DNA of 57,755 bases from Desulfobulbaceae bacterium. Lineage in GTDB: Bacteria; Desulfobacterota; Desulfobulbia; Desulfobulbales; VMSU01. Shown piece by piece: positions 1-57,755 of this stretch. Within the stretch, counting starts at the first letter, position 1. Each line of letters begins with the position of its first letter. The stretch covers positions 1 to 57,755 of the forward strand of contig JADGBM010000009.1 of the NCBI GenBank assembly GCA_015231515.1, in the 5' to 3' direction. A program made the position numbers and the translations under genes. Under the pieces are notes generated by a model. It did no database searches. It was not told the origin of the DNA and worked only from the letters and a program-made list of their open reading frames with translations.

Positions 1-631
1 TAACAATAACGTCTGCGACACCTCGATTGTTGGCTTGCTGGACAGCAGAAATTATCTCCTGGGCTGCCTCATTTCCTTGTACACGCACTGGGTAAATTTC
101 TATGGGCAGAGAGGCGAACCTGGATCCTGAAATTTTCAAAAAATCATGTACTGCTGCACTTGTGGGGGAGGTTATTAAGGCAATTGCCCGAGGCAAAAAT
201 GGAATTTTCTTTTTATGTTCCGAGCTAAAAAGACCCTCGGCATCAAGCTTCTTTTTGAGCTGTTCAAAGGCAAGCTGCAACTCACCTTCGCCGGAAAATT
301 CGATAGAGTCGACAGTGATTTGGTACTCACCTCGGGGTTCGTAGACTGAAATGCGGCCCCGGCAGATAATTTTATCGCCATTGGCAAGCTCTTTCGATAG
401 ATAGCGTTGCTGAGTTTTGAACAGGACAGCCTGAAGCTGGGAGGATTCGTCTTTGAGGGTAAAATAAAGGTGCCCGGAATAGGGTTTACGAATGTTGGAA
501 ACCTCGCCGCGCACTGAGATAAACGAAAAGCCGTTTTCTAAAATTAGTTTTATTGAACGGTTGATTTCCGTAACTGATTGAATGCTGTTGGCAGACCGCG
601 GGCCGGAAAATGAACCAAAGAGTGTCGTCAT
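1..631 (-). CDS. xseA: Exodeoxyribonuclease VII large subunit, N-terminal part (runs off window)
   Basis: Reading the minus strand from the ATG at 631 gives an open frame of 210 codons to the window edge with no stop. It begins MTTLFGSFSG and soon carries the OB-fold nucleic-acid-binding domain of XseA (around residues 25-110: SVRGEVSNIRKPYSGHLYF, LKDESSQLQAVLF). The start of the catalytic domain follows (about residues 135-210, with IALITSPTSAAVHDFLKI and YPVRVQGNEAAQEI). The family degrades single-stranded DNA to oligonucleotides together with XseB in the cytoplasm. Only about half of the usual ~400-450 residues is present because the window ends. It is divergent from the TPR gene that starts at 799, so the 632-798 gap should hold both promoters. 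Identification is from recalled family motifs and is firm. Confidence 0.93.
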   Translation of the reverse strand, partial: MTTLFGSFSGPRSANSIQSVTEINRSIKLILENGFSFISVRGEVSNIRKPYSGHLYFTLKDESSQLQAVLFKTQQRYLSKELANGDKIICRGRISVYEPRGEYQITVDSIEFSGEGELQLAFEQLKKKLDAEGLFSSEHKKKIPFLPRAIALITSPTSAAVHDFLKISGSRFASLPIEIYPVRVQGNEAAQEIISAVQQANNRGVADVIV

Positions 632-798
632 GTTGTAATAAGGTGACCACAAAACAAATTTTTTTGTTGTTCAAAACGCAGATGAGTGGTTAATAGTAAC
701 CGTTGTTTTTAATGATACGCTAGCTTAGCATACAAATCAATATTCACTTTTAATTTGAAAGTTTTATGGTGCTGTTATTTACAGCGCAAAGGATACTT

Positions 799-1488
799 AT
801 GGCTAAATCAGATGTTTTTAATAAGAAACACGAAGATACCCTGGCGCATGATAAACGAGCGATTCTTGAAGAGATGAATCTGCCGCCTGCTTTAATTACT
901 TTTATTCGAAGTAACTCTAAAAACATTAAGATTGTGATTGCTGTTTTGTTTGTTGGTCTTCTGGCCTGGGAGGGTTTTGCCAAGTACAGTTCTGTGCAGC
1001 GCGAAAAATCTTCGACAATGCTTTACGATGCTATTTCGGCTGATGATACTGCGGTTCAGGCCGAGCAGCTTAAAGAGCTTGCCGACAAGTATGCAAGCTC
1101 CGGAAGCGCCGTTTGGGCACAGGTTGAATTGGGGCACTTAGCCCTTAAAGATGGAAAGTATCAAGAGGCCGCCGGCTTTTATGCATCAGCTTTAGACAAC
1201 CTTTCCTCGAAAAATCCGTTGTATCCTCTTGTGCAATTCAGTTTAGCGCAAGCCTATGAGAACCTTGCCGATACTGTGAAGGCAAAACAAATCTATAAGG
1301 AACTTATTGAGATACCTGGATTCGCTTCCGAGGGCCATTTAGGTCTCGGTCGGATAGCTGAGGAGGCGGGGGACTTTAAGCAGGCCTTAACACAGTATCA
1401 GGGGTATGTTAATCTGCCGGATGTGGGCCCTGGTCCAACAAAAGATTGGGTAGAAGGTCGTATATCTCAACTCAAAGGGGTTCAGTGA
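799..1488 (+). CDS. Membrane-anchored TPR protein, YfgM-like
   Basis: A 229-residue protein with a cytoplasmic N-terminus of about 45 residues, one transmembrane segment (about residues 47-65, IVIAVLFVGLLAWEGFA) and a C-terminal helical region of TPR type (about 95-225: AVWAQVELGHLALKDGKYQEA, YPLVQFSLAQAYENLADTVKA, GHLGLGRIAEEAGDFKQAL). This layout matches the YfgM/TPR_21 family, whose E. coli member is an ancillary protein of the SecYEG translocon and periplasmic chaperone network. The exact role here is inference. An upstream in-frame start at 766 exists, but the ATG at 799 is preceded by AAAGGA at 788-793 with ideal spacing and is preferred. The gene appears monocistronic, with a possible terminator at 1545-1566. 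Confidence 0.75.
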   Translation: MAKSDVFNKKHEDTLAHDKRAILEEMNLPPALITFIRSNSKNIKIVIAVLFVGLLAWEGFAKYSSVQREKSSTMLYDAISADDTAVQAEQLKELADKYASSGSAVWAQVELGHLALKDGKYQEAAGFYASALDNLSSKNPLYPLVQFSLAQAYENLADTVKAKQIYKELIEIPGFASEGHLGLGRIAEEAGDFKQALTQYQGYVNLPDVGPGPTKDWVEGRISQLKGVQ

Positions 1489-1544
1489 CCTTAATTCTTC
1501 ACTGCTCGGATTAACTAATTACAAGAAAGATTTGCCATATAAAA

Positions 1545-1566
1545 GGCGGCTCGCCCCCGAGTTGCC
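1545..1566 (+). terminator. Possible Rho-independent terminator after the TPR gene
   Basis: GGCGGCTCG and CGAGTTGCC can pair as a 9-bp stem with two G-U pairs around a CCCC loop, followed within about 12 bases by a T-rich run (1578-1590). It sits 57 bases after the TPR stop and before panC, so it could end the first transcript. The stem is modest, so confidence is limited. Confidence 0.45.
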
Positions 1567-1622
1567 GGGCCAAATTCTTTTTTAATTTTTAGTCTGTTCT
1601 CGGAAATCACCAAAATCAAAAT

Positions 1623-2495
1623 ATGGAAGTTATTACTACCCCTAAGGAGATGACTGCCTGGTCAAACAGGCAGATTTCCGCCAACAAGACTATTGCTCTT
1701 GTACCTACTATGGGTTGTTTTCATGAGGGTCACTTGGCCCTTATGCGAGAGGCAGCCAGTCGTGCCGATCGGGTCGTAACAAGTTTGTTTGTGAATCCGC
1801 TTCAGTTTGGTCCAAACGAAGATTTTGACGCATACCCGCGAACCTTTAATGAGGACAGGGAAGGGGCTCAGGCGAGTGGTGTCCATGTTCTTTTTGCCCC
1901 CGAAAGATCGACGCTTTACCCGGAAGGTTTTAGCTGTAACCTTGTGGTTGGGGACCTGACCAAGAATCTTTGTGGCGGTTCTCGCCCCGGTCATTTCGAT
2001 GGGGTGACAACTGTCGTGGGTAAGCTGTTTAATATTGTTAAGCCCCAGGTGGCTGTATTTGGCCAAAAAGATTTTCAGCAGCTGGCGGTGATCAGAAAGA
2101 TGGTAACGGAGATGAATTGGGATGTTACTCTTATTGGTCACCCGATTGTTCGTGAGCCAGACGGTTTGGCGATGAGTTCCCGTAATAAATATCTGAATCC
2201 TGGTGAACGGATGTCGGCCTTGTGCCTTTCTGCGGCCCTAGAGGCTGCACGGAGTTCAGTTGCACAAGGGGAAAGGGATGCTGAAGTTATTATTGAAAAG
2301 GCAGTTGAATGTATTAATGCAGTAAAGTTTACTGAAATTGATTATATATCGGTAGTTAATGATTTAACCCTTATCGAGCAGAAACAAGTCTGTTCCAGCT
2401 CGGTAATGGCTCTGGCGGTGAGAGTTGGAAAGACCCGATTGATTGACAACGGGTATCTGGTGGCTATACCTGTGAGGAGTATTTATGAAACGTGA
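1623..2495 (+). CDS. panC: Pantothenate synthetase
   Basis: PanC condenses D-pantoate and beta-alanine using ATP to give pantothenate, the vitamin precursor of CoA. The 290-residue length fits the family. The adenylate-forming signature is clear: VPTMGCFHEGHLALMREA near residues 28-45 includes the HxGH nucleotide-binding motif, then SLFVNPLQFGPNEDF (about 54-68), GHFDGVTTVV (about 122-131), VFGQKDFQQL (about 144-153) and MSSRNKYL (about 184-191). The start ATG at 1623 has no strong ribosome site but is the only one that keeps the N-terminal fold. The last 11 bases overlap panD, which makes beta-alanine, so the two consecutive steps are translationally coupled. The tail after about residue 283 is slightly longer than usual. 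Confidence 0.97.
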   Translation: MEVITTPKEMTAWSNRQISANKTIALVPTMGCFHEGHLALMREAASRADRVVTSLFVNPLQFGPNEDFDAYPRTFNEDREGAQASGVHVLFAPERSTLYPEGFSCNLVVGDLTKNLCGGSRPGHFDGVTTVVGKLFNIVKPQVAVFGQKDFQQLAVIRKMVTEMNWDVTLIGHPIVREPDGLAMSSRNKYLNPGERMSALCLSAALEAARSSVAQGERDAEVIIEKAVECINAVKFTEIDYISVVNDLTLIEQKQVCSSSVMALAVRVGKTRLIDNGYLVAIPVRSIYET

Positions 2496-2847
2496 TATGC
2501 TAAAATCAAAAATTCATCGTGCCACGGTAACGCAGTCCCATCTCAGTTATGAGGGAAGTCTGTCGGTTGACCGGAATTTGATGGATGCTGTTGGTTTGGT
2601 GGCTTTTGAGAAAATTGGTGTATATAACATTAATAACGGTGAACGCTTCGAAACGTACGTTATTGAGGGTGAGCGCGGAAGTGGAATTATCGGGCTAAAC
2701 GGTGCCGCATCTCGTAAGGGCCTGGTTGGCGATTTGGTAATTATCGTGAGTTACGCAGCCTTTACCGATGATGAGCTGGTGAACTATAAACCGCAGATTG
2801 TTGTGCTCAATCAAGATAACAGCATCAAAGCTATCTGTGAAAAATAG
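2485..2847 (+). CDS. panD: Aspartate 1-decarboxylase (pyruvoyl enzyme)
   Basis: PanD decarboxylates L-aspartate to beta-alanine, the substrate of PanC. The 120-residue length is normal. The N-terminus MKRDMLKSKIHRATVTQSHL carries the conserved Lys and His residues, and YEGSLSVD (residues 22-29) contains the Gly-Ser self-cleavage site that generates the pyruvoyl cofactor at Ser25. NGAASRKGLVGD (residues about 72-83) is the other conserved active-site stretch. It overlaps the end of panC by 11 bases and is followed after 3 bases by mqnB, so panC-panD-mqnB read as one operon. The proenzyme needs maturation; no panM/panZ-like factor is visible here. Confidence 0.97.
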   Translation: MKRDMLKSKIHRATVTQSHLSYEGSLSVDRNLMDAVGLVAFEKIGVYNINNGERFETYVIEGERGSGIIGLNGAASRKGLVGDLVIIVSYAAFTDDELVNYKPQIVVLNQDNSIKAICEK

Positions 2848-2850
2848 ACT

Positions 2851-3492
2851 ATGCTATTGCTCGCAGCAGCAACAGAGCTTGAACTAAAACCACTCACTGA
2901 TTTGCTCGGTCAGCACAATACGTATTGCCACCTTATTACAGGGGTAGGGTTACTCGAGACAGCCATTACCCTGACCAGCTTTATAGGCTCAACTCGCGGT
3001 AGAACTGTCAGCGGCGTAGTTAATTTTGGGGTTGCCGGGGGGTTTCACCAAACAGGAGTCAAGCTGCTGGATATCTGCCTTGCCGAAAATGAGCGCCTGG
3101 CTGACCTGGGAATATGTTATGGCGACCGCATTGAGGCCTTTGATTCTCTTGATCTCCCTACTTTCTGGGAGGCCGATCGGGCCATGCTGTCTGCTGCATC
3201 TTCAGCCGTTTATGGCTCGGGACTGACTTCCCGGAAAGGTTCGTTTATCTCTGTTAATGGGGTGAGTGGCAGCGACAGTCGAGCGGAATTTTTTTGGAAA
3301 CGCTTTCAGCCGCTGTGTGAAAACATGGAAGGTGCGGCGGTTATGAGGGTTTGCCAACAGTTTGATCTGCCATGCCTGGAAGTAAGGGCGATAAGTAATT
3401 TTGTTGAAAACAGGAACCCGGCCTCCTGGAAACTTGAGGAGGCTGCCGTTCAATGTGCTAAAGCTGTTGCCTGCATCGTTGAATCGTTGTAA
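2851..3492 (+). CDS. mqnB: Futalosine hydrolase (menaquinone biosynthesis)
   Basis: MqnB releases the nucleobase from futalosine (or aminofutalosine) in the futalosine route to menaquinone. At 213 residues it has the nucleoside-phosphorylase/MTA-nucleosidase fold: MLLLAAATELELKPL at the N-terminus, LITGVGLLETAITL (about 29-42), VNFGVAGGF (about 57-65) and CENMEGAAVMRVC (about 151-163) with the substrate-binding Met-Glu pair. RAISNFVENRNPASWKL (about 179-195) is typical of MqnB rather than MtnN. Three bases separate it from panD. The next gene is mqnD, which supports the pathway assignment. MqnA, MqnC and MqnE are not in this window. Confidence 0.88.
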   Translation: MLLLAAATELELKPLTDLLGQHNTYCHLITGVGLLETAITLTSFIGSTRGRTVSGVVNFGVAGGFHQTGVKLLDICLAENERLADLGICYGDRIEAFDSLDLPTFWEADRAMLSAASSAVYGSGLTSRKGSFISVNGVSGSDSRAEFFWKRFQPLCENMEGAAVMRVCQQFDLPCLEVRAISNFVENRNPASWKLEEAAVQCAKAVACIVESL

Positions 3493-3541
3493 GAGTTCCC
3501 TGAACTGTTACCGTAATGATCTAACCCCGATGAACGGGATA

Positions 3542-3601
3542 AGTGCCTTTCGCAGAGTATTTTCTTGTAAAAAAAAACAAGAAAATACTCTGTAAGGCAC
3601 T
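3542..3601. repeat. Large inverted repeat between mqnB and mqnD
   Basis: The arms are AGTGCCTT plus CAGAGTATTTTCTTG on the left (3542-3549, 3553-3567) and their exact complements on the right (3578-3592, 3594-3601). They are separated by a small asymmetric internal loop (TCG against A) and a 10-base A-rich apical loop. That gives 23 paired bases, far more than a usual intrinsic terminator, and there is no long T run after it. It could be an mRNA processing or stabilising hairpin, or a miniature palindromic element. Its role is unknown. Confidence 0.85.
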
Positions 3602-3634
3602 AATAATCTCAAGCATCAGGATATTGACCGCCGA

Positions 3635-4471
3635 ATGTATCCATCGCTCTCTCTTGCATTTTCTCCCTGTCCCAACGATACCTTTATCTTTAACGCCCTG
3701 GTGAACGGCATGACGCGCCCAGACGGGTTTTCCTTGTCTGAAGTGCACTATGAAGATGTAGAGACCCTGAATCTCTGGGCAATGAGCGCTGAAATGGACA
3801 TTACCAAACTGTCCTTTCATGCCTTGGGGCACGTGTTGGACTCCTATGAGTTGTTATGTTCCGGGAGTGCTTTAGGGCGAGGATGCGGCCCATTACTTGT
3901 CTGCAAAAAAGGGGCTCGGTTTTCCAGCCCCAAAGCAGTTGCGATTCCCGGCAGATTTACTACGGCGTCACTACTTTTAAAGATGTGTTTTCCTGAGTTT
4001 ACACAGCTCAAAGAGATGCGCTTTGATCAGATTATGCCGGCAATTGTTTCTGGATCAGTTGAGGCCGGTGTTATTATACATGAAAGTCGATTTACCTATC
4101 GGCAACACGGATTGGAGTTGGTTCAGGACCTGGGTTTGTGGTGGGAGGAGACAACCGGTTTCCCAATCCCTCTGGGGGGTATTGCTGTTCGCAAGGATTT
4201 AGGGCCTGAACTTATTGCAAAAATTGATGGGAGTGTTCGACAGAGCTTGCAGTGGGCGCGTCAGAATCCTGAAAAATGCCACGATTATATTAAACGATAT
4301 GCTCAAGAGCTTGATGATACCGTTATTGCCAATCATATTAATCTATATGTAAATGATTTTTCCGTTAATCTTGGTCATGAAGGCCTTGCTGCCATCCATG
4401 AATTCCTGGACAGGGGTTATGGTTGCGGTGCTTTCCCCGGCAGGGCTTCTCAGGTTTGCCTTAAGTGCTGA
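3635..4471 (+). CDS. mqnD: 1,4-dihydroxy-6-naphthoate synthase
   Basis: MqnD converts cyclic de-hypoxanthine futalosine to 1,4-dihydroxy-6-naphthoate, the naphthoquinone nucleus of menaquinone. The hallmark LAFSPCPNDTFIFNALVNG occurs at residues 7-25, followed by a periplasmic-binding-protein-like fold with MDITKLSFHALGHVLDSYELL (about 54-74) and GVIIHESRFTYRQHGLELVQDLGLWWEETTGFPIPLGGIAVRKDL in the middle; the HESRF stretch holds conserved polar residues. Length 278 is normal. The start ATG at 3635 has only a distant AGGA. It lies 142 bases after mqnB, across the large palindrome. Menaquinone is the expected quinone of an anaerobic deltaproteobacterium and would serve the Rieske/cytochrome b complex encoded nearby. 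Confidence 0.95.
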   Translation: MYPSLSLAFSPCPNDTFIFNALVNGMTRPDGFSLSEVHYEDVETLNLWAMSAEMDITKLSFHALGHVLDSYELLCSGSALGRGCGPLLVCKKGARFSSPKAVAIPGRFTTASLLLKMCFPEFTQLKEMRFDQIMPAIVSGSVEAGVIIHESRFTYRQHGLELVQDLGLWWEETTGFPIPLGGIAVRKDLGPELIAKIDGSVRQSLQWARQNPEKCHDYIKRYAQELDDTVIANHINLYVNDFSVNLGHEGLAAIHEFLDRGYGCGAFPGRASQVCLKC

Positions 4472-4504
4472 GCGGGGTAACTGTCGAAACACAAAAATAG
4501 CTTG

Positions 4505-4532
4505 TTGACATCTCCGGCAATGCGGATATATT
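4505..4532 (+). promoter_or_regulatory. Predicted sigma-70 promoter for ilvB
   Basis: TTGACA at 4505-4510 is followed after 16 bases by TATATT at 4527-4532, about 78 bases before the ilvB start. It lies in the 138-base gap after mqnD and fits a new transcription unit. No leader peptide or attenuator was recognised in the leader. Confidence 0.55.
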
Positions 4533-4609
4533 TGATGGTTCGTTTAAGGAGTTTAGTGAATAGCGCTTATAGTATGGTTTATTAATCTAAATATTAGGAT
4601 AATACGTTT

Positions 4610-6310
4610 ATGCAAATCACTGGTGCACAGGCCCTATTGAAATGCCTGAAAGAACAAAATGTCAGTTGTATCTTTGGATTCCCAGGTGGAGCAGTCATAG
4701 ATATCTATGACGAGTTACTTAAGGATAAAGAGATAACCCATGTCTTAGTCCGTCATGAGCAGGCAGCTGTACACGCTGCAGATGCCTATGCCAGAACAAA
4801 AGGTGATGTCGGGGTTGCGCTTGCCACATCTGGTCCTGGTGCCACCAACACTGTAACTGGAATAGCTTCGGCATATCTTGACTCAATTCCAATGGTTGTC
4901 TTTACTGGTCAGGTTCCAACAGCTTTAATTGGTAATGATGCATTCCAGGAAGTAGATATTGTTGGAATCACCAGACCCTGCACGAAGCATAATTATCTGG
5001 TCAAAGACGTTAACGATCTCATCCCAACAATTCGGGAGGCATTTCATATCGCTCGCACTGGTCGCCCCGGACCAGTACTTATAGATTTGCCCAAGGATGT
5101 GATGGTTGCTAAGGTTACTTTCACGGAGAATGCTCCGGTTAAGATGCGAACGTATCGTCCAAACTATGAGCCACATTCAGGACAGATCGAAAAAGCCTGT
5201 AAGGCCATTTTTAAAGCTAAAAAACCCGTCCTTTATGCCGGTGGTGGAGTTATTGCTTCAAAGGCAAGTAAGGAGCTTACCGAGCTAGCCAAGAAGCTTA
5301 ATATTCCTGTCACCATGACTCTTATGGGGCTTGGAGGTTTTCCGGGAACGGACCCTCTTTCTATGGGTATGCTTGGTATGCATGGTACATATTACGCCAA
5401 TATGGCGGTGGCAAACTGCGATATGCTTATTGCCGTCGGTGCACGTTTTGATGATCGTGTAACTGGAAAAATTTCTGCCTTTGCACCACACGCAAAAATT
5501 ATTCATATTGATATTGATCCTTCATCAATAAGTAAAAATGTCAAGGTTGATATCCCGATTGTTGCCGACTGTAAGAACGCACTGGCGGGGATAAATGCCT
5601 GGCTGGACAAGACCAAAGAGTTTAATGTCAAGGAGCAGGCTGCCATTCATGAGCCATGGCTTGCTCAGATTAAAGAGTGGAAGACTGAACATCCACTTGG
5701 ATACATTGAAGAGACTGATGTTATAAAACCACAGTTTGTTGTTCAAAAGCTCCATGAGTTGACTGGTGGTGATGCCATTATTACCACGGAAGTTGGGCAG
5801 AACCAGATGTGGGCCGCGCAGTTCTATCACTTCAATAAACCGAATCATTTTATGACTTCCGGTGGTCTTGGTGTTATGGGCTATGGATTCCCTGCTGCAA
5901 TTGGCGCCCAGATGGCAGCGCCTGATAAGGTTGTTATCGATATCGCCGGCGATGGCAGTATTCAGATGAATATTCAGGAACTTGCCACTGCACGGCAGTA
6001 TAAATGTCCTGTCAAAATTGCCATCTTGAATAATAGTTATTTGGGAATGGTTCGGCAGTGGCAGGAACTTTTTTATAACAAACAGTATTCGGCCACCGTC
6101 CTTGATGTCGCACCTGATTTTGTTAAACTTGCAGAGGCCTATGGTGCAGTCGGACTGCGCGCAACTAAGCCAAGTGAAGTTGAACCGGTAATCAAGGAAG
6201 CTTTGGCTACCAACAATACCGTTATCATGGATTTTGTTATCAGCAGAGAAGAGGGAGTCTATCCGATGGTTCCTGCTGGCAAGGCCACTACCGAAATGCT
6301 GCTGGTGTGA
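4610..6310 (+). CDS. ilvB: Acetolactate synthase, large catalytic subunit
   Basis: This ThDP-dependent enzyme makes acetolactate or acetohydroxybutyrate, the first common step to valine, leucine and isoleucine. At 566 residues it has the three-domain layout: N-terminal pyrimidine-binding domain with the catalytic Glu in [16 protein letters not shown] (about 47-62), a central domain with [20 protein letters not shown] (about 102-121), and the C-terminal ThDP-binding motif [12 protein letters not shown] ending in NN (about 445-475). [19 protein letters not shown] is the typical AHAS herbicide-site region. The regulatory subunit ilvN follows after 85 bases. The neighbouring ilvC usually found in this cluster is absent from the window. 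Confidence 0.97.
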
Positions 6311-6395
6311 TTCTCCCTTGTTGCGATGACAGGCAGTTGCTAAAAGTATAAAGGCTTTTGTAAGCGTTTAATGATCTAATGAATAGGAAAAACAA

Positions 6396-6875
6396 ATGAG
6401 ACATACCTTATCTGTATTACTGCAAAATAAACCTGGAGTACTCTCCAGGGTAACTGGATTGTTTAGTGGACGTGGGTTCAATATAGAGAGTCTTTCTGTG
6501 GCTACTACTCTTGAAAAAGAGGTTTCGTGCCTGACGCTGGTGACAAGCGGCGATAACGCAATTATTGAACAAATCACCAAGCAACTTCACAAACTTATTG
6601 ATGTAATTAAGGTTACTGATATGAGTGAACATGAATATGTTGAACGTGAGATGGCCATTATCAGGGTCAAGGCTGAGGCGGGTACAAGGGCTGAGGTGCT
6701 ACGCGTTATCGACATTTTCCGGGGTAAAGTTGTTGATGTAAGTCCTAAAACATACGCTGTTGAGATAACCGGTAATGCCAACAAGATACAGGCGGTAATT
6801 GATATTTTACGCCCTATAGGCATTCAGGAGATAGTCAGGACTGGTACCGCAGCCATGACCAGGGCGATAAAGTAA
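6396..6875 (+). CDS. ilvN: Acetolactate synthase, small regulatory subunit
   Basis: The 159-residue protein starts MRHTLSVLLQNKPGVLSRVTGLFSGRGFNIESL, the conserved ACT-domain opening of IlvN/IlvH that binds valine for feedback inhibition. The second domain includes EVLRVIDIFRGKVVDVSPKTYAVEITGN (about 86-113) and ILRPIGIQEIVRTG near the C-terminus. It activates and regulates the IlvB subunit encoded directly upstream. The start at 6396 is preceded by an A-rich region with AGGA nearby. The gene is closed by a good terminator at 6933-6967, so ilvBN forms its own unit. Confidence 0.96.
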   Translation: MRHTLSVLLQNKPGVLSRVTGLFSGRGFNIESLSVATTLEKEVSCLTLVTSGDNAIIEQITKQLHKLIDVIKVTDMSEHEYVEREMAIIRVKAEAGTRAEVLRVIDIFRGKVVDVSPKTYAVEITGNANKIQAVIDILRPIGIQEIVRTGTAAMTRAIK

Positions 6876-6932
6876 TTAATTCACACAGCACGCACAACCT
6901 GTTTTATTTTTTGAGGGTGTGATTTTAACCCG

Positions 6933-6967
6933 AAGCACTACTTCTTTAAGTGGTGCTTTGTTGTTTT
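6933..6967 (+). terminator. Rho-independent terminator after ilvN
   Basis: AAGCACTACTT (6933-6943) pairs with AAGTGGTGCTT (6948-6958) as an 11-bp stem with one G-U pair and a CTTT loop. It is followed by the T-rich run TGTTGTTTTA. It lies 58 bases after the ilvN stop and just before psd. Confidence 0.8.
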
Positions 6968-6980
6968 ATTGGTAACTACT

Positions 6981-7625
6981 ATGAAAAATCCACGAGTTCC
7001 AGTTGCCCGAGAGGGTTATCCTTTTATCCTGTTTGCGGCCTTTGTGACAATTGTCACCGCCTTACTTGGCTATGGCCTTACCGCAATTGGCGGGATAGTC
7101 CTTACTGGTTTTACGCTCTACTTCTTCAGGGATCCGGAGCGTTGGGTAACAGATGATCCGGAGGCTCTTGTTTCACCTGCCGATGGAAAGGTAATTGTCG
7201 TTAAGAAGGTTTTTGATGATAAATTTGTCAAGGCCGAGGTCTATAAGATCAGTGTTTTTATGGATGTTTTTAATGTGCATGTAAATCGGGCCCCTTTTTC
7301 TGGGACGGTTGATGAAATTATCTACACTCCAGGGCAGTTTTATTCTGCCAATACTAACCGAGGGGCTTTGGAAAATGAGACCTGCGCCGTCATTCTTAAG
7401 ACCGATACTGATCGCAAACTGGCCTTTGTCCAGATGGCTGGCCTGATCGCACGTCGAATTGTCTGCTGGGCGGAAAAAGGTGATACTTTAGTGAAAGGCG
7501 AAAGGTTTGGTCTTATTCGTTTTGGTTCTCGGGTTGATCTATACCTTCCGGTTGATACAAAAATTGCTGTGAAACTTGGAGACAAGATTAAGGCTGGTGA
7601 GACCATACTAGGGTATTTGTCATAG
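6981..7625 (+). CDS. psd: Phosphatidylserine decarboxylase proenzyme (short form)
   Basis: Psd makes phosphatidylethanolamine from phosphatidylserine at the inner membrane. The 214-residue protein is of the short archaeal/deltaproteobacterial type. A hydrophobic N-terminal hairpin (about residues 14-45) is followed by YFFRDPER, VSPADGKV, DVFNVHVNRAPFSGTV (about 93-108) and, near the C-terminus, RFGLIRFGSRVDLYLP. The Gly-Ser in RFGSRVD is the predicted self-cleavage site that creates the pyruvoyl group. The ATG at 6981 is preferred over an upstream TTG at 6969, though the ribosome site is weak in both cases. In related genomes a pssA gene often sits between psd and leuA. Here the 51-base gap leaves no room for one. 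Confidence 0.93.
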   Translation: MKNPRVPVAREGYPFILFAAFVTIVTALLGYGLTAIGGIVLTGFTLYFFRDPERWVTDDPEALVSPADGKVIVVKKVFDDKFVKAEVYKISVFMDVFNVHVNRAPFSGTVDEIIYTPGQFYSANTNRGALENETCAVILKTDTDRKLAFVQMAGLIARRIVCWAEKGDTLVKGERFGLIRFGSRVDLYLPVDTKIAVKLGDKIKAGETILGYLS

Positions 7626-7676
7626 GTGATTATCTCTCTTCTGAACAGCTAAAAGTACTAGTGCTGAGGATTTACA

Positions 7677-9230
7677 ATGAGTAAAAACAGCGATCAATCA
7701 ATGAATCGAGAAAAAATATTTATATTTGACACAACCTTGCGTGATGGTGAACAGTCTCCCGGCGCCAGCATGAATATGCAGGAAAAATTTCGATTGGCCC
7801 AGCAGTTTGTAAAACTTAAAGCTGATGTCATTGAGGCAGGATTTCCCGTTGCCTCAAAGGGTGATTTTAGTTGTGTAAAGAATATTGCTGACAATATAAA
7901 GGGCATTCAGGTGGCAGGCCTGGCCCGTTGTAATGAGAAAGATATTGATACGGCTTGGCAGGCCCTTAAAAACGGTGAAAATTCAAGAATTCATACATTT
8001 CTGGCTACTTCAGATATTCATTTGAAGCATAAGCTGAAGATGAGTCGTGATCAGGTCCTCGACTTAGCGGTTGCCTCTGTCAAGCATGCCGCAAAATACA
8101 CCTCCAATGTTGAATTCTCTGCGGAAGACGCCTCGCGAAGTGATCTTGATTTTGTCTGTAAAGTTTTTGAGGCTGTTATCAAGGCTGGTGCCACGACCCT
8201 TAACTTCCCTGATACTACCGGCTATGCCATGCCGGATGAGTTTGGCGCTCAGATTCGATATCTGATTGAAAATATCCCAAGTATTCATAAGGCCGTTTTA
8301 AGTGTCCATTGCCACAATGATCTGGGCTTAGCTGTTGCTAACTCCTTGTCTGCGATCAGGGCTGGCGCCCGCCAGGTAGAGTGTACCATGAATGGCATTG
8401 GCGAGAGGGCTGGTAACACAGCCATGGAAGAAGTGGTTATGGCACTTCGCACCAGAGCTGATCAGGCAAATGTCTACACGGACATTGTCACCGAGTATAT
8501 TCACCCGACCAGTCGTATGGTGAGTACAATTACTGGTATGGTCGTACAGCCGAACAAGGCGATAGTTGGTGCTAACGCCTTTGCTCACGAGTCCGGTATT
8601 CATCAGGATGGAATGCTCAAGGAACGCAGTACCTATGAAATAATGAACCCGATCGATATTGGCCTTACCCAGGGCTCACTGGTTTTGGGTAAGCATTCCG
8701 GCCGCCATGCTCTAAAGGACAGGGTCGAAACACTGGGTTATAGTTTGGGATCAGACGAAATTGACAGGGTGTTTAACCGCTTTAAAGAGGTGGCGGATGT
8801 CAAAAAAGATATGTTTGACGAGGATCTTGAAGCCATTATTATGGATGAAGTTCTTCGAGTTCCCGAATCGTATGAGTTGTTGTCACTTGGAGCTATGAGT
8901 GGCAGCAAAACCCTGCCGACATCTGCGGTTATGCTCAAAGTTAATGGCGAGCAGGTTACGGGTGCATCATTGGGAGTTGGGCCTATTGATGCCACCTTTA
9001 AAGCTATCGCCAACTTGACGGGCACCAAGAGTAAACTTCTCTACTTTGCTGTCAGTTCGATTACCGGCGGTACTGATGCTCAAGGGGAAGTGATGGTGCG
9101 TATAGAAGACGAGAGTGGCAAAGTTGTTCTGGGACAGGGAGCAGACCCTGATATAATTACAGCTGCCGCCAAAGCCTATCTTAATGGTCTTAATCGCCTT
9201 GAGTTTTTAAAACAGACTCGCGACAAATAA
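7677..9230 (+). CDS. leuA: 2-isopropylmalate synthase
   Basis: LeuA condenses acetyl-CoA with 2-oxoisovalerate, committing carbon to leucine. At 517 residues it is full length. [16 protein letters not shown] (about 17-32) is the HMGL-like catalytic signature. [39 protein letters not shown] (about 210-250) holds the metal-binding HxH and the G-x-GERAGN motif. [12 protein letters not shown] (about 305-316) follows. The C-terminal ~120 residues form the regulatory LeuA dimer domain. The start ATG at 7677 follows GAGGATTT. It sits downstream of psd and near ilvBN, grouping branched-chain amino acid genes. Feedback inhibition by leucine is the expected control. Confidence 0.96.
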
Positions 9231-9332
9231 CTTACTATCAAGAATTGGGGCATGGGGTGTTGCAAATGTGTTGCCTGTCTGTGGAAGTGAGTCCTTTAAA
9301 CCTATAATAATACAAAAGTTGTGGAGCAGAAA

Positions 9333-10358
9333 ATGAGTAGAGAAAATGGATATAATATTGCCATAGCTGGTGCAACAGGCGCAGTCGGTGGTGCCATGCT
9401 GGAAACGCTTGAACGAAGAAACTTTCCGATTAACGAGTTGCGGCTGTTGGCTTCTGAGAGGTCGGTAGGCAAAAAGCTCAAATTCAGGGGGAAAGAGATA
9501 GCGGTTGGGCTGTTGAGCACGGATGCCTTTGCTGGTATTGACGTGGCCTTGTTTTCGGCTGGTGCTACACGGTCATTTGATTTTGCGCCGGCAGCTGCCG
9601 CGGCAGGGGCAATTGTTGTTGATAATTCAAGTGCCTTTCGCATGGATCCAGAGATTCCACTTGTTGTGCCAGAGGTCAATAAACATGCGATTGCTCAGTA
9701 CAAAAAACGAGGGATTATTGCAAACCCTAACTGTTCTACCATTCAGATGCTGGTTGCCTTAAAACCTATTTATGATAAGGTTGGCATCAAGCGAATAGTT
9801 GTTTCTACGTATCAGGCTGTTTCCGGAACCGGGGCTGCCGCGATTGAGGAACTGCACCAACAGATGCGTGACTGGGCAGCGGGAAAACCCTTGGTAAATA
9901 AAGTATATCCTCATCAGATTGCCTTTAACTGTATCCCCCATATCGATTCATTTCTTGATAACGGCTACACGAAAGAAGAGATGAAGATGGTCAATGAGAC
10001 CATCAAAATTTTTGAAGATTCTACCATCGGTGTGACGGCGACAACGGTCAGAGTGCCTGTTGTTTACGGACACTCCGAGGCCGTCAACATCGAGACCAAA
10101 GAGAAAATCAGTGCGGCGCAGGTAAAAGAGCTGCTTTCTGATGCGCCAGGCGTGAGACTAGTCGATGATGTTGCAAATAGCCGATATCCCATGGCGCTTG
10201 ATTGCGCTGGTAAGTTTGAAACACTGGTCGGCCGTATACGTGAGGATGAGTCAATTGCGAATGGCATCAATCTTTGGGTTGTTTCAGATAACATCCTCAA
10301 GGGTGCTGCCTTGAATGCGGTGCAGATCGCCGAAGTTCTTATAGAGGAATATGTGTAA
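9333..10358 (+). CDS. asd: Aspartate-semialdehyde dehydrogenase
   Basis: Asd reduces aspartyl phosphate to aspartate semialdehyde with NADPH, a step for lysine, threonine, methionine and diaminopimelate. The 341-residue product shows the Rossmann motif IAGATGAVGGAML (about 11-23), NPNCSTIQMLVAL with the catalytic Cys (about 132), a VSTYQAVSGTGAAAIEEL stretch, and a GRIRED motif near the C-terminus. An in-frame GTG at 9321 would add four codons, but GTGGAG there looks like the ribosome site for the ATG at 9333, which I prefer. A 102-base gap without a recognised signal separates it from leuA. rsmD follows 39 bases later. Confidence 0.95.
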   Translation: MSRENGYNIAIAGATGAVGGAMLETLERRNFPINELRLLASERSVGKKLKFRGKEIAVGLLSTDAFAGIDVALFSAGATRSFDFAPAAAAAGAIVVDNSSAFRMDPEIPLVVPEVNKHAIAQYKKRGIIANPNCSTIQMLVALKPIYDKVGIKRIVVSTYQAVSGTGAAAIEELHQQMRDWAAGKPLVNKVYPHQIAFNCIPHIDSFLDNGYTKEEMKMVNETIKIFEDSTIGVTATTVRVPVVYGHSEAVNIETKEKISAAQVKELLSDAPGVRLVDDVANSRYPMALDCAGKFETLVGRIREDESIANGINLWVVSDNILKGAALNAVQIAEVLIEEYV

Positions 10359-10397
10359 TCAGTTTTCTGCGGTCTTCTGCGATGTTGAGGTTTAACT

Positions 10398-10988
10398 TTG
10401 CGTGTTATTGCCGGTAGCGCCAGGGGGCGCAGACTGTTTTCTCCCGAAGGCAACTCCAAGAAGCACGCAATTCGGCCAACCTCTGATCGTTGCCGTGAAT
10501 CCGTATTTAATATTCTGGGCAATGAACGGGTAAAAGGATGTCGGGTTCTCGATCTGTTTGCCGGAACCGGTGCCTTGGGCATCGAAGCCTTAAGTAGAGG
10601 TGCAGGTGAAACCGTTTTTGTCGACAGTGGCACTGAATCGCTGACCCTGATTAAAAGAAATCTGCAAGCTATAGGCTTTTTGTCATATCAGCTCTTTAAG
10701 CGCGATATTACAAAGGGCCTTTTTTTTTTAGGTAAGAGAACTGCAGAGCCTGTAAATGGCGAGCAGGTTGGGTTTGATCTGGTTTTTCTTGACCCACCGT
10801 ATCAGAAAAATTATTGTAATCAGGTGTTGACTGAACTATGTGATAATGGTTTGGTTAATTTGGGCGGTGTGGTTGTTTGTGAGGAGTATCGGGCGTGCGA
10901 GCTTCCAGAACAAAGTGGCATACTGACAGTTTACGACAAAAGGGTTTACGGTGACACCGGCTTTTGGTTTTATACCCGTAAGGCATAA
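10398..10988 (+). CDS. rsmD: 16S rRNA (guanine966-N2)-methyltransferase
   Basis: RsmD methylates G966 of 16S rRNA in the 30S subunit using SAM. The 196-residue protein begins with the typical RVIAGSARGRRLFSP. The SAM-binding motif VLDLFAGTGALGIEALSRGA lies at about 50-69 and the N-methyltransferase motif DPPY in LVFLDPPYQKNY at about 128-139. The start is a TTG at 10398 spaced 7 bases from GAGG; a GTG two codons on is an alternative. It is followed by coaD, an rsmD-coaD pairing that is very common in bacteria and supports both calls. A run of nine T at 10722-10730 lies inside the coding region and keeps the frame. Confidence 0.94.
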   Translation: MRVIAGSARGRRLFSPEGNSKKHAIRPTSDRCRESVFNILGNERVKGCRVLDLFAGTGALGIEALSRGAGETVFVDSGTESLTLIKRNLQAIGFLSYQLFKRDITKGLFFLGKRTAEPVNGEQVGFDLVFLDPPYQKNYCNQVLTELCDNGLVNLGGVVVCEEYRACELPEQSGILTVYDKRVYGDTGFWFYTRKA

Positions 10989-11067
10989 AATTGCTCGGCT
11001 CTGTCGCCTTTCTAGAAAAAACATAACGCCCGTCTGCAAACGCTAATTTAACAAATCAACCAGATTC

Positions 11068-11589
11068 ATGTCCGAATACGAACCTTTTTTATCTGAAAAA
11101 ACAAGTGAGAGGATTGCTGTTTATCCCGGCAGCTTTGATCCGATTACGATGGGCCACCTTGATATCATCGAAAGAGCCTTGTATGTTTTCGATCGAGTTA
11201 TCATTGCTGTGGCTAGAAATCCCTCCAAAAAGGCGCTGTTTTCCCTTGAGGAGCGCCTTGAAATGATCAATAACTGTTTTCCTGAATCCAAGAACAATAT
11301 CCAGGTTGATTGGGTGGATGGACTTATTGTCGATTACGCCTATCGAAAAGGGGCCAGGGCGATTGTTCGTGGTATGCGTGCTGTTTCCGACTTTGAATTT
11401 GAATTTCAGATGGCGCTCATGAACAGAAGGCTTGAACGAGACGTTGAGACAGTTTTTTTAATGACCGGCTTTCGGTGGATATATATCAGTTCCAGTATTA
11501 TTAAAGACGCAGCTCGGCATGGTGGCGATATCAGTGGTCTGGTTCCAGACCACGTCTGTGAAAAGCTGCGTGAAAAATTTATGAAGTAA
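11068..11589 (+). CDS. coaD: Phosphopantetheine adenylyltransferase
   Basis: CoaD transfers AMP from ATP to 4'-phosphopantetheine, the penultimate step of CoA synthesis. The 173-residue protein has IAVYPGSFDPITMGHLDIIERA (about 16-37) containing the TxGH nucleotidyltransferase motif. It also has AIVRGMRAVSDFEFEFQMALMNRRL (about 97-121) and ISSSIIKDAARHGGDISGLVPDHV near the C-terminus. It carries about 12 more N-terminal residues than most homologues. An internal GTG codon for residue 17 or so is possible but has no better ribosome site. With panC and panD 8 kb upstream, three CoA genes lie in the window. Confidence 0.95.
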   Translation: MSEYEPFLSEKTSERIAVYPGSFDPITMGHLDIIERALYVFDRVIIAVARNPSKKALFSLEERLEMINNCFPESKNNIQVDWVDGLIVDYAYRKGARAIVRGMRAVSDFEFEFQMALMNRRLERDVETVFLMTGFRWIYISSSIIKDAARHGGDISGLVPDHVCEKLREKFMK

Positions 11590-11600
11590 CGGAACATTTT

Positions 11601-13835
11601 ATGGGCTTGACCAGAAGAGAGTTTTTAAAACATAGCGGACTAACTGCCAGCATGCTTCCTTTGGCCCGTTACGCAAATGCCGCTCAGCAAAATGATGGTT
11701 TGGCACCAGCAGGTGACCTGCTGGCCGAAGATGGGCAGCGCCTTCATTCTGTATGTGGTCTGTGCAAGGCAAAGTGCCTGATTACGGGCGTGGTTCAGGG
11801 TGGACGACTTATACGTATTGAGGGCAATCCTGAGTCACCATCGACAAACGGCAAGATATGTGCGCGGGGACTGGCTGCCACCAAAATGCTCTATGATTCC
11901 GATCGGTTGAAATACCCCTTAAAACGTGTTGGGGCCAGAGGTGAAGGGAAGTGGGCACGTATCGGCTGGGGAGAAGCTATTGATACAATTTTTCTGCACC
12001 TGGAGAAAACGCTTGCCCAGAAAGGGCCAGACGGCTTGGCCTTGTTCCATAATGGCTCATCCTCCCGGTACATCGATGAGCTTTTTGCAGACCTTGGTTG
12101 TCGGCACCGTAATGCCTCTTCTCAGGAGTTATGTCACAAAAATCAGGAGACTGCCTACGCCTTAACCGGACAAAAAATAGTTGATGGTGCTGGGGCCTTT
12201 GATGGAGCCCGCTGCATTGTTCTTTTAGGGTCACATTTTGGTGAAAATGTTCAGGTTCCCCTGTTGCGGAGTTTTTCCAAGGCCATAGCTCAGGGGGCTA
12301 AACTTGTTGTCGTTGATCCGCGGGTTTCTACTGTGGCTTCAAAGGCCGATTATCATCTGCTGATTCGACCCGGCACCGATACTGCGCTGTTATTGGGATG
12401 GTTGAAATATATTATTGAAGGTGGCCTCTATAATCGGGATCAGGTCAATAGACGGATATCGGATCTGGACCGTTTTCAGGATCAGCTTCGTGACTATAGT
12501 TTGACCGATATTGCCAGTATTTGTGATATTGAAGTCGCAGACATTAAGCGGACGGCTGAACTCATCGCCAGCTCGGCACCGGAAAGCGTTATTTATCCAG
12601 GTCAGTTTTCAGGCTGGTACGGTAATGATGTACAGCGCTTACGGGCTCAAGCTATATTGACCGCCATGGTTGGCTCGCCCAATGAGATTGCCCGAACTGT
12701 TGAGCCGATGTTGAGAACCCAAATTGCTGATCAGCAGGAAAAACTTTCGGCAACAATTTTTAGAAAAATTCTATCAGAGGATATAACCTTTATTACCTGT
12801 TGGGGGCAAAATCCTTTTCAGTCGGCAGTCAACCCATATCGCGTTCAGTCGGCCTTTGCAAAGGCTCAGTTTATAGTTACCTGCGATATCTATCCATCGG
12901 AAACTTCGTTATATGCGGATATAATCCTGCCGGAAGCAACCTTTCTTGAGCGCTCTGACGGTGCCGAAATTATCGAAACGGCAGATTTCCAGATTGTGGC
13001 GACCAAACAGCCTTTAGTTGAACCGCGTTTTGCTGTCAAAGATCCGTATTGGATAGTTAAGCAGCTCAGCTCCCGGCTTGGGAAAGGCGAAAATTTTCAT
13101 TTTGATTCGGTAGATGAACGAACTCAATTTGAAATGGCCGGTCTGGGTGTTTCATTGGTTGATATCAAGAAAAATGGTTTCGCGAGAATTCGGCCAACCA
13201 ACGGAGTTGCTGATGAGAGTGCTGACGCCTCGCCGGTTGTGCCAATCGCCCTGTTCTCTGTAGAGCTTCAGGAGAGAGGAGTGGCGCCGCTACCACTGTT
13301 TGAGCCTGTACAGCTCCCTCCTCCCGGGTATAGCCGTCTCGTCTCAGGTCGATCGCCTGTTCACTCGAATTCGACTACTGCGAATATCAGTTGGCTCTCT
13401 GAGGAAAACCCTGAGCCTGAACTTTGGCTTAATGATCGAGTGGCGAAGAAGTTAGGTGTTCACGATAATCAGTATCTCTTTCTGGAAAATCAGGATGGTA
13501 TTCGCTCTTTAAAGCCCGTGCGCGTCAAGGTTACACCTGGTATTCGGGTTGATACGGTATTTTTACCCCATGGGTTCGGCTGCAAGTCTCCATTTATGAC
13601 CAAGGCCTTTAACCATGGAGTTTCCGACGCCTCTCTGGTGACCAGATCCGTGCCTGACCCTGTTTCTGGAGTGCGAGGCATACGGTCTAACTTTGTGAGG
13701 TTTGTTAAAAACGGAGAGCCTCTTTCTATTCCAGACCTTGATAATCCTCCTGAAATTCTTAAACAGTACCAAAAGTGGTGGCTTGATTCGTTTGGTAGTT
13801 TTGAAAAAGGCGACCAGCGCAAGCTCTATGTCTGA
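11601..13835 (+). CDS. Tat-exported molybdopterin oxidoreductase with one 4Fe-4S cluster
   Basis: A 744-residue catalytic subunit of the DMSO-reductase superfamily. The N-terminus TRREFLKHSGLTASMLPLA (4-22) is a twin-arginine signal, so the enzyme works in the periplasm. C52, C55, C59 and C87 form a C-x2-C-x3-C-x27-C site for a 4Fe-4S cluster. C178 in SSQELCHKNQ sits where the polysulfide/thiosulfate/tetrathionate/arsenate-type enzymes have a Mo-ligating Cys (inference from position). The C-terminal molybdopterin-dinucleotide domain is about residues 600-720. The 3' end overlaps the Rieske gene by 8 bases. There is no PsrB-type ferredoxin subunit and no NrfD-type anchor; electrons probably pass via the Rieske protein and cytochrome b encoded next. 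The substrate cannot be told from sequence alone. Confidence 0.85.
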   Translation: MGLTRREFLKHSGLTASMLPLARYANAAQQNDGLAPAGDLLAEDGQRLHSVCGLCKAKCLITGVVQGGRLIRIEGNPESPSTNGKICARGLAATKMLYDSDRLKYPLKRVGARGEGKWARIGWGEAIDTIFLHLEKTLAQKGPDGLALFHNGSSSRYIDELFADLGCRHRNASSQELCHKNQETAYALTGQKIVDGAGAFDGARCIVLLGSHFGENVQVPLLRSFSKAIAQGAKLVVVDPRVSTVASKADYHLLIRPGTDTALLLGWLKYIIEGGLYNRDQVNRRISDLDRFQDQLRDYSLTDIASICDIEVADIKRTAELIASSAPESVIYPGQFSGWYGNDVQRLRAQAILTAMVGSPNEIARTVEPMLRTQIADQQEKLSATIFRKILSEDITFITCWGQNPFQSAVNPYRVQSAFAKAQFIVTCDIYPSETSLYADIILPEATFLERSDGAEIIETADFQIVATKQPLVEPRFAVKDPYWIVKQLSSRLGKGENFHFDSVDERTQFEMAGLGVSLVDIKKNGFARIRPTNGVADESADASPVVPIALFSVELQERGVAPLPLFEPVQLPPPGYSRLVSGRSPVHSNSTTANISWLSEENPEPELWLNDRVAKKLGVHDNQYLFLENQDGIRSLKPVRVKVTPGIRVDTVFLPHGFGCKSPFMTKAFNHGVSDASLVTRSVPDPVSGVRGIRSNFVRFVKNGEPLSIPDLDNPPEILKQYQKWWLDSFGSFEKGDQRKLYV

Positions 13836-14256
13836 CCATACGACACCTGCACAAACAACAAGACGCAGCACCCTCGTCAGTGGCGGTCGATGGCTGACGG
13901 CACTGGTCGTGGGCGCAACCCTTTACCCCTTTATACGTTTTATAAATTTTAAGCTCCCCAAGAAACCAGTTCACATACAGGTCAATAAAGATCTTGCTGT
14001 CGGTGCATTTCATCTTGATAAGGATTTTATTCTTTTTGTCGACGCACAAGGGCCCTGGGCAGTTTCTCGAAAATGTACGCACCTTGGCTGTAGCGTTTTC
14101 TATAATGAGACCAGCCAGCAACTCGTCTGCCCATGCCACCAGAGTAAATTTTCAGTTAAAGGCCTGAGGCTAGACGGACCTGCTGTGAAAAACTTACAAC
14201 GTTATGAAGTCAAGAAAATGACTGGCGACCAGAAGGGCTTCATTGTTACTGTTTAA
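13828..14256 (+). CDS. Rieske 2Fe-2S protein partnered with the molybdoenzyme
   Basis: A 142-residue protein with a twin-arginine, non-cleaved-looking N-terminal anchor (TTRRSTLVSGGRWLTALVVG, 10-30), as in quinol-oxidising Rieske proteins. The cluster site is complete: CTHLGC (83-88) and CPCH (101-104) supply C83, H85, C101 and H104 as ligands and C88/C103 as the disulfide. The ATG at 13828 lies inside the last codons of the molybdoenzyme gene, so the two are translationally coupled. A cytochrome b gene follows 78 bases on. Known bc1/b6f complexes add a cytochrome c1 or f; here the acceptor or donor partner appears to be the molybdoenzyme instead (inference). Confidence 0.9.
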   Translation: MSDHTTPAQTTRRSTLVSGGRWLTALVVGATLYPFIRFINFKLPKKPVHIQVNKDLAVGAFHLDKDFILFVDAQGPWAVSRKCTHLGCSVFYNETSQQLVCPCHQSKFSVKGLRLDGPAVKNLQRYEVKKMTGDQKGFIVTV

Positions 14257-14334
14257 AAGCAGAACATAACGATCTCCGCGCCTTTCTACTAGTGTCATTG
14301 TGGCCCATATCGTAGTCAACCAATTGTACCTATT

Positions 14335-15189
14335 ATGAATTTCTTTAAGAGTATCCTGTCAATTCAGTGGGGGGCAAAAAGTCTAGTAGCTCTCTATCTC
14401 TCGGTCTTTTCGGGTATTGCCGTCTCTTTGCACTATGACCCCGCTGCACCCTATTATTCTGCAAGCAGTTTGGATATCCTGGTCCCCTTTGGTGATTTTT
14501 GGCGATCACTTCACTTTTATGCAAGTCAACTCTTTGTTCTCTTTCTTGTTGTTCATCTGCTGGTTGTAATTGTTGAGGGCGAATTCAAGTCACTCACGCC
14601 GCGTCGGTGGACGCTGCTCATCTTAGCGTCTGCGGTAAGTATACTGCTTTTATTTACGGGCTATGTCTTGCGGGATGACGCAACCGGCAAAGCCGCAGGC
14701 GCTATTGCCGAAAATATCATGTTGTCTATACCTATTTTGGGCACTGCCGTTAACTCCCTTATTTTCTCAATGTCAGAGGTGGGGATGGGGCGTGTGTATG
14801 CAAACCATATGGTTGGCTTGTGCGTCTTGTGGATTTTTCTTTCCTGGGAGCACCTTAGACGATACACGGTGAATTGGCGAAACCATCCTTGGCTGGTTAT
14901 ACTGGTGATCCTGTTTTGCGCATTTGTAAAGGCGCCAATGGAACCGGATCAAGTAGGGGTGTTTCATATCAGTGGCCCCTGGTTCTTTATGGGCTTGCAG
15001 GAGATTCTCCGCTATATTCCACCTTTTTGGGCAGGCATAATCTGGCCGGGTCTGTTGATTATCGCTCTTATTTTTTTATATCCTCAATACAATCTAAAGA
15101 AGCCCCTTCTGATCTTTATCGGTTTCTGGTTTTTGCTCTATCTGGTTTTTTCGTTGATTGCCTTGAAAAATATCCTATCATTGACTTAG
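14335..15189 (+). CDS. b6-type cytochrome b with altered PEWY motif
   Basis: A 284-residue membrane protein with about seven to eight transmembrane helices. H60 and H74 (13 residues between) and H158 and H173 (14 between) are the bis-haem ligands; the 14-residue spacing in the second pair is the b6f pattern, the bc1 pattern being 13. The C-terminal part corresponds to subunit-IV-like helices, fused in one chain. The quinol-oxidation-site PEWY motif is represented by GPWF (214-217), so the catalytic Glu is missing, while a Glu occurs nearby in LQEILRY. Together with the Rieske and Mo proteins it should form a quinone-linked complex in the inner membrane. The stop at 15189 is followed by a 96-base gap. 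Confidence 0.88.
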   Translation: MNFFKSILSIQWGAKSLVALYLSVFSGIAVSLHYDPAAPYYSASSLDILVPFGDFWRSLHFYASQLFVLFLVVHLLVVIVEGEFKSLTPRRWTLLILASAVSILLLFTGYVLRDDATGKAAGAIAENIMLSIPILGTAVNSLIFSMSEVGMGRVYANHMVGLCVLWIFLSWEHLRRYTVNWRNHPWLVILVILFCAFVKAPMEPDQVGVFHISGPWFFMGLQEILRYIPPFWAGIIWPGLLIIALIFLYPQYNLKKPLLIFIGFWFLLYLVFSLIALKNILSLT

Positions 15190-15285
15190 GTCAATACAGT
15201 TTTTGCCGCTCGTTGGTAGATTGAAGTTGATGGCACGATGTCATTTGGCAAGACAACTGAAAATAGTTAACCAAAGGGGATGATT

Positions 15286-15600
15286 ATGAAGAAAATTGAA
15301 CTAGATACGACTCGAGAGTTTAATCCCATCGCAATTAAGAATTTTGTGCTCCACGATTCGCCCTATTTTAAAATTATAAATTTTAATATCCGGGCAGGTC
15401 AACTTTTTCCGGTGCACTCTCATCAACTTGACGGGCAGCTGAGTATTGTTGTTATTGAGGGGGAAGGGGAGTTCTTGAACGATACTGAGGCCATACCCGC
15501 CAAAACAGGGGATATGCTGATATCAGATATAAGTGAACCACACGGTGTAAAAGCGAAAACCGATATGAGAATCCTGGTAACGATTGCACCGCCTATATGA
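15286..15600 (+). CDS. Small single-domain cupin protein
   Basis: A 104-residue protein forming a single beta-barrel cupin domain: FNIRAGQLFPVHSHQLDGQLSIVVIEGEGEF contains the HxH and downstream Gly of motif 1, and GDMLISDISEPHGVKA motif 2 with its His. It therefore could bind a metal, but no enzymatic assignment is possible. The ATG at 15286 is 6 bases after AAGGGG, better spaced than the in-frame ATG at 15280. It lies downstream of the cytochrome b gene with a 96-base gap and faces the minus-strand signalling operon tail-to-tail (25 bases between stops). Whether it belongs to the respiratory operon is open. Confidence 0.75.
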   Translation: MKKIELDTTREFNPIAIKNFVLHDSPYFKIINFNIRAGQLFPVHSHQLDGQLSIVVIEGEGEFLNDTEAIPAKTGDMLISDISEPHGVKAKTDMRILVTIAPPI

Positions 15601-15625
15601 AAACGTATACCGACGGTGATGGTGT

Positions 15626-15979
15626 TTACTTGTTGAGTACGGTTTCGATAGCTTTAAGAAGATCATTTAAGCCGATTGGTTTGGTCAGGAAACAGTCGGC
15701 TGCTTTCAAGGCCTCTTCAAAATTTTGTTCCATGTAGCCGGAAAAAACAATAACTTTTATATCCGGGTATAACTCTCTGGCCTTGGTCATAAGTTCAATG
15801 CCATTGATTCCTTCCATTAAATAATCGGTAACGATTATGTCATAGGGCTTTTTCTGCAGGTAAGAGACTGCTTCAGCGCCGCTGACCGCAGAAGTCACGT
15901 CGTAATTTGATTTCTGCAAATTACGGCTTAAAGCCTGTCGTATAACATCTTCATCGTCTACTAATAAGAGTGTTTTCAT
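15626..15979 (-). CDS. Single-domain response regulator (CheY-like receiver)
   Basis: A 117-residue stand-alone receiver. LLVDDED (4-10) gives the acidic pocket, YDIIVTDYLMEGINGIELM carries the phospho-acceptor Asp at about 52, VIVFSGYM the switch Ser, and FLTKPIG the conserved Lys. There is no output domain. It is the third gene of a minus-strand set after a duplicated substrate-binding protein and a histidine kinase (62 bases after the kinase stop), so that kinase is its likely phosphodonor. Its downstream target is unknown. Confidence 0.9.
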   Translation of the reverse strand: MKTLLLVDDEDVIRQALSRNLQKSNYDVTSAVSGAEAVSYLQKKPYDIIVTDYLMEGINGIELMTKARELYPDIKVIVFSGYMEQNFEEALKAADCFLTKPIGLNDLLKAIETVLNK

Positions 15980-16041
15980 TGCCGTTTATGTTTGGTTTGT
16001 CTATGGTACTGATTTTATTAAGGATACTCTTTGTGGCACTC

Positions 16042-17880
16042 TTAATCAATTGGTAAATTTATGGTAAAGGTTGAGCCAGCGCCTAATTCTGAATCCACAG
16101 TGATGGTACCAGCGTGATTTTTTATAATTCCATAGGATACTGACAGGCCCAGGCCGGTGCCTTTTACCTCCGATTTGGTGGTAAAAAACGGCTCGAAAAT
16201 ATGTTTGATATGCTCAGGGCTGATGCCGCTGCCGGTGTCTTTGAATCTAATGCTGATACTGGCTTTTAAGAGCTCTGTGCTGATGGTTATTAACCCGCCC
16301 TTTTTGTCAAAAGAGTCGGCGGCATTGTTTAGAACGTTAAGAAAAACCTGTTTCATCTGATCCGGAATGATAGAAATCCTGGGAATGGCTGTCGCAAAAT
16401 CTTTTCGAACTACAACGTTGCCTTCTTTTAAGCTTTTCTTAGTGATGAGCAGGATATCGTTTATGAGCCCATTGATCTCTGTAGGTGCCTTCATTCCTGG
16501 TGACGGGCGGTTGAAAGATTGAAGGTCTCGGATGAGATTCTTTACCCTGTTGCATTCAGATAAGGCCAGATCTGCCAGTTCAACATCCTCTTTCTCCAGA
16601 TGCCTGTTGAGTTTAAGCCCCTCGATGATGCTTTGAATGCCATAGAGTGGATTGTTTATCTCATGGGCTATTGAAGCTGAAAGTTTGCCAATAGCAGAGA
16701 GTTTTTCGGCATGGAGCAGCATATCCTGAGTGTCTTGAAGCTCCTGAGTCCTTTGTTTAACCTTGTTTTCCAGAGTATGATTGAACGCCTCTATTTGTTC
16801 CCGGTACGATTGAAGTTGTTCCCTGAATGAGGAGAAAGAGAGTTGAAGTTGTTCGACTTCATTTGCGTGAGCCGATTTTGAGCCGAGAGAGACTGCGGTG
16901 TCTGATTTATACTGTTCTTTTAACCTGCTTAAGCTTTCCGTTACCTTGGTTAATGGGCGGATTATCTTTTTAATTAAAAGGAAACTGCTGATATAAAAGA
17001 GGAACAGTCCTGCCAGGAGAAAAATCTTCGTGTTAAAATCCAAGCGATTGGCAAGGTAATAAATCTGGTCGTCTGGCTGGTAATAGACCAGGACAAAATT
17101 TAAATCTTTTATTGTAAATTTTCGGAAGACAAATGTTGCCTCGAAGCCGGTTTGCGTACTTTTAGAAACACCGATAAGCTCCTTGTTGTTGATAATGTCT
17201 TTAATCATAAGCTGTTCTACGGAGAGAAACTCTTTTTCGGTAGCGTCTGCCTTCACCAAGGTGTTGCCACTGGCGCCGTCGAGCAATAGGATTTTACCTT
17301 GGTCTGGGATAAACTGTTCCAGAAAACCTTGAACCACTTGAAACGATACTTTCGCCCAGAGCACCCCTGAGAGTTCACCGGTTCTAAGTACCTTAATGGG
17401 TAAGGAAATATCGATAAAGGGAATGGGGAAGTTGGTGCTGAAACTAATTTTATCGATGTAGAAAGAAAGATTCAGCATCGGTTGCAGGTAAATTGGCGAG
17501 GTGAACAGGTTGAGCAGTTTGTTGCCGGTTTCAGATGGAAACTGTTCGACGCGAAGCCATTCTCTGCCATTGGTGTTAATGGCCGAAACTTGAAAAATAG
17601 ACTCAGAACCCTGGAGAAGGTGTGTAAAACTAATTCTTGTACGGGAGGCCTGACTTTCGTCAGGTGGCTGGATAGCTGCAAAAAACTTAAGATGAGCCTC
17701 CATATCAGAGATAAACGAACGAAAGTTTTTTTCTATCTGGATCAGTTCTGTTTCGGTTCGGGACAGATATAAATTGTTGATATGTTCTCTGAATGTATGG
17801 CCGGTCAGATAGTAATAGGAGCTCGTTATGAAAATAAAGGGCAGGAGGGAGGCTGTAAGGATTTGAGTGGAAAGTTTCAT
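16042..17880 (-). CDS. Sensor histidine kinase with large periplasmic domain
   Basis: A 612-residue membrane kinase: TM1 at about 8-26, a periplasmic sensing region (about 30-280, likely a Cache-type fold), TM2 at about 284-303, a juxtamembrane region that may be HAMP, a coiled coil (about 345-395), then HisKA with H406 in SIAHEINNPLYG. The ATPase domain follows with N-box LNNAAD (about 517-522), DTGSGIS (548-554) and GTGLGLS (574-580). It is encoded 6 bases after a tandem substrate-binding-like protein and before a receiver, so a ligand-bound periplasmic protein probably presents the signal. No transporter genes are nearby. All catalytic motifs are intact. Confidence 0.93.
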   Translation of the reverse strand: MKLSTQILTASLLPFIFITSSYYYLTGHTFREHINNLYLSRTETELIQIEKNFRSFISDMEAHLKFFAAIQPPDESQASRTRISFTHLLQGSESIFQVSAINTNGREWLRVEQFPSETGNKLLNLFTSPIYLQPMLNLSFYIDKISFSTNFPIPFIDISLPIKVLRTGELSGVLWAKVSFQVVQGFLEQFIPDQGKILLLDGASGNTLVKADATEKEFLSVEQLMIKDIINNKELIGVSKSTQTGFEATFVFRKFTIKDLNFVLVYYQPDDQIYYLANRLDFNTKIFLLAGLFLFYISSFLLIKKIIRPLTKVTESLSRLKEQYKSDTAVSLGSKSAHANEVEQLQLSFSSFREQLQSYREQIEAFNHTLENKVKQRTQELQDTQDMLLHAEKLSAIGKLSASIAHEINNPLYGIQSIIEGLKLNRHLEKEDVELADLALSECNRVKNLIRDLQSFNRPSPGMKAPTEINGLINDILLITKKSLKEGNVVVRKDFATAIPRISIIPDQMKQVFLNVLNNAADSFDKKGGLITISTELLKASISIRFKDTGSGISPEHIKHIFEPFFTTKSEVKGTGLGLSVSYGIIKNHAGTITVDSELGAGSTFTINLPID

Positions 17881-17886
17881 CGGCCT

Positions 17887-19506
17887 CTATCGAATGATTT
17901 CAGCCTGAGATATAAGCTCTTCTGGCAGGTCAAGGCCGAGAGTGGTCACTGCTCTTAGATTAACAATGATATTTTCAGAAATATGGTAAATCGGCAGCGA
18001 ACTTGGCTTTCTGCCGTGCAGCAATTTGTCAACATAACTGGCCAGCTTTGGCGATGCTTTGTCGTAGTCTACAGTCGGGCCACCCACCAAGCCCGCCTGA
18101 ATCTGCTCTCTGGTTTGTGCAAGGACTGGAAATTTCAGCTTATTCTGCCACACAACTATTTCAGTAATATCCTCATCTGTTACCGAAGGAGGGTAGAGCA
18201 GAATGAAGTCGGTTACTGCCTGAAGTTCCTGCATTTTAATGCCAATCTCAGAGGTATTTGCAAAGGTGCGGTGCTCTATTTCAGGCATTTGTAAAAGGCT
18301 GGGCAGGGCATTGCCTGTGGTGAAAAACAGATTACACTCATCGGAAATTTTATCTGCCAGTTCTTGTTTGTCGAGAGTTGGGTTTACTAAATCATACGAT
18401 ACGATAGTGAGGTTACCGTCTTTTTTGTAGCCCAAATGCTGAAGGGAGTTGAGGAGGTTTTGCAAGGCAATTTGGCCTATAGTATCAGGGACTCCAATGG
18501 TGAAATGCCCTGGTACTAAAGGAACGTTTGTTTGTTCGTCTCTTTCCTGAATGTTTCCGGTGCCAAGAATCTTTGACTGGTCAATGACATCCTGAGCAAT
18601 TTCGGCCCCAATTTTACTGACGGTACTCAGGTTAAGCATGAACGGGCGGGAAAGGTAGATGGGGGGCAGTTGCCCGGGCGTGCGCCCATTAAAAATTTTA
18701 ATCGCATAATCTGTAAGTCTGGGGTTGATCAGGTCGGAGTCCACGGCAGGGCCGCCCAAAAGTCCCTTTCTGATATGCTCTTCGCTCTGGCCGATAATCG
18801 GCAGCTTCAGATTGATCTGCCATTTGACTAATTCTGCAAGGTCACTGTTTCGAATTGCAGGGGGAAATAGAAAAATCCCATCAATCCCTTGGGCCTTAAG
18901 CTCTGTCATCACTCGGGCTATATCATTTTCGTCTGCATAGCTTTTAATGGTCAATGAAATGTCTAAATCATTGGCGATTTTCTCGTACGTCTGGGTTCTG
19001 GTGCTGAGTTTTGAGCCACGAAAATAAATAATCGCAATTTGTTTAGAATTTTGGGGTAGGAACCGTAATGATTTTTTGAAAATGGTGGCGGTTGGTCCCC
19101 AGTAGAAACCCGTGGTAGTCTCTTTCATGCTGGCAGGTATCTCTGTGCTGGGACTTATTGTACTGATAAAAAGAAGCGGTGTCTTAATCTGAAGATTAAA
19201 CAGTGTTGTTACGCTGTCCCCAGTCGAAAAGAAAAGATCACATTGTTGGGCAATCGATTGACGGAGTTGCTCCTTTTCGTTTTCCTGTAGATTGGCAGGC
19301 AGGGCAATGGGGACGATCTCCAGGGTGTGTCCTCTGGTCAGGCCTTTGTCGCGAATGGAGTTAAAGAGCTTCTGGTAGGTAGGTGAATTATGCTCTTCAG
19401 GTACTCCTAAACGATATACTGTAGCCTGAGCAAAGCCAGGGCTAAGAGTTGCCAGGGTGATTAGAGTCACTGTAATTGTGAAGAGATATCGTTGGAAAGT
19501 TGCCAT
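17887..19506 (-). CDS. Tandem-duplicated ABC substrate-binding-like periplasmic protein
   Basis: A 539-residue exported protein (signal peptide about 1-28, ending near FAQA). It resembles COG2984-type ABC substrate-binding proteins but is internally duplicated. Repeat 1 (about 30-340) and repeat 2 (about 350-538) share VYRLGVPE/FTIGVPDT openings, CDLFFSTGDS/CNLFFTTGNA, the segments LKLPIIGQSEEHIRKGLLGG/LKFPVLAQTREQIQAGLVGG, and a common C-terminus (VNL-type strand, then IGAEIAQDVIDQS/LGLDLPEELISQA). Repeat 2 lacks roughly 100 central residues. No ABC permease or ATPase is encoded near it; it precedes a histidine kinase by 6 bases, so it probably acts as a periplasmic sensor subunit rather than a transport component (inference). 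Confidence 0.85.
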   Translation of the reverse strand: MATFQRYLFTITVTLITLATLSPGFAQATVYRLGVPEEHNSPTYQKLFNSIRDKGLTRGHTLEIVPIALPANLQENEKEQLRQSIAQQCDLFFSTGDSVTTLFNLQIKTPLLFISTISPSTEIPASMKETTTGFYWGPTATIFKKSLRFLPQNSKQIAIIYFRGSKLSTRTQTYEKIANDLDISLTIKSYADENDIARVMTELKAQGIDGIFLFPPAIRNSDLAELVKWQINLKLPIIGQSEEHIRKGLLGGPAVDSDLINPRLTDYAIKIFNGRTPGQLPPIYLSRPFMLNLSTVSKIGAEIAQDVIDQSKILGTGNIQERDEQTNVPLVPGHFTIGVPDTIGQIALQNLLNSLQHLGYKKDGNLTIVSYDLVNPTLDKQELADKISDECNLFFTTGNALPSLLQMPEIEHRTFANTSEIGIKMQELQAVTDFILLYPPSVTDEDITEIVVWQNKLKFPVLAQTREQIQAGLVGGPTVDYDKASPKLASYVDKLLHGRKPSSLPIYHISENIIVNLRAVTTLGLDLPEELISQAEIIR

Positions 19507-19581
19507 CAGTCATCATTACCTGAAATCAGTAAAGAAATCAAACGGAGCCAGTTATATTCTGCGCAACAACTCCGAGTGTCA

Positions 19582-19710
19582 AATTGAAATAAACCGCCCG
19601 CTTCGCTCAAGACGCAGAGAGCGCAGAGATTTTTTTGTTGTTCTTTGCGTCCTTTGCGTCCTTTAAGTCTTTGCGGTGAAACCAAGGTCCGCAGAGTGTG
19701 GCTAACTCAA
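19582..19710. repeat. Dispersed palindromic repeat, copy A
   Basis: The first 46 bases (19582-19627, beginning AATTGAAATAAACCGC) match 38819-38864 with 3 differences, and GTCTTTGCGGTGAAAC (19667-19682) matches 39041-39056 exactly. The element contains CGCAGAG-type units on one side and CTTTGCGTC units on the other, so it can fold back. It lies in the 212-base gap between the sensor-protein gene and the dead-HD-GYP gene. No ORF of its own. Confidence 0.85.
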
Positions 19711-19718
19711 TCGGAAAG

Positions 19719-21782
19719 TTAAACGTTCCAGTTGTCCCAATCAATTTCGTTTTCAACAACCTGAAATAAGGCAGCCAGTACCTTACGGTCGTATATCGTA
19801 TCGGCACTGGCCATCAGTAGCTCGATGCTCTTTTGTGGGGAAAGCCTGTCACGATAGGCACGAGGGCTGATCATCGCAACAAAGGCGTTTACCGCACCCA
19901 GGATTCGTGCGGTGGGGATAATTGCAGCACCCTTAAGGCCATGTGGGTAGCCGGAACCATCTAAATGTTCATATTTTTGAGCGATTGTCTCGGTAACAGG
20001 ACCTTCAAAATCGATATCTGTCAGCAGGTCGCAGGCGTATTGCGTTTCGATCCGGATTGCCCGCAGTTCATCATCGGTGAGTTTGGTCGCCTTAGTTAAC
20101 AGCCCCTTTTCAATTGATAGTTTGCCTAGGTTACATAAACTGGCAGCTGATTGCAGTGTCTCGATCTCCGGGGATGAGATATTCATGGCTTTGCCAACCA
20201 ATAAGCTGATAGCAGCAGTCTTAGCAGAGTGATTGGCTGAATAGGGGTCGTGCTTGTCGATAGCCGACATTAAGGTTTTGATAAGTTGTCGTTGTAGATT
20301 GTTTTCTCGGTCCTCAGCTGCTTTTAAAGCCGTTAAGTCATGAAAAGTTATCAGCGTTGCGTCATATTCGCCCACTGCTTTTTCAAAATGCAGAGGGGTG
20401 AAGGTGGCGTGCAGGTAGGACACCGCACCGGAAATTTTCATTAAAAGCGGGGTGGTAATGGTATTTTTTTGAGAAAAAGCGGAGGCAATATACTCCTCTA
20501 GGATAATCGCCTGATCTATTCCCAGGACGGACTCAACTGTGCGTCCTTCTATATCTTTGGGCGAACAGGAGAGCTTGTGGGCAAATTGAGTGCTCATGAA
20601 AATACAGTGCCGGTGGCTGTCAACCAGAAGTATGAAGTCACGAATAGTATCATTTATAGAGTCGAGCAGGTGGTTTTTAACAGCCAGCAGGGTATTTTGT
20701 CTGTGAAGGTCTTTGGCCAAGGCCTGTTTTTTGATACTGTTGACATACCACCAGGAGGCTGCCAGCAGCGAGCTGATCAGAAAGGTTGCCAGGCCCAGTG
20801 AGATGATTAAAAAGCGTTGATGGTCTTTTGACTCGGTAAGGGCCTGGCTGGTGTCAATTTTATGGATAAGAATCCAGTCTGTCTCCTTGATTGCGGTGCT
20901 TACGAAAAAAACATCGTTGCCCTGGTAGTCGGTAAGCCGGTTAAAAGTTCCAGGGCTCTTGAGTGCGTAAGCGGAGGCCGTCGGGGCGTTTGCTGGGCGT
21001 TTCATCATCAGAGGCTGTGTTCCATCGGCTAACGGAGTAATGTTAACGATTGCTTTTTGTTCCTCAAAAAGCAGCAAGGTCTCTTCACTGCTGTATTTTG
21101 TCGAGGTGGCGCTCAACTGTGCGAGGAGGGGAGCGAGGCTTTTGTAGCCGTAGATCACCCCACTCACTTTGCCGCTGTCAGTCTGTGTTGTTTTCTGGTT
21201 GATAAGCGGGGCGATAAAACCAACGACGGGGAGTCCGTCGCTTCCTTTACTCACCTTAGTAATACGAGGTTTTGATACTGAAGAAGGGTGGTTCATAGAT
21301 TGCCTGAGCAGTTCAGGGCTATAATCAAAACCGGTTGTGCCAATGATATATTCAAGGTCTGAGCTGAGGATAGCGAGGCCATTGGGCGACTTTCTTTGAA
21401 TATTGGCCTTTGGTTTATATGAGGCATTGGAGTCTGAAAATGAATTTTTATCAGCAGTTGTGTGTATAAGGCTGCGCAGAAATGTAAGCTGCGACTCCTT
21501 TATTCCGGGAGAAACACCGGGTCGGCGTGCTTCTCTTGTGTAGTGCTGTAAGGAGGCATTTTGCGACAGTTCTGATACAACAAAAAGCTGAGCGCTGAGC
21601 CAGTTGTCAACGAGTCGCTGCTTTGAGTTTGTAGTGGCCTCTAGAAAGATCTGCCAGTCTTTCTGGTCACGTTTGTTTTCATGCCTGACTAGAAAGAGAA
21701 CACCTAGTGAACTTAGAACGGTAAAAAGTATGATAAATAAACACGCTGTTTTAAGGGGTCTGCTCTGGGGGGAACTGTTCAT
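19719..21782 (-). CDS. Membrane protein with periplasmic sensor, PAS and degenerate HD-GYP domain
   Basis: A 687-residue protein: TM1 (about 11-32), a periplasmic Cache-like domain (about 40-315), TM2 (about 322-346), a PAS region (about 370-485) and a C-terminal HD-GYP-like domain (about 505-680). The c-di-GMP phosphodiesterase signature is eroded: the HD pair is C550-N551 in LCNLGKL, the HHE triad is KYE (603-605), and the later metal Asp is N632. GSGYPHGLKG (609-618) is kept. It should therefore bind a nucleotide at most, not cleave it. It follows a LapG-type protease by 61 bases in an operon that starts with a PilR/PilS-like pair. A receptor role controlling the protease, by analogy with LapD, is inference. 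Confidence 0.85.
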   Translation of the reverse strand: MNSSPQSRPLKTACLFIILFTVLSSLGVLFLVRHENKRDQKDWQIFLEATTNSKQRLVDNWLSAQLFVVSELSQNASLQHYTREARRPGVSPGIKESQLTFLRSLIHTTADKNSFSDSNASYKPKANIQRKSPNGLAILSSDLEYIIGTTGFDYSPELLRQSMNHPSSVSKPRITKVSKGSDGLPVVGFIAPLINQKTTQTDSGKVSGVIYGYKSLAPLLAQLSATSTKYSSEETLLLFEEQKAIVNITPLADGTQPLMMKRPANAPTASAYALKSPGTFNRLTDYQGNDVFFVSTAIKETDWILIHKIDTSQALTESKDHQRFLIISLGLATFLISSLLAASWWYVNSIKKQALAKDLHRQNTLLAVKNHLLDSINDTIRDFILLVDSHRHCIFMSTQFAHKLSCSPKDIEGRTVESVLGIDQAIILEEYIASAFSQKNTITTPLLMKISGAVSYLHATFTPLHFEKAVGEYDATLITFHDLTALKAAEDRENNLQRQLIKTLMSAIDKHDPYSANHSAKTAAISLLVGKAMNISSPEIETLQSAASLCNLGKLSIEKGLLTKATKLTDDELRAIRIETQYACDLLTDIDFEGPVTETIAQKYEHLDGSGYPHGLKGAAIIPTARILGAVNAFVAMISPRAYRDRLSPQKSIELLMASADTIYDRKVLAALFQVVENEIDWDNWNV

Positions 21783-21843
21783 GATTTACCTGTGTTTTTC
21801 TTGTTTTTATGTGAAAAAATACTGTTGCCGGATTTTGTCTGGC

Positions 21844-22488
21844 TCAGGTATTTGGTATATGTAGCCACCATCGGTTTTCATTAATAGAGTATAATGGCGT
21901 GTAATGAAGTATGTCCTTGTGTGACAAAACTGCATTTACCTGATTGTCCAGTATGAAAATATCACCATCTAAAGCAACTGCAACAACGGCATGGGCAACA
22001 TTCAAATTGGTATCCTGCAAGACGACAATTCGAAGAGAATCATTGGTGAACCCGAGAAGGCGCAGTGAGAAGTACTTAGTAATCGCATAATCCTCGCAGT
22101 CACCGTTATTTTTTAGAAACTCGCGGACAATGGCCCAGTAGTCTTCGACTCCGTAATTGTCGATATCAAGAACATAGTCGTGTTGGTTGGCAAAACGATT
22201 AACCTTTTTAATCTGTTGCGACGGGGTGTCAGCCCGTGTGTTGTCAATGAATATGTGCCATGGTTCTAAAATCTGCCCGCCTGAGAAATCTTCGAATGAG
22301 TGTCGGCGAAGTATCCGATCCCACTCCGGAAGGTCGTTGCGGAACTCATAGCTCACAGATCCATATCCAAACAGGCTTTCGAAATAGTTTTGAGGGCGGG
22401 ACGCAGGGCTGGACGCAGGGCTGTAAGCAGCTGGAAGAGAAAACCAGCCGGCAAGGCAAAGCAGGAAAGCAGAACGGTGGAGATGCAT
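21844..22488 (-). CDS. LapG-type periplasmic transglutaminase-like cysteine protease
   Basis: A 214-residue exported protein (signal peptide about 1-21) of the bacterial transglutaminase-like cysteine proteinase family. The catalytic triad is visible as C131 in NNGDCEDYAI, H166 in VAHAVV and D181 in ILDN, with E132 and D133 next to the Cys as in the calcium-binding site of LapG. W56 in LPEWDRIL and the LEPWHIFID region are family features. Known LapG cleaves the N-terminus of large surface adhesins and is sequestered by the c-di-GMP receptor LapD. Here no lapD or adhesin gene is visible; the next gene encodes a dead HD-GYP membrane protein. It starts 3 bases after the kinase gene. Confidence 0.88.
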   Translation of the reverse strand: MHLHRSAFLLCLAGWFSLPAAYSPASSPASRPQNYFESLFGYGSVSYEFRNDLPEWDRILRRHSFEDFSGGQILEPWHIFIDNTRADTPSQQIKKVNRFANQHDYVLDIDNYGVEDYWAIVREFLKNNGDCEDYAITKYFSLRLLGFTNDSLRIVVLQDTNLNVAHAVVAVALDGDIFILDNQVNAVLSHKDILHYTPLYSINENRWWLHIPNT

Positions 22489-22491
22489 CGG

Positions 22492-24159
22492 CTACGAAGC
22501 CTCTGGTAAGGGGAGCTTGACGGTAAAGGTGGTGCCTTGTTCAGTTGATCTGCAGCTGATAGAACCATTATGCCCGTCTATAATCTGTTTAACAATCGCC
22601 AGCCCCAAGCCGGTACCGTTTTCTTTGGTTGTATAGAAGGGTTCATATATTTTGGATAGTTTTTCTTGAGCAATTCCGCAACCTGTATCAGATACCTCAA
22701 GGACAAAAACAGTTGACGAGTCGGCTTGTTTCTCTTCGTTGGCCCGCAAAGACACAGAGCCGCTGGTCTTGGCGCAGGCCATGGCGGCATTGTGAAGCAG
22801 ATTTATCAGGATCTGTTTTAACTGATGCGGGTCTGCCCAGCAGTCAAGATTATTGGGAATGTCAGTACTAAGTTCAGGGGTGGTTTGGGCCCCTTGTTGA
22901 ATAATGCCCCAGCTTTCCTGCACCTGTTTGCCGATTGACAACCAGGTCTGTTCGGGGTGAGCCGGTTTGGAAAATTGCAGAAAATCACTAATATTATTTT
23001 CCAGGCGTGCGCACTCTCTGGTAATTATTTTTAGCAGGCTGGTGTTGGTCTGGGTTTTATTAAGAGTGCTGTCTAGCACCTGCGCAGCCCCGGAGATGGC
23101 GGCAAGCGGGTTTCTGAATTCATGGGCAATTCCAGCTGCAATCTGGCCGATGGCGGCCATTTTTTCGTTTTGTTTAAGCTGGGCCTCCATCTGCTTTATT
23201 TTGCTTAAATCCTGGAGGGTGTAGACGCGATAATTTTTTTGGCTGCCGGGCATATGCAGTTTTGCCCAGGAATAGCCAATAGGCACCTTCTTTTGGTCTT
23301 TACGCTGCAAGGTTATTACCGGGCGTTGATGCTGATCTGTGGGAGATGTCAGACCAGAAAAGATGGTGTCTGCCAAACGGCCGATCACTTCGCCTGCTGC
23401 GTAACCGGTAATCTCTTCTGCGGCACGATTAAAGGAGGTGATTACGCCTTTAGAGTCTATCGTTATAATGCCTGAAGAGATGTCGTCAAAGATCTGTTTG
23501 TATAAAACGCTGAGCGCATCAAGATTGCGAGCGGTTTCGTCAAGGGCTAGTTCTGTGGTAAGCAGGCGTCTCGCCAGGATGGCACTGAGAATAGAAACAA
23601 GAAAAAAACTGATGCCGTAGACAGAAAAACTCTGCAGCAGGATGTTGAGATTTGTAGGTGGGTTCTGGTAGAAAAAGAACTTGAAATACGAGGCTAACGG
23701 CTCATGTTCAGTTGACAGGATCAAGGCATAGCAGATAACGCTAAAGGCAGATATTGTCAGGGCGCCACGCATGAATAACAGCAAGCCACCGCTGATTAAC
23801 GGGAAGAAAAAAACAAAAACAAATATTGATCGGCTGCCGCCGGAATAATAGACAATGATAGCTGTGAAAGTGGCGTCAGCAAGTATCTGAAAGAAGGTGA
23901 AGGTCGCGAATTTTTTCAGTTTGTTGGTTAGAACTGCTGAAATGATACTGAAAAAATAGATAAAAATAATGAAGGCGAAAATGATGTAGGTGGAAGGGAT
24001 GTTTATCCCCGGTTTTGTAGTTCTAAGGACGGAACTTATGCCAAGAATAAAGGAGAGCAGGAGAACACGGAAAAGCAGCAGCCATTTGACCTGTCGATGC
24101 AGGCGTTGATCCTGGGGATTCGATTGGTTGGGAACGGTTTGGTTGCTTAAGTCTAACAA
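22492..24159 (-). CDS. PilS/NtrB-like membrane histidine kinase
   Basis: A 555-residue kinase with about six transmembrane helices (about 26-200) and no large periplasmic domain, as in PilS. A PAS domain (about 215-315) follows, then HisKA with H346 in AAGIAHEFRNPLAAISG, and the ATPase domain with LINLLHNAA, VSDTGCGIAQ and GTGLGLAIVKQI. The start follows the sigma-54 activator stop with no intergenic base (24160/24159), so the regulator gene lies upstream, the reverse of the usual order. Its partner is clearly that NtrC-type activator. PilSR pairs control type IV pilin in other bacteria. Here the operon continues with a LapG-type protease, so the target may be attachment more broadly (inference). 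Confidence 0.9.
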   Translation of the reverse strand: MLDLSNQTVPNQSNPQDQRLHRQVKWLLLFRVLLLSFILGISSVLRTTKPGINIPSTYIIFAFIIFIYFFSIISAVLTNKLKKFATFTFFQILADATFTAIIVYYSGGSRSIFVFVFFFPLISGGLLLFMRGALTISAFSVICYALILSTEHEPLASYFKFFFYQNPPTNLNILLQSFSVYGISFFLVSILSAILARRLLTTELALDETARNLDALSVLYKQIFDDISSGIITIDSKGVITSFNRAAEEITGYAAGEVIGRLADTIFSGLTSPTDQHQRPVITLQRKDQKKVPIGYSWAKLHMPGSQKNYRVYTLQDLSKIKQMEAQLKQNEKMAAIGQIAAGIAHEFRNPLAAISGAAQVLDSTLNKTQTNTSLLKIITRECARLENNISDFLQFSKPAHPEQTWLSIGKQVQESWGIIQQGAQTTPELSTDIPNNLDCWADPHQLKQILINLLHNAAMACAKTSGSVSLRANEEKQADSSTVFVLEVSDTGCGIAQEKLSKIYEPFYTTKENGTGLGLAIVKQIIDGHNGSISCRSTEQGTTFTVKLPLPEAS

Positions 24160-25551
24160 CTAGGTGATTCCGTATTTTTTTACTTTATAGCGAAAAGAGC
24201 GAAAGCTGACTTTTAAAAGTTCGGCAGCCTTCATCTTCGAGTTGTTTGCTTGGCTGAGCGCTGTGCGGATCATCTCTTGCTCAAGTCGGGCAACTGCCTC
24301 CTCCATGCCTAACTCAAACAGGTCACCCGAAGGGGCGGGGGAACTGCTTGCCGGTGGTAGAGGTGGCGGGGCAGGGGTGTTTTTGGCATGCAGGGCCGAT
24401 TTTTTATGGGCGGAGATCGTCAGGCTTTCCGGTAGAATAATATTTGAGTTCTCAAGCGCCACACCCCGCTCAATGATGTTTTCCAACTCGCGCACATTGC
24501 CGGGAAAATCATATTTCATCAAGACTTCCATGGCGTAGGATGATAGTTCCGTTATGTTCTTACTGAACATGCGGGAGTATTTTTTCAGGAAATGGTCAAC
24601 AAGCAGCGGCACATCACTGATTCGTTCACGTAACGGTGGTAAGCGTATCGGAACGACAGTAAGCCGATAGAAAAGATCTTCCCTGAAATGTTGACTTATG
24701 ACTTCTTGCTCAAGGTCACGGTTTGTAGCCGAAATGATCCGTACATTGACTTTGATGCTTTTTGTGCCGCCGACCGGCTTGAACTCTCTTTCTTGCAGAA
24801 TACGCAGAAGTTTTGTCTGAATCAGCGGGGTCAGTTCACCGACTTCATCGAGGAAGACACTGCCGTTATCGGCCTCTTCAAAGAGGCCGATTTTGTCGTG
24901 GGTTGCACCGGTGAATGAACCTTTGACATGTCCAAACACTTCACTTTCGAAGAGGCTTTCCGGAATTGCATTGCAGATGATCGGCACAAAATTGTGGCTG
25001 GCAGCTTTGCTGTGGATATGGATCGCTCGGGCAACGAGCTCTTTTCCGGTGCCGGATTCTCCCTGGATAAGAATGTTGGCATGGGTTGGGCCGATCTGCT
25101 TGATTAAGTCAAAAACCTTCAGCATTTCAGGGCTTTGACCAATAATTCCCTCAAAGCTCGATTGATTGTTTGGAGTTGCAGCTGCGGGCTGCGAAATTGC
25201 CAGGGCGTTGCTGACGATCTCTTTTATTTCCGAGACATTAAAGGGTTTTGTGATGTAATCGTAAGCCCCTCCCTTCATCGCCTGTACGGCATCCTCAGGA
25301 GAGGCATATGCCGTGATAAGTATGACCGGGGTTTTAATGCCTTTAGCACGAAGTAGATCCAGGAATTCAAGGCCGGAGAGACCATACATCTTGATGTCAG
25401 AGATGATAAGGTCAAAACTTTCAATATGTTCAAGTTGTAAGGCGCTTGAGGCGTCACTGGCAGTCTCAGCGGAATAGCCCTCATTCTCAAGGAGAATTTT
25501 GAGGAATTCACGCATGCTGAGTTCGTCATCAACAATAAGTATTTTTTTCAT
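24160..25551 (-). CDS. Sigma-54-dependent response regulator, PilR/NtrC family
   Basis: A 463-residue activator: receiver (1-120; ILIVDDE, D52 in LIISDIKM, K102 in YITKPF), AAA+ domain (about 134-365; GESGTGKE at 164-171, GSFTGAT at 211-217, LFLDEVGEL Walker B region), a proline-rich linker (PAPPPLPPASSSPAPS), and a Fis-type helix-turn-helix (about 420-463; NNSKMKAAELLKVSFRSFRYKVKKYG). The sigma-54 contact loop reads GSFTGA in place of GAFTGA, a tolerated variation. The C-terminal sequence is close to that of PilR as I remember it. It is the first gene of the operon with the kinase, the LapG-type protease and the dead HD-GYP protein. Confidence 0.92.
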   Translation of the reverse strand: MKKILIVDDELSMREFLKILLENEGYSAETASDASSALQLEHIESFDLIISDIKMYGLSGLEFLDLLRAKGIKTPVILITAYASPEDAVQAMKGGAYDYITKPFNVSEIKEIVSNALAISQPAAATPNNQSSFEGIIGQSPEMLKVFDLIKQIGPTHANILIQGESGTGKELVARAIHIHSKAASHNFVPIICNAIPESLFESEVFGHVKGSFTGATHDKIGLFEEADNGSVFLDEVGELTPLIQTKLLRILQEREFKPVGGTKSIKVNVRIISATNRDLEQEVISQHFREDLFYRLTVVPIRLPPLRERISDVPLLVDHFLKKYSRMFSKNITELSSYAMEVLMKYDFPGNVRELENIIERGVALENSNIILPESLTISAHKKSALHAKNTPAPPPLPPASSSPAPSGDLFELGMEEAVARLEQEMIRTALSQANNSKMKAAELLKVSFRSFRYKVKKYGIT

Positions 25552-25653
25552 CGAACCCTTGTATATTTGATGAGAGCTAAACGTTCCTTGTACGGATTAC
25601 CATAAAACCGATGCAGACGGAAGCAGTGTCATGTGCAAGTCCTTCCATGTAAA

Positions 25654-25995
25654 CTAATCAACGTCCATATCAACGATCTCCATATCAAAGCCACGACTCA
25701 CGTTAATTTTTGTTGACTGACAGTTCTGGCAGTTGAAGATGAACTCCTCTACTGCAAAGTCGTGCCCGCAGGCCTTGCAGGTTCCCCCGATGGGAACGCT
25801 TTCTATTATCAGCTCGGCGCCATGGGCCAGGGTGTTAATCTTGGCGGCATCAAAGGCAAAGTAAAGAGAGTCCGGCAGGATGCTTGAGGCTTTACCAATG
25901 CGCAGACGGATGGAGTTGATCTTTGTGTAGCCCTCCTGCTGACATTGTCGGGTAACAGTTTCAAGGACTCCCATAATTATTGAGGCTTCGTGCAT
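25654..25995 (-). CDS. hypA: Hydrogenase nickel-incorporation metallochaperone
   Basis: HypA delivers nickel to the large subunit of [NiFe] hydrogenases (with HypB). The 113-residue protein has the conserved N-terminal MHE needed for Ni binding, IRLRIGKASSILPDSLYFAFDAA (about 25-47), and the zinc site formed by CKAC (about 73-76) and CQNC (about 90-93). It starts 3 bases after hypC, so hypC-hypA are co-transcribed. No hydrogenase structural genes or other hyp genes are in the window, so the pair is detached from its usual cluster. Confidence 0.95.
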   Translation of the reverse strand: MHEASIIMGVLETVTRQCQQEGYTKINSIRLRIGKASSILPDSLYFAFDAAKINTLAHGAELIIESVPIGGTCKACGHDFAVEEFIFNCQNCQSTKINVSRGFDMEIVDMDVD

Positions 25996-25998
25996 GGT

Positions 25999-26235
25999 CT
26001 AGCTGTCGGATTCTTTAAGTTTTGCTGCCATCTCTTCGAAGAGTTTCAAGGTTTCAAGGCCGGCTTTGGCGTCAAGTTTTTGAATGGCAAAGCCGGCGTG
26101 AACTAATACATAGTCGCCTACCTGGGCCTCTTCAGGTAAAAGCATTAAGCTGACATCTCTCCTGGCACCGCCAACGTCAATGATGGCCGACATGTCATTA
26201 ATGGAGATAATTTTAGAAGGGACAGCGACGCACAT
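25999..26235 (-). CDS. hypC: Hydrogenase maturation chaperone
   Basis: HypC carries the Fe(CN)2CO unit with HypD and holds the hydrogenase large-subunit precursor. The 78-residue protein starts MCVAVPSKIISI, with the essential Cys2 after the initiator Met (usual MCLAIP, here MCVAVP). The typical GDYVLVHAGFAIQKLDAKAG stretch follows at about 41-60. It lies directly upstream of hypA on the minus strand. Confidence 0.95.
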   Translation of the reverse strand: MCVAVPSKIISINDMSAIIDVGGARRDVSLMLLPEEAQVGDYVLVHAGFAIQKLDAKAGLETLKLFEEMAAKLKESDS

Positions 26236-26523
26236 AAGTTCTATTCCCGGAGATTGTGATTGTTTTACCCGAAATTTTATCGGTTCGGGGTAATCAGCCT
26301 TTCAGGCTGTGGAAAATTAGTGTGGGACTCTAAGTTTTATCGCAGATATTTTTTACCACGAAACATATTGCTATTCAATGAAAACTGTAATGATCACAAA
26401 GGATTGCCCGTTAGCACTGTATAATCTTTATTTACAAAAAACAGCAAACTTGCTTTAGTCAGATCTAACTTTTAGATTGTACCTTTAGATAACACCGGAG
26501 AATCCGGAACAGGAATATGCTCT
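26236..26523. other. Divergent intergenic region between hypC and a membrane-protein gene
   Basis: This 288-base A+T-rich gap separates minus-strand hypC from the plus-strand gene at 26524 and must hold both promoters. An exact TATAAT is present at 26420-26425 on the plus strand but has no convincing -35 at 16-18 bases. No riboswitch, small ORF or repeat was recognised. AGGA at 26511-26514 is the ribosome site for 26524. Confidence 0.4.
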
Positions 26524-26997
26524 ATGATGGTTGAGAAACAGGTAGTACAGGAGTTGAAAAGCGGCTTGAGCCGTAAAAAGGTCTTTGAGAAAATGAAGGG
26601 GGTCGACGATGATGAGGAGATAATTTATCATCTGAATAACTACGGCACCCTCGCTAATCAAAAAAAATATTTGGTTTTAACTCTGGTTCTGGTGGGCCTG
26701 GTTCTTCTGGTCACGGCTAAAAGTGTCTTTGAGATTGTCACCTATGGTGTCTTAGATATGAGAACTGTCGCTGCCTTGGTGGTCCCGCTTGTCAATGTCT
26801 ACATTCTTCGCAAATTGTTATGTTTTCATAAAAATGGCTTCCGGTTTCTATTTGTGCTCACAGTGTTGTCTCTTGTTCATAAACACAATCAGTACGGGAT
26901 CGGTCTGATGGTTTCCTTGGCGATGATTATTTTGTCGGGTTTTTTGTATCGGAAACTCTTTGCTAAAGAGGAACTGTTGTCGGAGGTTGATGCCTAG
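26524..26997 (+). CDS. Small four-helix inner-membrane protein of unknown function
   Basis: A 157-residue protein with a charged cytoplasmic N-terminus (about 1-45, including SGLSRKKVFEKMKGVDDDEEI) and four predicted transmembrane helices (about 48-68, 78-94, 105-121, 126-144), ending in an acidic tail. I do not recognise the family. It stops 2 bases before the cNMP/CBS/DUF294 gene, so the two are almost certainly translated together. The set continues with a DnaQ-like exonuclease and a sodium:solute symporter. A role linked to that signalling/transport unit is inference only. Confidence 0.65.
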   Translation: MMVEKQVVQELKSGLSRKKVFEKMKGVDDDEEIIYHLNNYGTLANQKKYLVLTLVLVGLVLLVTAKSVFEIVTYGVLDMRTVAALVVPLVNVYILRKLLCFHKNGFRFLFVLTVLSLVHKHNQYGIGLMVSLAMIILSGFLYRKLFAKEELLSEVDA

Positions 26998-26999
26998 CT

Positions 27000-28937
27000 A
27001 TGCCAGTAGAAAATGAACAAAATTTTGTGCCGATTGAAAATGTAGTCGGTTTTCTGGCCGACTCGCTGCCTTTTTCTCTTCTTGATCCCAAAGAACTCAA
27101 CAGGCTTGCTAAAAAATGCCTGGTTGATTTTTTTCCAAAAGGGACCCGCATATTTCAGCAGAATGTTACGAAGGTTGATTATTTGCACATAATAGAAAAG
27201 GGTGGGGTGAAAAGCTATCTGAGCCTTGATGGAGCAGATGAGGGCAGTGCCACTCTGGTGGATTTTCGTGGTGAGGGTGAATGCTTTGGGGCGCTGCCGA
27301 TCATCCAGGGAACAACGGCTAATCTGAATGTTGAAACCATTGAGGATACATTTTGTTTTCTTATCGGTAAGGATGATTTTCAAAAGGTTCTTGACGAGCA
27401 TAAGGGGATTGCCCAGTATTTTCTGAGAACCATGTCCGAAAAACTGGTGAAAGGTGTTTACGCTGAGCTTCGACAGAAGAAGGCGGCTCCCCAGGCCGAA
27501 GGTGCTCTTCACCTGTTCAGTGCGCCAGTTGAGGACATTGCCAAAGGTAAACTTTTTAGCGCGCCATCAACAGCAACAGTGCAGGAAGTTGCGCGTCTGA
27601 TGAGTGACAACTATATCGGTTCTCTCTTGCTTACAGATCAAAGCGGTAAAATTGTCGGTATCATAACCGATAAGGATATCCGTTCAAAGGTTGTGGCCCA
27701 GGGATTAGCCTACACCTCCAAGGCAGAAACAATAATGTCTTCTCCTGTGCAGACGATTTCCAACCTCTCAGTAGGTTTTGATGCCCTGCTGAAAATGATG
27801 AAAGAGCGGGTCCATCACCTGGCGATTGAAAAGGGCGGTGAAATTATCCGGATGATAACCACCCATGATATTATGGTGCATCAGGGAACTTCACCCTTAT
27901 ACCTCTTTCGGGAAATTGTGTCGCAACGGCATATCGAGGGACTCTATGCCTTGTCGAAAAAGGTACCTTTTGTTATCCGCTCATTGATTGAAGAGGGGGC
28001 AAAGGCCAACAATATCACCCGCATGATTACAGTTTTAAATGATCATATTTTAACAAAACTGCTTACCCTTCTTCAGGAAGATTTAGGCCCGGCACCGGTT
28101 CCTTTCTCCTGGCTGCTTGTCGGTAGTGAAGGTCGCCGTGAGCAGACCTTTAAAACCGACCAGGACAATGGAATTATTTACGAGCAGTCCAGTGACCCTG
28201 CGATTGCCCAAAAAGCTGAGCTCTATTTTAAAGAGTTTGCCGAACGGGCGATCAATCATCTGGTGCAGTGTGGGTATCCGCTCTGTCCCGGAGATATAAT
28301 GGCTTCGAACCCGAAGTGGCGGCAGCCTTTTCCGGTCTGGGAAAACTATTTTTTTAAGTGGTGTGGAACTCCAAACCCTCAGGAGGTGCTTAACTCAACA
28401 ATCTTCTTTGACTTTCGATCCGGTTACGGAGAGGCCTCTCTGGCCGAGAAGCTGCGAGAAAGTTTAAACAGGATAATAAAACGGGAAGGAATCTTCTTGT
28501 TATACCTGGCCCGAAACTGCCTTGCCTCAAGGCCGCCCCTAACGTTTTTTAAGAATTTCATTGTTGAAAAAAATGGGGATCACAAGAACACCTTTGATTT
28601 AAAAAGCAAAGCCATTGTCTTTATTGTTGATTTTGCACGATTAATGGCCTTGAAGCACGGGGTTAATGAAGTCAATACCCTGGACAGGCTTATGGCGCTT
28701 AACGGCGAGTATCTATCTCCCGGCTTGTGTGGCGAGTGTATCGAGGCCTATGAGTTTTTGATGCATTTGCGCCTTGTTCATCAGTTAAATGTTCTGGAAA
28801 AGGGGGCTGAACCAAATAATTATATTAACCCTGAAGATCTTTCCGATCTGGAGCGCCAAACATTAAAAGAGGTTTTTAGCGTGATAACCAGAATACAAGA
28901 TGTTGTGCGGCTCGAATTTCAGATTACTGATCTGTAA
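27000..28937 (+). CDS. cNMP-binding, CBS-pair, DUF294 nucleotidyltransferase-like regulator
   Basis: A 645-residue cytoplasmic protein: cyclic-nucleotide-binding domain (about 15-150, with the roll and GEGECFGALPI), a CBS pair (about 178-295, with SDNYIGSLLLTDQSGKIVGIITDKDI), a DUF294 nucleotidyltransferase-like domain (about 330-480, with GSEGRREQTFKTDQDNGIIYE) and a DUF294 C-terminal helical domain (about 500-640). The GSxGRxE...TDQD motif keeps the acidic metal residues, as in the GlnD nucleotidyltransferase fold. In many proteobacteria such genes sit with a DnaQ-like exonuclease and the DUF4212/SSS symporter pair, as here, suggesting control of solute (acetate-type) uptake. The modifying activity is unproven. 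Confidence 0.88.
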   Translation: MPVENEQNFVPIENVVGFLADSLPFSLLDPKELNRLAKKCLVDFFPKGTRIFQQNVTKVDYLHIIEKGGVKSYLSLDGADEGSATLVDFRGEGECFGALPIIQGTTANLNVETIEDTFCFLIGKDDFQKVLDEHKGIAQYFLRTMSEKLVKGVYAELRQKKAAPQAEGALHLFSAPVEDIAKGKLFSAPSTATVQEVARLMSDNYIGSLLLTDQSGKIVGIITDKDIRSKVVAQGLAYTSKAETIMSSPVQTISNLSVGFDALLKMMKERVHHLAIEKGGEIIRMITTHDIMVHQGTSPLYLFREIVSQRHIEGLYALSKKVPFVIRSLIEEGAKANNITRMITVLNDHILTKLLTLLQEDLGPAPVPFSWLLVGSEGRREQTFKTDQDNGIIYEQSSDPAIAQKAELYFKEFAERAINHLVQCGYPLCPGDIMASNPKWRQPFPVWENYFFKWCGTPNPQEVLNSTIFFDFRSGYGEASLAEKLRESLNRIIKREGIFLLYLARNCLASRPPLTFFKNFIVEKNGDHKNTFDLKSKAIVFIVDFARLMALKHGVNEVNTLDRLMALNGEYLSPGLCGECIEAYEFLMHLRLVHQLNVLEKGAEPNNYINPEDLSDLERQTLKEVFSVITRIQDVVRLEFQITDL

Positions 28938-28976
28938 GCCATAGTTCATATTTACCATTAATTCTAGGTTGTTGGA

Positions 28977-29702
28977 ATGTCCTTACTTGAATCGCTACAG
29001 TCGCTGTTTCTAAATAAAACAGTCCCAGCGCATCCACTGATCGATCATAATAATAATTTTTTTAAGAATCAGCGACATTTGCAGCCAATTGGTAAATGTG
29101 ATTTTGTGGTTATTGATACCGAACTGACAGGGCTTAACGAGAAAAAAGATGAGATAATAGCCATTGGGGCGATACGAATACGTGATTTTCGCCTGCAATG
29201 TGGTGAAAACTTTTATGCACTTATAAAACCCGAGGAAAAACTGCACAGTCAATCGACGCTGGTTCATAGAATTACACCAGGTCAGTTGACTCAGGCGAAG
29301 TCGCTTGAAGATATTTTGCCGCAATTTCTTGAATTTTGTGGTGACTCCTATCTGGTCGGGCATTATGTCAGGCTCGATTTGGCATTTTTGAACCGGGCCA
29401 GCAAAAAGCTGCTCGGTGGCGTGATTAAAACCCCCTATCTTGACACGATGCGACTGGCTATGGCCTATAAAGAGTTTGAGCATGGCCACTACTTTGATCA
29501 TTACAATATCCGGACTGCCTACAGCCTTACTTCTTTGGGGAAGGAGTACGGGCTGCCGACTTTCGAGCAGCATAATGCCCTGCAGGATTCATTGCAGACG
29601 GCCTATCTGTTTTTGTATCTGGTAAAAAAGATCAAGCAATATGGCCCGAGAACAATGCATGATTTTTTGCACACCGGGCGGCAATGGAAGATTATCCTTT
29701 GA
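28977..29702 (+). CDS. DnaQ-like 3'-5' exonuclease
   Basis: A 241-residue DEDDh exonuclease. Motif I is VVIDTELTGL (about 44-53), motif II LVGHYVRLDLAFLN (about 121-134), and motif III contains HNALQDSLQTAYLF (about 202-215) with the catalytic His and Asp. The first ~35 residues are an extension not needed for the fold. It resembles the epsilon/DNA polymerase III proofreading family, but the setting, between a CBS/DUF294 regulator and a symporter, is the conserved one for a separate subfamily of unknown substrate. It starts 39 bases after the upstream gene. Confidence 0.85.
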   Translation: MSLLESLQSLFLNKTVPAHPLIDHNNNFFKNQRHLQPIGKCDFVVIDTELTGLNEKKDEIIAIGAIRIRDFRLQCGENFYALIKPEEKLHSQSTLVHRITPGQLTQAKSLEDILPQFLEFCGDSYLVGHYVRLDLAFLNRASKKLLGGVIKTPYLDTMRLAMAYKEFEHGHYFDHYNIRTAYSLTSLGKEYGLPTFEQHNALQDSLQTAYLFLYLVKKIKQYGPRTMHDFLHTGRQWKIIL

Positions 29703-29719
29703 AAAGCCCATCAATCCGG

Positions 29720-29739
29720 CCAGTAGGTAGAACTACTGG
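29720..29739. promoter_or_regulatory. Palindromic operator candidate upstream of the symporter genes
   Basis: CCAGTAG and CTACTGG form a perfect 7-bp inverted repeat around 6 bases. The core TAGGTAGAACTACT (29724-29737) recurs as TAGGTAGAACCACT at 29773-29786, between the -35 and -10 of the predicted promoter, 49 bases apart. Two related sites, one inside the promoter, is a repressor-like arrangement. The regulator is unknown. Confidence 0.55.
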
Positions 29740-29766
29740 TTTGCTGGAAAGGTTATCTAAATAGGC

Positions 29767-29797
29767 TTGACATAGGTAGAACCACTTGCTATATAAT
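29767..29797 (+). promoter_or_regulatory. Sigma-70 promoter for the DUF4212/SSS operon
   Basis: TTGACA at 29767-29772 is followed after 17 bases by TATATA (29790-29795), which overlaps TATAAT (29792-29797, 19-base spacing). The start of transcription would be near 29803, leaving a leader of about 84 bases before the ATG at 29887. Confidence 0.7.
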
Positions 29798-29818
29798 CTG
29801 AAATCATAAAAAAAGCAG

Positions 29819-29857
29819 TGCCACAGCGTAGCACATTGGGAGTGTTACGCTGTGGCA
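29819..29857 (+). promoter_or_regulatory. Long leader hairpin before the DUF4212 gene
   Basis: GCCACAGCGTAGCAC (29820-29834) pairs with GTGTTACGCTGTGGC (29842-29856) with a single G-U pair, loop ATTGGGA, extended by a T-A pair. There is no T run after it, so it is not a typical terminator. It lies in the predicted 5' UTR, 30 bases before the start codon and 16 before the GGGGAGA ribosome site. A post-transcriptional role is possible. Confidence 0.75.
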
Positions 29858-29886
29858 TAAATATTAATTAAAAAGGGGAGAATATT

Positions 29887-30138
29887 ATGAGTAATGGTGA
29901 GGAGTACTGGCGACGAAACCTCCGGCTAATCATCGGATGTTTAATAGTCTGGTTTGTCGTTTCATTTGGCTTTGGTATCTTATTAGCCGATGCTTTGAAT
30001 GGTATTCGGTTAGGAGGCTATAAGTTAGGGTTTTGGTTCGCCCAGCAGGGATCCATCTATATCTTTGTAGCTCTGATATTCTTTTATGCAAATAAGATGA
30101 ATTCTCTTGATAAAGAATTCGACGTCGAAGAAGACTAG
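29887..30138 (+). CDS. DUF4212 small subunit of a sodium:solute symporter
   Basis: An 83-residue protein with two transmembrane helices (about 15-37 and 53-70), the typical YWRRNLRLIIGCL opening and GYKLGFWFAQQGSIYIFVALIFFYA in the second helix. DUF4212 proteins are encoded immediately upstream of VC_2705-type SSS symporters and are thought to be their small subunit. It starts 7 bases after a strong AGGGGAGA-type ribosome site and ends 14 bases before the symporter gene. The acidic tail FDVEED stays in the cytoplasm. Confidence 0.92.
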   Translation: MSNGEEYWRRNLRLIIGCLIVWFVVSFGFGILLADALNGIRLGGYKLGFWFAQQGSIYIFVALIFFYANKMNSLDKEFDVEED

Positions 30139-30152
30139 GAGGAGTTATAAGT

Positions 30153-31919
30153 ATGGATCTTAGAACATTGACATTTCTTGTAGTTGGTTCGACGTTTGCG
30201 CTTTATATTTACATCGCAATCAAAGCCCGTGCCTCAAGTACTGCTGAGTTTTATGTTGCTGGTAAGGGTGTTCATCCTATCTTGAATGGTATGGCAACTG
30301 GCGCTGACTGGATGAGCGCGGCCTCCTTTATTTCCATGGCCGGTCTTATTGCCTTCAGAGGGTATGATGCCTCTGTTTACCTGATGGGTTGGACTGGCGG
30401 TTATGTACTCCTGGCCATGCTTCTTGCGCCCTATCTTCGTAAATACGGTAAATTCACAGTGCCAGAGTTTATTGGTGATCGTTTTTACTCAAATGGAGCC
30501 CGTCTAGTGGCTATTATTTGTTTGATTACTGCTTCCATTACTTACGTTATTGGCCAGATGAAGGGAATTGGCGTTGCATTTTCCCGTTTTCTCGAGGTTG
30601 ATTTCGCCCACGGTCTTATTGCCGGTATGGTGATTGTTTTTATCTATGCCGTACTTGGCGGTATGAAAGGTATTACCTATACTCAGATCGCTCAGTACTG
30701 CGTTCTGATTTTTGCCTACACCGTACCAGCTGTTTTCATCTCCTTGCAGTTGACCGGCAACCCGATTCCACAGCTTGGCCTTGGCAGCACAATGACTGAT
30801 GGTGTCTATCTCCTCGACAAGCTCGATCAAATATGTCTTGATCTCGGGTTCTCGGCGTATACGACGCAGAAAGGCTCGACCCTCGACATGTTCCTGCTTA
30901 CCATGTCTCTGATGATAGGTACTGCTGGTCTGCCACATGTTATTACTCGATTCTTTACAGTTCCCAAGGTTAAGGATGCCCGATTCTCGGCTGGTTGGGC
31001 ACTTGTTTTTATTGCCATTCTTTATACAACCGCTCCAGCTGTTGGTGCCATGGCTCGATTGAATCTTATGAATACAATTCAGACTGGCGAAATTGGATCT
31101 CCGAATGGTAATCTCACGTATGATGAGCGACCAACCTGGTTCAAGAACTGGGAGACGACCGGTCTCTTGAAGTTTGAAGATAAAAACAACGATGGCAAGA
31201 TCCAGTACTATGGCCCTGGTTTGGCTGATAAAGAGAAAGCTTTTGGCTGGGCTGGCAACGAAATGGTTAAGGTCGATAATGATATCATGGTTCTTGCTAA
31301 CCCTGAAATCGCCGGCCTGCCGAACTGGGTAATCGCCCTTGTTGCGGCTGGAGGTATTGCAGCGGCCCTTTCTACAGCTGCTGGTCTGCTTCTGGCTATT
31401 TCTTCGGCGGTCTCTCATGACCTCTTGAAAGGTATCATGATGCCGGATATCAGCGAAAAGCAGGAGTTGCTCTATAGCCGATTCGCTATGGCCGGGGCCA
31501 TCATGGTTGCAGGCTATCTTGGTCTCAATCCTCCGGGCTTTGCGGCACAGGTTGTAGCCTTGGCCTTTGGTCTGGCAGCCTCTTCAATCTTCCCAGCCTT
31601 GATGCTCGGTATCTTTTCGCGCCGAGTTAACAATACTGGTGCAATTTGTGGTATGCTTGCGGGCTTAGGCTCAACGCTTCTTTATATCTTCTGGTATAAG
31701 GGGTTCCTGTTCATCCAGAGCACCGCAATGCTTCCTGATAATGCTGCTAACTGGGTTTTTGGAATTTCACCTGGATCCTTTGGCGCAGTAGGTGCGTTGT
31801 TAAACTTTGCTGTTGCCTTGACGGTTTCTCAGTTTACTGCTGATCCACCAGAGCACATTAAGGCGATGGTTGAAGATGTTCGTGTTCCTCGTGGGGCTGG
31901 TTCCGCAACAGGACATTGA
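30153..31919 (+). CDS. Sodium:solute symporter, VC_2705 subfamily (acetate/organic-acid type)
   Basis: A 588-residue SSS-family transporter with about 13 transmembrane helices. GMATGADWMSAASFISMAGLI (about 49-69) is the conserved sodium/substrate region, and GRxG-like and ALSTAAGLLLAISSAVSHDLLKG (about 410-432) are typical of ActP-like members. An external loop (about 315-385) contains DKNNDGKIQYY, an EF-hand-like DxNxDG calcium motif. It works with the DUF4212 subunit encoded upstream. The substrate is likely a monocarboxylate, by family; the subfamily is poorly tested. A strong terminator at 31949-31985 follows. Expression is probably controlled at the promoter/palindrome and leader hairpin described separately. 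Confidence 0.9.
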   Translation: MDLRTLTFLVVGSTFALYIYIAIKARASSTAEFYVAGKGVHPILNGMATGADWMSAASFISMAGLIAFRGYDASVYLMGWTGGYVLLAMLLAPYLRKYGKFTVPEFIGDRFYSNGARLVAIICLITASITYVIGQMKGIGVAFSRFLEVDFAHGLIAGMVIVFIYAVLGGMKGITYTQIAQYCVLIFAYTVPAVFISLQLTGNPIPQLGLGSTMTDGVYLLDKLDQICLDLGFSAYTTQKGSTLDMFLLTMSLMIGTAGLPHVITRFFTVPKVKDARFSAGWALVFIAILYTTAPAVGAMARLNLMNTIQTGEIGSPNGNLTYDERPTWFKNWETTGLLKFEDKNNDGKIQYYGPGLADKEKAFGWAGNEMVKVDNDIMVLANPEIAGLPNWVIALVAAGGIAAALSTAAGLLLAISSAVSHDLLKGIMMPDISEKQELLYSRFAMAGAIMVAGYLGLNPPGFAAQVVALAFGLAASSIFPALMLGIFSRRVNNTGAICGMLAGLGSTLLYIFWYKGFLFIQSTAMLPDNAANWVFGISPGSFGAVGALLNFAVALTVSQFTADPPEHIKAMVEDVRVPRGAGSATGH

Positions 31920-31948
31920 TCTAACATCATCATTGTAGTTTCTAGTCT

Positions 31949-31985
31949 AAAAGGCGTGCTGCCCATGCAGCACGCCTTTTCCTTT
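31949..31985 (+). terminator. Rho-independent terminator after the symporter
   Basis: AAAAGGCGTGCTG (31949-31961) and CAGCACGCCTTTT (31968-31980) form a perfect 13-bp stem with a 6-base loop, followed by CCTTTTT. It begins 29 bases after the stop. The A/T flanks make it possibly bidirectional. Confidence 0.93.
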
Positions 31986-32135
31986 TTCAGGTTTTGGCCA
32001 TTCTCTAGTTGATTACATATTTATCAATTGACAATTAATTGCTGATAATTTCTAATTCCTCAGTACCAGTATGCTGCTTTTGGCATTTAGTAGGTTTCGC
32101 ACCAATTATTAACGATTTGTATATTTGAGGGAATT

Positions 32136-32780
32136 ATGGATATTATGCTCAATGATATTGAGGCTCGGGTTCTCGGCTGTCTTATTGAAAAAAGTATGAC
32201 AACTCCTGATTATTATCCATTATCTCTAGTTTCATTAACAACAGCCTGTAATCAAAAGTCCAGCCGCAACCCGGTAATGAGTCTCGAGGAGACTACTGTG
32301 GTGCGGGCTTTGGACTCTTTGAAGTCGAAACGGCTTGTTGTTCAGGGCGAATCCGGCCGGGTGCCTAAATATTCAGAAATTTTTGTTCACGCTAATAATT
32401 TTGTCGCTCGTGAATCCTCGCTTCTGATGGTTATGCTACTGCGTGGCCCTCAGACAGTTGGTGAACTTCGTACACGGACAGAACGTGCCTATAGCTTCGA
32501 GTCTGTTGAAGAGGTCGAGCAGACCCTGGCCGACCTTATCGAAGGGGATTGGGTAGTTAAGCTGCCCAGGTTGCCTGGTAGAAAAGAGCCTCGCTATATG
32601 CATCTGCTTATGGGGGAGCCTGAGGCAGAAGCGTATAGTCCATCTCCAGAACCTGCCCGTCTGGAGGTCAAAGTTGAAAATGAAAAAGTTGAGGCGCTGG
32701 TTGGCGAGATTGAACGGTTGCGTGAAGAGATATCGCAGCTGAAAAGTGATTTTGAACAGTTTAAGAGCCAGTTCGAGTAG
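32136..32780 (+). CDS. YceH/DUF480 family protein
   Basis: A 214-residue protein of two winged-helix domains. LNDIEARVLGCLIEKSMTTPDYYPLSLVSLTTACNQKSSRNPV (about 5-47) is the family signature; the second domain is about 85-165, with LRGPQTVGELRTRTERAYSF. The last ~40 residues are a predicted coiled coil (EVKVENEKVEALVGEIERLREEISQ region). No biochemical role is established for the family; DNA binding is suggested by the fold. The ATG at 32136 follows GAGGGA. It stands alone between the symporter terminator and the ketosynthase gene. Confidence 0.9.
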   Translation: MDIMLNDIEARVLGCLIEKSMTTPDYYPLSLVSLTTACNQKSSRNPVMSLEETTVVRALDSLKSKRLVVQGESGRVPKYSEIFVHANNFVARESSLLMVMLLRGPQTVGELRTRTERAYSFESVEEVEQTLADLIEGDWVVKLPRLPGRKEPRYMHLLMGEPEAEAYSPSPEPARLEVKVENEKVEALVGEIERLREEISQLKSDFEQFKSQFE

Positions 32781-32935
32781 CAAAGAGTACTGTGGCTTAT
32801 CAGTTGGATGTTTCTGGCTCGTGGTTCAATAATCATGTCGACAGTTTTGTGATTTTCTAGTATATTTCTTGATCTTTTTGCAGAGTATGTTTAATAAACC
32901 TAATCTTATCGCGATAATAGCTCTTTATATATCAA

Positions 32936-34180
32936 ATGGATGAATTTTCTCCTAGCCAGCGAATTGTTATAACTGGTGTCGGCTTAGCAGCTCCAAATGC
33001 CTCTAACCTTACGCAGTTTCGTGAGAATCTTCTCGCCGGGCATGCTGAAATAGCGCAGATTGACCTTCGTTACGTCGGTAAAGTTCTTGCGGGTGTTTGT
33101 ACGTTTCCTGAGACTAAATATCGTAAGAAAAAAGATAATAAACGCGGCACCCGGGCTGGATGTCTTGGGGTCTATGCAGCTCACGAGGCCCTGGCCTGTG
33201 CAGGCATAGATTTTAGCGAATACGCTAAAGATCGAACAGGGGTCTATGTAGGCCTTACTGAGCATGGCACTGTTGAGACTGAAAATGAAGTCTATAATAT
33301 CAGCCAATTTGACTATAACGTAGACTATTGGACGCATCATCATAACCCCAGAACGGTTTTGAACAATCCGGCGGGGGAGATCACCATGAGCCTGGGAATT
33401 ACCGGGCCGCATTATTCAGTTGGCGCTGCCTGTGCTGCTGGGAACGCCGCTCTCATTCAAGGCGCTCAGATGTTGCGTCTTGGTGAAGTTGATCTGGCCT
33501 TATGTGGTGGTATTTCCGAATGTGTCGGTTCATTCGGGATTTTTGCCAGCTTTAAGGCTCAAGGCGCTTTGGCCTATCATGACGATCCAGTGCGGGCAAG
33601 TCGACCATTTGATCGCGATCGTAATGGTATTGTTATTTCAGAGGGCGCTGCTCTATATTGCCTTGAAACACTTGACCGCGCCCAAAAACGCGGTGCCAAG
33701 ATTTATGGTGAGATCATCGGCTGGGCGATGAATTCTGATGCCCGAGACTTTGTCCTGCCTTATGGGCCCCGTCAGGCTGAGTGTATTAATCTGGCCTTAA
33801 AACGTGCTGGTATCGTTGCCTCGAGTGTCGACATTGTCAATACGCATGCAACAGGGACAAAACAGGGTGACATTGAAGAGTGCAAGGCCCTTCGCGAAGT
33901 GTTTAAAGGATGTGACTCAACCTTTTTTAATAATACTAAGAGTGTGATTGGTCATGCCATGGGGGCGGCTGGTGGGTTGGAACTTGCCGGTAATCTGTTG
34001 GCCTTCGAAGATAATATGGTGCATCCAACCATAAATGTTGATGAAATTGATCCCGAATGTTATTTGCCGAATCTTGTTATAAATGAACCTGTTAGGCTCG
34101 ATACTGTAAACATCATTTTGAATAACTCTTTCGGAATGGTAGGAATTAATTCTGTGTTAATTGTCAGGAAACACTCCTGA
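32936..34180 (+). CDS. Beta-ketoacyl-ACP synthase, KAS II type (private FAS)
   Basis: A 414-residue condensing enzyme with the full catalytic triad: C166 in VGAACAAGN, H304 in VNTHATGTKQGD and H340 in VIGHAMGAAGG, so it is active rather than a chain-length factor. VITGVGLAAPNASN at the N-terminus and GIVISEGAALYCLE (about 231-244) fit FabF-like enzymes, yet the sequence around the active Cys (AACAAGN in place of TACASSN) is divergent. It opens a cluster with its own ACP, ketoreductase, dehydratase, enoyl reductase and OleABC, so it probably elongates a specialised acyl chain. A 71-base gap separates it from the ACP. Confidence 0.9.
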   Translation: MDEFSPSQRIVITGVGLAAPNASNLTQFRENLLAGHAEIAQIDLRYVGKVLAGVCTFPETKYRKKKDNKRGTRAGCLGVYAAHEALACAGIDFSEYAKDRTGVYVGLTEHGTVETENEVYNISQFDYNVDYWTHHHNPRTVLNNPAGEITMSLGITGPHYSVGAACAAGNAALIQGAQMLRLGEVDLALCGGISECVGSFGIFASFKAQGALAYHDDPVRASRPFDRDRNGIVISEGAALYCLETLDRAQKRGAKIYGEIIGWAMNSDARDFVLPYGPRQAECINLALKRAGIVASSVDIVNTHATGTKQGDIEECKALREVFKGCDSTFFNNTKSVIGHAMGAAGGLELAGNLLAFEDNMVHPTINVDEIDPECYLPNLVINEPVRLDTVNIILNNSFGMVGINSVLIVRKHS

Positions 34181-34251
34181 TCCCTAATCATTAAGGTACT
34201 AAAACTGCGAACTTAAAACTTAGATCATAATTTTCTAAGTGAGGAAATTGA

Positions 34252-34506
34252 ATGACACGTGATGATATTAGTGATGTAATCATTGAAATAATTCAGGATA
34301 TTGATGAGGATGCTGACATTAAGGGGTTAAACCCGGATGAACCCTTAAGGGATCAGCTTGATCTTGATTCAATGGATTTTCTCGACATAGTTATGGAGCT
34401 TAGAAAGCGTTATAAACTCCAAATTCCAGAAGAAGAGTACCCTGAACTGGCAACCTTAACTTCCTGCGTTAATTATCTGGAGCCTAAGCTTACCACAGTG
34501 AGATAG
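34252..34506 (+). CDS. Acyl carrier protein of the specialised FAS cluster
   Basis: An 84-residue acidic helical protein with the phosphopantetheine attachment Ser40 in LDLDSMDFLDIV (usual DSL, here DSM). Helix 3 region is YKLQIPEEEYPELATLTSCVNYL. It is more divergent than a housekeeping ACP and lies between a ketosynthase and a CrtI-like flavoprotein, which starts 3 bases after its stop. It should carry the growing chain of the cluster's product. GAGGAAATT just upstream of the ATG at 34252 is a good ribosome site. Confidence 0.9.
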   Translation: MTRDDISDVIIEIIQDIDEDADIKGLNPDEPLRDQLDLDSMDFLDIVMELRKRYKLQIPEEEYPELATLTSCVNYLEPKLTTVR

Positions 34507-34509
34507 TCC

Positions 34510-35913
34510 GTGTCTCATCCCCTTGTTATCATTGGCGGCGGCATGTCGGGTATTGCTGCTGCCATTCGTCACGCCCGTTTTGGGCAACCTACCCTTATTC
34601 TCGAACGGCATTCGCGCCCCGGTGGGTTAAATTCATATTATTACCGTCATGGCAGGCTCTTTGAAACAGGTCTGCACGCTATGACCAATTTTGCACGCCC
34701 AGACCAGAAGCGTGCGCCTTTAAATATCCTGCTCCGTCAATTAAAGCTTTCCAGAAAAAATTTTACCGCTTATCCGCAGTTCGGCTCTGAAATTAATTTT
34801 CCGCAGAGAGTTTTGCGGTTTTCAAATGATTTTAGCGAGTTACTTGATGATGTGCAGCGGGTTTTCCCGAAGGCTGTGGATGGTTTTAATAAACTTGCCG
34901 AACTGGTTAAGGGCTATGACCCTTTTCAAAACGGACCTTGGCTTTCGGCTCGAAAATGTTTGAACGAGTTGATTGATGATCAAGATCTTATTGAAATGAT
35001 ATTTTGCCCATTAATGTTCTACGGCAATAGCGAAGAGTCCGACATGGATTTTTCCCAGTTTGTTATTATGTTTCAAGCGATTTTTTTTGAGGGTTTCTTC
35101 CGTCCCTTCGGAACAATTAAAGATTTTCTTGCTGTTCTTTTAGACCAGTACAAATCTTTCGGTGGTGAGATCCGTTATCAGACCAGTGTCGATCGGCTTT
35201 GCCTGGAAGGCAATACGATTGTCGCTGTTCAAACCACTAACGGTGAGAAGATTTCATGCAGTAATGTCATCTCTACCATCGGTTTGCCTGGAACCAATAA
35301 GCTTTTGAGTCCTGAGCAAAATGAAAATGAAGAGTATGTCGGTAGGTTAAGTTTTGTCGAGTCGATTTACCTTGTGCCTAAAGCGCGTATGAAGACGATT
35401 AAAAATGATTCGACCTCTATCTTCTTTTCAACCGGATCAAAGTTTACCTACAGAAGACCACAGACCGCAGTTGATACGACCTCAGGAGTGATTAATTTTC
35501 CAGATAATTTTCATGGTGTGGCCTCAGAGGAGATGAGTCAGATTCGGGTGACCAATATGGCTAACTTCGATCTGTGGCTCCAGGCTGATGGTGGTGCCGT
35601 AAGGGGCGGGAATCGGTCACCGGCCTATGATAGCCTTAAGAAGAGATTTCAAGTGCAGTCTCTTGGAGCGGTTCAGAAAATTATCGGGGTCTTTGATGAT
35701 AGTATAGCGTTTGAAGACACCTTTACACCACTGACGATAGAGCGCTACACCTCAAAAGCAGCTGGGGCAGTTTACGGCAGTCCTGTTAGGGTTAAAGATG
35801 GCTTGACACCTTGTGATAATCTCTTCATTGCCGGCACTGACCAGGGTTTTCTAGGAATTGTCGGGGCAATGCTCAGCGGCGTAACAATGGTAAATAATCA
35901 TATCTTGCTTTAA
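34510..35913 (+). CDS. CrtI/phytoene-desaturase-like FAD oxidoreductase 1
   Basis: A 467-residue flavoprotein starting at a GTG, 3 bases after the ACP gene. The dinucleotide-binding motif IIGGGMSGIAAAIRHARF with the downstream LERHSRPGG (about 7-41) is of the CrtI/amine-oxidase type, and the C-terminal FIAGTDQGFLGIVGAMLSGV motif is the typical FAD-binding end of phytoene desaturases. There is no clear membrane anchor. Carotenoid genes are absent from the window. Given its place between ACP and fatty-acid enzymes, a desaturase or isomerase acting on an ACP-bound acyl chain is a reasonable inference. Codon use is like its neighbours. Confidence 0.88.
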   Translation: MSHPLVIIGGGMSGIAAAIRHARFGQPTLILERHSRPGGLNSYYYRHGRLFETGLHAMTNFARPDQKRAPLNILLRQLKLSRKNFTAYPQFGSEINFPQRVLRFSNDFSELLDDVQRVFPKAVDGFNKLAELVKGYDPFQNGPWLSARKCLNELIDDQDLIEMIFCPLMFYGNSEESDMDFSQFVIMFQAIFFEGFFRPFGTIKDFLAVLLDQYKSFGGEIRYQTSVDRLCLEGNTIVAVQTTNGEKISCSNVISTIGLPGTNKLLSPEQNENEEYVGRLSFVESIYLVPKARMKTIKNDSTSIFFSTGSKFTYRRPQTAVDTTSGVINFPDNFHGVASEEMSQIRVTNMANFDLWLQADGGAVRGGNRSPAYDSLKKRFQVQSLGAVQKIIGVFDDSIAFEDTFTPLTIERYTSKAAGAVYGSPVRVKDGLTPCDNLFIAGTDQGFLGIVGAMLSGVTMVNNHILL

Positions 35914-35992
35914 CCCTTCACCCTTCCACCCTTCCCCCTTCCCCCTTCACCCTTTACCCTTTACCCTTTACCCTTACCCCTTACCCTCCCTT
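35912..35992. repeat. C-rich imperfect tandem repeat (CCCTTTA/CCCTTCA units)
   Basis: About eleven units of CCCTT followed by 1-3 bases run from the stop codon of the first CrtI-like gene to 35992, including three consecutive CCCTTTA units near 35951-35971. The minus strand thus has many G3-G5 runs separated by 3-4 bases and could form G-quadruplexes. No coding potential. It occupies most of the gap between the two CrtI-like genes. Confidence 0.92.
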
Positions 35993-36121
35993 AGCTAACC
36001 CACCAGTTCTTCAGGCCACCTTGCTCTTTTGGCAGTCGAGTTCTGCATTATAGCCCTTTAAATCATGATCTATTTATGGTACAGAGCTGTATCAAATTTT
36101 GACTTAAAATACAGGGATTCC

Positions 36122-37528
36122 ATGGTTTACAACTCTATTGATGCTATAAATGATTCGTATGATGTAATTGTTATTGGTTCCGGCCTTGGTGGTCTTACTT
36201 CTGCAAATCGTCTTGCCAAAGCCGGGCACACAGTGTTGTTACTTGAACATCATCACCATATTGGTGGTTTGGCAACCTGGTTTAAGCGTAAAGGCCACAT
36301 CTTCGATATATCTCTGCATGGATTTCCTTACGGTATGGTGAAAACATGCCGCAAATATTGGAATCGTGCCATTATGGATTCCATTGTTCAGCTTAAGAAC
36401 ATTCGTTTTGTGAACCCGCAATTCTCCATAGAAACGACCTTTGATCGTCAGCACTTCTCAACCCTTCTCGAAAACGAGTTTAGGATTGATCGTGCGGTTA
36501 TTGAGCGCTTTTTTACAACTGTAGCCGGTATGAATTTTTTCGATGACAGAACCATGACCACCAGGGAACTGTTTGAGGAGTTTTTCCCCGGGCGCAGTGA
36601 TGTTCATCGTTTGCTCATGGAACCGATAACCTATGCCAATGGCTCAACCCTTGATGATCCTGCCATAACCTATGGCATCGTTTTTTCTAATTTCATGAAC
36701 AAGGGGGTTTTTACCTTTGAAGGCGGAACCGACAAACTTATTGGTATGATGGTCGATGAGGCTGAAAAAAATGGTGTGACATTCTGTACGCGAGCTCGAG
36801 CCGACAAGGTTGTCATCGAAAAGGGAAAAGTTCGCGGCGTTGAAGTTGCCGGAAAAGTGATAGCAGCAAAGGCGGTTGTCTCAAACAGCGGTATTATTAA
36901 TACAGTCTATGATCTGGCAGGCAAAGACGCTTTTCCAGCTGATTTTATAAAAGATTCTGATGCGGTACAGATCAACAACTCCAGCTGTCAGGTCTATATG
37001 GGGGTTAAAAAAGGTGAACGGATCGACGATATAGGCGATTTGATTTTCACCTCTGGATCTGAAGAGTTTGACTCCAATGAAATGCTGGACATGAACACTA
37101 AAAGCAGAACATTTTCATTGTATTATCCTAAAACACGACCGGGGCATGATCGATATACTATTGTTGCTTCGATGAATGCCCGCTACGATGATTGGGCATC
37201 TCTTGGAGACGTTGAATACGCCCAAGCCAAGAAACGAATGGAGCAAAAGGCGCTTGACGCCTTAGATAAATTTCTGCCGGGTATCAGAGATAAATGTGAT
37301 TGGGTTGAAGGCGCGACACCGAAGACCTTTAAGCGATACACTCTGCATAAGGGCGGATCGTCCTTTGGAACTAAGTTTGAGGGGCTCGATATCTCCAGGT
37401 CGATTTTCAAGTTTGTGCCGGGCTTATTTCATGTGGGTTCGGTTGGTATAATAATGTCTGGTTGGTTAGGTGCCATCAATTATGGCGTGATTGTTTCCAA
37501 TGATGTTGATGCCTATGTGCGCAGTTAG
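36122..37528 (+). CDS. CrtI/phytoene-desaturase-like FAD oxidoreductase 2
   Basis: A 468-residue flavoprotein with VIVIGSGLGGLTSANRLAKAGHTVLLLEHHHHIGG (about 15-49) as FAD-binding motif and, at the C-terminus, LFHVGSVGIIMSGWLGAINYG. It is clearly related to, but not a close duplicate of, the gene upstream; the active-site region differs. The ATG at 36122 with AGGG five bases upstream is preferred to the in-frame ATG at 36065, which would add 19 residues without family likeness. Two CrtI-like enzymes in one cluster suggest successive desaturation or isomerisation steps on the same chain (inference). Confidence 0.88.
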   Translation: MVYNSIDAINDSYDVIVIGSGLGGLTSANRLAKAGHTVLLLEHHHHIGGLATWFKRKGHIFDISLHGFPYGMVKTCRKYWNRAIMDSIVQLKNIRFVNPQFSIETTFDRQHFSTLLENEFRIDRAVIERFFTTVAGMNFFDDRTMTTRELFEEFFPGRSDVHRLLMEPITYANGSTLDDPAITYGIVFSNFMNKGVFTFEGGTDKLIGMMVDEAEKNGVTFCTRARADKVVIEKGKVRGVEVAGKVIAAKAVVSNSGIINTVYDLAGKDAFPADFIKDSDAVQINNSSCQVYMGVKKGERIDDIGDLIFTSGSEEFDSNEMLDMNTKSRTFSLYYPKTRPGHDRYTIVASMNARYDDWASLGDVEYAQAKKRMEQKALDALDKFLPGIRDKCDWVEGATPKTFKRYTLHKGGSSFGTKFEGLDISRSIFKFVPGLFHVGSVGIIMSGWLGAINYGVIVSNDVDAYVRS

Positions 37529-37617
37529 ATTCAGGGATTTTATGAGTTGCTGTTTAAAAAAAGAACTAAAACTCCGCACATAGTGCGCTAATTCAAAAAC
37601 TAAATTTCTTGGTTGAT

Positions 37618-38364
37618 ATGCAGATAAATATGGATTTTTCTGGACAGATTGCAGTTGTAACCGGGGCAACCAAGGGTATTGGTTTGGCCGTTACCCAGGC
37701 GCTTCTTGAGGCGGGGGCGACTGTTGTCGGTGTCTATGGCAGCGATACTGTTGCCGCCGGCATGGTCGCTAAAGATCTGGACGTTGGCGATCGATTACAG
37801 CTGTTCCAGTGCGATGTTTCCGATTATGCGCAGGTGACACAGCTCTATCAAAAAATTGAAGATCAGTATGAGAGCATCGATATTTTAATCAGCAATGCCG
37901 GAATTAGACGGGATTCTGTGCTTGCCATGATGCCCTATGAAGATTGGCAGCGGGTGATTGATGTCAACCTTACCGGCTCGTATTCCATGGCAAAACATGC
38001 TGTGATGCTGATGATGAAAAAAAAGTACGGTCGAATAATTTTTGTGACATCACCAATGTCCTATCTAGGATTTGCCGGACAGGCAAATTACTCAGCCTCA
38101 AAGGCAGGGCAGATAGGCATGATGCGTTCACTGTCAAAGGAAACCGCTAAGAGAAAAATCACGGTCAACTGTATTTCACCCGGGTTTATCGAGACGGATC
38201 TGATTGCCAATCTTAATGATGAGCAGATTAAGCAGTATCAAAAAATGGTTCCCCTGAAAAGATTTGGCAGACCAAGAGAAGTTGCTGACGCGGTCTTGTT
38301 TTTAGCAGGTAAAAACTCCGCTTATATTACCGGTTCTGTTCTGGAGATCAACGGTGGAATCTGA
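37618..38364 (+). CDS. 3-oxoacyl-ACP reductase, FabG type
   Basis: A 248-residue short-chain dehydrogenase. VVTGATKGIGLAV (about 13-25) is the NAD(P)-binding motif, ISNAGIRRDSVLAMM (about 88-102) the NAG motif, and YSASKAGQIGMMRSLSKE holds the Y-x3-K catalytic pair, preceded by the Ser in VTSPMS. LEINGGI at the C-terminus is typical of FabG. Starts at 37609 (TTG) and 37630 (ATG) are alternatives; I chose the ATG at 37618, with weak ribosome signal. Its end overlaps the dehydratase gene by 11 bases. It would reduce the 3-keto product of the cluster's ketosynthase. Confidence 0.9.
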   Translation: MQINMDFSGQIAVVTGATKGIGLAVTQALLEAGATVVGVYGSDTVAAGMVAKDLDVGDRLQLFQCDVSDYAQVTQLYQKIEDQYESIDILISNAGIRRDSVLAMMPYEDWQRVIDVNLTGSYSMAKHAVMLMMKKKYGRIIFVTSPMSYLGFAGQANYSASKAGQIGMMRSLSKETAKRKITVNCISPGFIETDLIANLNDEQIKQYQKMVPLKRFGRPREVADAVLFLAGKNSAYITGSVLEINGGI

Positions 38365-38779
38365 GATTTATGAGAGAATACCCCATAGACCACCATTTTT
38401 ATGGGTTGACAGAATTATCTCAATTGATAGTCAAACAATAGTCGCTGAAAAATATTTTGCACCGGATCTTGATATGTATGCTGGCCATTATCCGCATCAT
38501 CCAATTACCCCTGGTGTAATTTTATGTGAGGCAATTATTCAGGCAGGGGCAGTGTTGATTGCCGATATCTTGCAGAGAGAAGGTACGTCCGTTGAAGGTG
38601 TCCCGGTCTTGACTCGGATTTACGGTGCTCGATTTAAACGATCGATTAAACCCGGCGATACCGTTCGTCTTGTTGCGCATCTCAAAGAGGTTATCGGTGC
38701 AGCCTGGTTGCTCAAGGGTAAGGTGCTGGTTGAAGATAAAGTCGCGGTGTCACTTGATTTTGGTTGTACCATTACGTAG
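38354..38779 (+). CDS. 3-hydroxyacyl-ACP dehydratase, FabZ-like hot-dog protein
   Basis: A 141-residue hot-dog-fold protein starting at a GTG that follows GGAG by 7 bases, inside the end of the ketoreductase gene. IPHRPPFLWVDRI (about 9-21) and GHYPHHPITPGVILCEAIIQAG (about 44-65) correspond to the FabZ motif; H45 and E59 are the likely catalytic pair. It is followed by a 471-base stretch without genes. It provides the dehydration step missing from the rest of the set. Confidence 0.9.
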   Translation: MESEIYERIPHRPPFLWVDRIISIDSQTIVAEKYFAPDLDMYAGHYPHHPITPGVILCEAIIQAGAVLIADILQREGTSVEGVPVLTRIYGARFKRSIKPGDTVRLVAHLKEVIGAAWLLKGKVLVEDKVAVSLDFGCTIT

Positions 38780-38818
38780 CTTTTGAGTTTCCTAGCATAG
38801 GAATTTCCATTTTAGGCT

Positions 38819-39085
38819 AATTGAAATAAACCGCTCGCTTCGCTCAAGACACAGATAGCGCAGACTTCGGAGTACGCAGAGATTCTTTAGTTGATCTTTG
38901 CTATCGGGAGTTGCAATGACGTTTAAAAACATTTTTTGCCACAGAATCACACGGAAACACACTGACAACAGCTTTTTTTAGTTGTTCTCTGCGACCTCCG
39001 AAGTCGGAGTTTATGCCCTGTCGTTGAGGGTGCTATCTGCGTCTTTGCGGTGAAACAAAAGCTCGCACGCAGTGTGCTAAGCCAT
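38819..39085. repeat. Dispersed palindromic repeat, copy B
   Basis: The first 46 bases match copy A (19582-19627) at 43 positions, and 39041-39056 is identical to 19667-19682. Copy B is about 140 bases longer. Its inner arms 38863-38881 and 38987-39005 are inverted copies agreeing at 17 of 19 positions (core ACTTCGGAG). The tail GCTCGCACGCAGTGTGCTAA resembles the end of copy A. Confidence 0.85.
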
Positions 39086-39128
39086 TGTCAGAAAATAACC
39101 TGGCCGTTTCAGTGAGACAGATGGCATA

Positions 39129-39183
39129 AGGAGCCGTAAGGTATACATCCAAAGTAGCCATGTTGTTTTTTGACGGCTCCTAA
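39129..39183. repeat. Short repeat with inverted ends, partner copy at 53807
   Basis: AGGAGCCGT (39129-39137) and ACGGCTCCT (39173-39181) are exact inverted ends. The right half, 39155-39183 (TAGCCATGTTGTTTTTTGAC onward), matches 53807-53835 at 26 of 29 bases, so this unit is present at least twice in the window. Function unknown. Confidence 0.75.
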
Positions 39184-39250
39184 GTTCAAAATTTGTGGGC
39201 AAATCAGTAGATAACTGGTTTTGCTCTTTTTGGTAAATAGTTAAACATTT

Positions 39251-40072
39251 GTGGATAGATTTGACAGTATGAGTTTCCTTGGTATTGCAGAGAAGCGATT
39301 CGTTGTTTTTGGACTTGCCAATAAAAAGTCGGTGGCCTGCGCCATTGCCAGGATTCTAATTGATGAAGGCGCTGAGGTCATCCATGTGGTCCGCAGTGCC
39401 GAACGTCAGGAGACAGCACGTAAATTATTCCCGCAATCTCCTGTCTTTGTGTGTGATGTTGAGGAAGAAAAAAATATAATTCGTGTTCGTGACGAGATTG
39501 CAGCCTCTATCTCCGGCGATATTCATGGCATTGTTCACTCTATTGCCTTTGCCAATTACTCTGAGGGGATAAAGCCCTTCCACGAGACCCTGAAGGCCGA
39601 CTTCCTGCAGGCCGTTACTATATCCTGTTTTTCTCTACTCTCCATATGCAATCATTTTAAGACGCTGCTGGCCGATGATGCCTCGGTGGTGACTATCTCT
39701 ATCTCTTCCACCAGGATGGCGGCCGAGAATTATGGCTATATGGCGCCAATTAAAGCCGCCCTGGATTCATCCTTATGTTTTCTGGCTAAAAGTTTTTCAG
39801 ACTTTTCTAACGTGAGGTTTAATGCAGTCTGTCCGGGACTCTTAAAAACATCAGCTTCAGCCGGTATCCCTGGCTATGTTGATAGTTACCTCTATGCCGA
39901 GCAGGTTATTCCCCGCAAGAAAGGGGTTACAACAATGGAAGCTGCTAACCTGGCCGCTTTTCTCCTTTCGACTCGTTCGTCAGGGATCACCGCTCAAACT
40001 ATTGTTGTCGATGCCGGAATGTCACTTAACTTTTTCGATGCTGCAATTGTCTCCAGCGTGAACAGATCCTGA
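39251..40072 (+). CDS. Enoyl-ACP reductase, FabI-like
   Basis: A 273-residue SDR of the FabI class. [18 protein letters not shown] (about 18-35) matches the FabI-type nucleotide motif (usual GVANKRSIAWAIA), VHSIAFANY (about 95-103) corresponds to the HSIAFA motif, and [15 protein letters not shown] contains the Y-x6-K catalytic pair specific to FabI. It starts at a GTG (39251); an ATG at 39269 is possible, and neither has a clear ribosome site. It is 4 bases upstream of oleA, so the two are coupled. Its presence shows that at least some elongation rounds can be fully reduced. Confidence 0.87.
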
Positions 40073-40076
40073 AATC

Positions 40077-41105
40077 ATGCACTATTCTAAAGTATTCCTA
40101 CAAAGTTTCGGCTATGAACTGCCGCCCAATATTGTTACCTCTGAAGCACTTGAAGAGGAGCTTTCGCCGGTTTATAAACGCTTAAAACTGCCCAAAGGGC
40201 GTCTTGAGTTGATGAGTGGAATTAAAGAGCGCAGGTTTTGGGACAAGGGGATGCTGCCCAGTCAGGGCGCCGCACTTGCCGGCAAGAAGGCCATTGATAG
40301 TTCTGGTTTATCCCCTGAAGATATAGACTGTTTGATTTTTACTTCTGTGTGTCGAGATATGATGGAACCGGCTACCGCGGCCTTTGTTCACCACTCGTTG
40401 GGCCTTACAGATAAATGCCAGATTTTTGACCTGTCAAATGCCTGTCTGGGCTTTCTAAACGGTATGATAGTTCTGGCAAATATGATTGAACTTGGTCAGG
40501 TCAGACATGGCCTTATTGTGGCCGGGGAAACCGCTGAAGAGCTGGTTTATTCAACCATCAAGGCACTGCTTCAGGATGAGTCGCTGACCCGGAAATCTAT
40601 TAAACCCTCCTTCGCATCATTCACCATAGGTTCAGGAGCTGTTGCCTTAGTGCTTACAGGTGATCCTTCAGATTCAAGACATCGGTTACTTGGTGGCGCA
40701 TGTCGGGCCAATACCAGTCATAATGATTTGTGCAGAGGTGGTGATAACACCAGTGCTACCTTGATGGCAACTGATTCAGAAGAGCTTCTTAAGCGTGGTG
40801 TTGAAACTGCAGCCCTGGTCTGGCAGGATTTTCTTGCTGAGCTGAACTGGTCGTCCGGGCAGATCAGCCGTTTTTTTTGTCATCAGGTTGGCAGTGCCCA
40901 CGCAAGACTGTTGTTGGAAACACTGAGCATTGATCCCGTTAAAAATTTCGAGACTCTGCAGTTTCTTGGGAATGTTGGGTCGGTTTCGGCCCCAATAACG
41001 CTGGCTATGGGTGCGGAAAGTGGTGAGTTGCAGCCGGGAGATAAAGCTGCCGTTTTGGGAATTGGCAGTGGTATAAATTGTCTTATGCTGGGAATTGAAT
41101 GGTAA
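40077..41105 (+). CDS. oleA: OleA, head-to-head acyl-condensing thiolase
   Basis: OleA joins two long acyl-CoA (or ACP) chains by Claisen condensation to a 2-alkyl-3-keto acid. The 342-residue protein keeps the thiolase-like triad and OleA's extra base: C123 in LSNACLGFLNG, E97 in RDMMEPATAAF, H269 in FCHQVGSAH and N299 in LGNVGSVS. MSGIKERRFWDKGMLPSQGAA and GIGSGINCLMLGIEW at the C-terminus are typical of OleA rather than FabH. It overlaps oleB by 7 bases. With oleB and oleC downstream the call is firm. Confidence 0.92.
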   Translation: MHYSKVFLQSFGYELPPNIVTSEALEEELSPVYKRLKLPKGRLELMSGIKERRFWDKGMLPSQGAALAGKKAIDSSGLSPEDIDCLIFTSVCRDMMEPATAAFVHHSLGLTDKCQIFDLSNACLGFLNGMIVLANMIELGQVRHGLIVAGETAEELVYSTIKALLQDESLTRKSIKPSFASFTIGSGAVALVLTGDPSDSRHRLLGGACRANTSHNDLCRGGDNTSATLMATDSEELLKRGVETAALVWQDFLAELNWSSGQISRFFCHQVGSAHARLLLETLSIDPVKNFETLQFLGNVGSVSAPITLAMGAESGELQPGDKAAVLGIGSGINCLMLGIEW

Positions 41106-41974
41106 ACATGACGACCTTGCCCTATGGGTTCACACCTGAAACGCTCAGAGTCAATGGACAGACCATGTCTTATCTTGATGAGGGTAAGGGACCAGCACTC
41201 GTCATGGTGCATGGTAACCCCACCTGGTCTTATTACTACCGGAACCTGGTAACCAGACTTAAAGACAGATTTCGGGTGATTGTGCCGGATCATATTGGTT
41301 GTGGTTTGTCAGATAAACCGCAGGACTACGCCTACACCCTTGAAAATCATATAAACGCTCTGACAGAGCTTATTGAGCATCTTGGCTTAGATGAGGTTTC
41401 TCTGGTTGTTCATGATTGGGGTGGTGCCATCGGTTTTGGCTATGCTTCAAGGCATCCGTCGGCAATTAAATCCTTGGTTGTGTTAAATACGGCGGCCTTT
41501 CCTCTGTCCCGTATGCCAATGCGTATTGGTGTTTGCCGACTGCCTGTCGTCGGTGAGTTGCTGGTGCGTGGTCTGAACCTGTTTGCTGGTTTAGCTGTGG
41601 AGATGGCTGTTAAAAAACCCTTGTCGGATGAGGTTGCCAGTGGCTATCTGTATCCTTACGACTCCTGGCACAACCGTGTCGCTGTTCATCGTTTTGTCAT
41701 GGATATCCCGATGGGCCCAGAACATCAATCCTGGCCAACACTCACTGATATTGAGAAAAAGCTGCCACTTTTTAAAGAGACCCCGATGCTGCTCATCTGG
41801 GGCGGTAAGGATTTTTGTTTTAACGATCTGTTCTACGACCAGTGGCGTAAGCGGTTTCCTAAAGCCGAATACCATTATTTCCCTGAGGCCGGGCATTATG
41901 TGCTTGAAGATGCACTGGAGGAAGCCTGTTCGTTAATTGATGCTTTTTTCTCCAGCAACTGTATTAACGAATGA
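41099..41974 (+). CDS. oleB: OleB, beta-lactone decarboxylase (alpha/beta hydrolase)
   Basis: OleB releases CO2 from a beta-lactone to give the final internal alkene. The 291-residue protein resembles haloalkane dehalogenases: HGNPTWSYYYRNLV (about 39-52), nucleophile D106 in VVHDWGGAIGFG, acid D238 in WGGKDFCF and H266 in EAGHYVLED. The Asp nucleophile, rather than Ser, separates it from esterases. The ATG at 41099 lies in the end of oleA; an ATG at 41108 is an alternative. A 277-base gap with a palindromic repeat lies between it and oleC. Confidence 0.9.
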   Translation: MVNMTTLPYGFTPETLRVNGQTMSYLDEGKGPALVMVHGNPTWSYYYRNLVTRLKDRFRVIVPDHIGCGLSDKPQDYAYTLENHINALTELIEHLGLDEVSLVVHDWGGAIGFGYASRHPSAIKSLVVLNTAAFPLSRMPMRIGVCRLPVVGELLVRGLNLFAGLAVEMAVKKPLSDEVASGYLYPYDSWHNRVAVHRFVMDIPMGPEHQSWPTLTDIEKKLPLFKETPMLLIWGGKDFCFNDLFYDQWRKRFPKAEYHYFPEAGHYVLEDALEEACSLIDAFFSSNCINE

Positions 41975-42251
41975 TCCCATTCGCATAACGCTAAATAGTT
42001 ACCAAAAAGTAAATTAATTCTTAACACGAAGGACACTGAGGTCTCGAAGATGAACAGAAACAAGCTTTTCCTTCGTGCTCTTCGTGACCTTCGTGGTGCA
42101 ATTAGTGTTTTTATATATTTAGTTATCGGGGATTTTGTGAAGTCTTAAAATTGTTAGATTTGTCATTTCTGTAGTAAGAATCTAAAGCCCGCCAGCAAGG
42201 CGTTAAGTCCAAACGACTGCGGGAATAATACCTTATTGAGGCAAATATACC
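41975..42251. repeat. Intergenic palindromic repeat between oleB and oleC
   Basis: No gene is visible in this 277-base gap. From 42021 to 42100 it contains CACGAAGGACACTGAGG on one side and CTTCGTGCTCTTCGTGACCT plus TCGTGGTG on the other, which fold back on each other imperfectly. Such CACGAAG-type elements are common intergenic repeats in environmental bacteria. The rest is A+T rich, with a GAGG ribosome site at 42238-42241 for oleC. Confidence 0.7.
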
Positions 42252-43931
42252 TTGGCAACTATTGTGGGTGAAAATAGATCGGAAAACAAAGCTCTTGCCC
42301 AGAAAGGTTCTAATATCTCTTTCTCTCTCCTGTCCATATCCTCTCTACAACCTGATGCTGTTGCTCTGATTCACAAAAACAGCCAATGGACATTCTCGGA
42401 GATTGCGCACAACACAAAATTCTACAGCCGATTTTTGTCAACTCAAGGCATAAAAAAGGGTGACCGAGTCGTCTTGATGGTTACGCCCTCCATGGAGTTT
42501 ATCTGTCTGGCCTTTGCTCTGTTTGCCATTGGTGCTGTGGTAATTCTGATTGACCCTGGCATGGGCTATAAAAATCTCATTAACTGTGTCGGGGCTGTCA
42601 AACCTCGGGCCTTTGTGGGCATCCCTAAGGCACATATTTTCAAGCGCCTGTTTCCAAAACCATTTAAGACAGTTGCAATAAATATCTGCGTCGGCACTGC
42701 CTGGGGGATTTTAGGAAAGGAACTTCCTGGCATATCAAAAGCTCCGATACCAGAGCTCTGTCAGGCAGAAACCGCCGCCGACGATCTGGCGGCAATTATT
42801 TTTACAACGGGCAGCACCGGACCTCCAAAGGGTGTTCAGTATCAACACCGAATATTTCTGGCTCAGCTTGACCAGATTCACAACTTTTATGGGATTCGGG
42901 CGGGAGAGATCGATCAGCCGGCCTTTCCTCTCTTTGCCCTTTTTTCAATTGCCCTTGGCGCCCAAGTTGTCATTCCAAACATGGATCCAACTCGACCAGC
43001 TCAGGTGAACCCTGCCCGTTTTATCAGTACGATTAGTAACCATCAGGTTACCTATTCGTTTGGATCGCCCGCTATCTGGAACGTTATCAGTCGGTACTGT
43101 TTGAAAAATCAGATCCGTTTGCATTCGCTAAAAAAAGTATTAATGGCCGGTGCCCCGGTTTCCGGAGAGTTAATAGAACGTGTTCTGTCAATACTGCCGG
43201 AGGGCGCTGAGGTACATATTCCCTATGGTGCCACCGAATCGCTTCCCATAGTTTCTATCTCGGGCAGTGAGGTTGTTGGTAAAACCTGGCCTTTGAGCCG
43301 TGAGGGTAAGGGAACCTGTGTCGGTAAACAGCTGCCTGGCGTTTCCGTTAAAGTGATTGCAGCAGTCGAGGGGCCGGTTGAGTGCGTGAAAGGTCTGGAG
43401 TTGCGGCCTTATGAAGTAGGAGAGATTGTTGTTCAGGGTGAGGTGGTTACCCGGGCCTACGACAATAATGACGAGGAAAACAGGCATTCTAAAATCATCG
43501 AAACGGACGGGTTCTGGCATCGGATTGGAGATGTTGGCTATTTTGATGAATCCGGGTATCTTTGGTTTTGTGGACGCAAGGCCCACCGAGTGATAAGTGA
43601 ACACGGTATTTTGTATACGATCTGCTGTGAGGCGATTTTTAACCAACACCCGGCTGTGTTACGATCTGCTCTTGTTGGTGTTGGATCAGCTGGAAAAGAG
43701 CTGCCTGTTATTATTGTTGAGTTGGCTGAAAAAATTAATCAGCAGAAACTTTTTGAAGAGCTTGCCGTTATGGCGGCTAGATATGAACACACGGCCAGGA
43801 TAAAGCATTTTCTCTGTCATGACTCGTTTCCGGTCGATATACGACATAATGCCAAAATATTTCGTGAGAAGCTGGCTGTCTGGGCTGCTGGGCAAGTTTT
43901 TGCCAACGTACAAGAAAAAAAATCCCCCTGA
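42252..43931 (+). CDS. oleC: OleC, beta-lactone synthetase (acyl-AMP ligase family)
   Basis: OleC uses ATP to close the 2-alkyl-3-hydroxy acid to a beta-lactone. The 559-residue protein is an ANL-superfamily enzyme: IIFTTGSTGPPKGVQYQHR (182-200) is the AMP-binding P-loop, IPYGATESLPI (about 324-334) the A5 region, and GDVGYFDESGYLWFCGRKAHRV (about 424-445) the hinge. The order oleA-oleB-oleC is the classical one. It starts at TTG 42252, 10 bases after GAGG; a GTG at 42264 is possible. The stop codon lies inside a strong hairpin. The next gene is glucokinase, so oleD, the 2-alkyl-3-keto acid reductase, is not adjacent. Confidence 0.9.
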   Translation: MATIVGENRSENKALAQKGSNISFSLLSISSLQPDAVALIHKNSQWTFSEIAHNTKFYSRFLSTQGIKKGDRVVLMVTPSMEFICLAFALFAIGAVVILIDPGMGYKNLINCVGAVKPRAFVGIPKAHIFKRLFPKPFKTVAINICVGTAWGILGKELPGISKAPIPELCQAETAADDLAAIIFTTGSTGPPKGVQYQHRIFLAQLDQIHNFYGIRAGEIDQPAFPLFALFSIALGAQVVIPNMDPTRPAQVNPARFISTISNHQVTYSFGSPAIWNVISRYCLKNQIRLHSLKKVLMAGAPVSGELIERVLSILPEGAEVHIPYGATESLPIVSISGSEVVGKTWPLSREGKGTCVGKQLPGVSVKVIAAVEGPVECVKGLELRPYEVGEIVVQGEVVTRAYDNNDEENRHSKIIETDGFWHRIGDVGYFDESGYLWFCGRKAHRVISEHGILYTICCEAIFNQHPAVLRSALVGVGSAGKELPVIIVELAEKINQQKLFEELAVMAARYEHTARIKHFLCHDSFPVDIRHNAKIFREKLAVWAAGQVFANVQEKKSP

Positions 43932-43966
43932 ATCCCCCTTTGACAGGGGGACTCAGGGGGATTTTG
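43921..43966 (+). terminator. Strong hairpin overlapping the oleC stop, terminator or repeat
   Basis: AATCCCCCTGAATCCCCC (43921-43938) and GGGGGACTCAGGGGGATT (43946-43963) pair at 17 of 18 positions around a 7-base loop, followed by TTG. The oleC stop TGA (43929-43931) is inside the left arm. Similar CCCCCTNAATCCCCC elements are dispersed repeats in many genomes, so this may be such a repeat serving as terminator. Confidence 0.75.
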
Positions 43967-44087
43967 TAAAGGTTGTTAAATGCTCACATGTCTCGATGCT
44001 TAAAAAAAGATCTAAAGTGTAGCGCTAATCAGGCGAGGAGTCGATGAGTATTGAGATAGTAAATTGGATATCGGGAGTGACGCGGTT

Positions 44088-45107
44088 ATGGGTAAAAACG
44101 CAATAATTCTGGCTGGTGATATAGGGGCTTCTAAAACAATACTTGCCTTGTATCCAGGTAAAGGAGAATTTTCTTCCCCTCTAAAGGAGAGCACCTATCC
44201 AAGTGGCGAGTATGACGGTTTGAGTCCGATGCTTGACGACTTTCTGCTCGGAGTTGACCGATCTATTGCCTCAGCCGCTTTTGGTGTGGCTGGTCCTGTG
44301 GTAGACCAGAAGGCACAAATCACTAAATTGCCATGGTCAATTGAAGCTGACGCAATCAAAAATCATTTGAACATTTCTGCTGTGTTTTTGCTAAATGACT
44401 TGGTTGCTAATGCCTACGGTCTTGACTGCATCGAACCTGCTGGTCTGGTTTCGCTAAACGACTCGTGTGTCAACCTGAATTCGCCCAAGGCCATGCTCTC
44501 TCCCGGTACAGGCCTGGGGGAGGTTTTTTTTATTGATAGTGTGCAGGGCAAGCAGGTCTTTGACTCGGAGGGTGGCCATTGTCTTTTTGCGCCAGCCAAC
44601 CAGGAACAGATCGGTTTATTGCAATTTTACCAAAAAGATCAGCAAACTATTACGTATGATACACTCTGCTGTGGTGATGGGTTTGTGAAGATTTATAACT
44701 TCCTTCGGGAGCAGTCCACCTATTCAGCTAATCCGGAGATTGAGACTGCCTTGTCAATGGCCAGGCATCCGGCAGCTGTTATTACCGAGAATTCTGTCCG
44801 GGAAGAAGTGCAGCAGCGCTGCCCGCTTTGTGTTCGTACGGTGGAAATCTTTGTTGAAATGCTGGCAGCTGAAGCGGCAAATATGGTACTTAAAATGCTG
44901 GCACGAGGTGGGGTCTATATAGGTGGCGGCATCCCGCCTAAAATACTGCCTTATTTGCAGAAGAGTTTTATGCCGGTTTTCAGTCGCCATCAAACAATGG
45001 GGCGGATACTTTCAACTGTGCCGGTTCACGTGGTTTGCAACACAAAAACTGCACTTTATGGCGCTGCATCCTTTGCAATGGGGAAAGTGAATATAAAAGG
45101 TGTGTGA
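44088..45107 (+). CDS. glk: Glucokinase
   Basis: Glk phosphorylates glucose to glucose 6-phosphate. The 339-residue protein opens ILAGDIGASKTILALY (ATP-binding phosphate 1 motif) and has FGVAGPV (about 74-80), FLLNDLVANAYGL with the catalytic Asp (about 102-114), PGTGLGEVFF (about 138-147) and SEGGHCLFAP (about 161-170), and ends with a long helical C-lobe including GGVYIGGGIPPKILP. Signature residues fit the E. coli Glk group rather than ROK kinases. The ATG at 44088, 10 bases after GGGAG, is chosen over a TTG at 44064. The exported hydrolase gene starts 3 bases later, suggesting one transcript. Confidence 0.88.
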   Translation: MGKNAIILAGDIGASKTILALYPGKGEFSSPLKESTYPSGEYDGLSPMLDDFLLGVDRSIASAAFGVAGPVVDQKAQITKLPWSIEADAIKNHLNISAVFLLNDLVANAYGLDCIEPAGLVSLNDSCVNLNSPKAMLSPGTGLGEVFFIDSVQGKQVFDSEGGHCLFAPANQEQIGLLQFYQKDQQTITYDTLCCGDGFVKIYNFLREQSTYSANPEIETALSMARHPAAVITENSVREEVQQRCPLCVRTVEIFVEMLAAEAANMVLKMLARGGVYIGGGIPPKILPYLQKSFMPVFSRHQTMGRILSTVPVHVVCNTKTALYGAASFAMGKVNIKGV

Positions 45108-45110
45108 ACG

Positions 45111-46133
45111 GTGAAGGTTCAGGTCTTGCTGATATGGGCGTGTCTTTTGCTCTTTCCGGTTGTTGCCAAGGCAGTTCCTGAAGAGATCCTGGCGCGTGAA
45201 TTTGCTGAAACGGTTTATCCGTATTTTGCCGGCACCTTCGATTTTGGCTGGTTTGAGGGAACTGGCCAAAAAAAATTACGATATGCCGCCCAAACTGCTG
45301 AGCAGGAAAAGGCTGTTATTGTTCTGGTCTCCGGGCGCACAGAACATCTCACCAAGTACGCAGAATTTTTCTACGACTTAAAAGACGCCGGATTTTCCTT
45401 TTATATCTATGATCATCGGGGTCAAGGCAGTTCCGAAAGACTCCTGGCTGACCCTCAGAAGGGATACGTTGACAGGTTTCATAACTATGTCGATGATCTG
45501 AGCATTTTTCTTGAGACAAAGGTGTTTTCACAAACTGAGTCCCCTGTTTTTATTGTCTCGCACTCCATGGGCGGCACGGTCTCTTATCTCTATGCCCGCG
45601 AAAAACCAAACCGACTCAAAGGACTGGTGTTGTGTGCACCAATGTTTTCAATCAATACCGCACCTGTCCCGCACATAGTTGCACGCATTCTTGTTAAAAG
45701 CATGGGGGTAATCGGTTCAACGGAAAGCTACGTTTTCGGGGGTGGTCCGTATGATGCTGATAAAAAATTTGCTGAAAACGATGTCACACATAGTAGCAAA
45801 AGGTTTGCCTTGAACAAAAAACTTGTCGCCAGTTTCCCGGAGGTTGCCTTAGGCAGCGTAACCTTTGGCTGGCTTGAGCAATCTTTTTTGGCGATGGATT
45901 CGATCCGCAACTCAAACCCTGGAACCTTGGAATCTCCACCGATCCTTATTTTAAGCGGTACTGAAGATAAAGTGGTAGGATTTGATTCTCAAAAAGAGGT
46001 CTGTGACCGACTTGCCGGATATTGCCGTCTGCAGAGTATTGATGGCGCCAAGCATGAACTTTTGATGGAGACGGATGCTATCCGGGATCAGGTACAAGCT
46101 CTTATTGTTGAGTTTGTTCATGGGTTGATGTAA
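45111..46133 (+). CDS. Exported alpha/beta hydrolase, lysophospholipase/monoacylglycerol-lipase-like
   Basis: A 340-residue protein starting at GTG 45111 with a signal peptide (about 1-22, LLIWACLLLFPVVAKA). The alpha/beta-hydrolase fold has IYDHRGQGSSERL (about 97-109), nucleophile Ser in IVSHSMGGTVS (about 148-158), an acid Asp in LSGTEDKVV (about 285-293) and a His in DGAKHELLME (about 312-321). The ordering and the DHRGQG motif resemble PldB/monoacylglycerol lipases. It lies 3 bases downstream of glk, an unusual pair. Its substrate is unknown; a periplasmic lipid ester is plausible. Confidence 0.85.
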   Translation: MKVQVLLIWACLLLFPVVAKAVPEEILAREFAETVYPYFAGTFDFGWFEGTGQKKLRYAAQTAEQEKAVIVLVSGRTEHLTKYAEFFYDLKDAGFSFYIYDHRGQGSSERLLADPQKGYVDRFHNYVDDLSIFLETKVFSQTESPVFIVSHSMGGTVSYLYAREKPNRLKGLVLCAPMFSINTAPVPHIVARILVKSMGVIGSTESYVFGGGPYDADKKFAENDVTHSSKRFALNKKLVASFPEVALGSVTFGWLEQSFLAMDSIRNSNPGTLESPPILILSGTEDKVVGFDSQKEVCDRLAGYCRLQSIDGAKHELLMETDAIRDQVQALIVEFVHGLM

Positions 46134-46253
46134 TTTTTTTGCTTGCCTCCAGTGGGTGCTGAAGTGCTATGCTATAAGTAGCTGTAAATTGTTTGACATT
46201 TCCCTTACATTTTTAAGATTATTCATTAGTGGGCCAATAAATCCCGTGCAACT

Positions 46254-47624
46254 ATGCTTGTTCAACCTGACGCTCTAAGCCTCACGGTGGGCTCTCAGTG
46301 CATACTGAAAAACGCCCCTGAGCATTTAAAGAAGGAACTCCGCAGTGTTTTAACCATCGCGAACCCTAAATTTCAAGCGGCCAAAAAGTATGGCCGCTGG
46401 GTAGGGAAAAAATTCCCGCAAAAACTCTACTTTTTTAAAGAACGCAAGGCTGGATTTATTATGCCTCGGGGCTTTGCCAAAGAGGCGGTTATTAAATGCA
46501 TTGAAATTTTAGGCGTTAAACCGGAGATTGTTGATGAGAGGCGCCTGCTTTCGAGCTGTGACTTTCAGTTCAGCGGTGTCTTGCGCGAGTATCAGGAGCA
46601 GGCGGTCAGGGATATTGTAACCCGCGATTTTGGTGTTCTTGAGGCAGGAACAGGCTCCGGCAAAACTGTTGTGGCCTTAAAGGTGATAGCCTTAAGAGCA
46701 CAGCCGGCAATAGTGCTGGTCCACACTAAAGAGCTGTTGTACCAGTGGGCCGAGCGGGTTAGTGAGTTTTTAGGTGTTGAAGCTGGTTTGATCGGTGATG
46801 GCAAGGCTGAGATTAGGCCAGTTACCGTCGCTATTGTCAATTCGGCTAAAAAACATATCGACGATCTTCCCCGGCAGTTCGGGCATCTATTAGTTGATGA
46901 GTGCCACCGGGTTCCGGCTTCGCTGTTTACTGATGTGGTGACATCCTTTGACGCTAAATACTCTTTGGGGTTGTCGGCTACGGCCTATCGGCGAGAGGAT
47001 ATACTGACCAGGTTGATCTATTTCTATATGGGGGCTCGGGTGCATAAAGTTGATGCGGCATTTTTGCATGAGAGCGGTGCCGTCTTAAAGCCTGAAATAC
47101 GGTTGCGCCCCACAGAATTTGCCTATCAGTACCGTGATGATTACTCGGCAATGCTGAAGGCCTTGGCTGCCGATGAACAGCGCAACCGGCTGATCGCCCA
47201 AGATGTTGTTTTAAGCGCCCGAAAAACTGATGGCGTTTTACTTGTGGTGTCTGACAGAGTGGCACACTGCCAACGATTAGCTGAGTTGATATCGGCTCAG
47301 GGTGTGTCTGTAAGTGTGCTTACCGGTAAAGATCCGGTGGAGAGAAGGGCAAAAGTCGTGGAGGAGATTAAAAAGAGTTCGGTAAAAGTACTTATCTCAA
47401 CCCTGCAACTGATTGGTGAGGGTTTTGACGCACCGCAACTCTCCACGCTTTTTTTAGCAACACCAATTAAGTTTTCAGGGAGATTAAAGCAGGTTGTCGG
47501 CCGAATACTGCGCCCTGCTACAGACAAGAAAGCCCTGGTCTATGATTATGTCGATGAAAACGTCAGTATCTTACGCAATTCGGCCAACGAACGTAGTAAA
47601 ACCTATTTTTTGTATGACTGTTAA
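46254..47624 (+). CDS. Superfamily 2 DNA helicase, XPB/UvsW-like
   Basis: A 456-residue helicase. An N-terminal ~110-residue domain (including KKYGRWVGKKFPQKLYFFKE) is followed by the Q-like LREYQEQAVRDIV, Walker A EAGTGSGKTVVALK (about 131-144), DECH box in LLVDECHRVPAS (about 213-224), motif III LGLSATAYRRED (about 240-251), and motif VI QVVGRILRPA (about 416-425). Its size and motifs resemble the phage T4 UvsW/RAD25-type enzymes involved in branch migration or repair. It ends tail-to-tail with a cytochrome gene on the other strand, the two sharing 4 bases. Confidence 0.88.
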   Translation: MLVQPDALSLTVGSQCILKNAPEHLKKELRSVLTIANPKFQAAKKYGRWVGKKFPQKLYFFKERKAGFIMPRGFAKEAVIKCIEILGVKPEIVDERRLLSSCDFQFSGVLREYQEQAVRDIVTRDFGVLEAGTGSGKTVVALKVIALRAQPAIVLVHTKELLYQWAERVSEFLGVEAGLIGDGKAEIRPVTVAIVNSAKKHIDDLPRQFGHLLVDECHRVPASLFTDVVTSFDAKYSLGLSATAYRREDILTRLIYFYMGARVHKVDAAFLHESGAVLKPEIRLRPTEFAYQYRDDYSAMLKALAADEQRNRLIAQDVVLSARKTDGVLLVVSDRVAHCQRLAELISAQGVSVSVLTGKDPVERRAKVVEEIKKSSVKVLISTLQLIGEGFDAPQLSTLFLATPIKFSGRLKQVVGRILRPATDKKALVYDYVDENVSILRNSANERSKTYFLYDC

Positions 47625-48259
47625 TAGGTGTCTTCGTGACAGTCTTTACAGGAACTTTGAGTGTGGCAAATTCGGCACCTGAACTCTGGTGCTACCTGGG
47701 CGTGACCTTTACTGAGCCAGTCATTATCATGATTTTCGGGTTTTGTCTTCTGGGTCCGGTTGTCATTATGACAGGCTTTACAGTCATCAACGAAATGAAA
47801 TCGATGGGCTTTACGACGAACAATGTCACGCATCTCCTGGGAGAGTAAAAGTTGCCCCAGGGGGACTGCATCATTGAGCATGGGGCCATGGCAGATGTTG
47901 CACAGGGAGTGTGTCTGGTCGGAGTGATAAAACGATCGTTTCGAACGATTGACCTTGCTCAGTAGTTTGCTGCTGTTCGAGGTGTCTTTAGGATGGCATT
48001 TGCCGCAGTTAGCACCTTGACCGGTATCGTAATCATTTTTTTTGCCGCGTGGATGGCAGCCTTCACAGGTTTTATGATTCGGTTGAGAGTAGACACCGTT
48101 GTCAGGTCCAAGATGACAGGCTTCGCAGGCAATGCCTTGACTGTCATAATGACGCCAGTGTTCAAAAAATAGATGGTCAGTCCCAAATTCAGCGGCCAGG
48201 AGTTGGGAGTGGAAACTACAGGCACCGAAGACGATGAGAATAAACAATACGTTCTTCAT
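47621..48259 (-). CDS. Seven-haem periplasmic cytochrome c
   Basis: A 212-residue exported protein with a signal peptide (about 1-22) and seven CxxCH sites: CEACH, CEGCH, CGKCH, CNICH, CKACH, CRICH and CKDCH, so up to seven c haems. Several extra His residues (for example HLFFEHWRH near residue 30 and HRFHF) can serve as distal ligands. The start ATG at 48259 has a perfect AAGGAGT ribosome site. I do not recognise a specific family; it resembles small electron-transfer multihaem cytochromes of sulfate and metal reducers. No obvious partner lies next to it; it overlaps the helicase gene by 4 bases at the 3' end. Confidence 0.9.
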   Translation of the reverse strand: MKNVLFILIVFGACSFHSQLLAAEFGTDHLFFEHWRHYDSQGIACEACHLGPDNGVYSQPNHKTCEGCHPRGKKNDYDTGQGANCGKCHPKDTSNSSKLLSKVNRSKRSFYHSDQTHSLCNICHGPMLNDAVPLGQLLLSQEMRDIVRRKAHRFHFVDDCKACHNDNRTQKTKPENHDNDWLSKGHAQVAPEFRCRICHTQSSCKDCHEDTY

Positions 48260-48348
48260 TATGACTCCTTGGTAGGGATTATGATTGTTATTCTCATCAT
48301 ATCGTAATCAATATAAAAAAAACCACAAAAAAAGAGGTGCTAACCGCT

Positions 48349-51009
48349 TTAACTCGACATCTCCTGCAACCTTTTTGTGTTTTCGTCAATTTTAGCGATT
48401 GTAGCCTTGAATCCTTCCGCCTTTTCGCGCTCTTTAGCCACAACATCATCAGGTGCGTTGCTTATGAATTTTTCATTGGTTAGCTTCCCTTCACAACGAG
48501 TAAGTTGAACTACAATCTTCTCTTTTTCTTTGGCCAGCTTTTCCAGCTCTTTTTCCGTGTCAATCAGCCCTTCCATCGGCACAAAAATTTCTATATCTTC
48601 AAAAATAAATGATGCGGCTCCTTTCGGGCAGGCCCCGGATGCTCGAACAGTCAGACTGTCAATCTTGGCCATGGCTGTGATGTGTGACTCAAATTTTGAA
48701 ATGGTAGAACTCTGCTCAGAATTAGGACAGTTAATTATGGCGGTAACCTGAGCTGAGGGATGGATCTGCATGTCGCTGCGGATATTCCGAACACCACCAA
48801 TTATGACCATCAGCAGGGCGATGTCAGCTTCAACTTTTTCATCGTGCCATTCGGCCGTAACGGTTGGAAAAGACTCAAGCATTACTGTTGAGCGCTTATT
48901 GGGCAGTGCGTGCCAAATCTCTTCGGTAACAAAAGGGGTGATTGGATGAAGCAGTTTGATGATTGTTTCAAGAACGGTCATCAGAACGGTGCGCGTATTC
49001 TCTTTTAAGGTAGTGTCGTTGCTGAAAAGGTCAGGTTTAATCCATTCAAGATACCAATCGCAGAACTCATGCCAGATAAACTGGTAGATATGTGAGGCGG
49101 TATCATTAAACTGAAATTTTGCCAAAGAGTCATGGACTTTGGCAATCGTTAGATTGGCACGGCTCAAAATCCATTTGTTGGGCAATGATAGTTGGGAGAT
49201 ATTGATTTTAGAGATTGGGACAGTACTATCGTCAATATGCATTAAGGTAAAACGTGAGGCATTCCAGATTTTATTAATGAAGTGACGATAGCCTTCAATC
49301 CGGTCTTCTGAGATTCGTATGTCGCGTCCTTGGGCAGCGAAGGCGGTCATGGTAAAACGTAAGGCGTCAGTGCCGAATTTGTCCATAACCAGTAACGGAT
49401 CCATAACGTTGCCTTTGGACTTACTCATTTTCTGACCGTGTTCGTCACGAACCAGGGCATGGAGGTAGACATCCTTAAAAGGAATTTCGGCCATGAAATG
49501 GGTGCCCATCATGATCATTCTGGCGACCCAGAAAAACAAAATATCAAAACTGGTGATGAGAACAGATGTTGGATAAAAACAGTCCAGCTCCTTGGTTTTT
49601 TCCGGCCAGCCCATGGTGGAAAATGGCCAAAGGGCAGAGCTGAACCAGGTGTCAAGGACGTCACTTTCTCGCTCCAAATCGTTACTGCCGCATGCACATT
49701 GATCTGGGTCGGTATTGCTGACGATCAGTTCTCCGCAGGCGGCACACGTCCAGGCCGGGATTTGATGGCCCCACCATATCTGCCGGGAAATACACCAGTC
49801 ACGGATATTGTACATCCAGTCAAAATAGGTGTTTTCCCATGATTTTGGATGAATGCGGATATGGCCATCTTTAACAGCGGCGATGGCCTTTTCGGCAAGG
49901 GGTTTTATTGAGACAAACCACTGTTTCGAAAGCTGGGGTTCGACAATAGTATGGCAGCGATAGCAGTCTCCAACACCATGCTCATACTCATCAATACCAT
50001 CCAGGAGGCCCAGCTTATCGAGGTCAACGACGATTTTTTTGCGGCACTCGAAGCGATCAAGGCCTTGATATTGACCAGCTGCTTCATTCATAACGCCGCT
50101 TTTGTCCATAATGGAAACTATTGGCAGGTCGTGCCTGCGGCCAATTTCAAAGTCATTTAAATCGTGTCCCGGGGTTACTTTTAAGGCACCTGTGCCAAAT
50201 TCACGTTCGACATGGGTGTCAAAAACAACAGGTATTTTTTTGTCGACAAGAGGAAGAATAACGGCTTGTTCTGGTAAAGAGTTGTATCGCTCGTCATCAG
50301 GATGGACTGCAACGGCCGTGTCACCAAGCATGGTTTCAGGACGAGTCGTTGCCACAACTAAATAGCCGTCTCCGGAGGCGTATGGGTAGCGAATCCTGTA
50401 GAGTTTTCCTGCTGTGGGCTGGTGTTCAACTTCCAGGTCGGATAAGGCTGTGTGGCAACGTGGACACCAGTTTATGATGTAATCCCCTTTATAGATCAGG
50501 CCCTCATTGTAAAGGGTTGTAAAAACTTTACGGACCGCAACCGACAGGCCTTCGTCCATTGTAAACCGTTCGCGGGTCCAATCGCAGGAACATCCAAGGC
50601 GCTTGAGCTGATTAATGATCTGACCACCAGACTCTTCTTTCCATTTCCAGACTCGTTCAATAAAGGCATCCCGGCCCAGCTCATGACGGTCAATACCTTC
50701 GGTGGTTAACTGCCGTTCCACTACATTCTGGGTGGCGATACCGGCATGATCTGTACCAGGAACCCAGAGCACGTTTTTACCCATCATGCGGTGATAGCGA
50801 ACCAGGATATCTTGCAGGGTATTGTTTAAGGCGTGGCCGACATGAAGAACGCCTGTAACGTTTGGCGGTGGAATAACAATTGAAAATGACTCAGCCCCAT
50901 CATCCATTTTTGCTTGAAAGGTCTTCTGTTCGAGCCATTCGCTGTACCAACGTTTTTCTATATCTTCAAAGGCGTAGGATTTATCGAGTTGCGGTTCTTT
51001 GAGTGTCAT
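48349..51009 (-). CDS. valS: Valyl-tRNA synthetase
   Basis: ValS charges tRNA-Val. The 886-residue class I enzyme has PPPNVTGVLHVGHALNNTLQD (about 47-67, HIGH motif as HVGH), a CP1 editing domain with TTRPETMLGDTAVAVHP (about 224-240), GQKMSKSKGNVMDP (about 526-539, KMSKS loop) and a C-terminal coiled coil (about 815-886, EKELEKLAKEKEKIVVQL region) typical of ValRS. A zinc-type CGSND/ CAACGEL segment is in the CP domain. The ATG at 51009 has only a weak ribosome site. It is on the same strand as, and 179 bases after, the pyruvate-kinase fusion gene. Confidence 0.97.
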   Translation of the reverse strand: MTLKEPQLDKSYAFEDIEKRWYSEWLEQKTFQAKMDDGAESFSIVIPPPNVTGVLHVGHALNNTLQDILVRYHRMMGKNVLWVPGTDHAGIATQNVVERQLTTEGIDRHELGRDAFIERVWKWKEESGGQIINQLKRLGCSCDWTRERFTMDEGLSVAVRKVFTTLYNEGLIYKGDYIINWCPRCHTALSDLEVEHQPTAGKLYRIRYPYASGDGYLVVATTRPETMLGDTAVAVHPDDERYNSLPEQAVILPLVDKKIPVVFDTHVEREFGTGALKVTPGHDLNDFEIGRRHDLPIVSIMDKSGVMNEAAGQYQGLDRFECRKKIVVDLDKLGLLDGIDEYEHGVGDCYRCHTIVEPQLSKQWFVSIKPLAEKAIAAVKDGHIRIHPKSWENTYFDWMYNIRDWCISRQIWWGHQIPAWTCAACGELIVSNTDPDQCACGSNDLERESDVLDTWFSSALWPFSTMGWPEKTKELDCFYPTSVLITSFDILFFWVARMIMMGTHFMAEIPFKDVYLHALVRDEHGQKMSKSKGNVMDPLLVMDKFGTDALRFTMTAFAAQGRDIRISEDRIEGYRHFINKIWNASRFTLMHIDDSTVPISKINISQLSLPNKWILSRANLTIAKVHDSLAKFQFNDTASHIYQFIWHEFCDWYLEWIKPDLFSNDTTLKENTRTVLMTVLETIIKLLHPITPFVTEEIWHALPNKRSTVMLESFPTVTAEWHDEKVEADIALLMVIIGGVRNIRSDMQIHPSAQVTAIINCPNSEQSSTISKFESHITAMAKIDSLTVRASGACPKGAASFIFEDIEIFVPMEGLIDTEKELEKLAKEKEKIVVQLTRCEGKLTNEKFISNAPDDVVAKEREKAEGFKATIAKIDENTKRLQEMSS

Positions 51010-51188
51010 TGGCTATTCTATATATTTAAGGGTTAATTGAAGTTATTAAAAGATACTATTGAGCTGCTGAAAATGACGCCTTTTACCGGAGATGTCAAGC
51101 TTCCTGAAAGGCATTTTGCGTATTGCTGCTTAATTACGGCTGACGAGGAAGGCTGTGTGAGGCACGAAGTTGTCTGAAAAGGCGGGGA

Positions 51189-52976
51189 CTATGTAACTTT
51201 AACCAGCTGAAAGGCACCGATTTGGGGGATTCCACCCTGGGTCTGACGATCAGCCTCAATAACAGCTAAAGTGTCATTGGCGACGAGGATGCCGCGATCC
51301 TTAGCCTCTTGAATCGCCCAGAAGACAATCTGATCACGACTGAGCTTTTCCTTGGTGATAATTGGAATAATATTTTTGAAAAGACAGGAGTGGCGAGCTG
51401 CATGAAGTGAGTCAGTTGCTAGGAGGGTAGGCGTCTTTCTGTTCCATTTTGACATGTGACGATAAAAGTTGCGGCCAAAATCAATAATCAGGGTAGCGGC
51501 TGAGTTGCCGAGACTGGCTGCGGCAACGAGTGCCGGGTTGATCTCTGTTATTAAAGAAAGTGTCTCGAAGCGGTCATGGTCAAACGATGAGTGCCGTTCC
51601 GTCTCACAGATAATTGACGCCATTGTGCGCACGACATTCACCGGATTGATACCAGCGGCAGTTTCACCGGACAGCATAACGGCATCGGTTCCCTCCCGTA
51701 TGGCAACGCTGACATCGGTAACTTCGGCACGGGTCGGCCGTGAGTTGGTCGTCATGGTGTCAAGCATCTGGGTTGCTGTGATAACGGGTGTGTTCTTAGC
51801 CCAGCATTTATTGATAATCGACTGCTGGATCCACGGGACGTGCGAGGCCGGAATTTCAACGCCAAGATCGCCGCGGGCTATCATAATTACATCTGAGGCG
51901 TCAATTATAGCATCAATGTCCTGAACGGCCTCTGGTTTTTCTATCTTTGCAACAACATGTATGTCACGTTTGCCCGATTGGCGGATGATGTCTTTTAAGT
52001 CAATAATATCCTGAGCTGAGCGAACAAAGGAGAGCGCAACGTAGTCGATACTGTGACTCAGACCCCATTCGAGATCCTGCTTATCTTTTTCGGTTAATGA
52101 TGGCAGAGACAATGGGGTGGCGGGCAGGTTTATTCCTTTACTTGATTTTAAGGTGCCGCCAACGATAACATGGCAACTCACCAGCTCATCGGTAACGCTA
52201 TCTACTTTGAGTTCAAGAAGGCCATCGTCTAAGAGAATTGGGTCACCTGGGCGTAGATCGGAGAGTATCTCAGGGGAAATAGTTGAGATGCGCTCCGGAG
52301 TTCCTTCGATTGGTTCCTTCTGGATTTCGATAATGCCACCGGCAGCTAACTGTATGGCGCCATTCTTCATCTGTCCTGTTCGAATCTTGGGGCCGCATAA
52401 ATCCATGATCACAGCCACAGGCCGAAACCACTCATCTTCCGCCCTGCGGATTGCATTTAAAACGGCCTCGTGAGATTCGTAGGAGCCGTGAGAGAAATTC
52501 AGGCGGGCTACGTCCATGCCTGCCAGAATCATTTTGCGGATGGTCGATTCACTGCTTGATGCAGGGCCAATGGTACAGACAATACGGGCCATTTTCCGGA
52601 CAGATTCACTTGATTGTCTGGAGATACTGCCAAGTATGTCAATGAGATCATGGGGGTCAATGGGTTTGGTCATAACCGCCAGGATCGTATTGTAATTACC
52701 GAGTTTCTCTTTTAGGCCTTGAACCTCTTCAAGGTTGGAGGTGATAACTATAAAAGGAACATTGGGACAGACTACCGCCATGGCTTCAATAAATTTGAAG
52801 CCATCCCAGTGGGGCATGAAGATGTCAGATATAAATATATCGTAAGAGTTTGAAGTTGCTCTCCGGAAGCCCTGCTGACCATTGGCAACGGTGTCCACTT
52901 CGTGTCCAAAAGAGAGTATCTGTTCCCGGATGTGGTCACGAACAAGCTGGTCGTCCTCTAATAGAAGTACTCGCAT
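51189..52976 (-). CDS. Receiver-domain/pyruvate kinase fusion
   Basis: A 595-residue protein with two complete modules. Residues 1-118 are a response-regulator receiver with all key residues: E7-D8-D9, phospho-acceptor D51 in YDIFISDIFMP, T79/S80 and K104 in VMTKPID. Residues 129-595 are a full pyruvate kinase: RLNFSHG (158-164), GPKIRTG (195-201), KGINLPA (280-286), the catalytic K344 in AKIEKPEA, ARGDLG (367-372), ATQML (401-405), NSRPTRAEVTD (411-421) and MLSGETA (434-440), plus a C-terminal regulatory domain. The enzyme makes pyruvate and ATP from PEP; phosphorylation of the receiver may switch it. Three bases upstream is a membrane-anchored protein gene. There is no frameshift at the junction. 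Confidence 0.95.
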   Translation of the reverse strand: MRVLLLEDDQLVRDHIREQILSFGHEVDTVANGQQGFRRATSNSYDIFISDIFMPHWDGFKFIEAMAVVCPNVPFIVITSNLEEVQGLKEKLGNYNTILAVMTKPIDPHDLIDILGSISRQSSESVRKMARIVCTIGPASSSESTIRKMILAGMDVARLNFSHGSYESHEAVLNAIRRAEDEWFRPVAVIMDLCGPKIRTGQMKNGAIQLAAGGIIEIQKEPIEGTPERISTISPEILSDLRPGDPILLDDGLLELKVDSVTDELVSCHVIVGGTLKSSKGINLPATPLSLPSLTEKDKQDLEWGLSHSIDYVALSFVRSAQDIIDLKDIIRQSGKRDIHVVAKIEKPEAVQDIDAIIDASDVIMIARGDLGVEIPASHVPWIQQSIINKCWAKNTPVITATQMLDTMTTNSRPTRAEVTDVSVAIREGTDAVMLSGETAAGINPVNVVRTMASIICETERHSSFDHDRFETLSLITEINPALVAAASLGNSAATLIIDFGRNFYRHMSKWNRKTPTLLATDSLHAARHSCLFKNIIPIITKEKLSRDQIVFWAIQEAKDRGILVANDTLAVIEADRQTQGGIPQIGAFQLVKVT

Positions 52977-52979
52977 CGA

Positions 52980-53627
52980 TTAAAGGCTTTTCTCGCTCAT
53001 GATCTGCCAGCCGGAATCACTCTTCCGGACAACCAGTTCTTTGTTACCCTTATCAGAGAAATTTGATGAGCTGTACTCCTGTTTAAAGGTGACGCGATAG
53101 GTACCATCAGTATTGGCGGTTACGCGAATGTCGGAAAGCCAGACCTCAATCCAGGATTTCCCCTGATTCCGAATTTTTTTTGACTCTTTCCATTTGTCCG
53201 TACTGAGTTTGCCCGAGGTGAAATTGTCAGCATATAAGGCAAAGTACGCATCGGGGTTGCCAGTTGAGCTGGCTGAATTTTGCCAGGCTGATTTCCAATC
53301 TACAAGGAACTGGTTTATCTCTTTGATGTCTTGTTCGGGGTTGACCATATCTGCCGTTGCGCTCCCAGCTATGGCTCCTTGATCTGTGGTCTCAGCTGCA
53401 TCAGAATCTCCTTGGTCTGAAACGGCTTCAGTAACGTCTTCCTGGGCCGCTTCATTTTCAGTTGCTTCGGTAGTAACAGGGGCAGTAGTTACCTCTGTGT
53501 CAACAGGTGAGACTGCTAACTTGTATACAACGAAGGCTAGGATAAAGATTACAACGAGTATGACGAACAACTTAAACTTAGTAAATGATGAGTTTGGCGT
53601 CGTGTCGTCTAAAGGTGTTTGGCTCAT
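52980..53627 (-). CDS. Membrane-anchored protein with C-terminal SnoaL/NTF2-like domain
   Basis: A 215-residue protein: short cytoplasmic N-terminus, one transmembrane helix (about 20-40, LFVILVVIFILAFVVYKLAV), an acidic Thr/Glu/Ala-rich low-complexity linker (about 45-95), and a C-terminal domain of about 110 residues (INQFLVDWKSAWQNSASST, YFALYADNFTSGKLSTDKWKE, VTFKQEYSSSNFSDKGNKELVV, SGWQIMSEKSL). That domain resembles the NTF2/SnoaL-like tails of L,D-transpeptidase-associated and Cds6-type proteins. Its stop is 3 bases before the start of the receiver/pyruvate kinase, so they form an operon. Function unknown; a link to a sensor is only inference. Confidence 0.7.
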   Translation of the reverse strand: MSQTPLDDTTPNSSFTKFKLFVILVVIFILAFVVYKLAVSPVDTEVTTAPVTTEATENEAAQEDVTEAVSDQGDSDAAETTDQGAIAGSATADMVNPEQDIKEINQFLVDWKSAWQNSASSTGNPDAYFALYADNFTSGKLSTDKWKESKKIRNQGKSWIEVWLSDIRVTANTDGTYRVTFKQEYSSSNFSDKGNKELVVRKSDSGWQIMSEKSL

Positions 53628-53920
53628 GAATGATATCTCCTGTGTAGGGTGGCTTGATATGTATGAAAATCATAGTATCTGGTTAGTAGTCTAGCATCTT
53701 GTTAACTTATATAAAAGTTCAATTTTTAATGGTATCTGAAAAAGTTGTTGCGATCTGAAAATGGGCAGATGTTTTTAACTGATCAATCAGTTAAGGTTAA
53801 ATAATATAGCCATATTGTTTTATGATGGCTCCTAAATGCGCTTTGCAAAGATACTTTGTACCGTTCCCACGGTATGGACTGTTATGTTAGGTGCCGCCAC
53901 AGCAACGGAGGAACTTGGTA
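53628..53920. promoter_or_regulatory. Divergent intergenic region with a palindrome and a repeat copy
   Basis: The 293-base gap lies between two divergent genes. At 53775-53794 TTAACTGAT and ATCAGTTAA form a perfect 9-bp dyad with 2 bases between, an operator-like site. At 53807-53835 is the second copy (26 of 29) of the repeat at 39155-39183. GGAGG at 53907-53911 is the ribosome site for 53921. No ORF seen. Confidence 0.6.
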
Positions 53921-54397
53921 ATGATTCGGATTCATAAAATGTTATGTTGTGCAGATGATTATGACGCCGCCCAGAAACATGTGCGGCTTTTTTTTGAAAA
54001 GAGCATGCTCGTCACCTACGATTCCGTTGAAGTTATCAGGGAACGGTCACTTGTTGCAGTTGCCGATACCTTCTGGTCGGAACTGAACTCTGCGATTGAA
54101 CAGAACAGGTTGGTGCTGAACAGTTATATCCAGGAGTTAAAAGAGGCCGGGTGTTCATCGATTGATGATTGTGCAGCCCTAAGCAACGGCTATCCCAGTA
54201 AACTCTTTCATTTGATCGCGCATCTGCTTGATGGCTTTATTGGTATTGATTCTGTTTTTTATTGTTTGCCGGAAGATTCCCACTGGCTCTCTGCAAGTTT
54301 GAAGAGTGCGATTGAATCGAGCCCGGAGAAGTATTGGCTTATTCATGCAGAGGGCTATTTTGTCTCTGCGAGTAAGGCTTCTCTCGTTCACACCTGA
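53921..54397 (+). CDS. Uncharacterised 158-residue cytoplasmic protein
   Basis: Starting at the ATG at 53921 after a well-placed GGAGG, the gene encodes 158 residues, MIRIHKMLCCADDYDAAQKHV onward. It has no signal peptide or transmembrane segment and is predicted mostly helical (about 15-75 charged helices, then hydrophobic PSKLFHLIAHLLDGFIGID around 93-111). Two early Cys (9,10) are followed by later Cys residues without metal-site spacing. I do not recognise the family. It is flanked by an operator-like dyad and opposes a small cytochrome gene tail-to-tail. The in-frame GTG at 53891 is an unlikely start. Confidence 0.65.
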   Translation: MIRIHKMLCCADDYDAAQKHVRLFFEKSMLVTYDSVEVIRERSLVAVADTFWSELNSAIEQNRLVLNSYIQELKEAGCSSIDDCAALSNGYPSKLFHLIAHLLDGFIGIDSVFYCLPEDSHWLSASLKSAIESSPEKYWLIHAEGYFVSASKASLVHT

Positions 54398-54461
54398 TTG
54401 TCTCAACTTTAAAAAGGTTATTCGAGATTTTCGTAAAGTACGCGACGCCTGAGATGATGCA

Positions 54462-54761
54462 TTATTTGCAAGCCTGAACCGCTCCCGGTAACTCATCTGC
54501 TAGGCAGGTAACGATTTCTGCGGATTCGTTTTTAGTCAGTATCGTTCCTCGTTTAACCATTCGTTTTACGGTCCGCTCCCAACGACTTTCGCTCTTTTTG
54601 CCAAGTTTTTGGCAGACTCTGTTTAGATTATGGCACTCAATACACTTATTAACCAGTAGTTCTGCGCAGTTGTCAGCAGCGTTTGAGGTGTTGGTGTTGG
54701 CAGCAAAGAGCCCGAGGGCAAAGGCTACTGCAATAAATCTTTTCACCTGAATAGTTTTCAT
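54462..54761 (-). CDS. Small mono-haem cytochrome c-like protein
   Basis: A 99-residue exported protein with a signal peptide (about 1-28, AVAFALGLFAANTNTSNAA), one CIECH haem site (about 40-44) and a C-terminal helical part with two more Cys (TCLADELPG and QACK), plus Cys at VCQKLG. A Met ligand may come from KRMVKRG. It looks like a short cytochrome c-family or haem-sensor protein. The ATG at 54761 is preferred over 54773 because GGAG sits between them with correct spacing. It is 11 bases after the TrmJ-like gene on the same strand. Partner unknown. Confidence 0.78.
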   Translation of the reverse strand: MKTIQVKRFIAVAFALGLFAANTNTSNAADNCAELLVNKCIECHNLNRVCQKLGKKSESRWERTVKRMVKRGTILTKNESAEIVTCLADELPGAVQACK

Positions 54762-54772
54762 GTTGGTCTCCA

Positions 54773-55525
54773 TTATATTGGGTTTGTCGTTTTTCGCCGT
54801 TCATTGTCAAGCCAGTCAACTTTGCTCCACAGGCCGTGCAGTATTCGAACTTCACGGTCATCAAGTTTTGCTCGTCCGAAAATCTGCCTGAATGAACGGA
54901 GAATATGGTCGGGGTTCTGAGGGTCAAGATAGTCGATATCTAGCAGGGTTTTACGCATATGTTGGAGCATTGATTCCAGAGATTCGTTAGGAGCGAGTTT
55001 TTTTTCCTTTCGCAAATCACATTTTTGCTCAAGCTGCGCTTTGTATATTTCATACAGGCAGACTGTTGTTGCCTGGGCTAAATTCATGGAAGGAAAACCA
55101 TCATGGGTAGGAATTGTCAACAGACGTTGACACAACTCAAGTTCATTGGTGAAAAGGCCGTGATCCTCCCGTCCGAAGACAATGGCAGTTTTGTCAACTG
55201 CGCAAAGGGGTAAAATCTCTTGCGCTACCTGATCTGGATTTGCCTGATTGGATCGATAGCCGCCAAGACGCCTGGTTACTGCAACCGAATAATGACAATC
55301 TGCTATGGCGTCCTGAATTGAGCTGAAAAGTTGCGCCTGTTCCAGTAGTGGGGTCGCTTTAACAGCCATCTGCCGTGCTTCATGACTGTGATGATCGGCT
55401 TTTGGGTTGACCAGGCGTAGTTCGGTAAAACCGAAGTTGGCCATTGACCTGCATACGGACCCGATGTTTAAAGGGCCCTGAGGTTCGACAAGTACGATAG
55501 ATATATTAAGGGCATCTTTTGTCAC
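54773..55525 (-). CDS. TrmJ-like tRNA/rRNA 2'-O-methyltransferase
   Basis: A 250-residue SPOUT methyltransferase. VEPQGPLNIGSVCRSMANFGFTEL (about 13-36) is motif 1, VFGREDHGLFTNELELC (about 136-152) motif 2, and IPTHDGFPSMNLAQATTVCLYEI (about 157-179) motif 3 that forms the SAM knot. TrmJ modifies position 32 of some tRNAs. The start is a GTG at 55525 with a weak ribosome site. A small mono-haem cytochrome gene follows on the same strand. Which RNA is modified cannot be read from sequence. Confidence 0.85.
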   Translation of the reverse strand: MTKDALNISIVLVEPQGPLNIGSVCRSMANFGFTELRLVNPKADHHSHEARQMAVKATPLLEQAQLFSSIQDAIADCHYSVAVTRRLGGYRSNQANPDQVAQEILPLCAVDKTAIVFGREDHGLFTNELELCQRLLTIPTHDGFPSMNLAQATTVCLYEIYKAQLEQKCDLRKEKKLAPNESLESMLQHMRKTLLDIDYLDPQNPDHILRSFRQIFGRAKLDDREVRILHGLWSKVDWLDNERRKTTNPI

Positions 55526-55651
55526 TGGCGGGATGGGTTCTGACGGTCTCTGCGAAAGTTATGGTGCTTAATAGCCGGTTAGGTTACGGCTTCATAGTTT
55601 CTAAGGCTTTTTTAAGTAAAGGGTTTGATGGCATGTGTTTGAAGGGGAGAA

Positions 55652-56149
55652 TTATGCCTTCTTCTGTTTTGCCTTTAACTCCTTTTTGAGCTGAATGTTT
55701 TCTTCGGTTGTAACACGAAGTCTTTCTGCGAGAATTTCACAGAATAGCCTGTAAATAGTGTAGCCCAAGGCAAGTTCTTTTGCCTCTGGATTGTTACCGA
55801 TGATTGAGCTGTCCAGTCGCAGAACAAGGGTTTTTTGTATTGCGGTTACGGCAGCAGAAAGAGGCGAGCTATTCATCATGCCCATCTCGCCAAACAGCTC
55901 ACCAGTGCGGCGCAGTGTTTTGATGGTGACGCCGTCTTTTTCAATAGTTACACCGCCTGAAAGGAGGAAATAGACATAAAACTCTGTCTCGCCTTCCTGG
56001 ATAATCTCTTCACCTTTTTTATACTCAATAAGTTTGCCTACATCTAAAAAAGACATGATATCTTCATTGGAGAACGGAGTGAATTGGTCGATATCACGCA
56101 ATATTCGCAGAACTTTTTCGTTACTTTTTAAATAATCAGTTTCTTTCAT
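55652..56149 (-). CDS. Cyclic-nucleotide-binding domain protein
   Basis: A 165-residue protein with one cNMP-binding domain (about 10-130): FLDVGKLIEYKKGEEIIQEGE, FYVYFLLSGGVTIEKDG, and RTGELFGEMGMMNSSPLSAAVTA, which contains the phosphate-binding cassette (FGEMGMM-x4-LSAAV). No DNA-binding or kinase domain follows; the last ~30 residues form a Lys-rich coiled coil. The usual Arg that contacts the phosphate in the cassette is Leu in PLSAAV, so canonical cAMP binding is doubtful. The downstream gene is trmJ-like. Role unknown. Confidence 0.85.
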   Translation of the reverse strand: MKETDYLKSNEKVLRILRDIDQFTPFSNEDIMSFLDVGKLIEYKKGEEIIQEGETEFYVYFLLSGGVTIEKDGVTIKTLRRTGELFGEMGMMNSSPLSAAVTAIQKTLVLRLDSSIIGNNPEAKELALGYTIYRLFCEILAERLRVTTEENIQLKKELKAKQKKA

Positions 56150-56520
56150 GTGGTTGCTCCAAGATTATGACACAATGAGTTACAATTAAATTTTATTACC
56201 CAAGTCTATCAAAAAAAATAGATAGAATGCAAAAAAAATATGACTGGGTGGATATGAAACCCTGACAAAAGTGAAATTTGTTTATTAATCTGGTCGGTTA
56301 GCCGGTAAATATTTTTGAGCTGATGCCTTTTGCGAACGTTGTCTAATTCAATTTTTGGTTTTTTAAAAGTACAAATACGCAAAGGGATACAGCTTTCTCC
56401 GGCGTTTGATGAAAACTGCCCTGTTGACAATAGAGTAGCCTCGTTATAAATAGTCCGTAAACGAAGAGAATAATCGTCTTGTAGAAATTACTGTGAGACA
56501 CCTATCGGCAGGAAAATAGA
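56150..56520. promoter_or_regulatory. 371-base intergenic region upstream of gmhA
   Basis: A+T-rich gap between the divergent cNMP-binding gene and gmhA. TTGACA at 56424-56429 with TATAAA at 56445-56450 (15-base spacing) is a possible plus-strand promoter about 70 bases before gmhA. AGGAAAATAG just precedes the gmhA ATG. I see no small ORF with a known motif, riboswitch or repeat. Confidence 0.4.
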
Positions 56521-57102
56521 ATGCAAAATAAAATATTTGAGGGGCTTAGGGGGTCTGTTGCGGCCAAAACTGATTTTGCACAGCAGAATGCCCAGGCAAT
56601 TATCACTGTCGTGCAGCTTGTTGTCGAGGCCTTTAATAATGGCAATAAACTGCTGATTTTCGGCAATGGCGGAAGCGCTGCCGATGCTCAGCATATGGCG
56701 GCGGAGTTTGTCAACCGTTTCCTGATTGACCGACGGCCACTACCGGCAATTGCCTTGACTACCGATAGTTCAATCTTGACGAGCGTCGGCAATGATTTTA
56801 GTTTTGAGGATATATTCCTGAAGCAACTTCAGGCCCTTGGCAAAGAAGGTGATGTTGTTTTGGGTATATCGACAAGCGGAAACTCTGCAAACGTAATTAA
56901 GGCAGTTGAGTATGCGAAGTTTCGAGGTATGGCCACTGTGGTCTTAACTGGTGGAAACGGCGGCACCCTTCTTGGTCTTGCCGATGTGGGCTTAAATGTC
57001 GGGACTAGTTTCACCCCGCATATACAAGAAACTCATGTCTGGGTTGAACATATGATTTGCCAACTGGTTGATGAACTGCTCTTTGGAGGGGTGAATCAGT
57101 GA
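56521..57102 (+). CDS. gmhA: Phosphoheptose isomerase
   Basis: GmhA converts sedoheptulose 7-phosphate to D-glycero-D-manno-heptose 7-phosphate for the LPS inner core. The 193-residue SIS-domain protein has LLIFGNGGSAADAQHMAAEFVNRF (about 44-67, with the zinc-site His), ALTTDSSILTSVGND (about 78-92), ISTSGNSANVIKAVEYAK (about 120-137) and HIQETHVWVEHMICQ (about 171-185). All motifs are intact. It overlaps the next gene by 4 bases (GTGA), so the pair is coupled. It indicates a Gram-negative envelope with heptose-containing LPS. Confidence 0.95.
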   Translation: MQNKIFEGLRGSVAAKTDFAQQNAQAIITVVQLVVEAFNNGNKLLIFGNGGSAADAQHMAAEFVNRFLIDRRPLPAIALTTDSSILTSVGNDFSFEDIFLKQLQALGKEGDVVLGISTSGNSANVIKAVEYAKFRGMATVVLTGGNGGTLLGLADVGLNVGTSFTPHIQETHVWVEHMICQLVDELLFGGVNQ

Positions 57103-57662
57103 AGAGTTATCGGCCAATTGATTTGACGGCCCTGAAAACCTATTCGCTTCACGACAGGCCTAGCAAGGTCTCGGTGCACGATTTTGCCGGTATTCCAACT
57201 GCGGGTGCCTCGGTTAAAGAGTTGCTGGCCATGCTGCCCAAACAGCTTCTTGGCAATGATTTTCCTCTGCTGATTAAACGGGTTATAGATTCACACATGA
57301 ATGATCGCCCTGTTATAGTCGGTATGGGTGCCCATGTTATTAAGGTTGGTCTCAATCCGGTGCTTATCACTCTTATGGAGAAGAAGATTATTACCGGCCT
57401 TGCTTTTAATGGCGCCTGCATCGTTCATGATACCGAGACCGCTATGGCCGGGATGACCTCGGAGGATGTCGATGTGGTATTGGGCGCCGGTGAGTTTGGC
57501 GCAGCACAAGAGACCGGTGAGTTTATCAATAAGGCGATCATTGACGGAGCTAAACAGGATAAGGGGATTGGTGAGTCACTTGGTGACGCTCTTCTGACCT
57601 CTGGTTTTAAATATACCGATCTGAGTTTGCCGGCGGCAGCCAGAATAATGGCATCATACTGA
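57099..57662 (+). pseudogene. Deoxyhypusine-synthase-like gene, truncated by a junction near 57629
   Basis: Starting at a GTG overlapping gmhA, the first ~177 codons encode a protein I recall as deoxyhypusine-synthase-like, found near gmhA in other deltaproteobacteria: KVSVHDFAGIPTAG, RPVIVGMGAHVIKVGLNPVLI (about 71-91), and [34 protein letters not shown] (about 103-136). Relatives of this family are around 300 residues. After [12 protein letters not shown] the frame turns into [10 protein letters not shown] and stops; those last codons are the exact antisense of a hemC fragment. The gene is thus cut at about 57628. The family assignment is moderate; the junction is clear. Confidence 0.75.
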
Positions 57663-57754
57663 CCTTCATCAAGTTTTTTAAGACGGGTATCAAGGTTGCC
57701 GCGCAGATCTTCGATAACTAAATCAGGCCGCATAACCGCCAGCTGAGACCGTCG
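57629..57754 (-). pseudogene. hemC: Inverted fragment of hemC (porphobilinogen deaminase)
   Basis: On the minus strand from 57754 the sequence reads [20 protein letters not shown], then [20 protein letters not shown] and AG. This is the HemC segment that in E. coli reads as [43 protein letters not shown]. HemC should continue with LKRLG, but after AAAG the frame gives [11 protein letters not shown], which is the antisense of the upstream gene. So only 42 codons of HemC are present before the break at about 57629. The 5' side runs off the window. It is either a gene fused at a rearrangement point or a misjoined contig end. Confidence 0.85.
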
Positions 57755-57755
57755 T

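Follow-up and report, generated by a model that had tools for sequence, protein, structure and literature searches.

A PsrA/PhsA-branch molybdoenzyme gene coupled to a Rieske/cytochrome b pair in Desulfobulbales: a possible menaquinol:substrate oxidoreductase

Introduction

According to a 2008 survey, every molybdoenzyme of the Psr/Phs, Ttr, Arr and Unk groups contains a membrane C subunit as well as a tetracubane FeS subunit, while arsenite oxidase AioAB lacks a cytochrome b and hands its electrons to soluble carriers (PMC2500031). In haloarchaea, the respiratory nitrate reductase is encoded together with a Rieske protein and a cytochrome b, and its activity is inhibited by antimycin A (PMC4683180); NarG itself belongs to the type II enzymes, has a cluster with a His ligand and works with NarH (PMC8301774). 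The molybdoenzyme-like QrcB, for its part, is devoid of the cofactor (PMC6303296). Rieske/cytochrome b pairs are also known from other settings: in cable bacteria, quinol oxidation has been assigned to a Rieske/CytB “partial complex III” (PMC13047784, PMC12093952), and the Geobacter Ext locus encodes the Rieske protein ExtO, the cytochrome b ExtP and the multihaem cytochrome ExtM (PMC5877670). In this work, we describe a locus that combines a molybdenum (Mo) subunit with such a pair in a Desulfobulbaceae bacterium, and its relatives among the Desulfobulbales.

Results

The window (the whole stretch of DNA that was analysed, 57,755 nucleotides) contains three co-directional genes in the order Mo subunit, Rieske protein, cytochrome b, all of them, like every feature given below, on the (+) strand. 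The gene upstream, coaD (11068..11589), is a conserved neighbour that belongs to the context and lies outside the complex, the order rsmD-coaD-[Mo]-Rieske-cytochrome b being conserved by synteny across the order. The ATG of the Rieske gene lies inside the 3' end of the Mo gene, an overlap of 8 nt at the Mo stop that fits the coupling of these two genes proposed in an earlier note on this DNA. Between the Rieske and cytochrome b genes lie 78 nt, which showed no terminator-like site. As the same note had stated, the window locus has neither a PsrB nor an NrfD gene; the operon likewise has no c-type cytochrome gene, and hence no cytochrome c1 or cytochrome f partner.

The Mo subunit (744 aa; 11601..13835) is a molybdopterin oxidoreductase of the PsrA/PhsA branch, predicted to be Tat-exported, with matches to PF00384, PF01568 and PF04879 (Molybdopterin, 1.4e-32; Molybdop_Fe4S4, 7e-11; Molydop_binding, 5e-14). 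The twin arginines R5-R6 in the Tat signal (11613..11618) and the four Cys of the [4Fe-4S] motif C52-x2-C55-x3-C59-x27-C87 (11754..11861) are invariant in 24/24 aligned orthologues, and some 100 invariant positions are spread across all molybdopterin domains. The presumed Mo ligand C178 (12132..12134) aligns with the active-site Cys of PsrA in the 2vpw alignment; this position is Cys in the coaD-linked and solo orthologues and Ser or Asn in the coaBC-linked sub-clade, outside of which Cys is kept in all members but one contig-end fragment. The Tat start, cluster cysteines and C178 named in the earlier note were thus all seen, with the substitution in one sub-clade to be added.

Best matches, fold and tree all side with PsrA/PhsA and not with DmsA, Fdh, Nap or Nar. 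The best solved relative is the Thermus polysulfide reductase PsrA (2vpw; E 6e-111, 375 bits), and the fold comparison with it gave a Z of 34.9 over 646 residues at 33% identity. Against the PhsA NCBIfam equivalog, the window subunit scored 338 bits and its relatives 318-387 bits, below the cut-off of 694. A NarG-like identity, archaeal NarG included, was rejected, as the cluster has four Cys ligands and no His-xxx-Cys and the TIGR01580 score was 36 bits against a cut-off of 1084. An AioA-type large subunit was rejected as well (TIGR02693, 41 bits against a cut-off of 359); AioA is distant, at 23-24 bits versus 375 for PsrA in a search of the sequences of solved structures. The QrcB equivalog gave 117.6 bits for the window subunit against a cut-off of 440.

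The Rieske [2Fe-2S] protein (142 aa; 13828..14256; PF00355, E 3e-10) has an N-terminal Tat-type anchor. Both ligand boxes, CTHLGC and CPCH, are present in the cluster loops C83-T-H85-L-G-C88 ... C101-P-C103-H104 (14074..14139), as judged from sequence and conservation. S106 and the disulfide Cys pair are kept, and F108 stands where bc1 has Tyr; the AioB Rieske protein, also with Phe, has an Em of +130 to +225 mV (PMC3758308). No other Rieske protein was found in the genome, and just one cytochrome b of the GPWF kind described below.

Cytochrome b (284 aa; 14335..15189; PF00033/PF13631) joins b6 and subunit-IV-like parts in one chain, and its AlphaFold model, a single chain as are all the structure models used here, matches bc1 cytochrome b over the full length, with Z about 16-21. 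The haem b ligands H60/H74 and H158/H173 (14512..14853; codons at 14512, 14554, 14806 and 14851) are invariant in 35/35 sequences, and their distances of 14 and 15 residues, respectively, are b6-type. The b6-type description given in the earlier note therefore holds for spacing and ligands, although the chain is not b6 alone but a fusion with the subunit-IV-like part. With two haem b sites, each ligated by a pair of His, and with CxHxGC and CPCH in the Rieske protein, the pair belongs to the Rieske/cytochrome b (bc1/b6f) superfamily.

PEWY itself is absent from this cytochrome b; the Qo-motif position reads GPWF (residues 214-217; 14974..14985), invariant in 35/35 sequences in the order, with an invariant Q222-E223 right after it and a likewise conserved E126 nearby. 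The Qo motif varies systematically across the Rieske/cytochrome b superfamily (PMC9162462), so GPWF is no bar to membership. It is also found in relatives outside the order, elsewhere in the phylum, and it is identical in Mo-free Rieske/cytochrome b pairs and in pairs accompanied by a nonahaem cytochrome; GPWF is thus a signature of the cytochrome b family and not peculiar to the window operon. Other cytochromes b of the order carry PPWY, PAWY or APWY, likewise without Glu. The change from PEWY to GPWF had been taken as a sign of altered or reversed quinone chemistry, a proposal that we abandon: since the motif is the same with and without the Mo gene and the order has further motifs that lack Glu, the missing Glu is no pointer to reversal.

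The three genes occur together (hereafter, the trio) in 17 Desulfobulbales genomes, at two sites, behind coaD or behind coaBC, a conservation far beyond chance. The Rieske/cytochrome b pair is the commoner unit: cytochrome b was found in about 196 of 258 genomes and the Mo gene in 24, the majority of pairs have no Mo gene, and the pair persists independently of it. Some relatives have a nonahaem cytochrome gene behind the pair in place of the Mo gene; an apparent fusion of this cytochrome with cytochrome b in L102 proved to be a frame artefact, the two genes being adjacent. Loss of the Mo gene, with a remnant still present, was also seen. Conversely, the Mo gene stands without an adjoining Rieske/cytochrome b pair in Desulfurivibrio, where it is under purifying selection, and alone in one other lineage, and two same-family genomes keep cytochrome b with no Rieske gene nearby. 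A scan of genome contigs gave four Mo relatives; nothing was found in viral contigs, and plasmids yielded only distant Mo enzymes plus one weak cytochrome b match.

A phylogeny of the Mo subunit placed it with PhsA-like paralogues, and the Mo subunits of the trio form a single clade of their own (100/100), separate from the paralogues in which ferredoxin subunits are retained. Its main sub-clades recur in the cytochrome b tree. The nearest paralogues are accompanied either by a TorD/NarJ-type chaperone together with a Fer4 ferredoxin subunit or by Fer4 plus NrfD; none of these FeS, NrfD or chaperone partners is present at the trio loci, and the tetracubane B and the NrfD- or cytochrome b-type C subunits are missing from the window locus and the trio loci read. 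The suggestion that the Rieske/cytochrome b pair replaces the usual quinone module is accordingly upheld in that the pair occupies the position of FeS/NrfD relative to the paralogues, and at two loci, but it has to be qualified by the occurrence of the Mo gene and the pair apart from each other. All three genes are under purifying selection, with dN/dS in trio-bearing pairs of 0.11-0.19 (Mo), 0.03-0.15 (Rieske protein) and 0.09-0.16 (cytochrome b); the value for solo Mo genes is 0.13-0.22. Among Rieske and cytochrome b residues that might track the presence of Mo, the candidates at Rieske 101/108 (alignment numbering) followed clade and not Mo loss, because L074 and L079, which lack Mo, have the same tip as their relatives with Mo.

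Discussion

Our preferred reading, held tentatively and at somewhat short of even chances, is that the trio encodes a periplasm-facing menaquinol:substrate oxidoreductase made of two modules, in which the Mo subunit would receive its electrons from the Rieske head. The first module, the compact two-gene Rieske/cytochrome b of the GPWF family found in most Desulfobulbales, would oxidise menaquinol at Qo and split the electrons as in a Q cycle, the Rieske cluster receiving one and haems bL/bH the other, as the fold and the ligands of the haems and the Rieske cluster suggest. The second module, the Tat-exported PsrA/PhsA-branch subunit with bis-MGD, would take the electrons of the Rieske head through its [4Fe-4S] cluster, with the Rieske protein standing in for the tetracubane FeS subunit, and reduce a two-electron periplasmic substrate. 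The potential to be expected of such a Rieske protein is around +0.1 to +0.25 V, so a fairly oxidising S, As or Se oxyanion or an N- or S-oxide would be a likelier substrate than polysulfide or thiosulfate. Here we infer the direct Rieske-to-Mo contact, the direction of the electrons and the substrate. The gene overlap, the recurrence of the trio in 17 genomes and at two loci, the single Mo clade with sub-clades that return in the cytochrome b tree, the lack of the paralogues' ferredoxin and NrfD subunits, the low dN/dS values, the invariant ligands, the single Rieske protein found in the genome, the Em of AioB and the haloarchaeal and cable-bacteria cases are on the side of this menaquinol:substrate reading; the solo Mo genes under purifying selection, Mo-free pairs, Rieske-less cytochromes b and the Rieske tip that stays unchanged on Mo loss are on the other.

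Two alternatives, each clearly less probable, deserve weighing. The same complex might run in the opposite direction, the Mo subunit oxidising a reduced S or As species and the Rieske protein collecting the electrons for a periplasmic cytochrome or, via cytochrome b, for quinone. AioAB offers a precedent for pairing a Mo subunit with a Rieske protein, PsrA/PhsA relatives work on sulfur compounds, and the Mo subunit is retained in Desulfurivibrio, which is known for sulfide oxidation. However, the intact haem ligands and full-length bc1 fold of cytochrome b suit quinol oxidation, the AioA match is far below that of PsrA, and GPWF says nothing in favour of reversal, since pairs without a Mo gene share it.

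With about the same modest probability, the genes could be neighbours without a complex, the Mo subunit acting as a soluble periplasmic oxidoreductase with c-type cytochromes and the Rieske/cytochrome b pair as an independent partial complex III downstream of coaD. Lineages with Mo only and with the pair only, selection on solo Mo genes and the failure of any Rieske or cytochrome b residue to follow Mo loss would all fit; it is harder to reconcile with the recurrence of all three genes at a second locus, the 8-nt overlap in the window, the sub-clades shared by the Mo and cytochrome b trees and the want of an FeS subunit at trio loci. Finally, a metal-free, structural QrcB-like subunit that merely shuttles electrons between the pair and a carrier in the periplasm is very improbable, even though QrcB is a recognisable relative (118-151 bits) and coaBC-linked members have Ser or Asn instead of the Cys ligand, for the QrcB score is low and far exceeded by that of PhsA, the Cys is kept nearly everywhere else, and the invariant positions extend over all molybdopterin domains.

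Going beyond the menaquinol:substrate reading, we consider it possible, if rather unlikely, that a PsrA-branch enzyme is docked directly on the Rieske head of an energy-conserving Q-cycle complex with a Glu-less Qo and interchangeable Mo or nonahaem terminal subunits. Were this so, a terminal Mo reductase would be supplied with electrons by a complex-III-like module without any intermediary. As relatives have the Rieske/cytochrome b pair by itself or with a nonahaem cytochrome, it does look like a swappable power unit. One such pair gains a candidate partner in a Mo enzyme; the Mo-bearing, Mo-free and nonahaem-bearing versions provide a natural experiment on how a complex III acquires terminal enzymes, and the invariant Glu-less Qo motif a defined test of the need for that Glu.

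Comparison with the described systems puts the locus between several of them. As regards the Geobacter Ext locus, ExtP is the best NCBIfam match of the cytochrome b (81 bits, below the cut-off of 290) and ExtM is matched by the nonahaem cytochromes that adjoin the pair in relatives (214-245 bits, below the cut-off of 800), but ExtP, about 205 aa by model length, is not long enough to include the GPWF-bearing part. The partial complex III of cable bacteria, compared by description, likewise has a Rieske protein and cytochrome b without cytochrome c1, whereas no Mo subunit is described there. AioAB shares the Mo subunit with a Rieske partner and the Phe in place of Tyr, although the Mo subunits are only distantly related. 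In haloarchaeal nitrate reductase, a Mo enzyme is genetically tied to a Rieske/cytochrome b module, and the likeness to archaeal nitrate reductases drawn in the earlier note is fair in the sense of “works like”; the Mo subunit is nevertheless no relative of NarG, having four Cys, PsrA/PhsA as best matches and no NarH-like companion. Closest to the Mo subunit are Thermus PsrABC and enterobacterial PhsABC, with the best PDB match, the four-Cys cluster and the aligned Mo-ligand Cys, but the trio has a Rieske protein and cytochrome b instead of the tetracubane PsrB and NrfD/PhsC. The PsrA branch and the Rieske/cytochrome b superfamily are known parts, and what is new is their pairing in place of the FeS/NrfD partners, which would extend the bacterial redox “construction kit”.

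Results

The Mo subunit gene (11601-13835, + strand) overlaps the Rieske gene (13828-14256, +) by 8 nt, with the Rieske ATG inside its 3' end, and the cytochrome b gene (14335-15189, +) follows after 78 nt, in which we found no terminator-like site. These genes, which the earlier note had grouped as one set, lie downstream of leuA-asd-rsmD-coaD.

The Mo subunit begins with a twin-arginine motif and contains C52-x2-C55-x3-C59-x27-C87; its C178 lines up with the Cys at the active site of PsrA from Thermus. PsrA/PhsA was the top-scoring family (Thermus PsrA, 2vpw, 375 bits), with an NCBIfam PhsA score of 338 bits versus a cut-off of 694, and the structural model (mean pLDDT 74.6) matched 2vpw with Z 34.9 over 646 residues and rmsd 3.1. 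In the tree, seventeen Mo proteins from trio and solo genes formed one clade (support 100/100) inside PhsA-like paralogues, whose tested members are accompanied by a Fer4 subunit and a TorD/NarJ-type chaperone, or by Fer4 and NrfD. The phylogeny proposed earlier as a check therefore places the Mo subunit in a separate clade whose relatives are well studied, rather than in one that is itself well studied and equipped with its own partners.

In the Rieske protein the two ligand boxes are conserved, as are the two disulfide Cys and the Ser. Cytochrome b retains the haem ligands H60/H74 and H158/H173 with the b6 spacing previously described, but is not b6 alone: its model (pLDDT 80.5) matches bc1 cytochrome b over the full length (Z about 16-21 across 264-279 residues, with rmsd 3.6-5.1), which makes it b6 plus a subunit-IV-like part.

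At the Qo motif position, PEWY is replaced by GPWF, previously taken as a hint of altered or reversed quinone chemistry. GPWF is constant in 35/35 sequences of the order and recurs in the family outside it, other cytochromes b of the order read PPWY, PAWY or APWY, and Qo-motif variation is systematic, correlating with quinone type and potential (PMC9162462); loss of the Glu is thus by itself no sign of reversal. Nearby, R113, D115, E126 (34/35), Q222 and E223 are kept, and we suggest E126 or E223 as a candidate stand-in for the missing Glu. Elsewhere in the order, a 305-residue cytochrome b with GPWY is overlapped by an ORF with 11 CXXCH motifs (L164:538-3418), and at three loci (L159, L163, L165) Rieske-size/cytochrome b clusters (PPWY/PAWY) are accompanied by two multihaem cytochrome genes, one of them with five CXXCH motifs.

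By table counts, about 196 of the order's 258 genomes carry strong-scoring cytochrome b orthologues, against 24 with Mo orthologues (full-length or near-full, 350 bits or more); the whole trio is together in seventeen genomes, whereas most show rsmD-coaD-Rieske-cytochrome b without the Mo gene. A sub-group of family f3 (genera g23, g67, g69) carries the trio behind coaBC rather than coaD, with Ser or Asn for C178. By lineage, the trio thus adjoins one or other of two CoA biosynthesis genes (L064:3090-6475, L069:4933-8315). At one locus (L079) the C-terminal piece of a Mo gene survives between coaD and Rieske, showing that Mo was lost in that genome, and Mo presence mapped onto the cytochrome b tree as six changes, which fits repeated loss without proving it. 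The Mo gene stands without adjoining Rieske/cytochrome b genes in Desulfurivibrio (where G222 and DSDS01000026 are one identical 3290-base contig), under purifying selection, and in genome G027; in two genomes (G004, G006) cytochrome b is kept, but the 10-12 kb read there contain no Rieske. The three components can therefore separate, which counts against a strict three-part unit. The GPWF cytochromes b at L084:5575-6429 and L085:3718-4647 have no Rieske motif in the surrounding 10-12 kb.

In the phylum sample, the cytochrome b family (E <= 1e-25) was present in 33/297 genomes. Among twenty of these loci read, no relative of the window Mo subunit was found beside an out-of-order Rieske/cytochrome b pair, and in six (L102, L112-L116) a nine-CXXCH cytochrome follows cytochrome b. 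Four nonahaem cytochromes tested resemble ExtM, the multihaem protein of the Geobacter Ext locus, at 214-245 bits; a fifth, at L113, does so at 233 bits. The Rieske/cytochrome b pair thus stays constant while its third partner changes. At L112:5339-11136 about 2.3 kb separate the Rieske-cytochrome b-nonahaem cluster from rsmD-coaD, a hint that this linkage may be old.

The window also carries a c7-type multihaem cytochrome gene (47621-48259, - strand), a possible periplasmic electron carrier, and a run (32936-45107, + strand) of a ketosynthase, two CrtI-like FAD oxidoreductases, SDRs, a KAS III-like gene, an alpha/beta hydrolase and an AMP ligase, which on visual inspection of the translated ORFs looks similar to an ole-type hydrocarbon or polyene lipid cluster.

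Discussion

In searches of an open-access library we found no description of a PsrA-branch Mo subunit with a Rieske/cytochrome b pair. As to its substrate, polysulfide lies at about -260 mV and thiosulfate at about -400 mV. The trio Rieske has Phe where that of bc1 has Tyr, an exchange worth 45-70 mV in bc1 Rieske, and AioB Rieske proteins of arsenite oxidase with Phe for Tyr lie at +130 to +225 mV (PMC3758308); menaquinone is near -80 mV (PMC4683180). Electrons from a Rieske protein at an AioB-like potential could not easily reduce polysulfide or thiosulfate.

We favour a direction in which the Rieske/cytochrome b pair would oxidise quinol and pass electrons to the Mo subunit, because cytochrome b keeps all its haem ligands and the same pair is widespread without Mo; in cable bacteria, a Rieske/cytochrome b pair has been proposed to carry out quinol oxidation (PMC13047784). 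Quinol oxidation through a Rieske protein at an AioB-like potential would call for a more oxidising substrate; were the substrate reduced sulfur, the flow should run the opposite way, as in AioAB.
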